Source: Candidatus Gastranaerophilales bacterium (GTDB lineage: Bacteria > Cyanobacteriota > Vampirovibrionia > Gastranaerophilales > Gastranaerophilaceae). From it: a stretch of DNA of 53,983 bases. Below the pieces are notes generated by a model, which was given only the letters and a program-made list of their open reading frames with translations, had not been told where the DNA came from and ran no database searches. The stretch lies in assembly GCA_944325655.1 (NCBI GenBank), contig CALVAW010000008.1:1-53983 (forward strand), read 5' to 3'. Numbering within the stretch: position 1 is the first letter of the stretch; every line of letters begins with the position of its first letter. Both the position numbers and the translations under genes were made by a program. Of the stretch, positions 1 through 53,983 are shown in pieces.

Positions 1-36
1 GTAGCCTCCCGGGAAGATAGGTCGTTGCCAGCTCCT
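1..36 (+). rRNA. 5S rRNA, 3' end (partial)
   Basis: The first bases match the 3' third of a bacterial 5S rRNA: the loop E/helix IV stretch CCTCCCGGGAAGATAGGTCG followed by TTGCCAGCTCC. The remainder, and presumably the 16S and 23S genes, lie to the left of the window. An intrinsic terminator follows directly, as expected at the end of an rrn operon. The exact 3' end is approximate because the pairing 5' strand is not in view. Confidence 0.75.
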
Positions 37-42
37 AAATTT

Positions 43-76
43 AAAAAAACCTGAGAAAATTCTCAGGTTTTTTGTT
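43..76 (+). terminator. rrn operon terminator
   Basis: Stem CCTGAGA/TCTCAGG (50-56 with 61-67) with a four-base loop, preceded by an A-run and followed by a T-run. It ends the 5S transcript. The flanking A-run means it could also stop leftward transcription from the regulator gene at 94-417. Confidence 0.8.
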
Positions 77-93
77 TAATTTTAAAATTTGTC

Positions 94-417
94 TTATATA
101 TTAAATCTAATTGTATTATAAAATTTATAAATCAAATCCAATAATTTTTCATCATTTTTTACAGCCTGAATCAACTCGGAAATCATCTCGTCAGGAGTTT
201 TTTTACTATCAAACCTATATAATTCATAAGGTTCAACATTTAAAGCATCTGCAATTTTTTTGAATGTATCTATTGAAGGTGCAAATTTTCCACACTCAAT
301 ATAACTTATATTTGGAGTTCCTATGCCGACTATCTCAGCAAGTTTTTCTTGAGTAAGGTTTCTGGCTTTTCTAATAGATTTTATTCTATTTCCCAATAAT
401 TTTTTTATATCATTCAT
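94..417 (-). CDS. XRE/Cro-C1 family helix-turn-helix regulator
   Basis: 107 aa DNA-binding protein. The HTH_3 fold occupies about residues 8-65: IKSIRKARNLTQEKLAEIVG forms helices 1-2, and GTPNISYIECGKFAPS contains the recognition helix. It is followed by the usual family continuation (TFKKIADALNVEPYELYRF). The C-terminal 40 residues are a short acidic helix, probably for dimerisation. The ATG at 417 has no clear Shine-Dalgarno. The gene is divergent from the cysteine-rich pilin-like gene at 549, and a 10-base inverted repeat in the shared promoter region is a candidate operator. Control of itself and of the pilin gene is inference. Solitary XRE proteins can also belong to phage or toxin systems, but no partner gene is present here. 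Confidence 0.87.
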   Translation of the reverse strand: MNDIKKLLGNRIKSIRKARNLTQEKLAEIVGIGTPNISYIECGKFAPSIDTFKKIADALNVEPYELYRFDSKKTPDEMISELIQAVKNDEKLLDLIYKFYNTIRFNI

Positions 418-460
418 AATAAACCCAAAAATATTCTCGCTTAGAAAAACTTATTTTTTA

Positions 461-512
461 ATACTATATAATAATATTTTTTTTGTTGAAATTTAATGTT
501 ATATAGTATAAT
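461..512. promoter_or_regulatory. divergent promoter region with a 10-base inverted repeat
   Basis: ATACTATATA at 461-470 is repeated as its exact reverse complement at 500-509. On the plus strand TTGAAA (486-491) and TATAAT (507-512), 15 bases apart, form a promoter for the pilin-like gene. On the minus strand TATAGT (complement of 463-468) is a possible -10 for the regulator gene. The repeat arms overlap both -10 elements, so one dimeric regulator could cover both. The sequence is AT-rich and chance is not excluded. Confidence 0.45.
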
Positions 513-548
513 ATTAATTAGTAGTATTATAAAAAAACTGGATTTATA

Positions 549-2387
549 ATGTATAACATTAACAAACAAAATAAAACCAAAAAAAATATAGGATTTTCCT
601 TAATTGAACTTATGATTAGTTTAATTACAATAAGCTGCATAGCAGCAGCATTTACGCCTGTACTTACAAAAAAATTAGAAAAAACAAATGTATCAATATC
701 TCTAAACGGACTAACGGTAGATTGCAAAAAATACGGAGATGACTGCTCTTTATGTCAAAGTAATAAATGTGTTTCTTGCTTAAAATATTGCGGCAGTAAT
801 GAATATAAAAATATAGAAAAATGCGTATGCGAAGCCTGTACGGATAGAAGCTTGGGGTGTCTTGAATGCGATGCCGACAGCTGCAGAAAATGTAAAACAG
901 GATACGGTATCACAGCAGACGGCAAATGTGAATTATGTCAAGCAGGACATTACTCCTCAGGAACGGCAAATTGTAAACCTTGTCCTATAGGACAATATCA
1001 AAATGAAAGCGGAAAAGATAATTGTATACTATGTCCCATAAGACAATATCAAAATTCAACAGGGCAAAGTTCCTGCAAAATATGTGGAAACGGAAAATAC
1101 CAAGATTCAACAGGTCAAAGCTCATGTAAAACTTGTCCTGAAGATAATTATTGTACATCAGGGAATAAAACCCCATGCCCCACAGGACAAGGAGCAAATT
1201 CCGGAAGCTCGGTTTGCACAAGCTGTTCAAGCAAAATATCAAACTGCTCGGAATGTTCAAATCTGACACAATGCAGCAAATGTAGGAGCGGTTATTACAT
1301 AAATTCAAGCAAAACATGTACAAAATGCACGGCAGGCTACTATTGTAACGGAATAACGCAAACAAAATGTTCAGCAGGTCAATATTCTTCAGCAGGAGCT
1401 TCAAGCTGCACCGCCTGCAGCAGCGGCTATTATCAAAATCTAACAGGTCAAACAAGCTGTAAAACATGTTCAACTTTAACTTCAAACTGTTCAAATTGCA
1501 ACTCAACAACAGGAACTTGTACAGCTTGTGCAAATAAATACTACATAAATTCAAAAACTTGCACACTGTGCCCTGCGGGATATAAATGTGTTAATAATTC
1601 AAAAACTCAATGTGCAGCAGGAGAATATTCAGCAGCAGGCTCGCAAAGCTGCACAAAATGTGCAAACGGATATTACAGCGCAGCCGGTTCTTCAAGCTGC
1701 AGCAAGTGCTCAAGCAAATGGGCAAATTGCGCAACTTGCACAAATAGCGGATGTAGCTCTTGTAAATCAGGATATACTTTAAATTCAAGTAAACAATGTG
1801 TATCAACCTTTAGCTGCACAGGAGATTTTCTCCAAATAGGAAATATATGCGTAACCAAATACAATATGGGCGATAGACCCGCTTTTACAATACCTTTGAC
1901 TGTAAATTTACATTCTATAAACGCATATTGCAACTCAAACAGTCAAAATTGTTGCTGGTTTGGGAAAACAGGAGCTAGATGCAATGCAAATAACGGAGGC
2001 TATTCAGGATGTAACAGGACTGTCTGCAATTACTATGCCGCAAAAGAAATATGCGATAAATTCAATTACGGCGGAAAAACCTGGAGATTACCTACAGAAA
2101 GAGAACTTGCTTATTGGGACGATTATAATATTGGACGAGGTAGTAATGGATTAATGCTATGCAGCAGGACAGTTATTGACAGTAGAAGTACCGAATGCGC
2201 AATGTATTGTGTCTGTCCTGGAGCACCAGATAACTGCTGTTTATCAAATACAATTTGGTCAAACAAAATTACAAGTGCAACATCAACCTATACATTTCAT
2301 AAATGGGGGCAAGCTGATTGGACCGGACCAGTTTCAAATAAAAATAATAACGCTTTTTCAGTACGATGTGTAACTGATATGAACTAA
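549..2387 (+). CDS. prepilin-like Cys-rich repeat protein with DUF1566-like C-terminus
   Basis: 612 aa. Residues 11-21 (KKNIGFSLIEL) are a type III/IV prepilin signal: cleavage after G15, F16 at +1 and E20 at +5, followed by a hydrophobic helix to about residue 35. The export route is therefore a type IV pilus or pseudopilus platform. Residues about 55-425 hold roughly 55 cysteines in repeated units of the form GxYxxxxGxxxCxxC (at least eight copies), alternating with NCxxC...CxxC units. These resemble the GCC2/GCC3 and furin/VSP-like repeats of eukaryotic surface proteins. Residues about 440-612 look like a DUF1566/Lcl-type domain (WRLPTERELAYW near 512, ending in FSVRCVTD). The start is supported by a good -10 at 507-512, but the Shine-Dalgarno (GGA) is weak. 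A surface adhesin or receptor role is inference. A related C-terminus appears at 53944-53983. Confidence 0.9.
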   Translation: MYNINKQNKTKKNIGFSLIELMISLITISCIAAAFTPVLTKKLEKTNVSISLNGLTVDCKKYGDDCSLCQSNKCVSCLKYCGSNEYKNIEKCVCEACTDRSLGCLECDADSCRKCKTGYGITADGKCELCQAGHYSSGTANCKPCPIGQYQNESGKDNCILCPIRQYQNSTGQSSCKICGNGKYQDSTGQSSCKTCPEDNYCTSGNKTPCPTGQGANSGSSVCTSCSSKISNCSECSNLTQCSKCRSGYYINSSKTCTKCTAGYYCNGITQTKCSAGQYSSAGASSCTACSSGYYQNLTGQTSCKTCSTLTSNCSNCNSTTGTCTACANKYYINSKTCTLCPAGYKCVNNSKTQCAAGEYSAAGSQSCTKCANGYYSAAGSSSCSKCSSKWANCATCTNSGCSSCKSGYTLNSSKQCVSTFSCTGDFLQIGNICVTKYNMGDRPAFTIPLTVNLHSINAYCNSNSQNCCWFGKTGARCNANNGGYSGCNRTVCNYYAAKEICDKFNYGGKTWRLPTERELAYWDDYNIGRGSNGLMLCSRTVIDSRSTECAMYCVCPGAPDNCCLSNTIWSNKITSATSTYTFHKWGQADWTGPVSNKNNNAFSVRCVTDMN

Positions 2388-2416
2388 TTTTTCATATTAT
2401 TTTTGTGTTTTGGTTA

Positions 2417-2443
2417 GGGATGTTATATACATCCCGTTTTTTT
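2417..2443 (+). terminator. terminator of the Cys-rich pilin-like gene
   Basis: Perfect 7-bp stem GGGATGT/ACATCCC (2417-2423 with 2429-2435), five-base loop, then G and seven T's. It lies 30 bases after the stop codon, before the tRNA promoter. Confidence 0.87.
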
Positions 2444-2454
2444 ATTATACAAAC

Positions 2455-2482
2455 TTGAAAAAAATTTTTTATACAGTATCAT
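2455..2482 (+). promoter_or_regulatory. promoter of tRNA-Ser
   Basis: TTGAAA (2455-2460), 16-base spacer, TATCAT (2477-2482). The predicted start is about 12 bases upstream of the mature tRNA 5' end. Confidence 0.55.
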
Positions 2483-2501
2483 ATACCTATGATATTTTCA
2501 T

Positions 2502-2589
2502 AGAGACGTGTCCGAGTGGTTTAAGGTGCAGTCCTGGAACGACTGTGTGGGGGATGACTCCACCAAGGGTTCGAATCCCTTCGTCTCTG
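2502..2589 (+). tRNA. tRNA-Ser (anticodon GGA)
   Basis: Complete class II cloverleaf. The 7-bp acceptor stem is AGAGACG/CGTCTCT, with discriminator G at 2589. The anticodon stem CAGTC/GACTG encloses CTGGAAC, giving anticodon GGA, which reads UCC and UCU. The long variable arm GTGGGG...CTCCAC is typical of serine tRNAs. The T arm is AAGGG-TTCGAAT-CCCTT. The last D-stem position is a T-T mismatch. No 3' CCA is encoded, so it must be added enzymatically. Confidence 0.97.
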
Positions 2590-2763
2590 AATTTTAAAAT
2601 TTAAATTTTAATTTTTCGCATATTGAATTCAACTGTAAATTGTAAGTTGTATGGTCTTATCAAAACTTAACAAATTACATTTTGCGAGCAATAAATTTTT
2701 ATTACTTGTTTTATAAAAATAAAATAATCTATTTATTGTTCTAATTAAAAGGGGGCTGATAAA

Positions 2764-3243
2764 ATGGAAATACAAAGCAATAATACCGCAAAAAATGCCA
2801 GTATTGTAGCGGGAGTTGGAGCTATAATATCTGGTGCAGGCGAAGTTATTAAACAAAAAAAGATTTTTGCACATCCCGATGAATTCATCAGAAATACTGA
2901 AGCATTTATTGCTAAAGAAAAGAATTTTGCAAATTCCTTTTATATGGGAACAAAAGAAGCGGCAGATGCAGCAAGAAAAAAACTTGATGACTATTTAGAA
3001 CAAGCTAAGAAGTTTGCAAAAAGCGGCAAATATGATTATAAAACAATTGCAAGAAAAGCTGCTAAAGGCGGATTAATGGGCTTAGCAGTTGTTTTAGGAT
3101 TTGAATTAATAAGAAAACTTATTATTAAAGGCGCAGTCGAAAACAAAAAAATTGAAAAAGAAATTGCAACAAATCCCGAAGTAGTCAATGCAACAAAAGA
3201 AATAGAACAAGCAACAGGCGCAATCGCAGTCCAAAAAGTATAA
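2764..3243 (+). CDS. small glycine/alanine-rich membrane-associated protein, unknown
   Basis: 159 aa, not recognised. The start has a strong Shine-Dalgarno (AAAAGGGGG, 8 bases before the ATG) and a terminator follows. Two hydrophobic, glycine-rich segments can be seen: residues 12-27 (ASIVAGVGAIISGAGE) and about 99-121 (AKGGLMGLAVVLGFELIRKLI). A charged, probably helical linker lies between them, and the C-terminal helix is Lys/Glu-rich. There is no signal peptide. It could be a two-helix inner-membrane or membrane-shaping protein. It stands alone between a tRNA and a convergent operon, so context does not suggest a function. Confidence 0.82.
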   Translation: MEIQSNNTAKNASIVAGVGAIISGAGEVIKQKKIFAHPDEFIRNTEAFIAKEKNFANSFYMGTKEAADAARKKLDDYLEQAKKFAKSGKYDYKTIARKAAKGGLMGLAVVLGFELIRKLIIKGAVENKKIEKEIATNPEVVNATKEIEQATGAIAVQKV

Positions 3244-3264
3244 AACATATAAATAAATTTTATT

Positions 3265-3317
3265 AAAATCTAAACCAAGCTAGTTTAATTTATATTGGTT
3301 TAGATTTTTAGTTTTTT
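3265..3317 (+). terminator. terminator after the 159-aa gene
   Basis: Long stem AAATCTAAACCAA/TTGGTTTAGATTT (about 3266-3278 with 3295-3307) with a 16-base loop, then a T-rich tail. It lies in the convergent gap before the acyltransferase, and its A-rich left side could serve the minus strand too. Confidence 0.7.
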
Positions 3318-3373
3318 AAATTATAAGCAATTTTTAATAAATTCTATGCAAGAAATAATATATAATTACAAAA

Positions 3374-4450
3374 TTAATCTTTTTTTGTTATTTTTTTCCA
3401 AATATATTTTTGAAACACGCCAACATAAGTACAAACCACCATTACCAAAACAAAATATAAATATGTTGTTTGAACAGGATCAAAAATACCGTATATAAAT
3501 TCTCGATTTACATTCATTTCAACATTAAGCAATTTGCATATAAAAGCAGTAATCAAAAACATTACAAATGTATGATTAGCCATTATATGATAAGTTGTGT
3601 CTCCTACTTGTTTAAAAAATTTAACTTCTTTAAAGTAAGGATACAAAATTTCAATCGTAAACAAAGATACCCAAATACCCGTAATTGCAGTTAAAACAGG
3701 AACTATTATCTGATCGTCAAACCTGCCCCAAACCAAAACGTAGCTTAAACCAATACCGTGTGAAGGATCAAAATCACGATTGAAAAGCCATAAAAAAGAT
3801 TGAAATACAATAACAGCAAAAAAACATTTCGTTGAAAATATATTATAATTGTCTTTTATATATTTAACATAAAAATATCCAAGATAAACGAAAAATGTTG
3901 AAAACATAAGTTTCATAATCATTAAAGTATATGTATTATTTCCAAAATATTTAATAAAAGGAATAGCCCCGAAACCAAGCGCCAAGAAAAAAGAAAGTTT
4001 ATAATATTTATCCGGAACTTTTCTTAAAATTTTCATTAAAAACAAAAAAGTAATTAAAGTCAAAAACAGCTGCGGCACAAACCACAACGGAGCGCACAAC
4101 AACAACTGATGACCGTTTAAAAAAGGTGTTATAAAGAAATTTTTTAAATTAACGGGTTCCCCTAAAAATTCACCGCTGTAATGAAAAACTATAAACGTAA
4201 TAATAATATAAGCTATCTCATAACCAAAATAGGGCAATAGAAGAGATTTAACTCTTTTTAAAAAATATGTTTTAACATCATCTACATATTTTTCTTTAAA
4301 CAACATGCCTGAAATAAAGAAAAATAGTGCAAGTTGAAAAGAATACGGTGGAAACATTCCAAAAAGCGAAAATTCAAGATGACCCGACACAACAAGAATT
4401 ATCGCCAATGCTTTCAAAAGATTTATTTTATCAGAAAAAATTTTATCCAT
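3374..4450 (-). CDS. acyltransferase family 3 integral membrane protein
   Basis: 358 aa, about ten hydrophobic helices. The N-terminus (KINLLKALAIILVVSGHLEF, with H24 at the end of the first helix) and the following FFISGMLFKEKYVDDVKTYFLKRVKSLLLPYFGYE stretch are the signature of Acyl_transf_3 (OafA/NodX/WecH type). In such enzymes the histidine and nearby arginines handle transfer of acetyl or other acyl groups from the cytoplasmic donor to a lipid- or envelope-linked glycan. It begins three bases after the stop of the secreted GH13 gene, so the two are co-transcribed. Glycan modification in the envelope is therefore likely. The acceptor cannot be read from the sequence. Confidence 0.87.
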   Translation of the reverse strand: MDKIFSDKINLLKALAIILVVSGHLEFSLFGMFPPYSFQLALFFFISGMLFKEKYVDDVKTYFLKRVKSLLLPYFGYEIAYIIITFIVFHYSGEFLGEPVNLKNFFITPFLNGHQLLLCAPLWFVPQLFLTLITFLFLMKILRKVPDKYYKLSFFLALGFGAIPFIKYFGNNTYTLMIMKLMFSTFFVYLGYFYVKYIKDNYNIFSTKCFFAVIVFQSFLWLFNRDFDPSHGIGLSYVLVWGRFDDQIIVPVLTAITGIWVSLFTIEILYPYFKEVKFFKQVGDTTYHIMANHTFVMFLITAFICKLLNVEMNVNREFIYGIFDPVQTTYLYFVLVMVVCTYVGVFQKYIWKKITKKD

Positions 4451-4453
4451 ACA

Positions 4454-6514
4454 CTACAATTCCAACCACAATGTCTGATAAGGTGCCAGTCTCAAATGCA
4501 TGGTTCTATTTTGCAAAGAAATATTGACTTTAATATCATCACCGTTCACAAGATTTTTTAGTGATGTGATTTTATTATTATTTTTTATAATAATATCAGC
4601 AGGTAAGCTTATTTCTGCGATAAGTTTTTCACCTGATAAGTTAGTCATTACAAGAATTTTTTTATCTTTGTTTTTTCTTATATAAGCAAAATTGCTGTTA
4701 GATGTTGTTTTTAAAATTTCAAAACTACCATTAGCCATTACAGGCAATTGTTTTCTTAAAGTAATTAAATTTTTAACTTTGTTATAAACTTTTGAATTAA
4801 ATTCGTAATATCCTTCAGAAGAACCGTAGAAAAGTTTTCTGGGCACATTACCTCTGTGAATATCACGAGAATCAAACGCAGACAACAAATTCGACAACTT
4901 TTCACTTTGTTTTTTAACAAAAGATTTTTCTTTTGGTGCTTGTGAATCATTTGCTCTCAATTGAGCAGACTTCTTTGCATTTTCAAAATTATTAGCAACA
5001 CCCACCTCATCACCGTAATAAATTATCGGAATACCCGGCAAAGACAGTAATATTGAAAAGGCCGATTCTATTCTATTTGGATTTTTATCCAAAAAATTAG
5101 CAAGTCGACCGGACACACCAAAACCTTTTCTAAAACTTGCCCCCTTTGTCACAAGGTTATCAAAGATTATTTCTCTGACTTCGGGGCTAACCATTTCAAG
5201 AGTGAGCTCATCATGAACTCTTAAAAACATACCCCAAGATGCACTTTTAGGAATTTCAGGAGTATTTTTATAAGCATCAACAAAATATTTTTTATCTCCT
5301 GTTATCAAACTTGCCCATATAGCAGGCATATATGGAAAATGGTATGCAATTTGGGCTTCATCAGTCCTTTTTAGCGTTTTCTTTTCGTTATTTATATTTA
5401 CTGTTACATCTCTTTCTTTTCCAAAATAAGGGAGAATGTCTTTTGGAGTTTGGCAAGCTTCAACTTGCACAACACTAGAAGGCGCAGTAAGTTGAATATA
5501 ATTACTTAAAAGCCTTATTATAGAATGTGTTTTAGGACGATTTTCCGCATTAGTTCCGGGTTCCTTATAAAGATAAGGAATGGCATCCATTCTGAATATA
5601 TCAATACCTAAATTGGTCCAATAAGAAATTGTATCTAAAACATAATATAAAACATCCGGATTTTCCCAGTTTATATCTAACTGAAACGGGTAAAACGTAT
5701 GATATAGCCAGTAATCTTTACCGTTTACGGTAACTTTTCTCCAGTTATTTTCAACATTTTCGGGAAAAATTATGCGACGTTTTGATATTTTACCATCACG
5801 TTCGACGTACTCTGCAACCGTCCCCAACTTTTCATCTTGATATCTTTTATATTTAGGTTCTTCGTCTCTCCATATAAAATAATCAAGGTACAATTCATCC
5901 CCTGCTTCAATTTTCTTAAACCATTCATGTTCTTGCGAAAAATGATTTAAAACAAGGTCAGCTTTGATTTTAAATCCTCTCTTCTTTGCTTCTTTAACAA
6001 AATCTTTAAACTCAGCCATTCCGCCAAGATCTCGTCTTACGTTTTGAGGATTTTTAACATCAAAACCGGCATCTTTCATCGGGCTGTCTGCAAACGGAAG
6101 CATATAAAGCGTTGTAACACCCAAATCCTGCAAATAATCAAACATTAAAGCAGTATCTTTGAAAGTATTTTTTTTATCATCTTTCACAACACCGAATTGA
6201 TCAACATAAAACATATAAATTATTTCATTTTTATACCAATCCGATTCTCTTTTAATATCTTGTTCCAAAAGCTCCGCAGGGCGCTCTTTTATTGCTTTTT
6301 CCGCAGCTGCCATAACCTTATTATATATTTCATCGGAGTGTTCTTTTCCGTATATTTCAATAATTGAATCCTTAATTTCTTTTTTTATTTTTGAACTAGC
6401 ATCCAAAATTTGCTCTTCCGTCATGGAAGAAACACTTGTTTTTTCATTAGCTGCGGCGAACATCGGAAAAGCAAGCGATATTATAAATACGAATAAAATT
6501 AATACTTTTTTCAT
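4454..6514 (-). CDS. secreted GH13 enzyme, trehalose-synthase-like
   Basis: 686 aa with a signal peptide (MKKVLILFVFIISLAFPMFAAA, cleavage near residue 22). A GH13 (beta/alpha)8 barrel follows. Region I is ADLVLNH (185-191). Region II is FRMDAIPYL with nucleophile D310. Region III is VVQVEACQ with acid/base E352. Region IV is FLRVHDELTLE with H434 and D435. The run after region II (EPGTNAENRPKTH) and region IV closely match trehalose synthase (GH13_16, maltose to trehalose) rather than plain alpha-amylase, and a beta-sandwich closes the C-terminus. TreS enzymes are usually cytoplasmic, so export is odd. Hydrolytic or transglycosylating activity on maltose-type sugars in the periplasm is the safest reading. 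It is first in an operon with the acyltransferase and has no Shine-Dalgarno (see the promoter at 6522). Confidence 0.85.
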   Translation of the reverse strand: MKKVLILFVFIISLAFPMFAAANEKTSVSSMTEEQILDASSKIKKEIKDSIIEIYGKEHSDEIYNKVMAAAEKAIKERPAELLEQDIKRESDWYKNEIIYMFYVDQFGVVKDDKKNTFKDTALMFDYLQDLGVTTLYMLPFADSPMKDAGFDVKNPQNVRRDLGGMAEFKDFVKEAKKRGFKIKADLVLNHFSQEHEWFKKIEAGDELYLDYFIWRDEEPKYKRYQDEKLGTVAEYVERDGKISKRRIIFPENVENNWRKVTVNGKDYWLYHTFYPFQLDINWENPDVLYYVLDTISYWTNLGIDIFRMDAIPYLYKEPGTNAENRPKTHSIIRLLSNYIQLTAPSSVVQVEACQTPKDILPYFGKERDVTVNINNEKKTLKRTDEAQIAYHFPYMPAIWASLITGDKKYFVDAYKNTPEIPKSASWGMFLRVHDELTLEMVSPEVREIIFDNLVTKGASFRKGFGVSGRLANFLDKNPNRIESAFSILLSLPGIPIIYYGDEVGVANNFENAKKSAQLRANDSQAPKEKSFVKKQSEKLSNLLSAFDSRDIHRGNVPRKLFYGSSEGYYEFNSKVYNKVKNLITLRKQLPVMANGSFEILKTTSNSNFAYIRKNKDKKILVMTNLSGEKLIAEISLPADIIIKNNNKITSLKNLVNGDDIKVNISLQNRTMHLRLAPYQTLWLEL

Positions 6515-6521
6515 ATCGTGA

Positions 6522-6527
6522 ATTATA
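6522..6527 (-). promoter_or_regulatory. -10 element of the GH13 operon, probably leaderless
   Basis: TATAAT on the minus strand with only 7 bases to the ATG at 6514. No Shine-Dalgarno and no convincing -35 are visible. Confidence 0.45.
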
Positions 6528-6577
6528 AAATAAAAATAAAGAATTAATAATTATTTGAATAACAATTTTAACAAATA

Positions 6578-8434
6578 TTAATTTTCAATGTATATCTCTG
6601 CCATATTTTGAATTAAGCCTCCAATTTTAGTAGGATAAACATTTTTGATTTTTTTTCTTATTGCACTTATATTTAATGGAGCATATAAATATATCAACGG
6701 ATTTTCATACGCAATAATTTCTTGATATTTATCGTATATTTTTTTTCTTTTGTTAAAATCCAGCTCAAGCGCACCTTGGTTGAAAATTTCTTCAAGTTTT
6801 TTTTCAAAATCAAGAACTTTATCCGTAGATTTTAAATCATTATTTGTTCTTTTATTAAATATATGCAAAGCACCGTTTGGAGTCCACACATTATATCCCG
6901 CATTCGGCTCATTAATATTAGAAGTCAATGCTAAAATAACACAATCATAATCTACCGAATTAACAATACGATTAATTAAACTGTTAAATTCTATGGGTTT
7001 AAAATTAACCTTTATACCTAGTTTTTCCAAATCCTGTTTTATAGAAACACCGCTTGCTTCTCTCTGAGTATTTCCTGCGTTTGTCAAAAGTTCAAATTCG
7101 ACTTTATTATTATATTTATCATATAAAATACCATCCTTATAATAAAATCCGCTTTTTAACAGCAAACTTTTAGCATAATTTAAATCTTTTTTATGTCCCC
7201 TTGCAATTTTTTCATTCAAAAAAAGACTGTTTATGGGTTCTGCGCTATAAAGCGGTTTTGCCATACCTGAAAAAATATTTAAAACCAAATCATCTCTATC
7301 TATAGCCCAGTCAATTGCCGTTCTGAAATTTCTATCCTGAAACCAACGTTGTTTTTTTAAAGGAATATAATATTTTCCGTCTTTATTTTTTCTATTATTC
7401 AAATTAAAAACTAAAAAAGTTGTATTTGTACTTGGTCCCAAATTATATAATTCAAAATCTCCATGTTTTTTTAACTCACGATATCTGCCAACCAAAGAAC
7501 CGCTGACCGGAAGAACATCAATAGCTCCCGACTCAAATTTTAATGTCTGGTTGTTCATATCTCCCACAATAATCATTACCCATTTATCAATATAGGGCAA
7601 TTTTTTGTTATCTTTATTTATCAAGTAATAATTTTGATTTTTTGTATAAATAACTCTTTGCGAAGGTAAATATTCTTTCAATTTAAAAGCTCCCGAAACA
7701 ACTAAGTTGTCAGGATTAACATCTATACCTTGAAAAGTTAAAAAATGTTCCTTGCCTTTTTTAGTTGCTTTTTCAAAAACATGCTTAGGGACAATTGAGG
7801 CGGATAAGTTTCTTAAAAAAGGAGCAAACGGTTTTGGAGTAATGAATTTGACTGTATATTTATCAATAATTTTCACTTCCGGAAGCATTCCGTCAATCAT
7901 CATTACATCTCTTGCGGAGCCATCTCCAAAACCTCCAAAAATGATTGTATTATAAGTATAATATACATCTTCCGCAGTTATATCAACACCATCAGACCAT
8001 TTTAAACCATGTCTCAAATGTATTATATATGTTTTATTATCCGGCAAAACTTCAAAACTTTTTGCCAATTTAGGTATGACCCGTCCGGTAGACACATCTG
8101 TCTGAGTTAAGCCGTCATACATAATTTCAGATAGTTCCGCACTTGTAGCATCATTTGCATTATATGGATTAAAGGTCTTAGGTTCTCCCATAATACTTGT
8201 TGTAAAAATACCGCCAAACTTTCCGACAGGTAATTGCGATTGAATATAGTCAACTCCGTTTATTGTCACGTTTTTAGGAAGAGGGAGAACATTATCGGCT
8301 CCCTGCAAAGAATCATTTTCTTTTAATTGTATAATGTCATAACCGTAATCTTTTTTAAAAACTAAAAGAAAAAATCCTATTATCAAAAATAAAACAAAAA
8401 ATATTATTAAGAATTTGTAAGCAATTTTTTTCAT
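6578..8434 (-). CDS. ABC transporter substrate-binding protein, family 5 (peptide/oligosaccharide type)
   Basis: 618 aa. An N-terminal helix (about residues 8-27) serves as anchor or uncleaved signal; there is no lipobox cysteine. The rest is SBP_bac_5: MGEPKTFNPYNANDATSAEL (about residues 81-100), then TAEDVYYTYNTI and KFITPKPFAPFLRNLSAS. Central elements such as NFRTAIDWAIDRDDL and the C-terminal lobe follow. These proteins deliver oligopeptides, nickel or oligosaccharides to Dpp/Opp-type permeases. No permease or ATPase gene is adjacent, so the cognate transporter is elsewhere. It lies upstream of, and in the same direction as, the secreted GH13 gene (63-base gap), but each seems to have its own -10. 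The substrate is not determinable here. Confidence 0.88.
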   Translation of the reverse strand: MKKIAYKFLIIFFVLFLIIGFFLLVFKKDYGYDIIQLKENDSLQGADNVLPLPKNVTINGVDYIQSQLPVGKFGGIFTTSIMGEPKTFNPYNANDATSAELSEIMYDGLTQTDVSTGRVIPKLAKSFEVLPDNKTYIIHLRHGLKWSDGVDITAEDVYYTYNTIIFGGFGDGSARDVMMIDGMLPEVKIIDKYTVKFITPKPFAPFLRNLSASIVPKHVFEKATKKGKEHFLTFQGIDVNPDNLVVSGAFKLKEYLPSQRVIYTKNQNYYLINKDNKKLPYIDKWVMIIVGDMNNQTLKFESGAIDVLPVSGSLVGRYRELKKHGDFELYNLGPSTNTTFLVFNLNNRKNKDGKYYIPLKKQRWFQDRNFRTAIDWAIDRDDLVLNIFSGMAKPLYSAEPINSLFLNEKIARGHKKDLNYAKSLLLKSGFYYKDGILYDKYNNKVEFELLTNAGNTQREASGVSIKQDLEKLGIKVNFKPIEFNSLINRIVNSVDYDCVILALTSNINEPNAGYNVWTPNGALHIFNKRTNNDLKSTDKVLDFEKKLEEIFNQGALELDFNKRKKIYDKYQEIIAYENPLIYLYAPLNISAIRKKIKNVYPTKIGGLIQNMAEIYIEN

Positions 8435-8441
8435 AATATTG

Positions 8442-8447
8442 ATTTTA
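8442..8447 (-). promoter_or_regulatory. -10 element of the solute-binding-protein gene, probably leaderless
   Basis: TAAAAT on the minus strand, 7 bases before the ATG at 8434. No Shine-Dalgarno. Confidence 0.4.
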
Positions 8448-8518
8448 GCACAACTAAATGATATAAAAAGCTAAAGTAGAGTTATTTTTCTCTAAGCAAA
8501 AAAGGATAAGAATATTAT

Positions 8519-9337
8519 ATGAGAATATTAGTTACAGGTTCCACGGGATTATTAGGAAAATCCCTCTGTCCGATGCTTGATAGCGAAGGCTTTCAATATT
8601 GGGCTTGTAACTCAAAAATATTTGATGTAACCAATACAAAAATGGTTAACGAAATAATGAATAAAATCAGTCTTGATTTTATAATTCACCTTGCAGGATA
8701 TACAAATATAGACCAAGCGGAAGATAATCCGGAGCTTGCATATAATGTAAATCAACTCGGAACAAGAAATATAGCACATATCGCAAAAAAACATAATGTA
8801 CCCATTTTATATGTGAGCACTGATAATGTTTTTGACGGAAAATCAAACAAACCTTATAAAACAACCGATGCGACAAATCCTATTAATGTATATGGAAAAT
8901 CAAAACTTGCGGGCGAAAGAGAGATAATAAAAGCAACAAAAAAATATTATATATTAAGAACTTCTTGGTTATATGGAACCGGCGGTTATGTTGATGCAAT
9001 GCTTACTTTTTCAAATTTCAAAAAAGAAATATCAGTAGTGGATGATCAAATAGGTTGTCCTACTTGGGCTGATGACGTATCAAAAAAAATTATAGAAATC
9101 ATAAAAGAAAATAAACCATACGGTATATATCATGTGAGCTCATCAGGAAGTGCCAGTTGGTCAGATTTTACAAAAAAGATTTTTGAAATTAAAAAAAGAA
9201 AAGTAGAAGTAAATGCAATAAATGAAAGCGATTTTCCCCGTCCTGCAATTAGACCGAAATATTGCGTTTTGGATAGCGAAAATTCTCTTCCCGATTGGAA
9301 AAGTTCATTAGAAAAATATCTTCTTAGCAAAAATTAA
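8519..9337 (+). CDS. rfbD: dTDP-4-dehydrorhamnose reductase
   Basis: 272 aa, the usual length. It reduces dTDP-4-keto-L-rhamnose to dTDP-L-rhamnose with NAD(P)H, the last step of rhamnose-donor synthesis for cell-surface polysaccharide. The Rossmann fold begins MRILVTGSTGLLGKSL (G7, G10, G13). The family stretch VSTDNVFDG is at 99-107. The SDR catalytic pair is Y125 and K129 (NVYGKSKLAGE). The C-terminal half carries the substrate loop RTSWLYGTGGYVD. The Shine-Dalgarno AAGGATAAG is weak and 10-15 bases upstream. The other rfb genes (A, B, C) are not in the window. It is followed by manC, which has its own promoter. Confidence 0.92.
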   Translation: MRILVTGSTGLLGKSLCPMLDSEGFQYWACNSKIFDVTNTKMVNEIMNKISLDFIIHLAGYTNIDQAEDNPELAYNVNQLGTRNIAHIAKKHNVPILYVSTDNVFDGKSNKPYKTTDATNPINVYGKSKLAGEREIIKATKKYYILRTSWLYGTGGYVDAMLTFSNFKKEISVVDDQIGCPTWADDVSKKIIEIIKENKPYGIYHVSSSGSASWSDFTKKIFEIKKRKVEVNAINESDFPRPAIRPKYCVLDSENSLPDWKSSLEKYLLSKN

Positions 9338-9341
9338 CTGT

Positions 9342-9369
9342 TTGCAACCCTTCCGATTTATTATATAAT
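9342..9369 (+). promoter_or_regulatory. manC promoter
   Basis: TTGCAA (9342-9347), 16-base spacer, TATAAT (9364-9369). The predicted leader is about 28 bases and contains the Shine-Dalgarno GGGGAG at 9391-9396. Confidence 0.65.
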
Positions 9370-9403
9370 TAGGTTGTTGATAATATAAACGGGGAGTATG
9401 TTT

Positions 9404-10792
9404 ATGCACGGAATTATTCTAGCCGGTGGCTCGGGTTCAAGATTGTGGCCTCTTTCAAGGGAATTATACCCCAAGCAACTATTGAAATTAAACTCTGAAA
9501 AAAGTCTCTTGGAAAAAACTTTTGAAAGACTCATGAGCATAATGGATATAGATAATATAATAGCTGTAACAAATGCAAAACATTTCAGCGATGTTAAGAT
9601 GCAGCTTAAAGAATATTCTAATGATGTCAGAATTTTAACTGAACCGATTGCTAAAAACACTGCTCCCGCAATTGCAATATCAACAAAATTCCTTCTGGAT
9701 TGCGGAATGGACGATGTTATTGTGGCAACTCCATCCGACCATTTAATAGAAGACACCGAAAACTTTGCAAAAACAATCAAAAAAGCGCAAAATCTTGCAA
9801 ATGAAGGTTATATTGTTACCATAGGAGTAAAACCGACTTATGCCGGAACCGGCTTTGGCTACATTAAAGCTGGAGAAAAAATTGAAAACGGTTATAAAGT
9901 TGAATTCTTCAAAGAAAAGCCTGACATGAAAACAGCCGACAAATACTTAAGCTCAAATGATTATTATTGGAATGCGGGAATTTTTGTTTTCAAAGCGGCA
10001 ACTCTTATGGAAACCATGAAAGAATGCGCAAAAACAATATATGAAAATACTCAAAAATTTAATTTTAAAATACAAGAAGATATCGATTATATGACTTTTG
10101 ACAAATATCCTTCAATTTCATTTGATTATGCAATATTAGAAAATGCAAAAAATATTGCTATGGTCAAAATGGAGTGTGATTGGAGCGATCTCGGCTCTTG
10201 GGATGCAGTTTATGAATCCAATAAAAAAGATGAATCCGGCAATGTAAAGATAGGTAATATAATCGAACAAAATTGTGAAAACACAATGTTATATTCGTCA
10301 GAAAGGCTTCTTGCCGGAGTCGGACTCAAAAATGTTATTATAGTTGAAACACCTGATGCTATTCTTGCATGCAACAAAGATGATACTCAAGGTGTTAAAC
10401 AGATATATGAAAAACTAAAAGAAACAAAAAACGATACTCACAGAATTCATACAACCGTTTATCGCCCTTGGGGATATTATACGGTATTAAACCATGGAGA
10501 CGGATATTTAACAAAAATGATATGCGTTTCAAGAAAAGGACAACTTAGCTTACAATCGCATAATTATCGTTCAGAACATTGGGTGGTATTATCGGGAATA
10601 GCAAGAGTTACTCTTGAAAATAAAGTCTTTATGTTAAAAGCGGGCTCATCAATCGATATCCCCGTCAAAGCAATCCACTCTCTTGCTAATCCGTATGATA
10701 CCGAATTGAAAATTATCGAAATTCAAAAAGGCGATAAATTAATAGAAGAGGATATAATTCGCTACAAAGACATATATGGCAGAGTAAAATAA
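9404..10792 (+). CDS. manC: mannose-1-phosphate guanylyltransferase / mannose-6-phosphate isomerase
   Basis: 462 aa bifunctional type II PMI-GMP enzyme. It makes GDP-mannose for surface glycans. The N-terminal nucleotidyltransferase begins MHGIILAGGSGSRLWPLSRE and continues YPKQLLKL; EPIAKNTAPAIA, GYIKAGE and FKEKP follow as in the family. The C-terminal cupin (about 345-462) contains YRPWGYYTVL and SLQSHNYRSEHWVVLSG, the isomerase metal-site region. I chose the ATG at 9404 rather than 9398 because the Shine-Dalgarno GGGGAG (9391-9396) is 7 bases from the former and only one from the latter. The stop codon directly abuts the stop of the convergent gene, with no space for a terminator between them. 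Confidence 0.95.
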   Translation: MHGIILAGGSGSRLWPLSRELYPKQLLKLNSEKSLLEKTFERLMSIMDIDNIIAVTNAKHFSDVKMQLKEYSNDVRILTEPIAKNTAPAIAISTKFLLDCGMDDVIVATPSDHLIEDTENFAKTIKKAQNLANEGYIVTIGVKPTYAGTGFGYIKAGEKIENGYKVEFFKEKPDMKTADKYLSSNDYYWNAGIFVFKAATLMETMKECAKTIYENTQKFNFKIQEDIDYMTFDKYPSISFDYAILENAKNIAMVKMECDWSDLGSWDAVYESNKKDESGNVKIGNIIEQNCENTMLYSSERLLAGVGLKNVIIVETPDAILACNKDDTQGVKQIYEKLKETKNDTHRIHTTVYRPWGYYTVLNHGDGYLTKMICVSRKGQLSLQSHNYRSEHWVVLSGIARVTLENKVFMLKAGSSIDIPVKAIHSLANPYDTELKIIEIQKGDKLIEEDIIRYKDIYGRVK

Positions 10793-12058
10793 TTATTCAT
10801 TCTTCATTGAACCCTCAATTCCGGGTTCAAGGTTTGAACCGGTTGTGAGCTTTCTAAAAAGAAACTGCAATTTTGGGAGCGCAAAAGCAAGAAGAAAACT
10901 GCTTATTAATATATTTGCAACAATACTAAAGCTTTTTGCCTGCAGTGCTTTTTTGACATACTTTTCAAACGAAGAAGAATTAAGAGCATCTATATTAAAA
11001 TCTTCCAATGATTTTTTAAACAAAACTATTTTATCAATATCAACAAATTTTCTCGGATCTCTAACTCCATTTTCGAGAAATGAAACCAATTTTAATTTTT
11101 TTAACTGACTAACAAAAGCTGAAAGCGGATTTTCATCAATAAAATTTAAAATACTTTTTTCATCAATTTCTTTTGGCATTACTAATTTATTGCTTTTTAA
11201 TTCTTCGATAAACGACTTGTCATTCAAAGTTTTAATATCCAAAGAAGTATTAAGTCCAAAAAGAGATTTAGTTAATTTATTTAAATATTTTTCAATTCTT
11301 TTTGGAGCAAAATAATTCAAATAAAACATGCCTGCCATTTTAAAAATCATCTCGCTTTTTTCTTTTCTGTTTCGTGCTGTTTTAACTCTTCCAACAGTCA
11401 AACCGCCATCTAAAATCATCATTTTATTTAAGGATGACATATACAACATTTTCTCTAAACCGCAAAAATTAATTTGTGATTTATTTTTAAATTTTTCCGC
11501 AAATTCACCTACTCCATTTTTTTCAAATGAAATTAAAGATTTTTTTTGATTTTTTAATTTATCTATTTTCTTTTTAGTATATAAAAAATTCAACTTAGGA
11601 AGCAAAAAACCCATTATGCCAATTGGTATAAAAGTTGTTGCAAAAAACTTTCCTATTTGCAAATTTTGAAATATTTTTCTGTTTTTGCCGGCTTTTTTTA
11701 AATCATTCACCGCTTCCGGGGCAAGTGTTTTGAACTTTTCAATATTAATATTCAGACCTTGAGCAGTCGATTCTTTAAATAACTTTAAATCAATTTTCGA
11801 GGAATAGCCTTTTAGTTCAATGATTTTATTTGCTATATATTCAACAAAAGGAATACCGCCCAACCAAACTGCAGAAGTTCCGTATTCATCAACTATCCTT
11901 TCTCGTAAAGCTTCTTTTGCAATCAATTTTGAATCTTTTGCATTTTGCTTATATGTCATTGTACATTTTGCTAAATTTTCAATACCGCAATCCCTAACAA
12001 TCAAAGGGTATATACTGTTATTATCACCGAGAGCGGAAACCACATTTATAAAAGACAT
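10793..12058 (-). CDS. unknown membrane protein with duplicated LPKL hydrophobic motif
   Basis: 421 aa, family not recognised. Two hydrophobic segments have the same ending: residues about 135-160 (IPIGIMGFLLPKLNFLYTKK) and about 378-402 (ISSFLLAFALPKLQFLFRKL). This implies an internal duplication or a pair of similar membrane hairpins. The N-terminus (VVSALGDNNSIYPLIVRDCG) is not a signal peptide. The middle is Lys-rich and helical. The start was moved from the in-frame TTG at 12070 to the ATG at 12058, because GGAG (12065-12068) sits 6 bases before this ATG and overlaps the TTG. It follows mutS by about 200 bases containing an attenuator-like hairpin. It is convergent with manC with zero intergenic bases. 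No function is assigned. Confidence 0.8.
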   Translation of the reverse strand: MSFINVVSALGDNNSIYPLIVRDCGIENLAKCTMTYKQNAKDSKLIAKEALRERIVDEYGTSAVWLGGIPFVEYIANKIIELKGYSSKIDLKLFKESTAQGLNINIEKFKTLAPEAVNDLKKAGKNRKIFQNLQIGKFFATTFIPIGIMGFLLPKLNFLYTKKKIDKLKNQKKSLISFEKNGVGEFAEKFKNKSQINFCGLEKMLYMSSLNKMMILDGGLTVGRVKTARNRKEKSEMIFKMAGMFYLNYFAPKRIEKYLNKLTKSLFGLNTSLDIKTLNDKSFIEELKSNKLVMPKEIDEKSILNFIDENPLSAFVSQLKKLKLVSFLENGVRDPRKFVDIDKIVLFKKSLEDFNIDALNSSSFEKYVKKALQAKSFSIVANILISSFLLAFALPKLQFLFRKLTTGSNLEPGIEGSMKNE

Positions 12059-12084
12059 TTTTTTCTCCAATTCAACTTTAAACT

Positions 12085-12173
12085 AAATAACACCTTCTAA
12101 ATCCCAAGAAGGTGTTATTTAATAAGAATTGAAAAAATCAAAACAACATCAAATAACTAACCCTCTTGGGATT
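12085..12173 (-). promoter_or_regulatory. attenuator-like leader: terminator hairpin with competing upstream strand
   Basis: On the minus strand a perfect 14-bp hairpin (12107-12120 with 12085-12098, loop 12099-12106) lies 15 bases before the GGAG of the downstream gene. An upstream segment (12160-12173) can pair over 14 positions, including one G-U, with 12100-12113. That stretch covers the loop and seven bases of the hairpin's first arm. The two folds exclude each other, as in transcription attenuators. The T-tract after the hairpin is poor, so it may instead simply terminate mutS. A possible promoter (TTAGCA, 17 bases, TATACA) lies upstream near 12190-12220. Confidence 0.5.
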
Positions 12174-12254
12174 ATATGATGGTGATTGATATGAAATGTA
12201 TAAAATAAAATGTCTTTTTTGCTAATCATAGAAATCATACTAACAGAAAAAAAT

Positions 12255-14570
12255 TCAATTTGCAACATTTTTTCTTGCGCTGTTAATTAGCTCAATAGGC
12301 AAACCCGCTAAAATAGCAGTATTTATAGCTAAACTGGAACTCACGATTCCTCTCGATACTTTTCTATCTGTGCCGACTGTTTTTGCATCATCAAAAGCGC
12401 CGATAACATAATTAAATACTCTGTTCGGGTATTTATTTTCCAATTTTGTCAACTCCAAATTATGCGTTGCAATCATAATTTTTGTTTTATAATATTTCAA
12501 CAAATACTCACAAAAAGCCATCGCTATAGCTCCGCCTTCGGTCGCATTTGTGCTCTTTGCGGGTTCATCCAATAGTATTAAAGAATCTTTTGTCATATTA
12601 TTTAAAACAAATTTTAAATCCATCATCTCAACCATAAAACTTGAGGAATTATTAACAATATCGTCCGTTGAACCTTGTCTTACAAAAATTCTATCCAATA
12701 TTGCAACTTGTGCAAAATCAGCAGGAACATAGGAACCAATTTGCGCTAAAAGACAAATTATCGCATTATGTTTTAAATATGTCGATTTACCGCTCATATT
12801 TGCTCCGGTTAAAATAATCATTGAATCATCCGATAATTCAGTATCATTTTTAACAATCTGAGCCGCAAACTCAATCAAACCCGGGTGATATCCGCCTTTA
12901 ATCGATATATTATTTTTAACAAATTTTGCTCTTGTGAGTTTATTTTTAATCGCACATTTTGCAAGTGAAACAATTACATCAAATCTTGCAATTTCTTTTG
13001 CTATATTTCTTATTTTATCAACAAATTCAAAAGCTTCAGACCTAATATCACAATATAGTTGATATTCATATTCATTTATCTTATATTTTAGTGCTGAAAT
13101 CTCATCTTCCAGCCGTTGCAATTTTTCTGTAGAAAATCTTAAACAGCCCGAAAGTGATTGCTTCTTAAAATATTCTCGAGTTAAAAGTTTTTCTTTTGAA
13201 ACCGGTATTTCAAAACTATAGCCTATATTTTTAGAATAATTAAGTTTCATTTTTTCAATTTTTAAGCATTTTTTTTCATGTTCAAAATAAGCATCTAAAC
13301 TATTTTCACATTTTTTTAACTTCGCCCTCAAATAATCCAAATTTGAATCATAGCCTTCGTTAATAATGCCTCCGGATTGCAATAAATCAGATGAATTTTC
13401 ACTCAATGCCAGCTGTGTTTTTTTTAAAAAATTTACAACTTCTCCAAAACATTTATCAGTAAATTTTAACAAAGGAGAAGAAAAAATCATACTATCATTT
13501 ACAAAAGTTTCTATTACTTTTGCATTTTTGACCATCAAAAATAAATCTTTAGGAGAAATTGTAGAATTTGAAATCTTTGCACTCATTCTTGATAAATCAC
13601 AAAATTGTTCTAATAAATCATCAAATTTTTTAATAAAATCTTGCTTTTCAATAACTTCACCAACAGCATCCAAACGTTTTTCAATATCTTGAGCGTTCAT
13701 TAAGGGTTCATCCAAATATTTTTTTAATAAACGATTGCCCATAGGAGTCTTTGTGTAGTCCAAAAACCAAAGCAAGCTTCCCCTTTTTTTCAAATTACGT
13801 CTTGTTCTTCTAATTTCTAAATTTCTTCTGGTAACATCATCCATCACAAGAAAAGAATTAATCTTATACTCAATTATATCATCCATTTTTGGCATATATT
13901 TCTTTTGGGTATAAGCGCAATACTTTAAAATAACATCTTCAATCTTTTTTGTCTTAAAAAAATCAGAGCATAAAATTGTTGAATTATATTTTTTTAAAAT
14001 AGAATTAAATTTTTTAGATTGTTCATCTAAAACCAAAATTTCATTAGGTGTAATTTTGTCAATTTCAAAAACTATATCTTCATAAGTCCCGCAAGATTTA
14101 TAAAACTGCCCCGTTGAAACATCTGCATACGAAATTAAAACATTATCACCAATTTCATACAAAGCGCAAATATAATTATTTTCGGACGATTCCAAAAATT
14201 CATTTTCAATAATTGTACCTTTTGTATATTTTCTGGTTACTTCACGAATAATAGTATCATCATCATTTTTAAATTGTTCACAAATGCAAACTTTATAATT
14301 TTCATTTATAAGTTTTTTTATATACAATTCAACAGCATGCGAAGGAATACCGGCTTGAATAACTTCACCAACACCTTTTACACTTCTTGCACCAAGAGTT
14401 ACACCTGTTATTAAGGAAAAAGTTTTAGCATCTTCAAAAAAAGTTTCAAAAAAATCTCCTATTTGAAACAATAAAATTGCATCAATATTTTCTTTTTTTA
14501 AATCAATATATTGTTTTAAAAAACCGCTTTTTACATTTGATAAATCAATTTCATTAATATCCAAGAACAT
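12255..14570 (-). CDS. mutS: DNA mismatch repair protein MutS, divergent
   Basis: 771 aa. Mismatch-recognition domain I contains the Phe-x-Glu motif as GDFFETF (F40, E42) and continues through KVCICEQFK. Connector, lever and clamp domains follow. The ATPase has Walker A GANMSGKST near residue 590 and a Walker B LILLDEP. Two normally very conserved stretches are changed: the usual GRSTFMVEM is SSSFMVEM, and the usual DEIGRGTSTYDG is DEPAKSTNATEG. It lacks most of the C-terminal extension (about 850 aa in E. coli MutS). The start ATG at 14570 is only 16 bases from the rpoC2 terminator's T-tract and has no clear Shine-Dalgarno. It is MutS1-like in layout, though the ATPase changes raise the possibility of a lineage-specific paralogue. 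Confidence 0.9.
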   Translation of the reverse strand: MFLDINEIDLSNVKSGFLKQYIDLKKENIDAILLFQIGDFFETFFEDAKTFSLITGVTLGARSVKGVGEVIQAGIPSHAVELYIKKLINENYKVCICEQFKNDDDTIIREVTRKYTKGTIIENEFLESSENNYICALYEIGDNVLISYADVSTGQFYKSCGTYEDIVFEIDKITPNEILVLDEQSKKFNSILKKYNSTILCSDFFKTKKIEDVILKYCAYTQKKYMPKMDDIIEYKINSFLVMDDVTRRNLEIRRTRRNLKKRGSLLWFLDYTKTPMGNRLLKKYLDEPLMNAQDIEKRLDAVGEVIEKQDFIKKFDDLLEQFCDLSRMSAKISNSTISPKDLFLMVKNAKVIETFVNDSMIFSSPLLKFTDKCFGEVVNFLKKTQLALSENSSDLLQSGGIINEGYDSNLDYLRAKLKKCENSLDAYFEHEKKCLKIEKMKLNYSKNIGYSFEIPVSKEKLLTREYFKKQSLSGCLRFSTEKLQRLEDEISALKYKINEYEYQLYCDIRSEAFEFVDKIRNIAKEIARFDVIVSLAKCAIKNKLTRAKFVKNNISIKGGYHPGLIEFAAQIVKNDTELSDDSMIILTGANMSGKSTYLKHNAIICLLAQIGSYVPADFAQVAILDRIFVRQGSTDDIVNNSSSFMVEMMDLKFVLNNMTKDSLILLDEPAKSTNATEGGAIAMAFCEYLLKYYKTKIMIATHNLELTKLENKYPNRVFNYVIGAFDDAKTVGTDRKVSRGIVSSSLAINTAILAGLPIELINSARKNVAN

Positions 14571-14585
14571 AATCTTATTTTACAA

Positions 14586-14628
14586 TAAAAAAATAAGACC
14601 CGACAAATACAATATTCGTCAGGTCTTA
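14586..14628 (-). terminator. terminator of the rpoB-rpoC1-rpoC2 operon
   Basis: On the minus strand AAGACCTGACGAA pairs with TTTGTCGGGTCTT (one mismatch-level imperfection) around a short loop, followed by a T-run (complement of 14587-14593). It ends the polymerase operon 18 bases after rpoC2. mutS begins almost immediately downstream. Confidence 0.85.
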
Positions 14629-14645
14629 ATAAATTTTAATATCAA

Positions 14646-17600
14646 TTAAAATTGCATATCTGAATCAACCACACCAAACATTCCTTCTATTTCTTCTAAA
14701 ATAGCAGACGGTTTTCTTGCTTGATGTTTTTGAGCTGCTCTTTTTTGAGCTTCCTTTTCTTTTTCTTCAGATGCATTTATCAAATGATAGTATCCTGTTC
14801 CCGCAGGAATTAATCTACCTATAATAACGTTTTCTTTAAGACCTCTCAATAAGTCTTTTTTACCTTCAACAGCAGCTTCTGTAAGAATTCTTGTTGTTTC
14901 TTGGAATGAAGCAGCTGATATGAATGATTCAGTATTCAAAGATGCTTTAGTGATACCAAGCAACAACGCTTCATAAGTAGCTTCCTGACCGTTATTTTCA
15001 CGAGCTTTAGCATTTTCTGCTTCAATGGTCTTAATTTCAACCAATTCGCCCGGAAGCAGTCTTGTGGTTCCGGAATCAAGAACTTTGACCTTTTTAATCA
15101 TCTGACGTACAATAACTTCAACGTGCTTATCTGAAATTTCAACACCTTGAGAACGATATACTCTTTGTACTTCATCTACAAGATATTGTTGAGCAGCATT
15201 TGCACCTTTTAGTCTGATGACATCATGAGGATTCATAGGTCCTGAAGTTAGAGCATCGCCCTTATGAATTTTTTGTTTATCATTTACAATAACGCTTGCT
15301 TCGATAGGATATTTAATTTCAACTCTGCCGTTTTCATTTTCAATAAACAATCTTGGCATATCGTCTTCATATTCAATTATTGCTACTCCGTCTTCTTCGG
15401 CTGCAATAGCACTATCTTTAGGTTTTCTTGCTTCTAAAAGTTCTTCAACACGAGGCAAACCTTGAACGATATCACCTGTTTTTTGTCTTTCAAATACCAA
15501 AGTAGCAAGCAAATCACCTCTTAAAATAAGAGCAGAATTATCAACTTGCAACAATGCCCCCGGAGAAATTAAATGGGGTCTGCCGACTCTCAAAGCAACG
15601 GATTTAGGAGTAACCTTCACAACTTTACCTGAAAATTTAGAAACATCATTTTCTGAAATCTTCGAATCGATAGTAATGAAATCACCGACTTTTACCGTTG
15701 GTTTTGATGTTGTTTCAATTGTTTCTTCATAATTGTCAGATACTAACAATAATCTTCTCAATTCTTTATCTTTAGAATTAATTGAAGCAACTGAATCGTT
15801 AACCGCAAGAACTTGCGTCTTTGTTACAGGAGTTTTTGGTTCAATTACCTGACCGTTTTTAACCAATAATTCCGTTTGAGTTGAAGAAAGACCGCGAGAA
15901 GAATCTTCTTGTTCACGACGTACAATTAATGTTTCAAGAACAACAATCTTCAAATCGCCTTTCTTGTCTAGTTCAACCATACCTTTTAAATGTGAAATGT
16001 AACCTGACATAGATAAGACAAGCGAAGTTCTCGTCAATACCGCACCATCAAGATTTCTTACTCTTGCACCATCCTTAAATTGAACTTGAGTAATTGGAAT
16101 TAACTCAATAGCTTCATCAGTTGCATTAAATTTTATTGAAACATCTCTTTGTTCAATATCAAATGTTTGAATAGGACGAATAAGAATTTGTACGGGCTTT
16201 CCTTCAATGTTATCATCGTCAATTGTATCTTCCGATAAATCTTCATCTAAATCATCAATTTCCATTAAATCGGATTCGTTTTCAACAATTGTAACAATTG
16301 AATCAACTTTTGCTTTGATTTTTCCTGCTACAACAGTACCCGCTTTCACAACTTCACCTTCTCCGACTTTAAGGTCATTAATGCTGTCCAAAGTATGAAG
16401 CTCACCGGGACGAACAACGATTTCATGAATAATATCATTAAATTCTTTAATTTCTACTATACCTGCTATGTGAGTGTATATATCTTTTACTACTTCGCAG
16501 CCGGCTTCAACATAAGTTCCCGATTCAACTAATTTTAAAGAAGAATCTTTTGAAATTTGATGTATTTCTTCAGGAATAAATATCAATTGACCGGGGGTAA
16601 CAACAACTTGATTTTCATCAACTTCAAGTCCGTTGTATCTAATTTCTCCGGATGATTCAACCTTGCATGTTTCATCGATAAGTTCTGCAATAATCATGCC
16701 ATTTTCAACAGTTGTATCAACAGGAGATTTAACAATATATTTTTCACCCGTTTCAGGAACAGTCCAAAGTTGTTCTTTTTTAGTTTGTTCAAAAACAGCA
16801 TTTGCTGCTTGAATAGAAGCAATTACAATGGTGAGTTCTTTACCTGAAACAATTTTTTTGATTTTCTTTCCTTCAAAATTAACATCTTGAATTTCAAGAC
16901 TATCTCCGACTCTGACTTCACCGCCATGTTCAGATATAATTAATGTTTCAGCTAACTTTTCACCTTTTTTAATTTTTTGACCATCTTCAACAAGAACTTT
17001 GGAACCGGCAGGAAGCGCATAAACATCGCCGCCTAAAACCCAAACTATTCCTTGTTTGTTTGCAATTCTTGAAATATTACCTTGTCTGTCTTTTCTTTCA
17101 TCTGCAACAAAGTCTTGGAATACAACTTCACCTGAAATATCAGAAGTAATATCTTTTAAAGCTTTTTCCGTCAAACGTGAACCATCACCTTTTGAAACAG
17201 GTTCAAATTCAGCAATTACCGCTCCTGCAGTAATTTTATCTCCTTTGCTTACAAGAACTTTTGCACCCATCGGAACGTGAACTTTTTCTGAATCTGATTT
17301 TCCTTTAATTTCAACATCAGCTTCTTTAATTGCAATTCTTACAACATCCCCATGGCGTGTTCTTTGTTCACGAGTTTTAACTTCAGTATTTACCGTACCA
17401 TCTATAGTAGCTTTTGCTTGACGAGTAACACCTGAACCTTTAAATACACCACCTGTGTGGAATGTTCTCATTGTTAACTGCGTACCCGGTTCACCGATTG
17501 ATTGAGCTGCAATAATACCAATGGCTTCGCCGATATCTACAAGTTTTTGAGTTGTCATAGACCAACCGTAACATTTCTGACAAATACCATATTCAAGTTC

Positions 17601-18494
17601 GCAAGTTAAAGTGGAACGAACACGAATTTCTTTAAGTCCTACGGTTTTAATTTTTTCTAAATCATCTCTGTCTACGGTTGTATTTTTGGCAACCAAAACA
17701 TTTCCGTCTTTATCTGCAACATCCTGTGCAATCGTTCTTCCTAAAAGTCTGTCTTCTAACGGAACAATTACGTCTTCACCGTCTGTTATTGCGGTTAAAT
17801 TAATATATTTTTCCGTATGACAATCTTCTTCTCTGATAATAACATCTTGAGCAACGTCAACCAGACGTCTTGTTAAATATCCTGAGTCAGCTGTTTTCAA
17901 TGCGGTATCAACAAGACCTTTTCTTGCACCGTAACTTGAAATAACGTATTCTGTACAAGACAAACCTTCTTTAAAATTAGATTTAATAGGCAAGTCGATG
18001 ATTTGACCTTGCGCATCTGCCATCAAACCACGCATACCGACTAACTGTGAAACTTGAGATAAATTACCGCGAGCTCCTGAAAATGCCATCATATATACAG
18101 GATTTAATCTGTCAAAGTTCTCTACAACTTTTTCAGTTAATTTTGCGGTTGTTTCGCTCCAAGTGTCTATAACCTTTGTATATCTTTCTACCTCGGTTAT
18201 TTCACCTTTTAAATAACGACGAGTAGAACGTGCAATTTCATCTTGAGCTTCTTGTAAAAGTTCTTTCTTAGCTTTAGGTACGTCCAAATCGTGAATTGAA
18301 ATTGTTGTACCTGATTTAGTTGCATATTTATAACCTAAATTTTTAAGATTATTTGCAAGCTCAGCAGTCTTTGCACCGCCCCATTCAAGATAAACCTGAG
18401 AAAGCAATTGATTTAACGCCTTCTTGTTCATAACCTTATTAATAAACTCAACATGTTTTTTCTTTTTTGAGCTTTCTGGAGTTATTGTAGTCAT
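14646..18494 (-). CDS. rpoC2: RNA polymerase subunit beta' C-terminal part (RpoC2, cyanobacterial type)
   Basis: 1282 aa. It corresponds to the C-terminal two thirds of E. coli beta'. The N-terminus (about 26-80) matches cyanobacterial RpoC2 ([20 protein letters not shown], then [12 protein letters not shown]). The second zinc site is C224, C298, C305, C308. The bridge/trigger helix [20 protein letters not shown] runs to TMRTFHTGG near 349. The trigger loop is then interrupted by an insertion of roughly 650 residues, rich in repeated SBHM-like beta segments, before [20 protein letters not shown]. This is the position of the large SI3 of cyanobacteria. It has its own Shine-Dalgarno (GAGGT) and follows rpoC1 by 57 bases. 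The two ORFs are truly separate, not a frameshift. Confidence 0.97.
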   Translation of the reverse strand: [1282 protein letters not shown]

Positions 18495-18551
18495 ATTTTA
18501 TATTTACCTCATTTATGTTTAATTTTTACCAATTTAATAGATCGTAAAGAC

Positions 18552-20264
18552 CTATGACAGTACCGACTTTCTGACCGCTTCATTAAATATGATACGACCG
18601 GGAGTAGTTTCAATACGATGTCCGTTTTCATCTCTTACAATAACCTTATCATGCAATTTTAATACACCTGTCGCATGAGCAGCCATTACATCGGTGAAAT
18701 CATGGAAATATCCCTTAATTGGAGTGTTCGGATCTTTAATGATTGTCAAATAATACATTCCAAGAACCATATCCTGAGTCGGAGTAATTATAGGTTTACC
18801 GGTTGCAGGAGCTAAAATATTATTTGTAGCCAACATAAGCATTCTTGCTTCTGCCTGCGCTTCAATTGACAAAGGAACGTGAACAGCCATTTGGTCACCA
18901 TCAAAATCTGCATTAAATGCAGTACAAACCAATGGATGCAGCTGAATCGCTCTACCTTCAACAAGTACCGGTTCAAAAGCTTGAATACCTAATCTGTGCA
19001 ACGTAGGAGCACGATTCAACATAACAGGATGTCCGTCTACAACTTCTTCCAATATGTCCCAAACTACAGCTTCCGAACGTTCTATTTTCTTCTTAGCAGA
19101 TTTAATATTCTGAACAAGACCACGTTCTATCAATTTATTAACAACGAAAGGCTTAAATAATTCTATAGCCATTTCTTTAGGCAATCCGCATTGATGTAAC
19201 TGTAATTGGGGTCCGACAACGATAACGGAACGACCAGAGTAGTCAACACGTTTGCCGAGCAAATTCTGACGAAAACGACCTTGTTTACCTTCGATTATAT
19301 TAGATAAAGACTTTAACGGACGAGAATTCGGACCTACAACGGTTCTTCCGCGTCTGCCATTGTCAATCAATGCGTCAACCGCTTCTTGCAGCATACGTTT
19401 TTCATTTCTGACAATTATTTCCGGTGCGCCCATTTCTAAAAGTCTCAACAGACGATTGTTTCTGTTTATGACACGTCTGTACAAATCATTCAAATCAGAT
19501 GTAGCAAATCTGCCACCATCCAGTTGAACCATCGGTCTTAAATCAGGCGGTGTAACAGGAAGAACATCCATAACGAACCAAGTAGGTTCCGTTCCGGATT
19601 CAATTAAACTTTCAACTAATCTCAAACGTTTAATCAATTTAGCTCTCTTTTGTACCGAACCACCTGCATTATCAAGTTCTGTTCTAATTTCATTAGCTAA
19701 TTCTTCAAGATTAATTTCAGATAAAAGTTCTTTTATAACTTCAGCCCCGATACCAACTTTCAATTTGGTATCTTCGTTTTCCATAATAAAATCTTCATAT
19801 TCTTCTTCCGTTAAAAGTTGAAATTTTTTAAACGGACTATCTGCACCATCAACTACAACATAATTATTAAAATAAATAATTTGTTCTAAGTCTTTCAAAG
19901 TCATATCAAGAAGTAAACCTAAATACGAAGGAATACCCTTTAAAAACCAAATATGTGAAACGGGAGCAGCAAGTTTTATGTGTCCCATTCTGTGGCGGCG
20001 CACTTTAGAATCCGTAACTTCGACTCCGCAACGTTCACAAATTATACCCTTATGACGAACTCTTTTATATTTTCCGCAAAAACACTCCCAATCCTTTGTA
20101 GGACCAAAGATTTTTTCACAAAACAGACCGTCACGTTCCGGTTTTAATGTTCTATAATTAATAGTTTCGGGTTTGGTAACTTCCCCGTATGACCATTTCA
20201 GAATTCTCTCGGGCGATGCTATCGAGATTCTTATATAATCAAAATAATCAATACTTGTAGACAT
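18552..20264 (-). CDS. rpoC1: RNA polymerase subunit gamma (beta' N-terminal part)
   Basis: 570 aa, somewhat shorter than the roughly 625 aa of cyanobacterial RpoC1. It holds the clamp zinc finger (ECFCGKYK, then [11 protein letters not shown], near 60-80). It also holds the catalytic Mg-binding loop [16 protein letters not shown] at about 450-465, whose three aspartates form the active centre. The rest, including the lid/rudder region [18 protein letters not shown], is conserved. It ends right after [15 protein letters not shown], the point where cyanobacterial beta' is split. The ATG has an ideal Shine-Dalgarno (AAAGGAG). It lies 30 bases after rpoB and before rpoC2 in one operon. Confidence 0.97.
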
Positions 20265-20294
20265 TTATTCTCCTTTGATTTATTAATCTTTTAC

Positions 20295-23200
20295 TTAGTC
20301 TTTGAAGCTTGCGCTTGTATCAAAAAAATCGATATTTAAAAGCTCTGAATCAATATCGGATAAAACTCTTTTCGGAGCAGACTTTCTAAGATCGTCTGTA
20401 TCTGACATTAAATCAACTTCTTCACCGCCTTTTTTAGATACCGCAATATCCAAACCAATACTTTGAAGTTCGCGAACCAAAACCTTGAAAGATTCAGGAA
20501 TTCCGGGTCTGGGAATATTATCACCTTTAACAATAGCTTCATAAGCACGTGAACGACCATTTACATCATCCGATTTAATAGTCAGCATTTCTTGAAGAGT
20601 ATAAGCAGCGCCATATGCTTCAAGTGCCCAAACTTCCATTTCACCAAATCTTTGACCGCCAAATTGTGCTTTACCGCCCAGAGGTTGTTGCGTAACCAAA
20701 GAATAAGGACCGGTTGAACGAGCATGGATTTTGTCATCAACAAGGTGAACAAGTTTCAGTATGTATGAAACACCGACAGCAATAGGTTCATCAAACGGTT
20801 CACCTGTCCTTCCGTCATATAGAACAACCTTACCGTCGTCTCTAACCCAATCGATGCCTTTTTCACGTATACCTTTAATTAGTTCAGCTTTTGTATTTAT
20901 TTCAGATTGATTAGCACCATACATTTCATCAAATAAAGGAGATTCATAGTGATTTCCTGTTAAGTATGCCGCTAAACCTAAAAGATGTTCATAGGTTTGA
21001 CCAACATTCATACGAGAAGGAACACCAAGAGGGTTTAATACTATGTCAATAGGTGTACCATCAGGCAAAAATGGCATATCTTCTTTCGGTAAAATTCTTG
21101 AAACAATACCTTTATTTCCGTGACGTCCGGATAATTTATCACCAACCGAAACTTTACGTTTCTGAGCTATGTACACTCTTATAACAGTATTTGCACCCGG
21201 TGGAAGCTCATCGCCTTTTTCACGGTCAAACACTTTAACGTCCACAACTCTTCCGCCTTCACCATGTGGAACACGTAATGAATTATCTTTAACATCACGA
21301 GCTTTTTCAGCAAAAATTGCACGCAACAATTTTTCTTCCGGCGGATGTTCCGATTCTCCCTTAGGAGTGATTTTTCCAACAAGAACATCATCCGCATAAA
21401 CTCTTGCACCAATTCTTACAATTCCTCTTTCATCCAAATGTCTTATAGAATCTTCTGAAACATTAGGAATTTCACGAGTAATTTCTTCAGGTCCGAGTTT
21501 TGTTTGACGTGCATCTATTTCAAGTTTTTCAATATGCAATGATGTAAATACATCATCATATACAAGTCTTTCATTAATCAAAATAGCATCTTCATAGTTG
21601 TAACCTTCCCAAGGCATATACGCAACAAGTACGTTTTTACCTAATGAAAGTTCTCCCATATTCGTAGAAGCACCATCAGCTATAACATCTCCTGCTTTAA
21701 CCTTGTCGCCTTCTTTTACAATAGGTTTTTGGTTAATGCAAGTATCTTGGTTTGAGCGAACATATTTTAACAGTTGATATTGATGCACATTTCCCGATGC
21801 ATCTTTTATATGAATTTCTTCGCCCATTACTTTTACAACGGTACCATCAACAGTTGATACTGCAACCATTCCGGAATCTTTTGCAACACGACCTTCTAAA
21901 CCTGTTCCTACAACCGGTCTTTGAGTAACCAAAAGAGGAACTGCCTGACGTTGCATGTTAGAACCCATCAAAGCACGGTTAGCATCATCGTGTTCAATAA
22001 ACGGAATCAAAGAAGTCGCAACCGAAATAATTTGAATAGGTGAAACACCGACATAATCGACTTTTGTTGATTCTCCCATAGTAAATTCCGAACGATAACG
22101 AACAGGAACATACGAATCTTTAATTTTTCTATCTTTAGTAAGTTCGATATCCGCGGGAGCTACACGATAATTTTCATCTTCATCTGCAGTTAAATAATGA
22201 ACTTCATCTGTTACCTGACCGTCTTTTACAACGAAGAAAGGTGTTTCAATAAAACCGTAATCATTAACTCTTGCATGAGTTGCAAGTGAGTTTATCAAGC
22301 CGGCATTAGGACCTTCAGGAGTTTCAACAGGACATAAACGACCATAATGAGAAGGATGAATATCACGAACTGCAAATCCGGCTCTTTCTCTCATTAAACC
22401 ACCGGGGCCAAGAGCGGAGATACGACGTTTATGTGTTAATTCAGCCAACGGGTTTGTTTGGTCCATAAATTGAGACAACTGTGAAGATCCGAAAAACTCT
22501 TTTAAAGAAGCAACTAACGGCTTTGTATTCAAAAGATTTAAAGGTGTTAAAGTTTCAGAATCCTGCAAAGTCATTCTTTCTTTAACTATACGTTCAATTC
22601 TTGATAAACCGACTCTGAATTGGTTTTGAAGCAATTCACCGACTGAACGAATACGACGGTTTCCTAAATGGTCAATATCATCCAATGTGCCTTCGTCGTA
22701 TGTTAAATTAATCAAATATTCTATACCTGCAACGATATCTTGAATTGTAATTGTTCTTTGAGTTTCAGGCAAGTTAAGTCCTAACTTTTTATTTAATTTA
22801 TAACGACCAACTTTACCTATATCATATTTCTTTTCATCAAAGAAACGAGCTTCAAGTATTGAACGACCGCCCGCAGGAGTAGCGGGATCACCGGGACGAA
22901 GTTTTTTATAAACTTCAACCAAAGCTTCATCGGTTGTAGATGCGGTATCTTTGTCTAATGTTTTCTTTAAAAAGTCAAAATGAGTAAATAAAGTTTCCAT
23001 TTCGACAGGGGTAATACCTAAAGCTTTCAATAAAGTGGTTGCCAATATTTTTCTGTTTTTATCTATTTTTACATATACCAAATCATTTGAATCGGTTTCT
23101 ATTTTCAACCAAGCACCGCGGTTTGGAATCAAAGTTGCATTATACAAACGTTTTCCGGTCGGTGAAACTTCCTTTTTATAGTAAATACCGGGAGAACGAA

Positions 23201-23609
23201 CAATTTGAGATACAATTACACGTTCCGCACCATTTACAATAAAAGTACCTTTATCGGTCATGGTAGGAATATCCCCGATATATACTTCCTGTTCTTTAAT
23301 TTCACCTGAATCACGATTAACCAAACGCATCATAACACGAAGCTGCTTTGCATAGGTAGCATCATGAATTCTTGCTTCCTCTATAGTATATTTAGGCTTA
23401 TCAAAAGTATAATTAGGCAAGAAATGAAGTTCCAGTCTTCCGGTGTAATCTTTTATCGGACTGAAAGACAGCAATTCTTCCTTTAAGCCTTCTTTTAAAA
23501 ACTGTTCAAACGATTTCTTTTGAACTTCAATCAAGTCAGGTAAATCCGTAAGACGGGTACCCGGAATTCCTTGAGGAGTAACACGGCTTGCTTTTTTTGT
23601 TGTTGTCAT
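20295..23609 (-). CDS. rpoB: RNA polymerase subunit beta
   Basis: 1104 aa, similar in length to cyanobacterial beta, without the large E. coli-type insertions. The rifampicin-pocket region [20 protein letters not shown], then [13 protein letters not shown], is intact, with Asp, His and Ser at the classical 516/526/531 positions, so no standard resistance change is visible. The later region ([20 protein letters not shown]) and the C-terminal clamp [18 protein letters not shown] are present. It is first in the rpoB-rpoC1-rpoC2 operon, with Shine-Dalgarno AGAGG and a strong promoter at 23743-23770. rplJ and rplL are not upstream, unlike in E. coli. Confidence 0.98.
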
Positions 23610-23941
23610 CTAAATACCTCTAATATATGTAATTACAATAATTGTTAAAACAATGCAAAATGACATTATTATTGACTTTTAAGCAGTTATTTGACTTTAA
23701 ACGCTTTTTTGCCATGATGCAGCATTTTATTAGACTTAAACAATTATACGGGCTAAAAATAAAGGGTCAAGATTTTTGCTTAATAAAATTTTACAAAAGA
23801 CTTGAAATTTTTAAAAAATAGTGTAAAATAACTAGCTGCTTGAAATTACGATATTTTTTTTATTTGTTCGCTATATTTAAAAAAATAAAAATATAAAATA
23901 TAGTATCATATTAACTTTTGCAAAAATCAATTTTTAATTTT
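23610..23941. other. 332-base intergenic region upstream of rpoB
   Basis: No ORF with a supporting ribosome site. It holds the rpoB promoter, then a leader of about 125 bases with two copies of AAAGTCAA (minus strand, near 23672-23680 and 23691-23698) and a short inverted repeat ATTGTT/AACAAT near 23641-23653. The left part (from about 23790) is very AT-rich, and I see nothing identifiable in it. Confidence 0.5.
23743..23770 (-). promoter_or_regulatory. rpoB operon promoter
   Basis: On the minus strand TTGACC (23765-23770), 16-base spacer, consensus TATAAT (23743-23748). It is the strongest sigma-70 match in the window and sits about 130 bases before the rpoB start. Confidence 0.75.
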
Positions 23942-24475
23942 TTATCTCATGCTATACATGCAGCCACAATATTTTTGAGCATACATATTATTTTCTTTAG
24001 CAATCATTCTTGAAATTTTATACCCGTCATTTTTCTTAAAATTATATTCCAAAAATTCAACACCCGAATTTGAAGCTGCAAGACGGCCTTGAATAAAAAT
24101 TTGCTCCGAATTCTTGTGCGGGCTGACACTTAATGTAGTAGTAAAACAATCTATATTATTCTTTTTAGCAAATTGAGCGGTTTTTAAAAGCCTCATATTA
24201 AAACATATCGAACATCTTTTACCCTTTTCGGGTTCTTGTTTATAACCATTAGTCAAACTATAGAACTCTTTAATATCATAAGTACCTTCAAAAAAATCAA
24301 TTTCCGATTTTAAACAATAATTTTTTAATTCATTCTTTCTTATTTCATATTCTTTATAAGGAAAAATGTTCGGGTTATAAAAAAATACTACAGGCTTGTA
24401 TCCATCATTTAACAGAAGTTTGATGGGATAACTTGCGCAAGGGGCGCAACAAGCGTGCAGTACAATCTTTTTCAT
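23942..24475 (-). CDS. queH: epoxyqueuosine reductase QueH
   Basis: 177 aa (DUF208 family). It performs the last step of queuosine synthesis in tRNA, reducing epoxyqueuosine. The expected cysteines are present: HACCAPC at residues 8-14, the central RCSICFNMRL, and the C-terminal QKYCGCMYS. Together these ligate the Fe-S cluster and associated metal. The intervening FYNPNIFPYKEYEIRKNEL and TTTLSVSPHKN are family signatures. It begins 12 bases after the VKOR-DsbA stop and has no clear Shine-Dalgarno, so translational coupling is likely. QueH is the non-orthologous replacement of QueG. Other queuosine genes are not in view. Confidence 0.95.
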   Translation of the reverse strand: MKKIVLHACCAPCASYPIKLLLNDGYKPVVFFYNPNIFPYKEYEIRKNELKNYCLKSEIDFFEGTYDIKEFYSLTNGYKQEPEKGKRCSICFNMRLLKTAQFAKKNNIDCFTTTLSVSPHKNSEQIFIQGRLAASNSGVEFLEYNFKKNDGYKISRMIAKENNMYAQKYCGCMYSMR

Positions 24476-24487
24476 ATCAACTTTTCT

Positions 24488-25696
24488 TTAATTTTTCGCT
24501 CTTTTTTCAGCAAGGTCAATTTTTTCGATAAGTTCCTCATAAGGCATGCCGCCCATATAAAACACCCCGTTGATAACCAAAGCCGGAGTACCGTTTAAAT
24601 TTAAGCGACCCGCCTTTTCTATATCATTCATAAGCTCTTTAGTTATTTCAGGACTGTTGACATCACTCATCAATTTATCCATATCAATTTTTAATCTTGC
24701 TTTTTTTATTCGCTCGTTAATCTCCTCCGGAGTTTGCGGATGATAATCAAAAAGCACATTGCTAACGCCCCAAAGCTTGCCTTGCTTTTTTGCAGCCAAT
24801 GCATATCTTGAATACAAACAAGAATTTTCATGTCCGCCGAGGGTATTAAATATTTTCGGATTACACGATGTATCCAAAGGAAAATTAACTTCTTTTACAA
24901 GAATTTTGCCTTCTTTGGCTATTTTATGCAACATAATATTTAAAACTCTGCAAAACGGACAATTAAAATCACTATATACCTCGACAACAACTTTAGCATT
25001 TTCATCTCCTAAAACATTGCCTTTTATTGCATATTTATTATATTTTGCATCAAAAAATTCCTTCATTGTCTTTTCTTTTTTCAACTTTGGAGACAAAATC
25101 AAACTTTTATCCAAATAAATAAGAATTGAAACAAAAGAAAATAAAACAATCAAAAATAAAATAAAATATTTTTTTGCGCCTTCTATAAAATCTTTGATTG
25201 TGGTTTTAATGTCTTCAACAAAAAAACCTTTATTTTTCGCAATTAAAGCAATAAACAAGTCGACAAAATATGTACAAAAACAAAGAACACATATTTTGTT
25301 AATTTTAAATATAGAAATAAAAGCTAATATCATTGAAATAGCAAAAGACAAAAGACCCAAAACAGCTATATAACTTCTTGGATTTTTAAAAACATCAAAT
25401 ATCGTATTTTTAAACTTTGCTTGAATTCTGTCAACAAATAAAAGCATTAGCATCACGCAGTATAATATCAAACCCCACAAAGCATTTGGAACACCAAAAG
25501 AAAGACTGTATGAGGTTTTAGAAACACCGTCGCAATCAATTAATTCAGAAACCGAACAAAAACTCGGTATATATGCTTCTAAAAAATTTGTTTTATAAAA
25601 AATATAGCTTAATTCTACACAAAGGCCAATTCCAATCAAAACTAAAATTAATATTGCAATCCAACGGGTTTTTGAAAATTTAAAATCGTTTTCCAT
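24488..25696 (-). CDS. VKOR-thioredoxin (DsbA-like) fusion, disulfide-forming oxidoreductase
   Basis: 402 aa. Residues 10-200 form a helical VKOR domain with the loop cysteines C47 and C55 and the quinone-site CVLC (C136, C139). Residues about 225-400 form a periplasmic thioredoxin/DsbA-like domain with CPFC (C246, C249) and a cis-Pro loop (NGTPALVING). The fusion oxidises exported proteins to form disulfides and passes electrons to quinone, doing the jobs of DsbA and DsbB in one protein. Such fusions are typical of Cyanobacteria and some other phyla. Shine-Dalgarno AGAGGAAAG. First of an operon with queH. The very Cys-rich pilin-like protein at 549 is an obvious potential client (inference). 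Confidence 0.95.
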   Translation of the reverse strand: MENDFKFSKTRWIAILILVLIGIGLCVELSYIFYKTNFLEAYIPSFCSVSELIDCDGVSKTSYSLSFGVPNALWGLILYCVMLMLLFVDRIQAKFKNTIFDVFKNPRSYIAVLGLLSFAISMILAFISIFKINKICVLCFCTYFVDLFIALIAKNKGFFVEDIKTTIKDFIEGAKKYFILFLIVLFSFVSILIYLDKSLILSPKLKKEKTMKEFFDAKYNKYAIKGNVLGDENAKVVVEVYSDFNCPFCRVLNIMLHKIAKEGKILVKEVNFPLDTSCNPKIFNTLGGHENSCLYSRYALAAKKQGKLWGVSNVLFDYHPQTPEEINERIKKARLKIDMDKLMSDVNSPEITKELMNDIEKAGRLNLNGTPALVINGVFYMGGMPYEELIEKIDLAEKRAKN

Positions 25697-25744
25697 ATTC
25701 TTTCCTCTACAAAGACAGTCTAGCCTATATATTTAATACGGTTA

Positions 25745-25784
25745 ATTATATTATACAACTGTCTATTACATTTAATAATAGACA
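25745..25784 (-). promoter_or_regulatory. promoter and 9-bp inverted repeat upstream of VKOR-DsbA
   Basis: TATAAT on the minus strand at 25750-25755. Just upstream is a perfect inverted repeat TGTCTATTA/TAATAGACA (25760-25768 with 25776-25784, 7-base spacer) that covers the -35 area. It is a possible operator, or a weak hairpin behind the dnaJ-side terminator. Confidence 0.4.
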
Positions 25785-25800
25785 AAAGTATAACAAAAAT

Positions 25801-25827
25801 AAAGATGCATTTCAAAATGCATCTTTA
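25801..25827 (-). terminator. terminator of the DnaJ-family gene
   Basis: Perfect 10-bp stem AAAGATGCAT/ATGCATCTTT (25801-25810 with 25817-25826), six-base loop, then a T-rich tract on the minus strand. The stem includes part of the stop codon of the dnaJ-like gene. Confidence 0.8.
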
Positions 25828-26877
25828 TGAATTCAACTGTTTTAACTTTTCATATAAGTCCAAAGCATCTTTATTAATATCCTTTGGAACAATGATTTTT
25901 ATTTTTACTTCAAGATATCCTTTTGAGCCGTCTTTTTTAAGCAAGCCCATATCTTTCAGTCTCAATTTTTTTCCGCTTGAGGTCATTTTAGGTATTTTAA
26001 TTTTAATTTTACCGCCGGGCGTTACAATATGTTTGTCGCAGCCCAAAACAGCTTCCCAAGGCAAAAGTTCAACTTCTTTAACTAAATTATAATCAAGAAC
26101 TTCATAATCATTGTCGGAAATTTTAACTACCAAATACACATCTCCGACTCTTCCAAATGAATCTTTTTTGCCTTCGTTTTTCAAACGAATTTTCTGACCT
26201 TCTTTAACAAATTTAGGTACTTGAAAAGTTAAACTTTTTGTCACTTTTTCAAGACCGGTGCCGGCGCAATTTGAACAAAAGCCCTGATGAGAACCTTGAC
26301 ATACATGACACTGCTGATATGTACTAACGGTTACCGATTTTTTCGGACATTTTATTAAATCATCAACCGTCAAATATACATTTTGAACAATATCAAGGTT
26401 TTCTTCTTTCTTCCGTGCTTGAGAAGAGGCATTTGTATAACGCGCTTTTTGATTAGAAAAATTATTAAATTGAGAAAAATCACCAAAATCAGAATAACGC
26501 GCTCCGCCTTGTCTTTGAGTTTGTTGACTCATTATATCACCAAATATTGCCGAAAAGAAATCCGAAAAACCGCCTGACGAAAACGAACCCTGAGAACCTC
26601 CGAAATTTGAAAAATTAAATCCTTCAAAACCGGGAGGAGGAGTGAAATCCGCACCCTGCTGCCAAGAAGAACCAAGCTGATCATAACGTTTTCTTTTATT
26701 TTCGTCTCCTAAAACTTCATAAGCTTCATTTATATCCTTAAATTTTGCTTGAGCATCAGGAGATTTATTTACATCAGGATGGTATTTTCTTGCAAGCTTT
26801 CTATATGCAGACTTTATTGCCTGCTGATTTGCATCTCTCGATACGCCTAAAATTTCATAATAATCTTTATATTTCAT
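25825..26877 (-). CDS. DnaJ-family co-chaperone with a reduced zinc finger
   Basis: 350 aa. J domain at residues 4-68 with HPD at 33-35, which stimulates the DnaK ATPase. A Gly/Phe-rich linker (81-113) and a polar linker follow. Only one zinc-binding pair is present: C190-x-x-C193 and C201-x-x-C204 ([14 protein letters not shown]). Canonical DnaJ has four CxxCxGxG motifs. Two beta-sandwich substrate domains then follow ([17 protein letters not shown], then PWEAVLGC). It is intermediate between DnaJ and CbpA. It stands alone: no dnaK or grpE is adjacent, and its own -10 lies 6 bases before the ATG (leaderless candidate). Confidence 0.92.
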
Positions 26878-26883
26878 AATACT

Positions 26884-26889
26884 ATATTA
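26884..26889 (-). promoter_or_regulatory. -10 element of the DnaJ-family gene, probably leaderless
   Basis: TAATAT on the minus strand, exactly 6 bases before the ATG at 26877. No Shine-Dalgarno and only a weak -35. Confidence 0.42.
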
Positions 26890-26935
26890 AATCTAAAATC
26901 TAAAAAATCATCAGTTCTTAATTATTTTTTTATAA

Positions 26936-29900
26936 TTAATTTTTTCTCCATTTAAAAAATCTGACAGAAGATATATTCTTGGGATCTCCGATTATTCTAA
27001 CCTTAAATTCGCGCACCGGAACATTAACCCCGTATGCAAGAGGAGGTATCTTTGAAATATATTCTTCCGGTATTTCATCAGATAACAATTTTTCTAAAGG
27101 AGAGACTGTTATTGATTTAATAATGCTTTTCGCGTCATCTGACATTTTATCAACTATCTGTTCGGTTGAAAATTTGCCTATGGGTCCTAATATATTAACC
27201 ATAGAAGAAGGTATTCTTCCGTATATATTCATATTGCAGTTTTGAGTCAATAAATTAAAATTACCCGTCATATACAAACTCATATTCGAGCCTTGTGTTT
27301 TAATATATTGCACATCCGCATTTGAATTTTTAATTTTAACAGTGCCTTCTATTGTTTTAAAATCACCGGTATTTTGATTTGTTATTGCTGAAACCGTTGA
27401 ATTTAAAGTTAATTTTAAAATACTCTGAGACAAAATATTTCCTGCTTGCAAAAACCTTTCCAGCTTAGCAAATTGGGATAATTCGCCGTCATCAATATTA
27501 AATTTTATATATCCGTCAAATGTTTTTAATAAAGTATTAAAATCAAAACCGGAGAAATCAGCTTTAATTAATGCACTCAACCTTCCCGTTGCGGCAATAG
27601 AAAGGTCTTTTATTTCTTTAATTCCGTTTGAGAGCAATCTGACGTTTATTTCCTTTAAAATAATATCTGCATTTGTTTTGTTACTGTATATTCCGTAAGT
27701 AAAACTTCCGAAAACATTCCCGGAAAAAAGATCCGCTCTGAATTTATCCGCAATAATGTTATTATCTTTATAGCTTCCTTCTATATACACGGAATTTAAA
27801 AGCATATCCATAACTTCCAAAACCGCTATATTTCCTTTAAAATTAGCTACTTCAATATTAATATTGCCATTATCTTTTAAGTATTTATTCAAAGCATCTA
27901 TATTTATATACGTAGAATTAAATTGAGCAAAATCGACCATTAATTTATCTTTTAACAATTTTGCCTGAGCCACCAAATCAAAATCAAAACCAAAAATTCT
28001 GCCATGGACAATATTTATATATGCACTTGAATTTTTAATATTTAATAACAAATCACCGATATTAAGATTGTATTCTCTTGAAACAACATTATACAAATTA
28101 ATATTTCCGTCAATTTGAGGAGAATCTAATCTGCCGTTTAATACTATGCTTCCCAAAAAATCAAAACCGATTAAATTTTGCGGTAAATAAAATGCAATTT
28201 TATCTTGCGATGTAATTTTAACTGCATTTAAAGTCGGGTATTGCGAAGTATAATTCAAAATAGAACCTGAAATTATAATCGGTTTTTTATCTTTTAAAAC
28301 AATTGAAGAATTATTAATTAAAATCTTATCCTTAAAAACATTTAGCTCTAAATTTAACTTAGGAGCAACGTTTGATTGTGATTTAATCACGATATATTTA
28401 TTATTCGACGGAATTAAAGCGCTTATTTTTATAATCGCATTATAATTTTTTTGTTTATAATTTCTGATTTCTCCTTCAAGATAACCTTTTATATTATCAA
28501 TATTAACTGCTGTTTTTTCAATTATCACATTACTTTCGTTTAATTTCATTTTGATATTTTTAATATAAAAATTGTTTTTCATATACCTGATATTAGAATC
28601 AGACACAATTACAAAAACATCTTTTATTGAATTCTTATCAGGAGAAGCCTTTATTGAAATATTTTTTGAATATATTTCAGTTTTTAAAGATTTTACATAA
28701 ATTCTGATATTTTCGAGTCTTGAATTCATGTTGATAATCGGATTTTTAAGACTACCTTTAATATCAGCCATAATATTCACAAATCCGCTTTTAAAAACAT
28801 AATCATCCAAAGAAGGAATGAAAGAAGAAATTAAAGGTAAAGATTTAATCAAATTTATCACGTTAGCAACGTCAATTGTATCCGAATTAACTTTTAAATT
28901 AAGATTTGTTTTTTCATCTATAACTCCGGACAAATAAAACTTAGATTTATCAACGAAAGCAGACGTATCTTTTATGTTAATTTTGTTATTTTGCAAATTT
29001 ATGTTTGAATTTATATTTTTTAAAGTCAGACCGGTTTTTTTATGGTGAACAGAAGCATTTCTAATTTCAAATTTTCCGCTTGAATTAATAGTTTTAAAAT
29101 CGCTTTTCAAATATAAATCGGCAGATGCAAAACCTTCCAAATTTATTTCATTCGAACTAAACTTAACATTTAAAATTTTATAGAAAACACTTAAAATATC
29201 CTTAAAATCCGCAAGATTTATATCATTAGAATTTAAGGTTAATTCTATAAACTTATTTTTGGACATATTCATTTTAGATTTAATTCTAATAAATTGATTT
29301 TTTATAAAATTAAAATCGCAATCACTGTATGCTTTATCACCTTTAAAAACAAACCGCATTGAATTTTTCGGCAATCTCATATTATTAACACAAAAAGAAA
29401 AATCCGAAAGATCAACATTACCTTCTATATTAAATTTTTTCTCGGAAGGATTAATTTTTAAATTTATTCCCACTCTTGAATAAAAACCATATTCTCTGGC
29501 ATACACCAAAGGATTGCGGTTCAATTTTAACAAAATATCATTAAAACGACCAATCACATCATTTTTTGTCTTAAAATTAAGTTTCAAATTGAAATCTGAA
29601 ATTTTAGAATCAGAAGCCTTTAACACACCTTTTGTTGAAATTTCATAAGAACGATTTTTAAAATCAAAAGCAGGCAACATTGAAATCTTTAACTTTTCGC
29701 TATTTATAAAAAATTTTTCTCTGATATTTTCATCATACAATTCAAAAACAAATTTATCGGTATAAAAATTTAAATTTCTCAATTTAAATTTTGATTTTTT
29801 CGAATTTAATTCCAATATTTTTAAATCAAAATAATCGAAACAAGAATACCTGTTATCTTTCGTGAAAGAAACATTGACCAAAAACTTTGAACTTTTAATT

Positions 29901-30304
29901 TTGGCAATATCAATATAACCAAATATTAAAGAAATAATATTGATGTCAGCATCAAAATCACTCAACGCAACAAAGTCTGAATTTTTTGTATACTTTAATT
30001 TTAAACTGTCGGCTTTTACATTAATATCAAATTTATAATTAGGTCTTACTTTTAAATTATCTATATCTAAAATTAATTTTGTATTTTTTGATAAATAATT
30101 ATTTAAAAATAATTCCGCGTTTTCTTCATTTAAAAATGCAGGCAAGAAAAACAAATAAGAAACATACAAAAGTAAAAATAAAGATAAAATAACCGTCAAA
30201 ACACTTTTAACAAAAACAGAATATTTCAAAAATGAAAATTCTCTTTTCTTAAAAATAAAATTTGCTACTCTTTTAATCCGACTTTTTTTCTTAAAATATA
30301 TCAT
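26936..30304 (-). CDS. AsmA/TamB-like giant envelope protein (first copy)
   Basis: 1122 aa. One membrane helix near the N-terminus (about 30-55), then over 1000 residues of repetitive beta-strand-rich sequence typical of the AsmA-like clan (AsmA, TamB, YhdP, YdbH). These proteins form a long hydrophobic groove across the periplasm and move phospholipids toward the outer membrane. The C-terminal region (about 928-1122, from DGYIKFNIDDGELSQFAKLE) is the AsmA_2-like end and matches the end of the second copy at 34491-38855. It starts 5 bases after exbD's stop, so it is co-translated with the tonB-exbB-exbD-exbD operon. This arrangement implies that an energised motor drives, or is regulated with, the bridge (inference). 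Confidence 0.82.
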   Translation of the reverse strand: MIYFKKKSRIKRVANFIFKKREFSFLKYSVFVKSVLTVILSLFLLLYVSYLFFLPAFLNEENAELFLNNYLSKNTKLILDIDNLKVRPNYKFDINVKADSLKLKYTKNSDFVALSDFDADINIISLIFGYIDIAKIKSSKFLVNVSFTKDNRYSCFDYFDLKILELNSKKSKFKLRNLNFYTDKFVFELYDENIREKFFINSEKLKISMLPAFDFKNRSYEISTKGVLKASDSKISDFNLKLNFKTKNDVIGRFNDILLKLNRNPLVYAREYGFYSRVGINLKINPSEKKFNIEGNVDLSDFSFCVNNMRLPKNSMRFVFKGDKAYSDCDFNFIKNQFIRIKSKMNMSKNKFIELTLNSNDINLADFKDILSVFYKILNVKFSSNEINLEGFASADLYLKSDFKTINSSGKFEIRNASVHHKKTGLTLKNINSNINLQNNKINIKDTSAFVDKSKFYLSGVIDEKTNLNLKVNSDTIDVANVINLIKSLPLISSFIPSLDDYVFKSGFVNIMADIKGSLKNPIINMNSRLENIRIYVKSLKTEIYSKNISIKASPDKNSIKDVFVIVSDSNIRYMKNNFYIKNIKMKLNESNVIIEKTAVNIDNIKGYLEGEIRNYKQKNYNAIIKISALIPSNNKYIVIKSQSNVAPKLNLELNVFKDKILINNSSIVLKDKKPIIISGSILNYTSQYPTLNAVKITSQDKIAFYLPQNLIGFDFLGSIVLNGRLDSPQIDGNINLYNVVSREYNLNIGDLLLNIKNSSAYINIVHGRIFGFDFDLVAQAKLLKDKLMVDFAQFNSTYINIDALNKYLKDNGNINIEVANFKGNIAVLEVMDMLLNSVYIEGSYKDNNIIADKFRADLFSGNVFGSFTYGIYSNKTNADIILKEINVRLLSNGIKEIKDLSIAATGRLSALIKADFSGFDFNTLLKTFDGYIKFNIDDGELSQFAKLERFLQAGNILSQSILKLTLNSTVSAITNQNTGDFKTIEGTVKIKNSNADVQYIKTQGSNMSLYMTGNFNLLTQNCNMNIYGRIPSSMVNILGPIGKFSTEQIVDKMSDDAKSIIKSITVSPLEKLLSDEIPEEYISKIPPLAYGVNVPVREFKVRIIGDPKNISSVRFFKWRKN

Positions 30305-30309
30305 TCTCT

Positions 30310-30693
30310 CTACATTTCAACAATTGAAATGCTTGTAACTCCTGCATTTCTGGCATTATCCATAAGACGCACCACGCTTTGATGGCTTGAATTGCCTGCT
30401 GCTTGAATTAAAATACCATCCGTATTAATTTTTGACTGTTCTTTAAGAACTTCAAGCAAATCCGTTTCTTGAACGGGTTGATTATTAACAATATACGAAT
30501 TATCTTCCGTAACTTGAACGGTAAGAATTTTTGCATCTTTATTTTGCTGATTTTCTTCAACATACTCGGGGACAGCAAGAGATAAACCTTGTTGATCCAA
30601 TATCGGAGCAATAACCATCATTAAAATTAACAAAACAAGAAAAATATCAGTTAAAGGCGTAATATTTATATCATTAAAAGTTTGTCTTTTCAT
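30310..30693 (-). CDS. exbD: ExbD/TolR-family motor protein (second copy)
   Basis: 127 aa. A short cytoplasmic tail (RQTFNDINITPLTD) leads into one membrane helix with the proton-relaying aspartate D16 (TPLTDIFLVLLI). The small periplasmic domain ends in VRLMDNARNAGVTSISIV. With ExbB it forms the proton channel that drives TonB. Its start overlaps the preceding exbD stop by one base (TAATG) and its stop is 5 bases before the AsmA-like start, showing tight coupling. Its tail and helix are nearly identical to the first exbD, while the periplasmic domain differs. The pair may form a heteromeric peptidoglycan or TonB-binding unit. Confidence 0.93.
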   Translation of the reverse strand: MKRQTFNDINITPLTDIFLVLLILMMVIAPILDQQGLSLAVPEYVEENQQNKDAKILTVQVTEDNSYIVNNQPVQETDLLEVLKEQSKINTDGILIQAAGNSSHQSVVRLMDNARNAGVTSISIVEM

Positions 30694-31151
30694 TAACCTT
30701 GCTCCTTGTTTTCTTCAAGTTCTTTTTGTTGCTTCCCGCTCAATGGTTCACCTGCAACTATTAATTTTTCAAATCCGGCATCTTGAGCAGCTTTCATGAC
30801 TTTCATAATTTCTGAACTTTTTGTATCTTTATCCGCTCTTACGACAACTTCCTTTTTTTCAACATTACTTATTAAAGAAAGTAATGATTCTGTAAGACTT
30901 TCCGGAGTTACCTTTGTTTCATTTACATAATAGCTTCCATCTCTAGTAATCGAGACAGTAGCATTTTTAGTTTCTATTGCAAGACCCGAATTAATCTCCG
31001 GCATTTTTATATTATTATCAACGGATTGAAAACTCGGCGCAATAACCATCATAATTATAAGCAACACGAGAAAAATATCAGTTAAGGGCGTGATATTAAT
31101 CTCATTAAATGTTTTCTTTTTGCCGTCTTCTTGCTGTATATTCGAATTCAT
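30693..31151 (-). CDS. exbD: ExbD/TolR-family motor protein (first copy)
   Basis: 152 aa. Tail KKTFNEINITPLTD, transmembrane helix 21-40 with the conserved D25, then the periplasmic ExbD fold (AIETKNATVSITRDGSYYVN, VVVRADKDTKSSEIMKVMKA) and a charged C-terminal extension of about 20 residues. A Shine-Dalgarno (GGAT) is present. It lies 15 bases after exbB and overlaps the second exbD by one base. Confidence 0.93.
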   Translation of the reverse strand: MNSNIQQEDGKKKTFNEINITPLTDIFLVLLIIMMVIAPSFQSVDNNIKMPEINSGLAIETKNATVSITRDGSYYVNETKVTPESLTESLLSLISNVEKKEVVVRADKDTKSSEIMKVMKAAQDAGFEKLIVAGEPLSGKQQKELEENKEQG

Positions 31152-31166
31152 TTTGTTATCCTAAAA

Positions 31167-31814
31167 CTAAAGAGCAATTGAACTGCTATTATCTACGTTA
31201 ACTTCTTCATCGGAATCAATAAAACTTAAAAATACAAGTTTAATTAGTTTAAAATCTGATTCAAAACGAGCAACAACTGTTTGAAAATAGTTAAACAATA
31301 CAACCGCAACAATTGCAACTCCAAGACCTAAAGCTGTAGCAATCAAAGCTGAAGCAATACCTGTTGCAACTGCAGCAGATTGATTACCTTGTGTTGCTAA
31401 ATCCTGAAATGTATATAAAATTCTGACAACAGTACCGAATAAACCCAAGAAAGGAGCAACACCGCCAATTGTTCCAAGAATTGTTAAATGGCGTTCAAGC
31501 TTCCTTACCGCAAGAGATGATGAAATATCATAAGCTCTGGAGAAACCGGCTTTCTGTTCGGTATAAATTCTTAACGCTTCATCAACCATTTCCGATATTA
31601 TACCGCCAAGTTGAACAGATATTCTCTGCGCAGCTCCGATATTATTCTTAACAAGAGCTTTTTGTAAACTTGGAATAAACTCCGATATGTTTCTTTCATT
31701 TTTTCTGTAATATGAAATTCTGTTAATTGCAACATATACAACCAATACAGAACAAATGAAAATCGGTGTTAAAACCAACCAATCCTGCGCAATTGCTGCT
31801 AACATTAAATCCAT
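31167..31814 (-). CDS. exbB: ExbB/TolQ-family proton channel protein
   Basis: 215 aa with three membrane helices (about 13-30, 110-135, 148-172). The MotA/TolQ/ExbB domain is clear: RKLERHLTILGTIGGVAPFL then GLFGTVVRILYTFQDLA, and ATGIASALIATALGLGVAI. It pairs with the ExbD aspartates to turn the proton gradient into movement of TonB. Shine-Dalgarno GAGGAT. Located between tonB and exbD in one operon. Confidence 0.95.
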   Translation of the reverse strand: MDLMLAAIAQDWLVLTPIFICSVLVVYVAINRISYYRKNERNISEFIPSLQKALVKNNIGAAQRISVQLGGIISEMVDEALRIYTEQKAGFSRAYDISSSLAVRKLERHLTILGTIGGVAPFLGLFGTVVRILYTFQDLATQGNQSAAVATGIASALIATALGLGVAIVAVVLFNYFQTVVARFESDFKLIKLVFLSFIDSDEEVNVDNSSSIAL

Positions 31815-31839
31815 TTTTTTATCCTCATTTTTCTATTAT

Positions 31840-33036
31840 TTACCTTAAAACACTATTTAATACATTATAATCAAATGTAAATTCTATTGGCACCGACTGT
31901 CCTTTAAACTCTGGAGGTAATGGTCTGAAGGGTGCAGTCAATTCAATTGCACTCATTGCTGCCCTATCTGCCAGAGGTACCCCTGAAGACTTTGTAACCC
32001 TACGGGATAACAATCTGCCGTCTCTGCCGATTGTAAAAGTAATTACAACTCGTTTTGAACTGTCACCCTTAGGAGGAGACCAATTTCTCTTTATTCTTTG
32101 TTCCAAATCTCTCATGTAAGGTCCCCAATTTGGTTGACGTATTGCATCAATCCCCGGGGCACCGTTAGGATTTCCGGGGCTCGGATTTCCGCCGGAACCA
32201 TATCCGCCTGAAGAACCCCTGCTTGCATATCTGCTTCCGGATGAACCCGAAGATCCTCCTCTTGATGAAGATGAACCTGCTGAACTAAACTTTGGAGCAG
32301 GTGAAGATGATCCGCCCGACGAAGACCCGCCCAAGCTTCCCGATGTTGCAGGAGGCCTGTATGTAGTACCGACCGGGGCTTTACTCGGAGCAACCGGAAC
32401 AGTAAAAGGACTCTTTGGAGCCGTGGCAATTCTTGGTGCAGAAGGAGCCTTTGGAGCAACGGAAGGTTTTGCCTGAGGTTTATAAGCCCCCGGAGCCTTG
32501 ACCGGAGTCGGTTTTGATACCGGTTTTTGTGCTACAACAGGCTTTTGAACAGGTTTAGCAACAGGCTTTTGAACAGGTTTCGTTACAGTTTTTTGAACCT
32601 GTTTTTGAGGTACATTCGCAACCTTCGGTTGAGTCTTTTGAACTGTTTTAGGTTTGGAAGGAGCTGCTTTTGCAGGGCTCGGTTCTGAAACCGCACGTCT
32701 AGGATCATGCTTGCCGCCTGCTCTTGAATCTCTATCTGACCTTATTTTTGTATTTTTATTTATAGGAGGTTTGGATTCATTTTGAACCAATTTAAACTCC
32801 ACATCTCTATTTGGCAGCTCAGGTTTTGGCAAATGCGGAAACACAAGCCCCATCAAAGATGTTAAAACAATCATTAAAGAAACAAAGAAAACATGAAACG
32901 CTACAGAATAAGCTATACCCTTTATAGGTCCTATTTCATCTTTCGTCGTGAAAAAATTAGGCAGCCTCTTCTTTGCCGTTATTTGCTCTTCAACTATCGA
33001 ATTTTGTAAATCAAATCTGTTTCTAATTTGTGCCAT
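31840..33036 (-). CDS. tonB: TonB-family energy transducer
   Basis: 398 aa. A 39-residue cytoplasmic tail is followed by one membrane helix (about 40-67). A periplasm-spanning linker has Lys/Pro repeats (for example QKPVAKPVQKPV) and then a Ser/Gly-rich stretch. The TonB C-terminal domain is at about 300-398 (PYMRDLEQRIKRNWSPPKG, VVITFTIGRDGRLLS, then ADRAAMSAIELTAPFRPLPP). It links the ExbB/ExbD motor to outer-membrane partners. No TonB-dependent receptor gene is in the window. The C-terminal domain also resembles TolA, so a Tol-Pal-like role is possible. First gene of tonB-exbB-exbD-exbD-asmA. The Shine-Dalgarno is weak (GGA 12 bases upstream). Confidence 0.92.
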   Translation of the reverse strand: MAQIRNRFDLQNSIVEEQITAKKRLPNFFTTKDEIGPIKGIAYSVAFHVFFVSLMIVLTSLMGLVFPHLPKPELPNRDVEFKLVQNESKPPINKNTKIRSDRDSRAGGKHDPRRAVSEPSPAKAAPSKPKTVQKTQPKVANVPQKQVQKTVTKPVQKPVAKPVQKPVVAQKPVSKPTPVKAPGAYKPQAKPSVAPKAPSAPRIATAPKSPFTVPVAPSKAPVGTTYRPPATSGSLGGSSSGGSSSPAPKFSSAGSSSSRGGSSGSSGSRYASRGSSGGYGSGGNPSPGNPNGAPGIDAIRQPNWGPYMRDLEQRIKRNWSPPKGDSSKRVVITFTIGRDGRLLSRRVTKSSGVPLADRAAMSAIELTAPFRPLPPEFKGQSVPIEFTFDYNVLNSVLR

Positions 33037-33105
33037 AATTTGTTTTGTTCCAAGGTAAATTATTATTTACATAAAAATTTTTATAAATTACCCGAAAGTA
33101 TATAC

Positions 33106-33798
33106 TTACTGAGCAGTTATTGTAATTGGCTGGTCAAAATACAGGTTAATTTGACTGTTAGCCGGAATTACAATATTTTCTCCTTTGTCAATTGTTCTTT
33201 TAATAAGACCTAATCCTGCACCGACCGCAGTACCATATACAGCGCCGCGACCGACCGAGCCTCCTGATAGAGCACCCATTGCAGTTCCCAAGGCAGCACC
33301 TGAACCTGCCCCGATTGCTGTATCTTTGATATATTCCTTTGCACTATCCGCAGTAGTTCCGCCCTTAAGCACGCCGGTAGAATCCGTAGTAGCAATAACA
33401 GCGCTTATAGGTATTATATTATTATAAGGTGTTCTAATTGTAGTGAACCTTATTTGCATTTTTGCATTCCTGTTTGCAAAACTTGCCTTTTTATTTTCTG
33501 TAACAGTACCCATGATAGTACTTCCCGCTGCGGCTATTACCTGTCCGTTATATATAAAATCTTCGGTCAAAACCGCATTAACACTTTGTCCCACTACCGC
33601 ACTCAAAGAATTAATTTCTTGTGATAAAACAGCACTACATGTAATACCCGCAGGGACAAACAAAGCATACCCCTGTAAATTTGAATTATTTTGCTGGGTC
33701 GGTGCAGTATAATTATAATTTCCCGCAGCTAAACAAGAAGCACCTAAAAACATACCGCAGGTTAAAAATACAGCAATAAATTTATTTTTATTTATCAT
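33106..33798 (-). CDS. exported glycine-zipper protein with a VirB10/TrbI-like layout
   Basis: 230 aa. Signal peptide residues 1-25 (FIAVFLTCGMFLGASCLAAG). The body has a pattern of VPAG...VVGQSVNAVLTEDF, then QVIAAAGSTIMGTV, which is reminiscent of the beta-barrel of TrbI/VirB10 secretion proteins, but the similarity is only in pattern. Residues 162-198 are a glycine zipper (GxxxG/AxxxG) that could insert in a membrane. The end returns to the barrel pattern (VIPANSQINLYFDQPITI). Shine-Dalgarno GGAGAGGAA and its own promoter at 33827-33854. It lies 69 bases before tonB and may be co-transcribed with it. The protein at 33860-34402 has a related layout. Function unknown. Confidence 0.8.
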   Translation of the reverse strand: MINKNKFIAVFLTCGMFLGASCLAAGNYNYTAPTQQNNSNLQGYALFVPAGITCSAVLSQEINSLSAVVGQSVNAVLTEDFIYNGQVIAAAGSTIMGTVTENKKASFANRNAKMQIRFTTIRTPYNNIIPISAVIATTDSTGVLKGGTTADSAKEYIKDTAIGAGSGAALGTAMGALSGGSVGRGAVYGTAVGAGLGLIKRTIDKGENIVIPANSQINLYFDQPITITAQ

Positions 33799-33826
33799 AA
33801 ATTCCTCTCCAAGAATATCCAGGTAT

Positions 33827-33854
33827 ATTTTACCACACTTAAAAGTTTTTACAA
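33827..33854 (-). promoter_or_regulatory. promoter of the glycine-zipper gene, possibly of the tonB operon
   Basis: On the minus strand TTGTAA (33849-33854), 16-base spacer, TAAAAT (33827-33832), about 28 bases before the ATG at 33798. Confidence 0.5.
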
Positions 33855-33859
33855 ATTTG

Positions 33860-34402
33860 TTAAAAATAATAATCTTCCATAAATTCTACAAGCAAATTAT
33901 CTCTGGGACCAAAAAATACATGCTGTCCAAATTCATATTCGCCGCTTGGAACATATTGAAGAGTGCCGCCCCAATGATTTCCGTACACTTTTCTCGGATG
34001 AATTGTTGTATTGTATGAAGCCGGATTTGTTAAGGTTCCGCCAAGAACATCCGAGCCGGAGAATATAATTTTTCCTTTTATATCAATCCTTTCTCCGTTT
34101 TGTTTAACTAAAGAATCAATATTTACGCTTAAAGCGGCATTAACCCCCTGAACCGGAAGTTTTAACATGCTCACATACCCCTGAAAAATATCGCCCTTTT
34201 CAATAACCTTTCTTTCCAATACCCATACATCCGAGGGCGCTATAAAATATACTCTGGAACCTTCCTCAAGATTTTTTGTTGAAAATACTTTTTTTGCATA
34301 CACCTTAACAAGAGATCCTTTCGGCAAGTACGGTTCATAAGCAAAAACTGATATGTTATATAAAACTAATGTTAAAAATATTAATAATATTTTTTTAAGC
34401 AT
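33860..34402 (-). CDS. exported beta-rich protein related in pattern to the glycine-zipper protein
   Basis: 180 aa. Signal peptide 1-21. The mature part begins PYLPKGSLVKVYAKKVFSTK and continues with GSRVYFIAPSD, VIEKGDIFQGYVSMLKLP, and ALSVNIDSLVKQNGERIDIKG. The order (Pro-x-Gly, G-x-x-V, I-x-x-G-x-x-x-G-x-V, then an alternating strand) is the same as in the 230-aa protein just downstream, suggesting distant paralogues. No glycine zipper is present. A soluble periplasmic or outer-membrane-associated beta-barrel is likely. It is divergent from the second AsmA-like gene. The start is supported by a promoter that leaves no room for a leader. Function unknown. Confidence 0.78.
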   Translation of the reverse strand: MLKKILLIFLTLVLYNISVFAYEPYLPKGSLVKVYAKKVFSTKNLEEGSRVYFIAPSDVWVLERKVIEKGDIFQGYVSMLKLPVQGVNAALSVNIDSLVKQNGERIDIKGKIIFSGSDVLGGTLTNPASYNTTIHPRKVYGNHWGGTLQYVPSGEYEFGQHVFFGPRDNLLVEFMEDYYF

Positions 34403-34408
34403 AATTCA

Positions 34409-34436
34409 ATATTAATAGATTTTTTTATAATTTCAA
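34409..34436 (-). promoter_or_regulatory. promoter of the 180-aa exported protein, leaderless
   Basis: On the minus strand TTGAAA (34431-34436), 16-base spacer, TAATAT (34409-34414), then exactly 6 bases to the ATG at 34402. This is the best-formed leaderless promoter in the window. Confidence 0.6.
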
Positions 34437-34478
34437 GATTTAAACAATATATTTTTAGCCAATTAAATCAAAAACAAC

Positions 34479-34484
34479 TATAAT
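34479..34484 (+). promoter_or_regulatory. -10 element of the second AsmA-like gene, leaderless
   Basis: Consensus TATAAT ending 6 bases before the ATG at 34491. The -35 is weak (TTAGCC around 34455-34460). No Shine-Dalgarno. Confidence 0.5.
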
Positions 34485-34490
34485 AATATT

Positions 34491-37400
34491 ATGTCAAAAG
34501 AAAACAAAACTAAATTTAATCCCTTAACCTTAATTAAAAACACAGCACTGGCAGCTATAATTGTTTTTATAATTTTTATTTTTTCAATTTTCTTACTAAA
34601 ATATACCCTTTCATATTCTACAATTGAAAAATACTTTTACGGCTTCACGGGACTCAAGTTAGAGTTAATAAATCCAAAAACCACTTTTGACTACAAATTT
34701 AACATCAACACAAAAGCGCAATATATAAATATATATGATAAGAACAAAAACACAAAATTTATATCGCTGCAAAATCCCGAAATATCCTTCAAGCCGCTGG
34801 GTTTATTATTCAAAAAAGCAAATTTTAAAAAATTTAGTGCAAAAAATATAACCGTAAATATAAAAAGAAACCAAAAAGGTCAAATCGATCTTATACAAAA
34901 TTTAAAAATAAAAGATTACAGTCTGATAAAAAATAACACTCTTACGAAATTAAACAGCGATATTAATTTTATCAGAATAAATTTTAAAGATGAATATAAA
35001 ATTAAAAGCGAAATAACACTTAATTTAACAAATACCGACATTAAAATTTCAAAAAAAGATAAAAGTCTTTATTTCTATCAAACAGGTACAATAGACACAT
35101 TTTTTAATTCAAAGAAACAAACGGCAAATTTATCCTTAAGTGTTGCATCTAAATATCCTCTAAATAATTTTAACTCTGGCGATTTATCCTTAAACATTAA
35201 CATTGACAATATAAATCTATATATACTTAATGATTTTGCTAAAAAATATATATCAAAAGATATTAAAACATTTGAAGGTTTAACTGATGTACATATAAAA
35301 ACAAACGAAGACAATAGCACACAAAATCTCATAATTAAAATAATAAAACCCAAACTCACACTAAATAATAAAAAAATTATTTCACCATTTAAAAAAGATA
35401 TAACAATTACATCGGATTTTATTCCAAATAAAGATGAAATAAAAATAATAAGCTTAAAAGCTAATGCGGATAAACTTTCTGTTTCAAGTGAAGGTACGAT
35501 AATTAAACCTTTTAGCAAAAAAAGAGGCTTAGATCTGAGTATAAAAATCTCGGATACAGAATTAAATAATTTCTTATATTTTCTGCCGGACAATTTAATA
35601 TATTATCGTCCGCAAGGAATACCGACTCTTAAAAAATCAAATTTTCACGGGATAATAAACGGTACATTAAATTTAAAATTATTTTCTCTCGATATAAGCG
35701 GAAATTTGAAAATTTCAAATGTACACATTCCGAATTATCCTAAGCCCTTTATAGAAAACGATGTAAATTTATTTTTCATGAAAGATAAAATGAGAGTATA
35801 TACAAGAGTATACACTCCCGATAATGAATATGTGGTTATAGACGGGGTCTCCAATCTGGATGATTCTTTATACGGAAAATACAGCGTAAAATCAACATCT
35901 AAAATAGATTTATCCTTTGCAAAACTATATCTTGTCCCAATACAGCAAATAATAGGTTTCAACATCGGACCCGTTCCGATAATGAACATAAGCGGCTGGG
36001 GCAATATAGATATTAGAACTCAAGGAACAATAAAAGACGCTCAAATATTCGGAGAATTTCAAGCCCACAATGCAAGCGCTGAAATCGAGGGTTTAAATGC
36101 AAAACTTACCGACGGTGATTGCAAGTTGATTTTCGACAACAGAAATTTAATTTTTAAAAAAATACACGGAAAAATGAACGAAGCCGATTTCACCCTAACG
36201 GGAATAGGCGACACCAAAGGAAATGTTGATTTAAAAACAGAAATAAAAAATGCAAGAACACACAACATCTTAAACATTTTTAATAATAGTATAATAACCA
36301 AACCATATACAAAACTAACCGAAAATATAGCGGCAACATCAGGTCAAATTAATGCAAATATCAATCTGAAAGGCACAATAGATAACTGGGAAGACAAAAA
36401 CTTTTTATCAAAATTGCCGCTTTCTGGAAAAATAAACTTTCAAAACAACAAATTCATACTTAAAAATAAACTATCAATACAAAAAATTAACGGCACACTT
36501 AATTTTGGATCCAAACAAGACGGGGATTTTAGTCTGTATGTAAACAATTCCAAAATAAATGCATCTTTTGAATCAAAAGATAATTTGGAAAAAATCTCGA
36601 AAGGTGAATTATTTGAATTCAAAAGTCGTATCTATTCCGACAAATTTGCTTTTTATGACATTTTTAAAGAACTCAGTAAAAATCAAAAATACATAAACAT
36701 ACTGTCAAATCTTGAAAAAGTGGATTTTTATACCAAATTCAATATAAAATCAGAAGGCAAAATCTCCTTAAATGAAATAAATCTTGAAAAAATAAAAAAC
36801 TACGGATACATAACCGGTTTGAATGATTCAACAAAACCAAATATAAAATTCAATTCCGGAATTATCAAAATAGACGAAAATAAAATTATATTTGACAATT
36901 TTAACACATCACTGCTCAGCGGCAATATTAAAGCAAACGGGTATATACAAAATTTTCTAACTAAAAACCCTAATGCAGACTTAATCGTTATTCTTAATAA
37001 TTTAAACCTTGCCGGATTAAATCAAATTTTACCTAAAACCAATATCGGATACGGCAAATTAAAAAACGGAAAAATTATAGCAAAAAACAATAATCTAAAA
37101 TTAAACTCCATAAGTATAGACTATGAAAATATGCCTATATATCTTAATGCGGACATAAAAGACATATTCAAATCAAAAAGCCTTGAAGCAAATTTTTCAA
37201 CAATACTAAATGAACAATCAACGGATAGTTTAATAAATCCTTATTTAACATATCCTATTAAAGTAAAAGGGGAAATACCAGTAAAAGGATTTTTTAAAGG
37301 CAAACTTGATAAATACACAATTGATATAACGGCAACCATACCGAAAAATTCAGATATTTCATTTAGCGGAGCAAATCTTGGCGACACAAACCACAAAAGA

Positions 37401-38855
37401 GAATTAGCAGGTAAAATTGAAGTATCAGACAACAAAGCAAACATCAATAATCTTAAGCTGGTTAAATACATTGCAAATCAAAACGGAAAAGTAAATCCAA
37501 TAACCGCACTTAAAGCAAACGGTAAAATTATCCAAAATCAAAACAATCTTATTTATGATAATCTCAAGATAACAACCCTATCTCCTATTAATGTGAGGAT
37601 TTTAAATCTCATATTTAAAAAATCTATATTAAAACAAGGTAATTTTGAATGCGATATAGTATTAAAAGGAAACACAAAAGAACCGAACATTAACGGAAAA
37701 GTATATTTACAAGACTTGGATATCCCTTTATACGATACCCAAATTAACAATATAAAAATAAATATTTCAAACAAATATATAGAAGGAGAAATATTAGCAA
37801 GAAACAATCAAAGTGATGTCAAAATGCTGCTAAAAGCACAAAACAAACTCACTGCCCCATATATCATAGATGACGTAAACATACAATCAAATAATCTTAA
37901 TATAAATGAAATTTTATCAAGTGTTGCACCGGTTCAATCAAAAACCGACATAAATAAAAAACCCGAATTATTAATAAAACCGGAAGACATTATAGTTAAA
38001 AACGGTATTTTTAATTTCAAAGAAGTATCCTTTGAAAAAATCAAAGCGCAAAATTTAGAAGGAAACTTTGACTATAAAGACAATATTTTTAATCTTAAAA
38101 ACGCAAATCTCGATATAGCTGAAGGAAAATTTAACGCAAACGGTAAGTATGCACTTAAAACGACAAAATTAAATCTTAGCGCTAAAATGGAAAATTGTAA
38201 TTCAAATACTCTAACAAAAGAATTTTTAAATTTATCTGATCAAATTTTTGGTAAAATAAACGGATCGATTATTCTTTCGGGCAAGCATTTAAATACACCC
38301 GAGGCAATTAAAAACATTAATTCAAAAGTTGAATTCTCCGTAAACAACGGAAAAATGCCAAAACTTGGTTCGCTTGAATATTTATTAAGAGCCGGTAATC
38401 TTATAAAAAACGGGATTTTAGGTCTTTCCTTAAACAACCTTATCCAAGTTTTAACTCCATATAAAACAGGAGAATTTGAAAAAATAACAGGTACACTTTC
38501 AATCGACAACGGAGAAATAGAAAATCTTGAAATAATGTCACAAGGTAAAAATTTAAGCATGTATCTGGCAGGCAACTACAGCATACTTGAAAATTATGCA
38601 GATATAAAAATATACGGAAAGCTATCGCAAAATATTTCAAACGCCTTGGGAGCGTTGGGCAATGCTTCTTTAAGTCAATTTATAAATTCTATTACATCAA
38701 GAAAAAATAAATCCGAGATGAATGCGGAACTAAAGGAAAATATTAATAAAATACCCGCAATTGAAATAGAAAATCCCGAACCAAGATATTTTAAAGTAAA
38801 AGTCTTGGGAGATATCAATAAAGAAAATTATATAAAGAACTTCTCATGGATTTAA
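34491..38855 (+). CDS. AsmA/TamB-like giant envelope protein (second copy)
   Basis: 1454 aa. Membrane helix at about 18-38 followed by a Lys-rich, beta-strand-rich body with repeated patterns such as VNIDGDI-like alternation, typical of AsmA-clan lipid bridges. The final 180 residues (from about 1277, VEFSVNNGKMPKLGSLEYLL) align with the end of the first copy: ...RAGNL...LSLNNLIQVL...TGEFEKITGTLSIDNGEIENLEIMSQGKNLSMYLAGNY. A mid-region IGFNIGPVPIMNISGWGNID resembles AsmA/DUF3971-type strands. It is monocistronic, ends at a bidirectional terminator and is divergent from the exported 180-aa protein. Transport of lipid or other envelope material to the outer membrane is inferred from the clan. 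Confidence 0.82.
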   Translation: MSKENKTKFNPLTLIKNTALAAIIVFIIFIFSIFLLKYTLSYSTIEKYFYGFTGLKLELINPKTTFDYKFNINTKAQYINIYDKNKNTKFISLQNPEISFKPLGLLFKKANFKKFSAKNITVNIKRNQKGQIDLIQNLKIKDYSLIKNNTLTKLNSDINFIRINFKDEYKIKSEITLNLTNTDIKISKKDKSLYFYQTGTIDTFFNSKKQTANLSLSVASKYPLNNFNSGDLSLNINIDNINLYILNDFAKKYISKDIKTFEGLTDVHIKTNEDNSTQNLIIKIIKPKLTLNNKKIISPFKKDITITSDFIPNKDEIKIISLKANADKLSVSSEGTIIKPFSKKRGLDLSIKISDTELNNFLYFLPDNLIYYRPQGIPTLKKSNFHGIINGTLNLKLFSLDISGNLKISNVHIPNYPKPFIENDVNLFFMKDKMRVYTRVYTPDNEYVVIDGVSNLDDSLYGKYSVKSTSKIDLSFAKLYLVPIQQIIGFNIGPVPIMNISGWGNIDIRTQGTIKDAQIFGEFQAHNASAEIEGLNAKLTDGDCKLIFDNRNLIFKKIHGKMNEADFTLTGIGDTKGNVDLKTEIKNARTHNILNIFNNSIITKPYTKLTENIAATSGQINANINLKGTIDNWEDKNFLSKLPLSGKINFQNNKFILKNKLSIQKINGTLNFGSKQDGDFSLYVNNSKINASFESKDNLEKISKGELFEFKSRIYSDKFAFYDIFKELSKNQKYINILSNLEKVDFYTKFNIKSEGKISLNEINLEKIKNYGYITGLNDSTKPNIKFNSGIIKIDENKIIFDNFNTSLLSGNIKANGYIQNFLTKNPNADLIVILNNLNLAGLNQILPKTNIGYGKLKNGKIIAKNNNLKLNSISIDYENMPIYLNADIKDIFKSKSLEANFSTILNEQSTDSLINPYLTYPIKVKGEIPVKGFFKGKLDKYTIDITATIPKNSDISFSGANLGDTNHKRELAGKIEVSDNKANINNLKLVKYIANQNGKVNPITALKANGKIIQNQNNLIYDNLKITTLSPINVRILNLIFKKSILKQGNFECDIVLKGNTKEPNINGKVYLQDLDIPLYDTQINNIKINISNKYIEGEILARNNQSDVKMLLKAQNKLTAPYIIDDVNIQSNNLNINEILSSVAPVQSKTDINKKPELLIKPEDIIVKNGIFNFKEVSFEKIKAQNLEGNFDYKDNIFNLKNANLDIAEGKFNANGKYALKTTKLNLSAKMENCNSNTLTKEFLNLSDQIFGKINGSIILSGKHLNTPEAIKNINSKVEFSVNNGKMPKLGSLEYLLRAGNLIKNGILGLSLNNLIQVLTPYKTGEFEKITGTLSIDNGEIENLEIMSQGKNLSMYLAGNYSILENYADIKIYGKLSQNISNALGALGNASLSQFINSITSRKNKSEMNAELKENINKIPAIEIENPEPRYFKVKVLGDINKENYIKNFSWI

Positions 38856-38869
38856 TATAACTTTTAATT

Positions 38870-38902
38870 TAAAAAGCCGAGAATTAAATTCTCGGCTTTC
38901 AT
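38870..38902. terminator. bidirectional terminator between the AsmA-like gene and gap
   Basis: 12-bp stem with AAAGCCGAGAAT (38873-38884) pairing with 38888-38899 around a three-base loop. A/T-rich flanks on both sides suit the two convergent genes. Confidence 0.82.
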
Positions 38903-38919
38903 TTATTTATTAACTTCAA

Positions 38920-39936
38920 TTATAGCTTTGAAGCAACCATCAATGTAGTTTCAGCTAATCTTGTTGAATAACCCATTTCGTTATCATACCAAGAAACAAC
39001 TTTAACCATATTATCACCCATTGTCATAGTTAAAGCAGCATCAACAGTTGATGATTGAGAAGTTCCGATAAAATCGGAAGATACAAGCGGAGCTTCTTCA
39101 TAGCATAAAATGCCTTTTAATTCAGCGGATTCGCTTGCTTCTTTTAATGCAGCATTAACTGCTTCTGCTGTTACAGGTTTTTCTGTTTCAAATACAACGT
39201 CAACAACTGAAACATCAGGAGTAGGAACACGCATAGCAAAACCGTTCAATTTACCTTTTAATTCAGGGATTACAAGAGCTACTGCACGTGCTGCGCCGGT
39301 AGTTGTAGGAACAATATTCAAAGCGCCTGCTCTTGCACGACGAGGATCTTTATGTCCTGCATCAAGAATTCTTTGATCGCCTGTGTATGAGTGAACGGTA
39401 GTCATCAAACCTTTAACTATACCGAATTTTTCCATAACAACTTTTGCAACCGGAGCCAAGCAGTTTGTTGTACAAGAAGCCATAGAAATTACATCATGTT
39501 TTGCAGGGTCATATTCATTTCCGTTTACACCAAGAACGATTGTCTTGTCTTCATTTTTAGCCGGAGCTGAAATAATAACTTTCTTAGCACCTGCATCAAT
39601 ATGAGCTCTTGCTTTTGTAGCATCAGTGTAGAAACCGGTTGATTCAACAACAACTTCCACTCCTAATTTTGCCCAAGGCAATTGAGCAGGGTCTTTTTCA
39701 GCAAACATTAAGATTTTTTTACCGTTGATGATAATTCCGTCTTCTGCTGCTTCAACAGTACCGTCGAATTTACCCATAACAGAGTCATATTTAAAAACAT
39801 GAGCTGCATCTGCAGGTTTTAAACCCGGGTCATTAATTGCAACATAATCAATTTTATCAAAAATACCTTCTCTGATAGCAGCACGAAGAGTGTTTCTTCC
39901 GATTCTGCCAAATCCGTTAATTGCGACTTTTCTCAT
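38920..39936 (-). CDS. gap: glyceraldehyde-3-phosphate dehydrogenase (type I)
   Basis: 338 aa, the standard length. It converts glyceraldehyde 3-phosphate to 1,3-bisphosphoglycerate in glycolysis or the reverse. The NAD-binding N-terminus is [16 protein letters not shown], with D36 favouring NAD. The active site is [12 protein letters not shown] with nucleophile C155 and H182 (TVHSYTGDQ). The S-loop [20 protein letters not shown] and the C-terminal [13 protein letters not shown] are complete. Shine-Dalgarno AAGGAGAG and a good promoter upstream. Monocistronic. Confidence 0.98.
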
Positions 39937-39976
39937 ATAGTCTCTCCTTCTAAAATGTAATTAATACTACACATTA

Positions 39977-40004
39977 GTTATACTACAAAAAAAATCACTT
40001 GCAA
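39977..40004 (-). promoter_or_regulatory. gap promoter
   Basis: On the minus strand TTGCAA (39999-40004), 16-base spacer, TATAAC (39977-39982). The leader is about 35 bases with a strong Shine-Dalgarno. Confidence 0.6.
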
Positions 40005-40071
40005 GAAATTTAAAAAGTTAAGAAAGTAAACAAATAAAACTAAATTAAATTTTGCATGGTAATATTTTAGT

Positions 40072-40953
40072 ATGATGAGAAAGTTAGTATCATTCATTTT
40101 AATTTTCTTCGGTTTTAATTCCTGCATAGCCGCTTTAGCACAGGATGTTATTAAACTTGATAAAGTACAGGATTTTGATATTCAATACAAAGAACAAGTT
40201 CAAACCCTAAAAGGCTCTCTTTTTATTGATGACACTTTAGAAGCACAAAACCAAATAAACGAACAACAAAAAGCAGACATGGAAGATATTGAAAATCTGT
40301 GGAATGCAACTGTTGAAAACAATCCCATGATAGGCTTCTGCTTAAAAAAGCTTGCAATACCTGCAGAACAAAGGAGAATACATTCTTCAATGCTGGCTAA
40401 ATCTATGAGTGCAATTATCTCAGGAGCTGCTCTACTTCCTTCTTTTTTGGGAATGAATTACGGTATCCAATCAGGAACATACGCAGCCGGCAGATTGGCT
40501 ACAAGTCTTATAAATAAAGAAAACAACGAAAAATTACAAAATCCTTCCATAACAGATACTGAAGCTATAGAACTTGCAAGTCTCATAGAAGATTTGCAAG
40601 ATGAAATAATTGTTGATTATTTTAAATATAAAGGAGCATTAACCAAATTAAAAAAATGCAGAGAACAACTTTTGCTACATAATAAAAACTACTCGGAAGC
40701 ACTTGAAAAAAATGATTCTCTCGATATAACAATAGCTTCAGCTCAATGGGAAGATGAATTAATAGAAGAATACAGGCTTAAACAAGAAGTAAAAAAATAT
40801 CAACTTGCGCTCACAAGATTAGCAGGAAAAAAAACCGTTGATAATTTAAATGTCGCACAATTTGATTTAACAACACAAAATGTAAACAAAAAAGACCTAA
40901 ACTATGAAAAAAAACTAATAGAAGTATCTGCAATAAAGGAGGATAAAAAATGA
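40072..40953 (+). CDS. exported coiled-coil protein, tandem paralogue A
   Basis: 293 aa. Signal peptide about 1-24 (LVSFILIFFGFNSCIAALAQ). A conserved core follows: ENLWNATVENNPMIGFCLKKLAIP, then a hydrophobic Gly/Ala-rich segment (about 115-145, SAIISGAALLPSFLGMN). The last 130 residues are a long helical coiled coil (DLQDEIIVDYFKYKGALTKL, then LALTRLAGKK). The coiled coil, ending in a L-x-x-L-x-G motif, resembles part of a TolC/OEP periplasmic hairpin, but the family is not identified. The neighbour at 40950 has the same plan, is the same length, and overlaps by four bases (ATGA). The start codon is 6 bases after TAATAT, so it may be leaderless. Confidence 0.82.
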   Translation: MMRKLVSFILIFFGFNSCIAALAQDVIKLDKVQDFDIQYKEQVQTLKGSLFIDDTLEAQNQINEQQKADMEDIENLWNATVENNPMIGFCLKKLAIPAEQRRIHSSMLAKSMSAIISGAALLPSFLGMNYGIQSGTYAAGRLATSLINKENNEKLQNPSITDTEAIELASLIEDLQDEIIVDYFKYKGALTKLKKCREQLLLHNKNYSEALEKNDSLDITIASAQWEDELIEEYRLKQEVKKYQLALTRLAGKKTVDNLNVAQFDLTTQNVNKKDLNYEKKLIEVSAIKEDKK

Positions 40954-41831
40954 AAAAAATCCTCTTTATTACATTAATCTTACTTTCTCCCCTCGCTTTT
41001 TGCGAAAATTTATCCGACCTGACATCTCCAAAACCGTTCTTAGGAAGAATGTCAAACTCAGATAAACCCGAATTAAACACAATAAAAAAAGAAGAAAAAA
41101 AACAGCAAAAAGCAGAAATAACTTCAAATCAAAATGAAAATCAAACAATACAAGAGCAAACAACAAATTCAATAAATTCAAACTGGGCGGATTTGAGTCT
41201 TAAAAAACTTGCAAACGACGTAAGTTATGAGCTGGAAATGGATTCAAGCAAAATTAATGCCGATTTAGCTGTTCTTTGGAACGCAACCACAATGCGCTCA
41301 GAAACTATGAAATACACTATATACAAGCTTTCTAATCCCGATGAAGATAAACCTAATGAATCTACTTTGAAAAAAATATTAAGACCGATTGCAAATATCT
41401 CAACTCTTGCGGGAGCAAGTGTTGCAGGAGACCCGTTTATGGCTACCGGAGCTTTAATCGGAGGCGGACTTGTTAATGCATTTATGAAAGATGATAAAGA
41501 GGTAAACTATAGATTTTCAAAGGTATCAGATGCCGATATGGTTCTTTTAGTCAGAAAAATTGATGATTTACAAAAAAAATTGCTAAATTTATACGTAGAT
41601 TACAGAACAAAAGAAAAACTATATAATATGGCTAAAGAAAATTTTGAAAAAAGAGAACAGAACTATATAAATTCTCAAAAAAAATCAAAGGAAGAACTGA
41701 TTATAGCCGATGTATATTATAGGACAGCTAAAACACAAGCTCAAAGAGCAGAAGATGAATATATGACTTCTCGAGCAATTTTGGAAAATCTCGTAGGAAC
41801 CGAAGCGATAAAAAAAATTGACGAAGAATAA
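40950..41831 (+). CDS. exported coiled-coil protein, tandem paralogue B
   Basis: 293 aa. Signal peptide 1-18 (KKILFITLILLSPLAFC). A Gln/Asn/Lys-rich linker follows, then the shared core DLAVLWNATTMRSETMKYTIYKLSNP, a Gly/Ala segment (STLAGASVAGDPFMATGALIGGGL) and a C-terminal coiled coil (VRKIDDLQKKLLNLYVDYRT, then RAILENLVGTEAIKKI). It is clearly homologous to the gene before it (LWNAT, the K-L-x-x-P site, the glycine-rich segment and the coiled coil are in the same order). A perfect Shine-Dalgarno (AAGGAGG) lies in the upstream gene and ATGA overlaps. Probably a two-component envelope assembly. Function unknown. Confidence 0.83.
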   Translation: MKKILFITLILLSPLAFCENLSDLTSPKPFLGRMSNSDKPELNTIKKEEKKQQKAEITSNQNENQTIQEQTTNSINSNWADLSLKKLANDVSYELEMDSSKINADLAVLWNATTMRSETMKYTIYKLSNPDEDKPNESTLKKILRPIANISTLAGASVAGDPFMATGALIGGGLVNAFMKDDKEVNYRFSKVSDADMVLLVRKIDDLQKKLLNLYVDYRTKEKLYNMAKENFEKREQNYINSQKKSKEELIIADVYYRTAKTQAQRAEDEYMTSRAILENLVGTEAIKKIDEE

Positions 41832-41942
41832 TCACAAACAAAAATCTGAATAATATCTTAAAATAAATAAATTACAATATAAGTTTAAATAAAGCAAAAA
41901 CAACTGCAGCAAGTTTTAATTTAGCACAATGAAATGTTTTAA

Positions 41943-41979
41943 ATAAAAAAAAGCTATTGTACATAGTATACAATAGGCT
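41943..41979 (-). terminator. orphan minus-strand terminator-like hairpin
   Basis: Stem AGC(bulge)TATTGTA/TACAATAGCT (about 41952-41961 with 41969-41979, one bulged base) followed on the minus strand by eight T's. No minus-strand gene lies upstream of it: the next gene to the right, at 42118, points the other way. It therefore suggests an unannotated short minus-strand transcript from the 286-base gap. The rest of that gap (41832-42117) holds only the promoter for 42118. A 13-codon ORF at 41989 does not look real. Confidence 0.45.
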
Positions 41980-42083
41980 CTAATAAGGATGACAATAAAG
42001 TTATATGGTGTGTATATTATTTACGTTTAATCAACTTACATTTTTTTCTTCGTACCACCAAAGTTAAATCTTTAACAATTATT

Positions 42084-42111
42084 TTTAAATCTCATACATT
42101 TGATGTATAAT
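42084..42111 (+). promoter_or_regulatory. promoter of the glycosyltransferase operon, leaderless
   Basis: TTTAAA (42084-42089), 16-base spacer, TATAAT (42106-42111), 6 bases, ATG at 42118. There is no Shine-Dalgarno. Confidence 0.55.
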
Positions 42112-42117
42112 CGCAGT

Positions 42118-43059
42118 ATGAAATTGGTAGTACAAATTCCATGTTTTAACGAAGAAGCTAATATAGAGAGCGTTTTAAAAAATATACCGAATAATATTGA
42201 TAATATCGACGAAATAAAAATCATAGTACTTGACGACGGCTCGACCGACGAAACCCCTCAAATTGCAAAAAAGATGGGGGCTAAGGTTATTAGCTCAAAC
42301 AACAAACTGGGACTTGCCAACACTTTTAAAACCGGCATAATACAAGCACTTGAAGAAAATGCCGACATACTCGTTAATATTGACGGAGACAATCAATATA
42401 ACCCAAAAGACATAAAAAAACTCATTGAACCTATACTGCAAAACTCCTGTGATATAGTAATAGGAACTCGTCCGATAGATAAAATCAAAACTTTTTCCAT
42501 TTTTAAAAAAATTCTACAAAAACTGGGTTCCTATATAGTTAAAGTAATATCACAAATTGATATTCAAGATGCAGCAAGCGGTTATAGGGCATATTCAAAA
42601 AAGGCTCTTTTAAACATAAATATTTTTAACTCTTTTTCACATACTATTGAAACAATAATACAAGCAAAAAACAAAAATCTTATCATAAAAAATGTAAATA
42701 TCAGAGTAAACCCACAAAAAAACAGAAAATCCAAACTTTTTAAAAATAATTTTGACTACATATTTAAACAAGCAAAGACTACAATCAGATTTTTTATAAT
42801 ATACAGACCTGTAAAATTTTTTACAACTCTTGCAAACATATTTCTTTTAACAGGAATGATACTTGGCATCAGATTTATATATTATTACATAATGCATGAC
42901 GGTTCAGGACACGTGCAATCACTTATATTATGTTCAATAGTAATTATTTTAGCATTTCTTCTCTATATGATAGCAATTTTAGGAGACTTATTCACCATAA
43001 ATCGCAAACTTTTAGAGGATATTCAACTTGAATTGAGACAAAAAAAATACAAAAAATAA
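42118..43059 (+). CDS. family 2 glycosyltransferase with two C-terminal membrane helices
   Basis: 313 aa from the ATG at 42118 (KLVVQIPCFNEEANIESVL). Upstream in-frame TTG and ATG codons at 42100 and 42103 lie on top of the -10 and are unlikely starts. GT-A fold: the nucleotide-binding DDG at 39-41 (VLDDGSTDE) and the metal-binding DGDNQ at 89-93, then the acceptor-side region ASGYRAYSKKAL. Two C-terminal helices (about 230-252, 265-290) follow, as in dolichol/undecaprenyl-phosphate mannosyl- or glucosyltransferases (DPM1/GtrB/ArnC type). It most likely loads a sugar on a lipid carrier for envelope glycan. First of a four-gene cluster with rfaE1, DUF4330 and the IctB-like gene. Confidence 0.9.
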   Translation: MKLVVQIPCFNEEANIESVLKNIPNNIDNIDEIKIIVLDDGSTDETPQIAKKMGAKVISSNNKLGLANTFKTGIIQALEENADILVNIDGDNQYNPKDIKKLIEPILQNSCDIVIGTRPIDKIKTFSIFKKILQKLGSYIVKVISQIDIQDAASGYRAYSKKALLNINIFNSFSHTIETIIQAKNKNLIIKNVNIRVNPQKNRKSKLFKNNFDYIFKQAKTTIRFFIIYRPVKFFTTLANIFLLTGMILGIRFIYYYIMHDGSGHVQSLILCSIVIILAFLLYMIAILGDLFTINRKLLEDIQLELRQKKYKK

Positions 43060-43094
43060 TTTTTATGTTATTATATAATGTTGTCGAGGATTAA

Positions 43095-44096
43095 ATGAAA
43101 AAAGAAGAACTAATTAAATGCATCGATAAGCTTGAAACTCCGAAGATATTAATAATCGGCGATTTCGCTTTAGATGAAATGGTATACGGAACAACGGAAA
43201 GAATCTCAAGAGAAGCTCCTGTTTTAATTCTTGAGCACTATGAAACAAAAAAAATTCTCGGTGCAGCATCAAATGCAAGCAATAACGTTTCTTCGCTAAA
43301 TAAAGGCAAAGCTGCTGCTTTAGGGGTTTACGGCGATGATTATTACGGAAGAGAACTAATAAAAATACTAAACGAAAAAAATATAGACACATCCTTAATG
43401 GTAATGGATGAAACAAGAAAAACAACAACCAAAACAAGAATTTCAGGCTCCTGCAACCAAAGCATAACACAACAAATAGTAAGAATAGACAGGCAAACAA
43501 AAACACCTTTGAATGAAAAAACCGAGCAAAAAATAATAGAAAATATAAAAAAATCCGTTAAAAATTTTGACGGAATAATATTATCAGATTATCATTTAGG
43601 TTGTTTAACGGAAAATATAGTAAAATCTGCAATAGATGAAGCTAAAAAATATAACAAAATAATAGTTGCGGATATACAAAAAAATATGGAAAAATACAAA
43701 GGAGTAACCGCAATCACTCCAAACCAACCGGACACGGAAAAACAGGTAGGCTTTTTTATAAAAGATGACGATACCCTAAAAAAAGCGGGAGAAAAATTAT
43801 TAAACGACTTAAAACTTGAAAAAGTTTTACTTACCAGAGGTGAAAACGGAATGGCACTTTTTGAAAAGAAAGAAGACAAAATTGATTTTCAAAAAGTTTC
43901 TGCTTTTAACAAAAAGGAAGTTTTTGACGTAACCGGTGCAGGAGATACGGTTGTTGCAACCTTCACGCTTGGACTTTGCGCAGGCTTGTCAGCGCAAACA
44001 GCAATGTATCTCGGTAACTTAGCAGCAAGTATAGTTATAAGATACTTTGGATGTCATACGGTTACAACCGATGATTTAAAACAAGAACTCACATAA
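43095..44096 (+). CDS. rfaE1: D-glycero-beta-D-manno-heptose-7-phosphate kinase
   Basis: 333 aa PfkB/ribokinase-family kinase. The RfaE1/HldE-type N-terminus is GDFALDEMVYGTTERISREA, then PGGAANVA is replaced by LGAASNASNNV. The C-terminal anion-hole and catalytic motif is VTGAGDTVVA, with D284. It phosphorylates heptose 7-phosphate on the way to ADP-heptose for lipopolysaccharide cores. The adenylyltransferase half (RfaE2) is absent, so it is the single-domain form. A -10 (TATAAT at 43074-43079) places the transcript start only about 9 bases upstream, with GAGG at its tip, so a second promoter inside the operon is likely. Another sugar kinase role is possible. Confidence 0.85.
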   Translation: MKKEELIKCIDKLETPKILIIGDFALDEMVYGTTERISREAPVLILEHYETKKILGAASNASNNVSSLNKGKAAALGVYGDDYYGRELIKILNEKNIDTSLMVMDETRKTTTKTRISGSCNQSITQQIVRIDRQTKTPLNEKTEQKIIENIKKSVKNFDGIILSDYHLGCLTENIVKSAIDEAKKYNKIIVADIQKNMEKYKGVTAITPNQPDTEKQVGFFIKDDDTLKKAGEKLLNDLKLEKVLLTRGENGMALFEKKEDKIDFQKVSAFNKKEVFDVTGAGDTVVATFTLGLCAGLSAQTAMYLGNLAASIVIRYFGCHTVTTDDLKQELT

Positions 44097-44111
44097 AAAA
44101 AAGGAAAGCTT

Positions 44112-44681
44112 ATGAATTTTATTAAAAAACTCAGACCTTTTGATTATTTGATTATTGCAATCATACTTTTTATCGGACTAATAGGTTTTTTAACGTTTAG
44201 CGGAAAAAGAGCAACATCTTCAAATCAAATTGAAGCAACAACAAACATAGAACTTGAAGTTTATTTAAGAGGAGTCAATGTAACATCAGATGAGCCTTTA
44301 TTTAAAAAGGACGATGAAACATTTATTACAATAAGAAATGTTCCATACACAAAATTAAAAATTAAAGATGTTAAATATGACAAAAGAAAAATCATGATTC
44401 CCACAATTAACTCAAAAAAACCGTACATCACGGTCAATGACGATACAACACCTCATCAATATGATTATTTGGTAAAAATAGTTGATACTGCAAAAATTAC
44501 AAAAGACGGCGATGCGGTTGTAGGAGGAAATAAAGTTAAAATAGGACTTCCGATAACACTCGAAGGTGCAAAGTACAAACTAAACGGGGTTATTTCAAAT
44601 GTTATGATAAGTCCCGAACCACAAAACAACGCCCATGAAGATTTAGACAAGCATACAAAATTAAATCAAGATGTTCAATAA
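44112..44681 (+). CDS. DUF4330 membrane-anchored protein
   Basis: 189 aa. Basic N-terminus, one helix (about 14-30, IIAIILFIGLIGFL), then a beta-rich periplasmic part. The features NIELEVYLRGVNVTSDEP, DYLVKIVDTAKITKDGDAVV and NKVKIGLPITLEG are those of DUF4330, a family known mainly from Cyanobacteria and some Firmicutes. No enzyme motif is visible. Shine-Dalgarno AAGGAAAG. Its 3' end overlaps the IctB-like gene by 11 bases, implying coupled translation and a joint role in envelope polysaccharide handling. Confidence 0.85.
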   Translation: MNFIKKLRPFDYLIIAIILFIGLIGFLTFSGKRATSSNQIEATTNIELEVYLRGVNVTSDEPLFKKDDETFITIRNVPYTKLKIKDVKYDKRKIMIPTINSKKPYITVNDDTTPHQYDYLVKIVDTAKITKDGDAVVGGNKVKIGLPITLEGAKYKLNGVISNVMISPEPQNNAHEDLDKHTKLNQDVQ

Positions 44682-46014
44682 TATCAAAAATTTTATTAAC
44701 AACAGCCTTTTTATGGACAACATTGATAACATAGCTTTTTTAATTTTGTTATCGATGCTTTGTTCTGCAATAATTTTTTCTTCAGATATTATGGGTATTT
44801 TAGCTCTGTTATTTTCAATTTTGATAATATTTAAAACTATTTTTAAAAAAAACACCGAATATCAATTTTTAAATTACGAGAAAGCCCTTTTTGTATTTTT
44901 TCTTTTTGTAACCTTAAGTCTTTTCGGTTCAACTTTATTTAAACTTAGTCTTCATGGTTATATTAAAACAGTCATATATTTATTATTTTTTTATTGCGCA
45001 AATATTTTCTTCAGTGAAAATAAAAATAAAATATTGCCGATAATCATTTTTGTTTGTGCATTGATGAGCTTTGAATCAATTATAGCAATTCTTCAAAATT
45101 CATCAGATATTGCTGAAATATCGGGTTGGCAAGATATTACAAGCATAAACCCCGAAGAAATAATCTCAAGAGCATACGGAACACTACAACCCTATAACCC
45201 TAATCTTTTAGCGGGATACTTACTTTGCGGACTTTCCTCTTTTGTTTTTGTAATATTAAAAAACATAAAAAAAGGAAAAAGAAAATATGCGCTTGCATTT
45301 ATGTTCCTTATGATAATAAATATTGTTGCAATAATAGATACCGGATGCAGAGGAGCATATCTCGGATTTTTACTCTTCTTTTCAATATTATTTTTTGCAC
45401 TTATTTATTACGCCAAAAAAACTCTGGGCGGCTTTTCAAAAATTAAAAAAAGATATAAAAATATAACTCTTTTTGGAATTATCGGCTTATTTTTATTCAT
45501 AATAACAAATCCTGCACTAATAAAAAGAGTAGAATCAATTTTTGCCCTTAGAGCCGACAGCTCAATTTCCTTTAGATTAAATGTATATGAATCAGCAATC
45601 AGAATGTTTATGGATAATCCGTTTTTAGGTATAGGCGTAGGTAACCAAAACTTCAGAGAAATATACGGTCTTTATATGAAAACAGGCTTTGACGCTTTAG
45701 GTTCATACTGCGTACCGCTTGAAATTGCTGTTGAAAGCGGAATTTTTGCCCTGATTGCATTTATTGTTTTTCTTATTCTGACAATAAAAACTTGTTTGAA
45801 ATATTGTCTTGATAATGAAAAAGAAATTGATATAAAAATCCTATCTTTATGCATCATCCTTATGATAGCTGCAACAATGGGTCATGGACTTTTTGATACA
45901 ATATGGTACAGACCGCAAGTACAGCTTTTATTCTGGACAAATATTGCAATGTTAAAAACCGCAAATCAATTTAACAAGCTTCCAAGCAAAACAGCTCCAA
46001 GCATGCCGGAGTAA
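44671..46014 (+). CDS. IctB-like / O-antigen ligase family membrane protein
   Basis: 447 aa, about 11 membrane helices. Family stretches: SRAYGTLQPYNPNLLAGYLL, DTGCRGAYLGFLLFFS, SISFRLNVYESAIRMFMDNP, GIGVGNQNFREIYGLY and the C-terminal GHGLFDTIWYRPQVQLLFW. These are the hallmarks of cyanobacterial IctB, once proposed to move bicarbonate but belonging to the Wzy/WaaL O-antigen polymerase/ligase superfamily. Since this organism has no carbon-fixation genes in view and sits next to glycan genes, ligation of a lipid-linked glycan is more likely. The start is inside the DUF4330 gene. Its last 49 bases overlap the end of the convergent nanK-like gene. Confidence 0.88.
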   Translation: MFNNIKNFINNSLFMDNIDNIAFLILLSMLCSAIIFSSDIMGILALLFSILIIFKTIFKKNTEYQFLNYEKALFVFFLFVTLSLFGSTLFKLSLHGYIKTVIYLLFFYCANIFFSENKNKILPIIIFVCALMSFESIIAILQNSSDIAEISGWQDITSINPEEIISRAYGTLQPYNPNLLAGYLLCGLSSFVFVILKNIKKGKRKYALAFMFLMIINIVAIIDTGCRGAYLGFLLFFSILFFALIYYAKKTLGGFSKIKKRYKNITLFGIIGLFLFIITNPALIKRVESIFALRADSSISFRLNVYESAIRMFMDNPFLGIGVGNQNFREIYGLYMKTGFDALGSYCVPLEIAVESGIFALIAFIVFLILTIKTCLKYCLDNEKEIDIKILSLCIILMIAATMGHGLFDTIWYRPQVQLLFWTNIAMLKTANQFNKLPSKTAPSMPE

Positions 46015-46838
46015 TTACCCGCTTTTGCATGATAAATTTTTATTGGAGCAGTTAGAACACAAGAATTAACAAAATTTTCAATTTTTTCAACATCAGCAAA
46101 TTTCTCCATAGAACCCGATAAAACAAAACAATCGGGGTCAAACAAATTTGCCAATCCTAAAATACCCAGAGCTATATCATTTTGCCAAGTTTCAAAAGCT
46201 TCAATAAATTTTTTGTCGCCGTTTTTAACGCCATCAACAATATCATAAGTCGTAATGTTTTCATTATTCGTTATTTCAATTGCCGTTTGTCTTAATCCGT
46301 TTCCGCTGGCATAAGCTTCAAAACAATCCCACGAACCGCAAGTACACTTTCTTCTTTGATTTCTCGACATAACAAAATGCATTTCTCCCGCACCGCCGGA
46401 TTTACCCTTTAACAATTTACCGTTGATGATTATTCCGCCACCGACTCCCGTACCAAGAGTCAACATTACGGAATTTTTAAATCCTTTAGATGCACCGATT
46501 TTATATTCAGCCCAAGCGGCACAATTAGCATCATTTTCTATAAATACTCTTTTGCAAGACAACGATGCAAAATCAATTTCTTTATACCCCGAAGGCAAAT
46601 TAGCCGTCGAACCGATAACTTTAGTATTTTCATTATTTACTGTTCCTGCTGTTGCAATTGCAACAAACTCAACATCTTTCTCAAATTTTAAAATAATTGC
46701 TCTCAACAACTCTTTAATTTCATTTGCGGTTTTGGGTGTGTGAACCTTTTCAATATCACCTTTGACTTCTCCGTTAAAATCTATCAATGCATATGAAATT
46801 TTTGTACCGCCAACATCAATACCTAAAGCAATATTCAC
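45966..46838 (-). CDS. nanK: ROK-family sugar kinase, probably N-acetylmannosamine kinase
   Basis: 290 aa. ATP site ALGIDVGGTKISYALID, catalytic END at 101-103 (D103). The ROK zinc site is H154, C165, C167, C172 (CTCGSWDCFEAYASG), and TLGTGVGGGIIINGKL is present. ROK enzymes phosphorylate glucose, fructose, GlcNAc or ManNAc. The four-base-overlap linkage with nanE points to ManNAc, giving ManNAc-6-P for the epimerase. Sequence alone does not fix the substrate; glucokinase is the main alternative. Its 3' end overlaps the convergent IctB-like gene by 49 bases. Confidence 0.85.
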   Translation of the reverse strand: MNIALGIDVGGTKISYALIDFNGEVKGDIEKVHTPKTANEIKELLRAIILKFEKDVEFVAIATAGTVNNENTKVIGSTANLPSGYKEIDFASLSCKRVFIENDANCAAWAEYKIGASKGFKNSVMLTLGTGVGGGIIINGKLLKGKSGGAGEMHFVMSRNQRRKCTCGSWDCFEAYASGNGLRQTAIEITNNENITTYDIVDGVKNGDKKFIEAFETWQNDIALGILGLANLFDPDCFVLSGSMEKFADVEKIENFVNSCVLTAPIKIYHAKAGNYSGMLGAVLLGSLLN

Positions 46839-47527
46839 CTTAAAACTCCTTCAAACCTTTTATATATTAATTGGGGACGAGTAATTGCAGAACCTATTAC
46901 AACAGAATCGGCACCACATTCAAAAGCTTTTATAACGTCTTTTTTCTCCCATATTTTTCCTTCCAAAATTGTGAAAATGTCATATTTGGATTTAATTTTT
47001 TTAACCAATTCAAAATCCGGTTCATCAGGGTTGTTTTCTGTTTGAGTTGTATATCCGCTTAATGTTGTTGAAACAATATCACAACCTAAATTATAAGCAT
47101 TTTCCGCTTCTTCAAAAGTAGCAATATCTGCCATTGCTAACTTGTTTTCTGATTTTATATATTTGATGAGCTCTTCCAATTTTTCATCATTAGGTCTTTT
47201 TCTTAATGTTCCGTCAAATGCAACAATATCTGCACCTGCATCTATCACTTTTTTGCAATCCTCGACAGTCGGAGTTATATATACCAGCTCCTTATAATTA
47301 ACAGGAATTTTATTAGGTTTTGTAATTCCTATTACAACCGCATCAGGCAACTCTTTTTTAATATTTATAATATCTCTTGCACCGGCCAATCTTAATACCT
47401 GAGCTCCACCTATATTTACAATGCTTTTTGCCAATGCAACAATGCAATTTTCGTCATATAAAGGTTCGTCAGGCATAGCCTGTATAGATACTATGATTTT
47501 ATTTTTAATTTTATTTAAAATATCCAT
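46835..47527 (-). CDS. nanE: N-acylglucosamine-6-phosphate 2-epimerase
   Basis: 230 aa TIM-barrel (NanE). It converts ManNAc-6-P to GlcNAc-6-P, feeding amino-sugar catabolism. The family motifs are IVSIQAMPDEPLYDE, GAQVLRLAG, DIVAFDGTLRKRPNDEKLEE, ADIATFEEAENAYNLGCDIV and the phosphate loop ADSVVIGSAITRPQ. The start was moved to the ATG at 47527: the upstream ATG at 47536 overlaps the TATAAT, while 47527 lies 7 bases beyond it. There is no Shine-Dalgarno (leaderless candidate). First of a two-gene operon with the ROK kinase. nanA or a transporter is not in view. Confidence 0.93.
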   Translation of the reverse strand: MDILNKIKNKIIVSIQAMPDEPLYDENCIVALAKSIVNIGGAQVLRLAGARDIINIKKELPDAVVIGITKPNKIPVNYKELVYITPTVEDCKKVIDAGADIVAFDGTLRKRPNDEKLEELIKYIKSENKLAMADIATFEEAENAYNLGCDIVSTTLSGYTTQTENNPDEPDFELVKKIKSKYDIFTILEGKIWEKKDVIKAFECGADSVVIGSAITRPQLIYKRFEGVLR

Positions 47528-47534
47528 ACAACAC

Positions 47535-47540
47535 ATTATA
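47535..47540 (-). promoter_or_regulatory. -10 element of nanE-nanK, probably leaderless
   Basis: TATAAT on the minus strand, 7 bases before the chosen ATG at 47527. The -35 is weak. Confidence 0.45.
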
Positions 47541-47587
47541 CAACATCTAAAAAAATTATATATAATAAAGAAAAAAAGGAGTTTATT

Positions 47588-47779
47588 ATGGGAAAAATCA
47601 TTGCACTTATCATAGTTATTGCTGCAGGATGGTATGTATATACAAATGTCGATTTTAATAAAGTAAAAGAAAATTCGATAGAAACATTAAAAAAAGAAAA
47701 AACAATTAATGCGATAAATTCAAGAAGAGACAGAGAGCAAGCAGATATCGACAGCATAATAAACGGACAAACGAAATAA
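47588..47779 (+). CDS. small single-helix membrane protein, unknown
   Basis: 63 aa: one N-terminal hydrophobic helix (residues 4-20, IIALIIVIAAGWYVYTN), then a charged Lys/Glu/Asp-rich tail. It is supported by a consensus Shine-Dalgarno (AAAGGAG, 7 bases) and a TATAAT at 47561-47566. It is divergent from nanE and 100 bases upstream of glmU. No known family. An inner-membrane anchor or small regulator is possible. Confidence 0.72.
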   Translation: MGKIIALIIVIAAGWYVYTNVDFNKVKENSIETLKKEKTINAINSRRDREQADIDSIINGQTK

Positions 47780-47841
47780 CTTTCATTTGTTAAAATTTAT
47801 GTCATAAAAAACATTTTTTTGTTCAACAAAACGACTTTTTA

Positions 47842-47857
47842 TGAGAAAATTTTCTCA
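47842..47857. repeat. 16-bp perfect palindrome upstream of glmU
   Basis: TGAGAAAATTTTCTCA, 24 bases before the glmU ATG. A shorter palindrome (TTGTTCAACAA) lies just upstream near 47818-47828. It could be an operator for glmU or a chance AT palindrome. Confidence 0.45.
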
Positions 47858-47881
47858 AAGGCAAAGTTAAAGGCAAAACAA

Positions 47882-49177
47882 ATGGAAAAAGAAATTAAGG
47901 CAATTATTCTTGCAGCCGGAAAAGGCAAAAGAATGAATTCAACCATGCCCAAAGTTTTGCATGAAATATTTTCAAAGCCTCTTCTGGGGTGGGTTATAGA
48001 GGCAGTACAAAAACTTGGACATGAAATCGAAAGCATTGTTGTAATAGGACATCAATCGCATGATGTTGAAGAATACCTGAACAATAATTATAAATACGTT
48101 AAAACAACCTTTCAAAAAGAACAACTCGGAACAGGACATGCTGTTGCTCAAGCAATTCCCCTTTTAAATCAATTTAAGGGTGATGTAATCATAACATGCG
48201 GTGACACCCCTTTAATTACAACCAAAACGCTTCGCAATCTTATAAAATATCATCGTGAAAATGATTCCGATTTAACGGTTATGACTGCAAAGTTTGACAA
48301 TCCCAAAGGTTACGGTCGCATTATCAGAAGCCCGAAAGGCGAGGTTGTATCAATTATTGAGGAAAAAGACGCAAATGAAACCCAAAAAGAAATAAAAGAG
48401 GTTAACACAGGTGTATACTGCGCCAAATGGACAAAAATAAGACATGCATTTACTCAATTAAGCAACAATAACGCTCAGGGCGAATATTATTTAACAGACA
48501 TCATAACTTGGTCAAAAAAACAAAATCTAAAAGTTCTGGGATATACAACAGACGACAACAATGAAATATATGGTATAAATTCAAGAAAAAATCTGGCATA
48601 CGCAACTAAGCTTATGAAAGATAGAAAAATAGATGAACTGCTGGAATCCGGCGTTACAATTGTAGACCCGCAAACAACATATATTTCTCCGGAAACACAA
48701 ATCGAACCCGATACAATCATTTATCCCAACACTTATATAAACGGAAAAAACAAAATTGCTAAGTTTTGTAAAATTGGTCCAATGACCCATATTAGAGGCA
48801 ATTGTGAGGTGGGTGAAGGGTCAAAAATTGGCAATTTTGTCGAATTAAAAAATGCAAAAATAGCAAAAAAATCTAATGTTTGTCATTTAAGTTATATAGG
48901 AGACGCAAAAATCGGATCTAATGTAAATATTGGTGCAGGAACAATTTTTGCAAACTATAACTCCATAACAAAAGAAAAGAAAAAATCCGTTTTATCAGAC
49001 GGTGTATCAATAGGCTCTAACTCTGTTATAGTAGCACCCGTCGAAATAAAACAAGATGCATTTATTGCAGCGATGAGTTGTATAACAAAAGATGTCGAAG
49101 AATCCTCACTTGCAATGACACGCAGTCCTCAAAAAGAAGTCAAAAACTGGGTAAAAATAAAAAAGGAGAAAAATTAA
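47882..49177 (+). CDS. glmU: bifunctional GlmU (UDP-GlcNAc pyrophosphorylase / GlcN-1-P acetyltransferase)
   Basis: 431 aa from the ATG at 47882. A longer frame from a TTG at 47819 adds 21 residues that are not part of the family. It makes UDP-GlcNAc for peptidoglycan and lipid A. The N-terminal uridyltransferase begins EIKAIILAAGKGKRMNSTMP and KVLHEI. The LGTGHAV, CGDTPLI and EVNTGVY stretches are typical. The C-terminal left-handed beta-helix contains the acetyltransferase histidine (VCHLSYIGDA) and NIGAGTIFANY (canonical NIGAGTITCNYDG). First of glmU-prs-udg-DHH. Its stop is directly followed by the prs ATG. Confidence 0.96.
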   Translation: MEKEIKAIILAAGKGKRMNSTMPKVLHEIFSKPLLGWVIEAVQKLGHEIESIVVIGHQSHDVEEYLNNNYKYVKTTFQKEQLGTGHAVAQAIPLLNQFKGDVIITCGDTPLITTKTLRNLIKYHRENDSDLTVMTAKFDNPKGYGRIIRSPKGEVVSIIEEKDANETQKEIKEVNTGVYCAKWTKIRHAFTQLSNNNAQGEYYLTDIITWSKKQNLKVLGYTTDDNNEIYGINSRKNLAYATKLMKDRKIDELLESGVTIVDPQTTYISPETQIEPDTIIYPNTYINGKNKIAKFCKIGPMTHIRGNCEVGEGSKIGNFVELKNAKIAKKSNVCHLSYIGDAKIGSNVNIGAGTIFANYNSITKEKKKSVLSDGVSIGSNSVIVAPVEIKQDAFIAAMSCITKDVEESSLAMTRSPQKEVKNWVKIKKEKN

Positions 49178-50194
49178 ATGGGTCTCGAACTGAAAACTCA
49201 AATGGAGAAAACGGAAACAATACTTCCAACTCATGATATTAAACTTTTTTCAGGTCGTTCAAACAATGCTTTAGCTATGGAAATTGCGGAGTATTTAGGA
49301 ACAACGCTTGAGCCGATAACCATCAAAAATTTTTCAGACGGCGAAATTTATGTACAAATACAAGATTCTGTCCGTGGGGATGATGTTTTTATTGTTCAAC
49401 CCATTTGCGATCCTGTTAATGAAAACCTTGTGGAACTGCTAATACTTTTAGATGCATTTAAACGTGCCAGTGCAAAATCAATTACAGCAGTTATCCCTTA
49501 TTACGGCTATGCTCGTCAAGACAGAAAAGCATCAGGCAGAGAAGCAATAACCGCAAAACTCGTTGCGGATTTATTGACCCAAGCAGGTGCTACAAGAATT
49601 CTTGCTATGGATTTACACACAGGTCAAATACAAGGTTTCTTTAATATCCTTGTCGATCACATATATGCCACTCCCGTTATAGTAAACTATGTAAAAAATA
49701 TAGATACAAAAGACTCGGAACTTGTATGTGTTTCTCCGGATATGGGCGGCGTTAAGAGAACAAGAGCTCTGGCAAAACAAGTCGGAGCGCCTATTGCAAT
49801 TATCGACAAACGAAGAGACAAGCACAACAGCGCCGTTGCTTGCAATATAATAGGTGATGTTAAAGATAAAATCTGCGTTATGTTCGATGACATTATAGAT
49901 ACAGCAGGAACTATCTGCGAAGCCGCAAGAATGTTAAAAGAAAAAGGCGCAAAAGATGTCTATGTTTGCGCTGTGCATCCGGTATTTTCCGGACCGGCAC
50001 TTGAAAGACTGCAAGCATCTCCCATAAAAGAAGTCATTGTAACAAACACAATACCCCTTAAAGATACATTTATTCCGGACAAAATAAAACAAGTAAGCGT
50101 TGCACCGCTTTTGGGCGAAGCAATTTCAAGAATACATGATGATAAATCGGTTTCTTCACTATTTGGATTTGAAATAGAATATAAAAAGGATTAA
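49178..50194 (+). CDS. prs: ribose-phosphate pyrophosphokinase
   Basis: 338 aa. It makes PRPP for nucleotide, histidine and NAD synthesis. Family elements: KLFSGRSNNALAMEIAEYLG, FSDGEIYVQIQDSVRGDDVF, YYGYARQDRKASGREAITAK and the PRPP loop VMFDDIIDTAGTI. The metal-binding MDLHTGQIQGFF is intact. The Shine-Dalgarno AAGGAG is inside the end of glmU, with zero-base spacing between the genes. GlmU-Prs order is common in Gram-positives and others. Confidence 0.98.
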   Translation: MGLELKTQMEKTETILPTHDIKLFSGRSNNALAMEIAEYLGTTLEPITIKNFSDGEIYVQIQDSVRGDDVFIVQPICDPVNENLVELLILLDAFKRASAKSITAVIPYYGYARQDRKASGREAITAKLVADLLTQAGATRILAMDLHTGQIQGFFNILVDHIYATPVIVNYVKNIDTKDSELVCVSPDMGGVKRTRALAKQVGAPIAIIDKRRDKHNSAVACNIIGDVKDKICVMFDDIIDTAGTICEAARMLKEKGAKDVYVCAVHPVFSGPALERLQASPIKEVIVTNTIPLKDTFIPDKIKQVSVAPLLGEAISRIHDDKSVSSLFGFEIEYKKD

Positions 50195-50195
50195 T

Positions 50196-50789
50196 ATGCA
50201 AGCAAAGAAAGCAGAATTAAAATTAATTGAAGAAAAAGCAAAAAACTGCTTTGAATGCGAGCTATGCAAAAACAGAACAAATATGGTATTTTCTGACGGA
50301 TGCGAAGAAGCATCCGTTATGTTTATAGGTGAAGCACCGGGAAAAAATGAAGATGAAACAGGCGTACCTTTTATAGGCAGAGCCGGAAAATTATTAAGAG
50401 AATATCTTCTTGAAACAGGTTATAAAAAAAATGACATATATATAGCAAACACGGTTAAATGCAGACCGCCTGAAAACAGAAAACCGACTAACAAAGAAAA
50501 GAAAGCCTGCGAAAAATATCTGACAAAACAAATAGAATTAATAGACCCTAAAATAATAGTTCTTGTAGGATCTACAGCACTTGAAAGCTTTTTGGATAAA
50601 AAAATAACCATAACAAATGCCAGAGGAAAAATTTTTGAAAAAGAATTTGCCGGAAAAACAAGAAAATTTATCCCAATTTTTCACCCGTCTTATCTTTTAA
50701 GACAACATTCCAAAGAACCCAATTCCCCTCGATACTTGTTTAAAAAAGACTTAATTACCGTTAAAGATTTAATTAAAGATGCAAATTAA
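50196..50789 (+). CDS. uracil-DNA glycosylase, family 4 (Fe-S)
   Basis: 197 aa. It removes uracil from DNA. Motif A is FIGEAPGKNEDETGVPFIGR and motif B is HPSYLLR. The 4Fe-4S cysteines are near the N-terminus (C21 and C24 of CELCKNR, perhaps C18), C89 (NTVKCRPPENRKP) and C105. Such type 4 enzymes are common in thermophiles and anaerobes that lack Ung. Shine-Dalgarno AAGGA in the end of prs. Its 3' end overlaps the DHH gene by 11 bases. Thymine discrimination cannot be told from sequence. Confidence 0.95.
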   Translation: MQAKKAELKLIEEKAKNCFECELCKNRTNMVFSDGCEEASVMFIGEAPGKNEDETGVPFIGRAGKLLREYLLETGYKKNDIYIANTVKCRPPENRKPTNKEKKACEKYLTKQIELIDPKIIVLVGSTALESFLDKKITITNARGKIFEKEFAGKTRKFIPIFHPSYLLRQHSKEPNSPRYLFKKDLITVKDLIKDAN

Positions 50790-51957
50790 TTACTCAAATA
50801 TCAATTTTAAAGCTAAAAAAATGTCAAAAGCTCAAGCTGAATATTTTAACAAAGAGCTTAAGCATTCAAAAAGTGTTGACATAATTTGCCATGAAATAAC
50901 AGACAGAGATGCAGCAAACTCGGCACTTGCAATGTATGATTATTTAACCCAACAAGGTATAAATGCAAGAATCATTTTATCTCAAAAAGTAGAAAGCTTA
51001 ACTTTAAGAAAACCGGTTGAAGACATTATACAAGCAGAAAACTTAAAAAACGATGAAACAGCTGACACCGTTCTTTGTGTTGATTTCAGCGCAAAAGAAA
51101 GAATTGCCCCGAATGTATGGGAACATATTAAAAAAGCAGACAAAATACTTTGCATGGATCACCATAAAGGAGCAAATATTGAAAGCAAAAAAACAAAAAT
51201 ACCGCAATCATCGAGAATAACACCAATATATACGGATACAACGGCAAAATCCGCAACAAGCATCATATACAGATTTTTTGAAGCACTGGGCATAGAATTA
51301 TCAAATGAGACCGCATACGATTTATTCTTCGGACTTTTAAGCGACTGTAACAAAAAAGGATTATTGGAATGCGACGGAATACAAGGCACAATTAAACCAA
51401 GCGTTAAACTAATCAAAAACAAAAATGCCTATGAAATATATAATAAATTAAAAAACAAACTTTCACGGCAACAAATTTCAAATATGGTTAAAAATATTGA
51501 TGTAATGTGCACTTTAACCGAAAAAGAAAAAGCATTTAACGCCTCTTTATATAAAAATGCAAAGTTAAGTGAAAGTAAAAAAATAGCATTTGTTGAAATA
51601 CCGCCAGATGACGCAGTTTGGAGAGAACTTGGCGGAGAAAACACCAGAACAAGCGCCATTTTAAATAATTTTAGACGAAGTGTTCTGAAATCTAACGATG
51701 AAAAATTTAAAAAAGCAGAAGCAGCTGTTGTTTTTTATGAGGCAAACGGTATATACAAAGTAAGTTTTCATTCCAAACGCTATCCTTTAAGCTTATTTTA
51801 CTCTTTAGCTCAAGATACTATAGCAGATCCATCCTGCTCAATAGGGGGGCACGACGACAGAGGCGGAGGAAAAATAAGCACACTTGATAAAAAAGCTTGT
51901 CATAATTTTGCTGCAACAATTTTGGAATGTTTAGAATATTGCTTAAACCAAAATTAA
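50779..51957 (+). CDS. DHH/DHHA1-family phosphoesterase (NrnA-like)
   Basis: 392 aa. The DHH metal site is visible: H38, D42, D44 (CHEITDRDAANSA), D102 (LCVDFSAKE) and DHH at 127-129 (MDHHKG). A DHHA1-like C-terminal domain ends in the GGHDDRGGGK glycine loop. Relatives are NrnA (nanoRNase/pAp phosphatase) and GdpP-type cyclic-dinucleotide phosphodiesterases; without a PAS/GGDEF part this is the stand-alone NrnA type. Likely RNA-fragment or pAp turnover. Start overlapped by the UDG gene and last of the glmU operon. A long 190-residue central helical part is somewhat unusual. Confidence 0.86.
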   Translation: MQINYSNINFKAKKMSKAQAEYFNKELKHSKSVDIICHEITDRDAANSALAMYDYLTQQGINARIILSQKVESLTLRKPVEDIIQAENLKNDETADTVLCVDFSAKERIAPNVWEHIKKADKILCMDHHKGANIESKKTKIPQSSRITPIYTDTTAKSATSIIYRFFEALGIELSNETAYDLFFGLLSDCNKKGLLECDGIQGTIKPSVKLIKNKNAYEIYNKLKNKLSRQQISNMVKNIDVMCTLTEKEKAFNASLYKNAKLSESKKIAFVEIPPDDAVWRELGGENTRTSAILNNFRRSVLKSNDEKFKKAEAAVVFYEANGIYKVSFHSKRYPLSLFYSLAQDTIADPSCSIGGHDDRGGGKISTLDKKACHNFAATILECLEYCLNQN

Positions 51958-52081
51958 AATAAAAAACAATCTTAAACATGTAAATTATTAAGTTTTGTAT
52001 CATCTGAAAATATTAAACAAAAAAAATTTATTTTTTAAATATAATAATAGAGCATATTAATTAACACTTTAGAATTATTTT

Positions 52082-52109
52082 TTGGTTATAATTATATTTG
52101 TGTTAATAT
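52082..52109 (+). promoter_or_regulatory. promoter of the glucan-phosphorylase-like gene
   Basis: TTGGTT (52082-52087), 16-base spacer, TAATAT (52104-52109). The leader is about 35 bases with Shine-Dalgarno AAAAGGA. Confidence 0.5.
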
Positions 52110-52150
52110 TTTATTAAACAAAACGTAGTTAGTATTAAAAGGATTAAATT

Positions 52151-53845
52151 ATGGCTTTACCAAATGTAGCTTATTTTTCGATGGAGATTGCAATTGATCA
52201 GTCCCTTGCGACATATTCTGGCGGCTTAGGATTTTTAGCCGGTTCTCATATGCAATCAGCAGGATATTTACAAATGCCGATGGTTGGCGTAACCATGTTG
52301 TGGTCTTTTGGATATTACGACCAAAGAATTAATGAAAACGGCAACGTTGAAGTAGCATATATAAGAAAACATTATGATTTCTTAACTGACATCAACACAT
52401 CAACAACTGTTAAAGTATTTGGAGAAGATGTAACAGTAAAAGCATATAAAGTTGAAGGCGAACTATTCGGAACTTGTCCTATTTATCTCCTTACAACAGA
52501 CGTAGAAGGAAATTCGGAATGGGCAAGAAAAATCTCTCACAAATTATATGATGGAGATGAAAAAATTCGTATAGCTCAAGAAACCGTCCTAGGTATAGGC
52601 GGTGTCAGAATACTTCAAGCAGTCGGATATAATTTTGATGCTATACATTTAAACGAAGGACACGCACTTCCTGCTGCATTTGAATTATTAAGACAATATA
52701 ACGGCGACCTTAAAGCAGTCAGAAGAAAAACAGTGTTTACAACTCATACACCTGTTCCTGCAGGAAACGAAGTACACTGGGTAGACACACTGCTTGAAGG
52801 CGGATTTTTCTCCGGATGTTCAAGAGAAACAGCTGTTGAATTAGGCGGGGAAAATTTCTCACTTACGGTTGCTGCTCTTAGAATGTCCAGAATAGCAAAT
52901 GCAGTTTCTCAGCTTCATGGTCTTGTTGCTAACAAGATGTGGGAATGGGTAAAAGACAGATGTCCTATTAAAGCTATTACAAATGCGGTTAATCTTCACT
53001 ATTGGCAAGATGAAAGAATTGCAAAGGCAAAAACCCCGCAAGAGTTGCTAGACGCAAAATATGAAATGAAAAAAGACTTGTTCCAATATATTTCAGACAC
53101 CCAAGGAAAACGTTTTGATCCGAACGTACTAACAATTACTTGGGCGAGAAGATTTGCAGACTATAAACGTGCTTGGTTGATACTTATGGATGAAGATAGA
53201 ATCGGCAAATTGTTGAATGAAAATAAAGTTCAATTAATTTTTGCAGGAAAATTCCATCCGGATGATTTAATGGGCAAGGAAACTTTCAATAACATACTTA
53301 AAAAATCATACAACATGAAAAACGTGGTTGTACTTCCGGGATATGAATTGGCACTTTCAGCAAGACTTAAAAAAGGCTCTGATATATGGTTAAATACTCC
53401 GACTCGTCCTCTTGAAGCATCAGGTACTTCAGGAATGTCTGCTAACATGAATGGAGCACTTCACTTCTCTACATACGACGGTTGGACGGTTGAAGGCACA
53501 TTCCCTGGAATTAACGGATATACAATTGAATACCCGGGACTTGATGATGATATTCCATGGGAAGAAAGACACTGGAAAGACCACAGATGTATGATGAATA
53601 CTCTTGAAAATGAAATAATACCGACATATTACGAAAACAAACAAGAATGGGCTCGCTTAATGCGCCAAGCTATGAGAACAGCAGAAGGATATTTTAATTC
53701 TGACAGAATGGTAATCGAATACTTTAACAGAATTTATAAACCTATAGCTCATGGCGGAGCTCAAGCAGGAGAAGAAGATAAAGGTGAATCAAAACCTTTT
53801 GAAGCTCCAAACCAAGATGCTTGGACGTATTCAAATATCAAGTAA
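52151..53845 (+). CDS. alpha-glucan phosphorylase-like protein (GT35) lacking the PLP lysine
   Basis: 564 aa. It resembles archaeal-type/short GlgP: NVAYFSMEIAIDQSLATYSG, GYNFDAIHLNEGHALPA, TVFTTHTPVPAGNE, ITWARRFADYKRAW, AGKFHPDDLMGKE and RPLEASGTSGMSANMNGALH. Phosphorylases bind pyridoxal phosphate through a lysine in GTSGMK; here the position is serine (S430, codon TCT at 53438-53440). Other family blocks remain. The role is probably in glycogen or maltodextrin metabolism. Loss of the cofactor lysine argues against ordinary phosphorolysis, so it could act as another retaining glucosyltransferase, a glycogen-binding protein or a dead paralogue. Shorter than GlgP of M. tuberculosis type (about 850 aa). 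Monocistronic. Confidence 0.87.
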   Translation: MALPNVAYFSMEIAIDQSLATYSGGLGFLAGSHMQSAGYLQMPMVGVTMLWSFGYYDQRINENGNVEVAYIRKHYDFLTDINTSTTVKVFGEDVTVKAYKVEGELFGTCPIYLLTTDVEGNSEWARKISHKLYDGDEKIRIAQETVLGIGGVRILQAVGYNFDAIHLNEGHALPAAFELLRQYNGDLKAVRRKTVFTTHTPVPAGNEVHWVDTLLEGGFFSGCSRETAVELGGENFSLTVAALRMSRIANAVSQLHGLVANKMWEWVKDRCPIKAITNAVNLHYWQDERIAKAKTPQELLDAKYEMKKDLFQYISDTQGKRFDPNVLTITWARRFADYKRAWLILMDEDRIGKLLNENKVQLIFAGKFHPDDLMGKETFNNILKKSYNMKNVVVLPGYELALSARLKKGSDIWLNTPTRPLEASGTSGMSANMNGALHFSTYDGWTVEGTFPGINGYTIEYPGLDDDIPWEERHWKDHRCMMNTLENEIIPTYYENKQEWARLMRQAMRTAEGYFNSDRMVIEYFNRIYKPIAHGGAQAGEEDKGESKPFEAPNQDAWTYSNIK

Positions 53846-53862
53846 ATCAAAACATAGATAAA

Positions 53863-53892
53863 AATCCTCGGTTATAACCGAGGATTTTTTTA
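53863..53892 (+). terminator. terminator of the glucan-phosphorylase-like gene
   Basis: Stem AATCCTCGGT/ACCGAGGATT (about 53863-53872 with 53877-53886) followed by T's. It lies 18 bases after the stop codon. Confidence 0.85.
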
Positions 53893-53893
53893 T

Positions 53894-53921
53894 AAAAAAA
53901 GAGTGATTGGATAATCACTCT
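53894..53921 (-). terminator. terminator of the minus-strand pilin-like gene at the right edge
   Basis: Stem AGAGTGATT/AATCACTCT (53900-53908 with 53913-53921), four-base loop. On the minus strand a T7 tract follows (complement of 53894-53900). It confirms a gene entering from the right. Confidence 0.8.
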
Positions 53922-53943
53922 AAAACACAAAATAATATGAAAT

Positions 53944-53983
53944 TTATTCTGTATCCATTTCTGTAACACAGCGAACAGAAACA
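53944..53983 (-). CDS. C-terminal tail of a second Cys-rich pilin-like/DUF1566-type protein (partial)
   Basis: Only the last 12 codons and the stop lie in the window. They read VSVRCVTEMDTE, which nearly matches the end of the 549-2387 protein (FSVRCVTDMN). A minus-strand terminator follows it. The 5' part is outside, so its length, prepilin signal and Cys-rich core cannot be seen, but a paralogue of the first gene, or another protein with the same DUF1566-like domain, is the direct reading. Confidence 0.7.
   Translation of the reverse strand, partial: VSVRCVTEMDTE

Follow-up and report, generated by a model that had tools for sequence, protein, structure and literature searches.

Some minor or tip subunits of type IV pili carry a pilin head joined to a large C-terminal module. 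In the pilE/pilS system of Neisseria, pilin is expressed from a single locus, the further cassettes being silent, and a Sma/Cla repeat lies behind the gene (PMC4023411). The VSGs of Trypanosoma brucei form a large family of variable surface proteins, whose genes share a short conserved element in the 3' UTR, the VSG 16-mer (PMC5698767). We analyzed a stretch of 53,983 nucleotides (hereafter the window) from a Candidatus Gastranaerophilales MAG (G000; 1.69 Mb in 58 contigs, 98.8% complete), in which the open reading frame at 549-2387 (+) encodes a cysteine-rich protein of 612 aa with a prepilin head. In our judgment this gene is probably one expression site in a multi-locus, recombining family of surface proteins with type IV pilin heads. 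More tentatively, and with slightly less than even confidence, we propose that the family forms an undescribed surface-variation system, in which upwards of a dozen fixed sites, each with a private regulator, exchange cassettes reaching from the head to a 3' element, giving combinatorial, pilus-displayed, cysteine-rich binders. A literature search of partial coverage returned no description of this family.

These loci resemble Neisseria pilE/pilS in being pilin genes with a constant N-terminal and a variable C-terminal part, in having a conserved element 3' of the genes (here a different and shorter one), and in showing an ancestry compatible with gene conversion. They differ from it in that most of the sampled members have a start and a regulator of their own, and in that the bodies are whole different sets of domains. 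No silent cassette array was seen among the loci read, where gaps in the MAGs could hide cassettes. The T. brucei VSGs are likewise a family of variable surface proteins with a short conserved 3' element, but that system is eukaryotic, with monoallelic telomeric expression, and the two share no homology. By analogy, the Sma/Cla repeat could serve as a model for a role of the 3' element in DNA, whereas the VSG 16-mer would suggest a role in RNA stability. Many CxxC motifs, cysteine-rich units and a multigene organization are shared with the Giardia VSPs (PF03302), from which the present proteins differ in scoring under the cut-off of the VSP model and in their anchor, an N-terminal prepilin helix. 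Known minor and tip pilins are set apart from them by the cysteine-rich rod, the number of loci and the private XRE regulators found here.

Table 1. Coordinates of the features of the family locus and of related features in the window.
Feature	Position	Strand	Basis or remark
XRE/HTH_3 regulator, 107 aa, divergent from the prepilin gene	94-417	-	HTH_3 E 2.8e-15
Intergenic region between XRE and prepilin genes; promoters for both, probable operator	418-548		operator role predicted
Prepilin leader, residues 1-15, last residue Gly15	549-593	+	sequence, N_methyl
Mature N-terminal pilin helix FSLIELMISLITISCIAAAF and linker (constant head)	594-722	+	model, identity profile, shared head DNA
Cysteine-rich rod, residues 59-430, Ephrin_rec_like / TNFR-like units	723-1838	+	Pfam, PDB matches, model
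Lcl_C/DUF1566-like C-terminal module, commonest tail type in the family	1839-2384	+	PF07603 under cut-off
Conserved 3' element, core ATATTATTTTTGTGTTTT at 2394-2411	2388-2416	+	exact core 12 times in genome
Intrinsic terminator, GGGATG...CATCCC and T-run	2417-2443	+	stem sequence differs among members
VKOR-DsbA fusion, general disulfide-forming enzyme	24488-25696	-	link to rod putative
Second family member, 3' end, cut by contig end (ends SVRCVTEMDTE, stop)	53922-53983	-

Of the 73 cysteines in the protein, 57 fall within residues 51-430; the total agrees with the roughly 70 given in a first-pass annotation of this DNA, and residues 59-430 hold 23 CxxC motifs (mean 8.6, maximum 19 in 2000 shuffles). 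The same annotation had described a prepilin head with the motif GFSLIE, and this was borne out. As in type IV prepilins, a short basic leader (ending ...KKNIG) is followed by a GFxxxE motif with Glu at +5 and by a hydrophobic helix, FSLIELMISLITISCIAAAF; the N_methyl model (PF07963; cut-off 21.2 bits) was passed in the genome scan at 26.0 bits, and in the protein scan the score of 21.1 bits fell just under it. From the GFxxxE rule, in which the cut follows the Gly, cleavage is predicted before Phe16. Five stretches of the rod matched Ephrin_rec_like (PF07699) at 53.2 bits, against a curated cut-off of 23.1, whereas the Giardia VSP model gave 15.2 bits against 31.4 (paralogue L025, at 26.1, is also under), so that the earlier description of the repeats as eukaryote-like stands for the ephrin-receptor type and is not supported for the VSP type. 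The best matches to the rod among PDB sequences were the Chlamydomonas mastigoneme protein Mst1, ELAPOR1 and Eph receptors, and a fold comparison with the rod model returned the same proteins, which are eukaryotic and have neither a prepilin head nor an Lcl_C tail; rods of this cysteine-rich kind are otherwise best known in animals and protists. Structure prediction, which the first-pass annotation had suggested as a check, modeled the rod well (AlphaFold pLDDT about 80-93 over most of its length) and placed the head helix at residues 18-44 with low pLDDT; both of the two models run had low confidence in the C-terminal tail. A DUF1566-like end had been proposed as well, and the tail does match Lcl_C/DUF1566 (PF07603) weakly (E 4.5e-7, 30.6 bits, cut-off 34.9), with a conserved core GYSGCxRTVC...WRLPT, while paralogue L044 exceeds the cut-off at 40.8 bits. 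A diversity-generating retroelement, a candidate prompted by this type of tail, was rejected: RVT_1 had no match in the 98.8%-complete genome, and a search for a template repeat of the 3' end of the gene gave short, chance-level matches only.

The host genome encodes a prepilin peptidase (PilD), PilB and two PilT-like ATPases, with genes for PilC and a secretin adjoining that for PilB, and it holds about 34 prepilin-like heads. The objection that the first-pass annotation had raised against its own reading, namely a genome with no prepilin peptidase and no pilus genes, therefore fails. That annotation had also linked the VKOR-DsbA gene of the window to the disulfides of the protein. The fusion is real and could act as the oxidant of the rods, but a special role was not upheld, as 53 of 58 relatives have exactly one copy, some of them in genera that lack the family, and this order-wide single-copy distribution argues against a dedicated partnership.

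A dedicated divergent XRE regulator, also claimed in the first-pass annotation, turned out to be the norm in the family. The genome has 28 HTH_3 genes, 13 of which are divergent from a prepilin head within about 430 bp, compared with about 0.2 such pairs expected under random placement. In nine more, the 5' side faces a contig end no more than 240 bp away; at seven of these a start codon or prepilin leader is found at the break, and three reach the AFS(L) of a head. Some of the 13 partners are ordinary prepilins of 250-270 aa, so the pairing is wider than the cysteine-rich members. Across a sample of 17 genomes, 83 heads had sufficient sequence upstream, and at 62 of these a divergent XRE gene was present; its absence from about a quarter of members counts against the expression-site reading. 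Because the XRE profile used was seeded from the same loci, the Pfam HTH_3 count is the independent one. The AT-rich region between the two genes of the window contains inverted repeats (e.g., 461-481/489-509, ATACTATATAATAATATTTTT / AAATTTAATGTTATATAGTAT), and sigma-70 matches in it were no commoner than in shuffles. No 5' DNA motif common to all family promoters was found. One glycine-rich member with a diverged head and the 3' element (L032 1623-3446, G000 C1) has as its divergent neighbor a different DNA-binding-like protein of 196 aa.

About twenty genes for pilin-type surface proteins occur in the genome, many of them with cysteine-rich rods, and the bodies of members span 400-1100 aa. 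Their tails are of several kinds, namely one to four Lcl_C-like modules, Gly_rich_2 or further cysteine repeats. A query with the whole protein matched 27 of 28 genomes of the same genus and 4 of 30 from other genera, where E was never better than 1e-11, and in an order-wide profile search, matches with E better than 1e-10 were confined to that same genus. The named relatives found by an alignment query were Candidatus Gastranaerophilales MAGs, one of them from goat caecum; an alignment scan of viral contigs and a protein-query scan of a named genome collection returned no relatives. At the far end, the window is cut within a second family member, which has its own 3' element at 53922-53938 and then a terminator at about 53920-53901, so that both ends of this contig lie near family genes. 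Many contig ends in the genome fall near family genes. Between heads, identical residues use the same codon at only about half of positions, so conversion is not constant; the idea that constant conversion keeps the heads near-identical holds for some and was rejected as a general account, since codons differ in most pairs.

Behind the genes we found a conserved 3' element of roughly 20 nt (consensus ATRTTATTTT(T)nGTGTTTT), mostly 8-45 nt past the stop codon and followed by a terminator hairpin with a variable stem. An exact-pattern scan gave 12 copies in the focal genome, all 12 behind family genes, with Lcl or glycine-rich ends; elsewhere in the genus there were up to 15 per genome, and outside it three matches in 30 genomes, while a reversed-pattern control gave at most one match per strand in any genome. 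In relaxed form, the element follows 32 of 56 complete members, with unrelated tails, compared with 1 of 37 window ORFs of at least 150 aa. It is commoner beside XRE-paired genes (27 of 39, versus 4 of 15; Fisher P 0.006). Some members are without it, which is a point against the cassette reading. A function as a site-specific recombinase site is disfavored because the T-run between the halves of the element varies.

The ancestry of the regulators and that of the bodies do not agree. The XRE proteins form groups in which each genome is represented once, except for two G008 heads that share one regulator, and some groups share further flanking genes, such as a triosephosphate-isomerase-like gene at L129 and L136. 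In 25 pairs with orthologous regulators, median identity was 0.84 for the XRE protein and 0.38 for the body, and the class of body differed in 18. Of 30 bodies compared, 1 had its closest match at the same regulator locus (random expectation 1.3) and 22 had it within the same genome, although matching of bodies is noisy given the repetitive cysteine rod. Across the head, similarity between species tracked the locus as far as the cleavage site; beginning with the first mature-pilin codon, it tracked the genome. A tree of the Lcl tails had mostly by-genome clusters, with weak support. The genomes in these comparisons were picked by similarity and are assumed to be MAGs, like the named relatives.

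Such a mismatch could have arisen with no exchange of cassettes if the members are old, fast-diverging paralogues subject to birth and death, with strong selection on the body, while the short regulators evolve slowly. A head conserved in protein and not in codons would fit that history, as would bodies that have diverged even where regulators match, and one clear tail has been retained at its locus, in the G022/G020/G025 group. It accounts poorly for unrelated classes of body (Lcl, Gly, Cys-only) behind orthologous regulators, for best-matching bodies that lie mostly in the same genome and for a crossover of identity that is sharp and located at the head. Two G008 paralogues, near-identical N-terminally, with repeat indels in mid-protein and divergent tails, also speak against it, and we consider paralogue divergence alone an unlikely explanation, if one that deserves serious weight. 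Assembly could mimic swapping in a different way: where heads are identical, short-read assemblers may join a promoter with the wrong body. Many contigs do stop exactly in heads, and of 53 intact genes, 13 are identical to a sister over at least 77 nt in the head region. However, the genes without an exact 40-mer in common with a sampled sister gave the same answer (closest body at the own locus in 0 of 12), and at long shared stretches the assemblers had broken the contigs. The subset comparison lowers the risk and keeps some of it, and we regard such an artefact as quite improbable.

Two further explanations concern the protein rather than its history. The prepilin head might be an inner-membrane anchor or export signal, with a rod that is periplasmic or released and never built into a pilus. 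The size of the bodies, very large for pilins, favors this, and that a subunit of 612 aa must still get through the secretin weighs against our preferred reading; the main type IV pilus genes, the many prepilin-like heads in the genome and the retention of GFxxxE with Glu at +5 point toward the pilus instead, and we judge a non-pilus role unlikely, though by no means negligible. Alternatively, there may be no special system here, the gene encoding an adhesin of an ordinary kind or a surface protein that was acquired laterally from a eukaryote. Its repeats are indeed like eukaryotic ephrin-receptor-like and mastigoneme modules, but the genus-wide multi-locus arrangement, the regulators and the common 3' element make this very improbable.

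Under the reading that we prefer, a recombining family of pilin-headed proteins, each site would consist of one gene governed from a divergent promoter by a small XRE protein, a putative repressor, and private regulators would let members be expressed separately. PilD would cut the leader, and the hydrophobic N-terminal helix would then dock the protein in the type IV pilus, where it would probably serve as a minor subunit or at the tip. Braced by disulfide bonds, the rod would hold away from the cell a variable end that consists of one to four Lcl_C-like domains, of a glycine-rich domain or simply of more cysteine repeats; this end may bind a target in the gut. Over evolutionary time, cassettes with the conserved head at one end and the conserved 3' element at the other would be swapped or converted between sites, presumably by homologous recombination, so that regulators stay put while the displayed protein changes; switching within the lifetime of a cell may conceivably occur as well.

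The more surprising findings, absent from the first-pass annotation, are the size of the family, the 3' element that its genes have in common and the disagreement between regulator and body ancestry. If our proposal is correct, these uncultured, non-photosynthetic cyanobacterial relatives in animal guts vary their surface by swapping complete bodies among pilin loci that are each under separate control, and pilin variation would then include, in addition to the Neisseria model, a form that operates over many sites. It would also account for the poor assembly of such genomes at the same genes, and would make the XRE operators, the 3' element and the Lcl_C ends targets for studies of attachment to hosts, food or other cells.

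Several minor features were observed in the family genes of relatives. In G008, prepilin-headed ORFs of 97-118 aa lie directly upstream of large cysteine-rich members (L111 771-2741, L112 2348-4399, L117 1025-2614). Two near-identical paralogues of that genome have frameshifts, and one has a truncated small head, which may reflect decay, phase variation or sequencing error. A repeat of about 154 nt with long inverted arms (CTTCTTTTCGGTTCACTTTTCTTC...) is found 3' of several family genes of G025 (L124 3060-3213, L125 176-329, L126 196-349, L129 440-593, L133 879-1032), followed in some cases by another short prepilin-head start (MKKGFSVLEL). Within the window itself, positions 1-40 resemble by eye the last part of a 5S rRNA gene, for which Rfam reported no match, and a gene at 2764-3243, behind a tRNA-Ser(GGA), encodes a protein of 159 aa with no Pfam match.

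Follow-up and report, generated by a model that had tools for sequence, protein, structure and literature searches.

Melainabacteria, whose class name is Vampirovibrionia, are non-photosynthetic relatives of cyanobacteria from the gut and the environment, few of which have been cultured. The window analyzed here, a 53,983-nucleotide stretch of one contig from a Candidatus Gastranaerophilales bacterium, encodes two adjacent proteins of 293 aa each, which the initial annotation read as an obligate pair of exported coiled-coil paralogues and perhaps as kin of the outer-membrane efflux hairpins. The locus raises the question of what family the two proteins belong to, whether they form one structure, and whether they are related to those hairpins.

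Two Overlapping Genes Encode Divergent Paralogues

Gene A (40072..40953, + strand) and gene B (40950..41831, + strand) were both recovered as ORFs of 293 aa for putative exported proteins, the first and the second half of the pair, and the start of B lies on the stop of A in a 4-base ATGA overlap (40950..40953, + strand). BLASTP aligned the two proteins at an E-value of 6e-8 with 20% identity over 185 columns, and the profile vs. profile comparison gave a 99.5% probability, confirming the proposed paralogy; judged by their sequences, A and B are divergent paralogues. In all of 50 A/B pairs both ORFs were on one strand, and in 32 of them the overlap was exactly 4 bases, with starts called mechanically. 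The equal length of A and B, to which attention had been drawn, recurred in only 2 of the 50 pairs, so it was attributed to chance rather than to a family property and was rejected as a constraint. The called lengths ranged from 263 to 442 aa for A, the lowest value being a gene cut by the contig start, and from 270 to 470 aa for B. A scan of positions 39900-42150 found 14 promoter-like sites vs. 9.8 expected and no terminator-like sites.

The Family Is Class-Wide and Class-Restricted

A profile search for the family that had been centred on the LWNAT motif revealed a class-wide and class-restricted family. The A-family profile found a match in 229 of the 240 genomes of the class, and in 194 of the 195 good ones, leaving 11 without a match in the class search. 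In a phylum-wide sample of 292 genomes, 136 gave a match, every one within the class, while a profile of the single-gene form described below matched 135 of the 292, again all within the class, and missed G231, a genome of the window's family. When 58 relatives were searched, 52 matched A and 52 matched B (41 of 43 among good genomes); neither was found in six (G007, G017, G026, G030, G038, and G053), two of which, G007 and G030, belong to the 43 good ones.

As far as it was searched, the family is undescribed, as had been suggested, since no Pfam or NCBIfam model matched A or B above its curated cut-off. The best Pfam E-value among 65 family members was 0.0044, the best PHROGs E-value was 0.008 (three proteins), and profile searches against solved structures reached 0.29 to 0.33 at best. 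The Foldseek searches with the models of A and B gave no match at E ≤ 0.001. Among the paper titles listed on the outer membrane of Melainabacteria and Gastranaerophilales and on TolC duplication, none concerns the A/B family.

The Family Occurs as Single, Paired, and Fused Genes

Three gene forms were found, a single gene, an adjacent pair, and one fused ORF. Asked whether only one of the two genes is conserved, the 58 relatives gave both halves in 47 of the 52 matching genomes, eight of these 47 in fused form. Four more (G031, G048, G050, and G055) showed B alone adjoining a contig end, and in G031 the frame closing at the ATGA overlap stays open as far as the contig end, as expected if an A gene had been truncated there. 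The fifth, G057, is of another family and carries a single gene. Within the order, the pair form was present in families f1, f2, f4, f6, and f7, and f5 was represented by one genome, without a match. The fused form was one ORF of 521-573 aa in eight genomes of family f3, and in the six such ORFs that were fetched the A profile matched best on the first half and the B profile on the second. Outside the order, pairs were found in f9, f14, and f15 (nine fetched loci), and a single gene of 308-492 aa, on which the A and B profiles match the same place, in f8 and f10-f13 (22 fetched loci); the single-form families were also checked genome-wide in searches covering 47 genomes of the class. The single gene occurs twice, at separate places, in at least two genomes of f8 (G091 and G188). 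Thus, the claim of obligate pairing holds inside the order, where the four genomes showing B alone have it at a contig end, but it fails for the five single-gene families, and because the single form suffices in f8 and f10-f13, the core activity does not depend on pairing.

A tree was built from 83 domains; its root is not fixed, the program warned of long branches, and the f15 rows are unsure. It separated three groups: the single form (100/99), A together with the first fused halves (89/83), and B together with the second ones (100/99). The fused halves nested in A and in B as one group each (98/89 and 99/85, respectively), and the rows were grouped largely by family. This grouping indicates that the step between the single and paired forms was one duplication or one loss and that the f3 form arose by one fusion, and the latter argues for A and B as one physical unit. 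Based on that fusion, and on the co-occurrence of A and B in every matching genome of the order whose contig reaches far enough, we are modestly inclined to regard them as two halves of one hetero-oligomeric cell-envelope structure, of which we infer the heteromer, the oligomer, the membrane, and the function.

Each Half Is Predicted to Combine an N-Terminal Helix, a Gly/Ala Segment, and a Long α-Hairpin

Each half is predicted to consist of an export-like N-terminus, an N-terminal helix, a 30-35-residue uncharged Gly/Ala segment, and a long α-hairpin. Both N-termini appear export-like, consistent with the annotated export, as judged by hydropathy alone (19-mers with alignment-averaged KD of 2.04 and 1.53). 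The LWNAT core lies at residues 76-80 of A (40297..40311, + strand) and 109-113 of B (41274..41288, + strand). It is present in both proteins as had been described, but its five letters vary: over the 21 rows of the A family W never changes, conservation of L and T is at least 90%, and N and A are variable, while over the 22 rows of the B family L and W alone reach 90%. The full motif was therefore rejected as a family signature, and what is kept is the Trp with a few neighbours. The N-terminal helix carries this Trp, invariant in A and nearly so in B, with KLAIP or KLSNP next in the two proteins of the window.

The Gly/Ala-rich hydrophobic segment, at residues 104-146 of A (40381..40509, + strand) and 137-182 of B (41358..41495, + strand), proved to be a real feature, being free of majority-charged columns at residues 111-140 of A and 146-180 of B. 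It is mildly hydrophobic, its best 19-mers having KD values of 1.15-1.27, and shows helical periodicity, with low pLDDT in the models. The β moment exceeded the α moment in 5 of 50 Gly/Ala windows of A, 12 of 48 of B, and 7 of 59 of the single form, compared with 29 of 48 windows of true OEP half-repeats in the same test; these low counts favour helices over TolC-like strands in the segment.

The long C-terminal coiled coil was reproduced by AlphaFold2, which predicted a long α-hairpin at residues 162-251 of A (40555..40824, + strand; 10-residue mean pLDDT 55-81) with arms 162-213 and 216-251, and at residues 194-282 of B (41529..41795, + strand; 10-residue mean pLDDT 65-94) with arms 194-242 and 247-282. 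The models are weak overall, with a mean pLDDT of 58 for A and 65 for B, and poor within the Gly/Ala segment; no β-strand was predicted in either, with pLDDT low in that segment.

Similarity to OEP/TolC Proteins Stays Below Threshold

The anatomy resembles that of the outer-membrane OEP/OMF proteins (TolC, OprM, and CusC; PF02321), each half of which has the same order of a helix, a ~45-residue membrane segment, and a long α-hairpin ending in a conserved Gly, and in which two related halves likewise make one unit. According to PMC8277102, OMF protomers contain pseudosymmetric repeats that arose from gene duplication. A, B, and the single form have one repeat each, and two per chain occur only in the fused f3 proteins; the long coiled-coil α-hairpin per repeat, an OEP feature, is present in A and B according to AlphaFold2. 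The A/B family differs in that its halves are on separate genes, its profile match is sub-threshold, and its membrane segment is without β periodicity or predicted strands. A rival explanation, which we consider unlikely, is that A and B are true, very divergent OEP/TolC members, each gene being one OEP repeat that keeps the outer-membrane β-strands and A3B3 being an ordinary outer-membrane channel.

Pfam OEP scored 8.6 bits on B vs. the curated cut-off of 22, and 15.4 bits in the genome search, so that the gathering cut-off was not reached, and it gave no match on A. At E-values up to 1, OEP was the commonest weak Pfam match of the B members (4 of 22, best 0.0044), a point in favour of kinship, and was found in 0 of 21 A members; in the single form, it was absent from the best 25 of 34 Pfam families. 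The alignment of the joint family profile with the OEP half-repeat ran from one end to the other, at 90.9% over 175 of 187 columns, far above the maximum of 2.4% in 30 shuffles and the 0.1% of the reversed profile. However, an equal 90.9% against OEP was obtained for the HlyD-type adaptor family, through 104 columns of the hairpin; of 50 neighbour families it was the only one to do so (next among the best 15 rows, 6.1%). By pieces, the hairpin matched the OEP hairpin at 73.7%, compared with 88.7% for the HlyD-type family, and is therefore not OEP-specific. The N-terminal piece was in register with the OEP N-terminus at 7.2%, its score of 17.4 exceeding the maximum of 14.1 in 30 shuffles, in support of kinship, while the middle piece showed no similarity (0.1%), which, together with its lacking β periodicity and any modelled strand, speaks against OEP membership.

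Against 17 whole OEP sequences, the family gave 1.2-42.4% over 16-87 columns, and none of the 17 was among the best 25 other matches of the family profile. In hmmsearch at E-values up to 10, the OEP half profile matched 39 of 129 family proteins and, among 1119 other genes, 35, of which two were clearly OEPs and one was an adaptor, and the Foldseek lists contained CusC (TMq 0.27, E 0.75) and a NodT-type channel (TMq 0.27, E 0.56); both results were weighed in favour of kinship. Against it, the window's genome already holds eight proteins with two OEP repeats each, which indicates that the A/B pair does not replace TolC. Moreover, the HlyD-type adaptor at positions 11868-12989 of locus L091 owes to its hairpin a Pfam OEP score above the cut-off (22.9 vs. 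22 bits), so OEP calls on hairpins should be made with caution, and a hairpin alone can explain the score of the A/B family. As a separate observation, the OEP repeats of locus L230 (G049:C38:21336-22520) lie in a 1467-aa open frame, far above the other OEP frames listed.

Since the HlyD-type control reached the same probability, we dropped the claim of OEP homology from profile comparison and do not claim such homology here; the suggested kinship with outer-membrane efflux hairpins found no firm support, the OEP signal being sub-threshold and HlyD-type adaptors matching OEP equally or better. The membrane part of A and B probably differs from that of OEP.

Comparison With Other Coiled-Coil Proteins

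HlyD-type adaptors (PF16576 and PF13437) have a long coiled-coil α-hairpin as well, and VIA listed HlyD with A, and AcrA, MexA, EmrA-type proteins, and HlyD with B, at scores in the noise range for long helices. They differ in that no HlyD or lipoyl Pfam match was found among 21 A and 22 B members; the HlyD, CusB, and biotinyl-lipoyl families did not appear in the Pfam matches of A and B at E-values up to 10 after the HMMER filters, so the lipoyl/barrel-sandwich domain of the adaptors was not recognized in either protein. The HlyD-type profile compared with the A/B family at 4.3%.

The best structural matches of B in VIA were F-BAR domains (Z 10.4, 114 residues, 4.3 Å), and those of A were a mixture of helical bundles, although a Z below ~13 for long helices may reflect a common arrangement only. 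Such matches, together with Gly/Ala 19-mers that are at best weakly hydrophobic for a transmembrane helix, would fit a soluble or peripheral periplasmic scaffold, F-BAR-like or spacer-like, whose coiled coils tether or shape membranes and which forms no channel. The scores are in the range just cautioned against, and a plain spacer leaves the conserved uncharged Gly/Ala segment unexplained, so we think such a scaffold improbable, to about the same degree as OEP membership.

AhlC was also among the top VIA matches of A (Z 9.1, 119 residues, rmsd 5.6 Å). ClyA-type pore formers combine a hydrophobic head with a coiled coil, a plan similar to that of A and B, and the ClyA-type and tripartite α-pore formers share with them a hydrophobic helical head within an elongated bundle of helices. 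A and B could accordingly be taken for a helical pore-forming pair acting on other cells. But the family is class-wide and near-universal, and its tree rows follow families largely, while toxins are usually patchy, and the structural scores are at noise level for helical bundles; a toxin pair is thus very hard to credit.

Neighbouring Genes Are Conserved Only Within Subclades

No neighbour of the family was conserved class-wide; common neighbours were found within subclades only. Near-universality in the class without class-wide neighbours suggests a general envelope role over that of an accessory of one operon.

Two ExbD proteins, an ExbB, a TonB-type protein, and a weakly matching Gly-zipper protein, as identified by Pfam, lie in a row at 30310-33798 (- strand), 6-10 kb from the A/B pair, and in 7 of 9 f8 loci proteins of the same BLAST clusters as the TonB-type and Gly-zipper ones were found near the single gene. 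Among the matches listed for the 58 relatives, however, the Gly-zipper protein was within ~11 kb on the same contig only in G000, G001, G005, G014, and G021 of the genus; in G057 the linked copy was not the best match, and some contigs were too short to show linkage. This TonB/ExbB/ExbD and Gly-zipper operon was set aside as a functional clue because of its weak linkage across the 58 relatives. Directly 3′ of the single gene, an S49 peptidase was identified by Pfam in two loci (L217, 8377-9369; L220, 10050-11054), and members of its BLAST cluster are neighbours of the single gene in 7 of the 9 loci of f8 and in the two of f13.

Several other genes of the window were recorded. A 1454-aa protein (34491-38855, + strand) had no Pfam match at E-values up to 0.01 and is in appearance what we take to be AsmA/TamB-like. 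A 1122-aa protein (26936-30304, - strand) had a weak YhdP/DUF748 match and is also AsmA/TamB-like in appearance. At 24488-25696 (- strand), a single protein of 402 aa combines VKOR with a DsbA-like thioredoxin domain, and after the pair, at 42100-46014 (+ strand), a glycosyltransferase family 2, a PfkB kinase, a DUF4330, and an O-antigen-ligase-like protein follow in a row.

A Candidate Two-Part Envelope Structure

Under the favoured reading of A and B as halves of one envelope structure, the two proteins would alternate around a ring or bundle, like the two repeats of a TolC protomer. Their Gly/Ala segments would enter or abut a membrane as short helices, the outer membrane being the likeliest, and the coiled-coil hairpins would reach into the periplasm, where they would form either a conduit or a scaffold to which partners dock. 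In a bolder version, which we consider quite improbable, the single protein would assemble as a homohexamer, a 'half-TolC', the pair as an (AB)3 ring of alternating subunits, and the fused protein as a trimer, with Gly/Ala helices and no β-barrel crossing the outer membrane as an α-helical conduit core to Melainabacteria; nature would thereby have repeated the origin of TolC-type channels using another membrane part.

Melainabacteria are described in PMC4040986 as having a gene set for an envelope of the Gram-negative type, with homologues of som porins. A near-universal, class-restricted, and nameless exported family would be a marker of Melainabacteria and probably a core part of their envelope. 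Further, its single, paired, and fused forms offer a direct test of the route from a homomer through a heteromer to a fused pseudo-symmetric protomer, which for TolC is usually only inferred.
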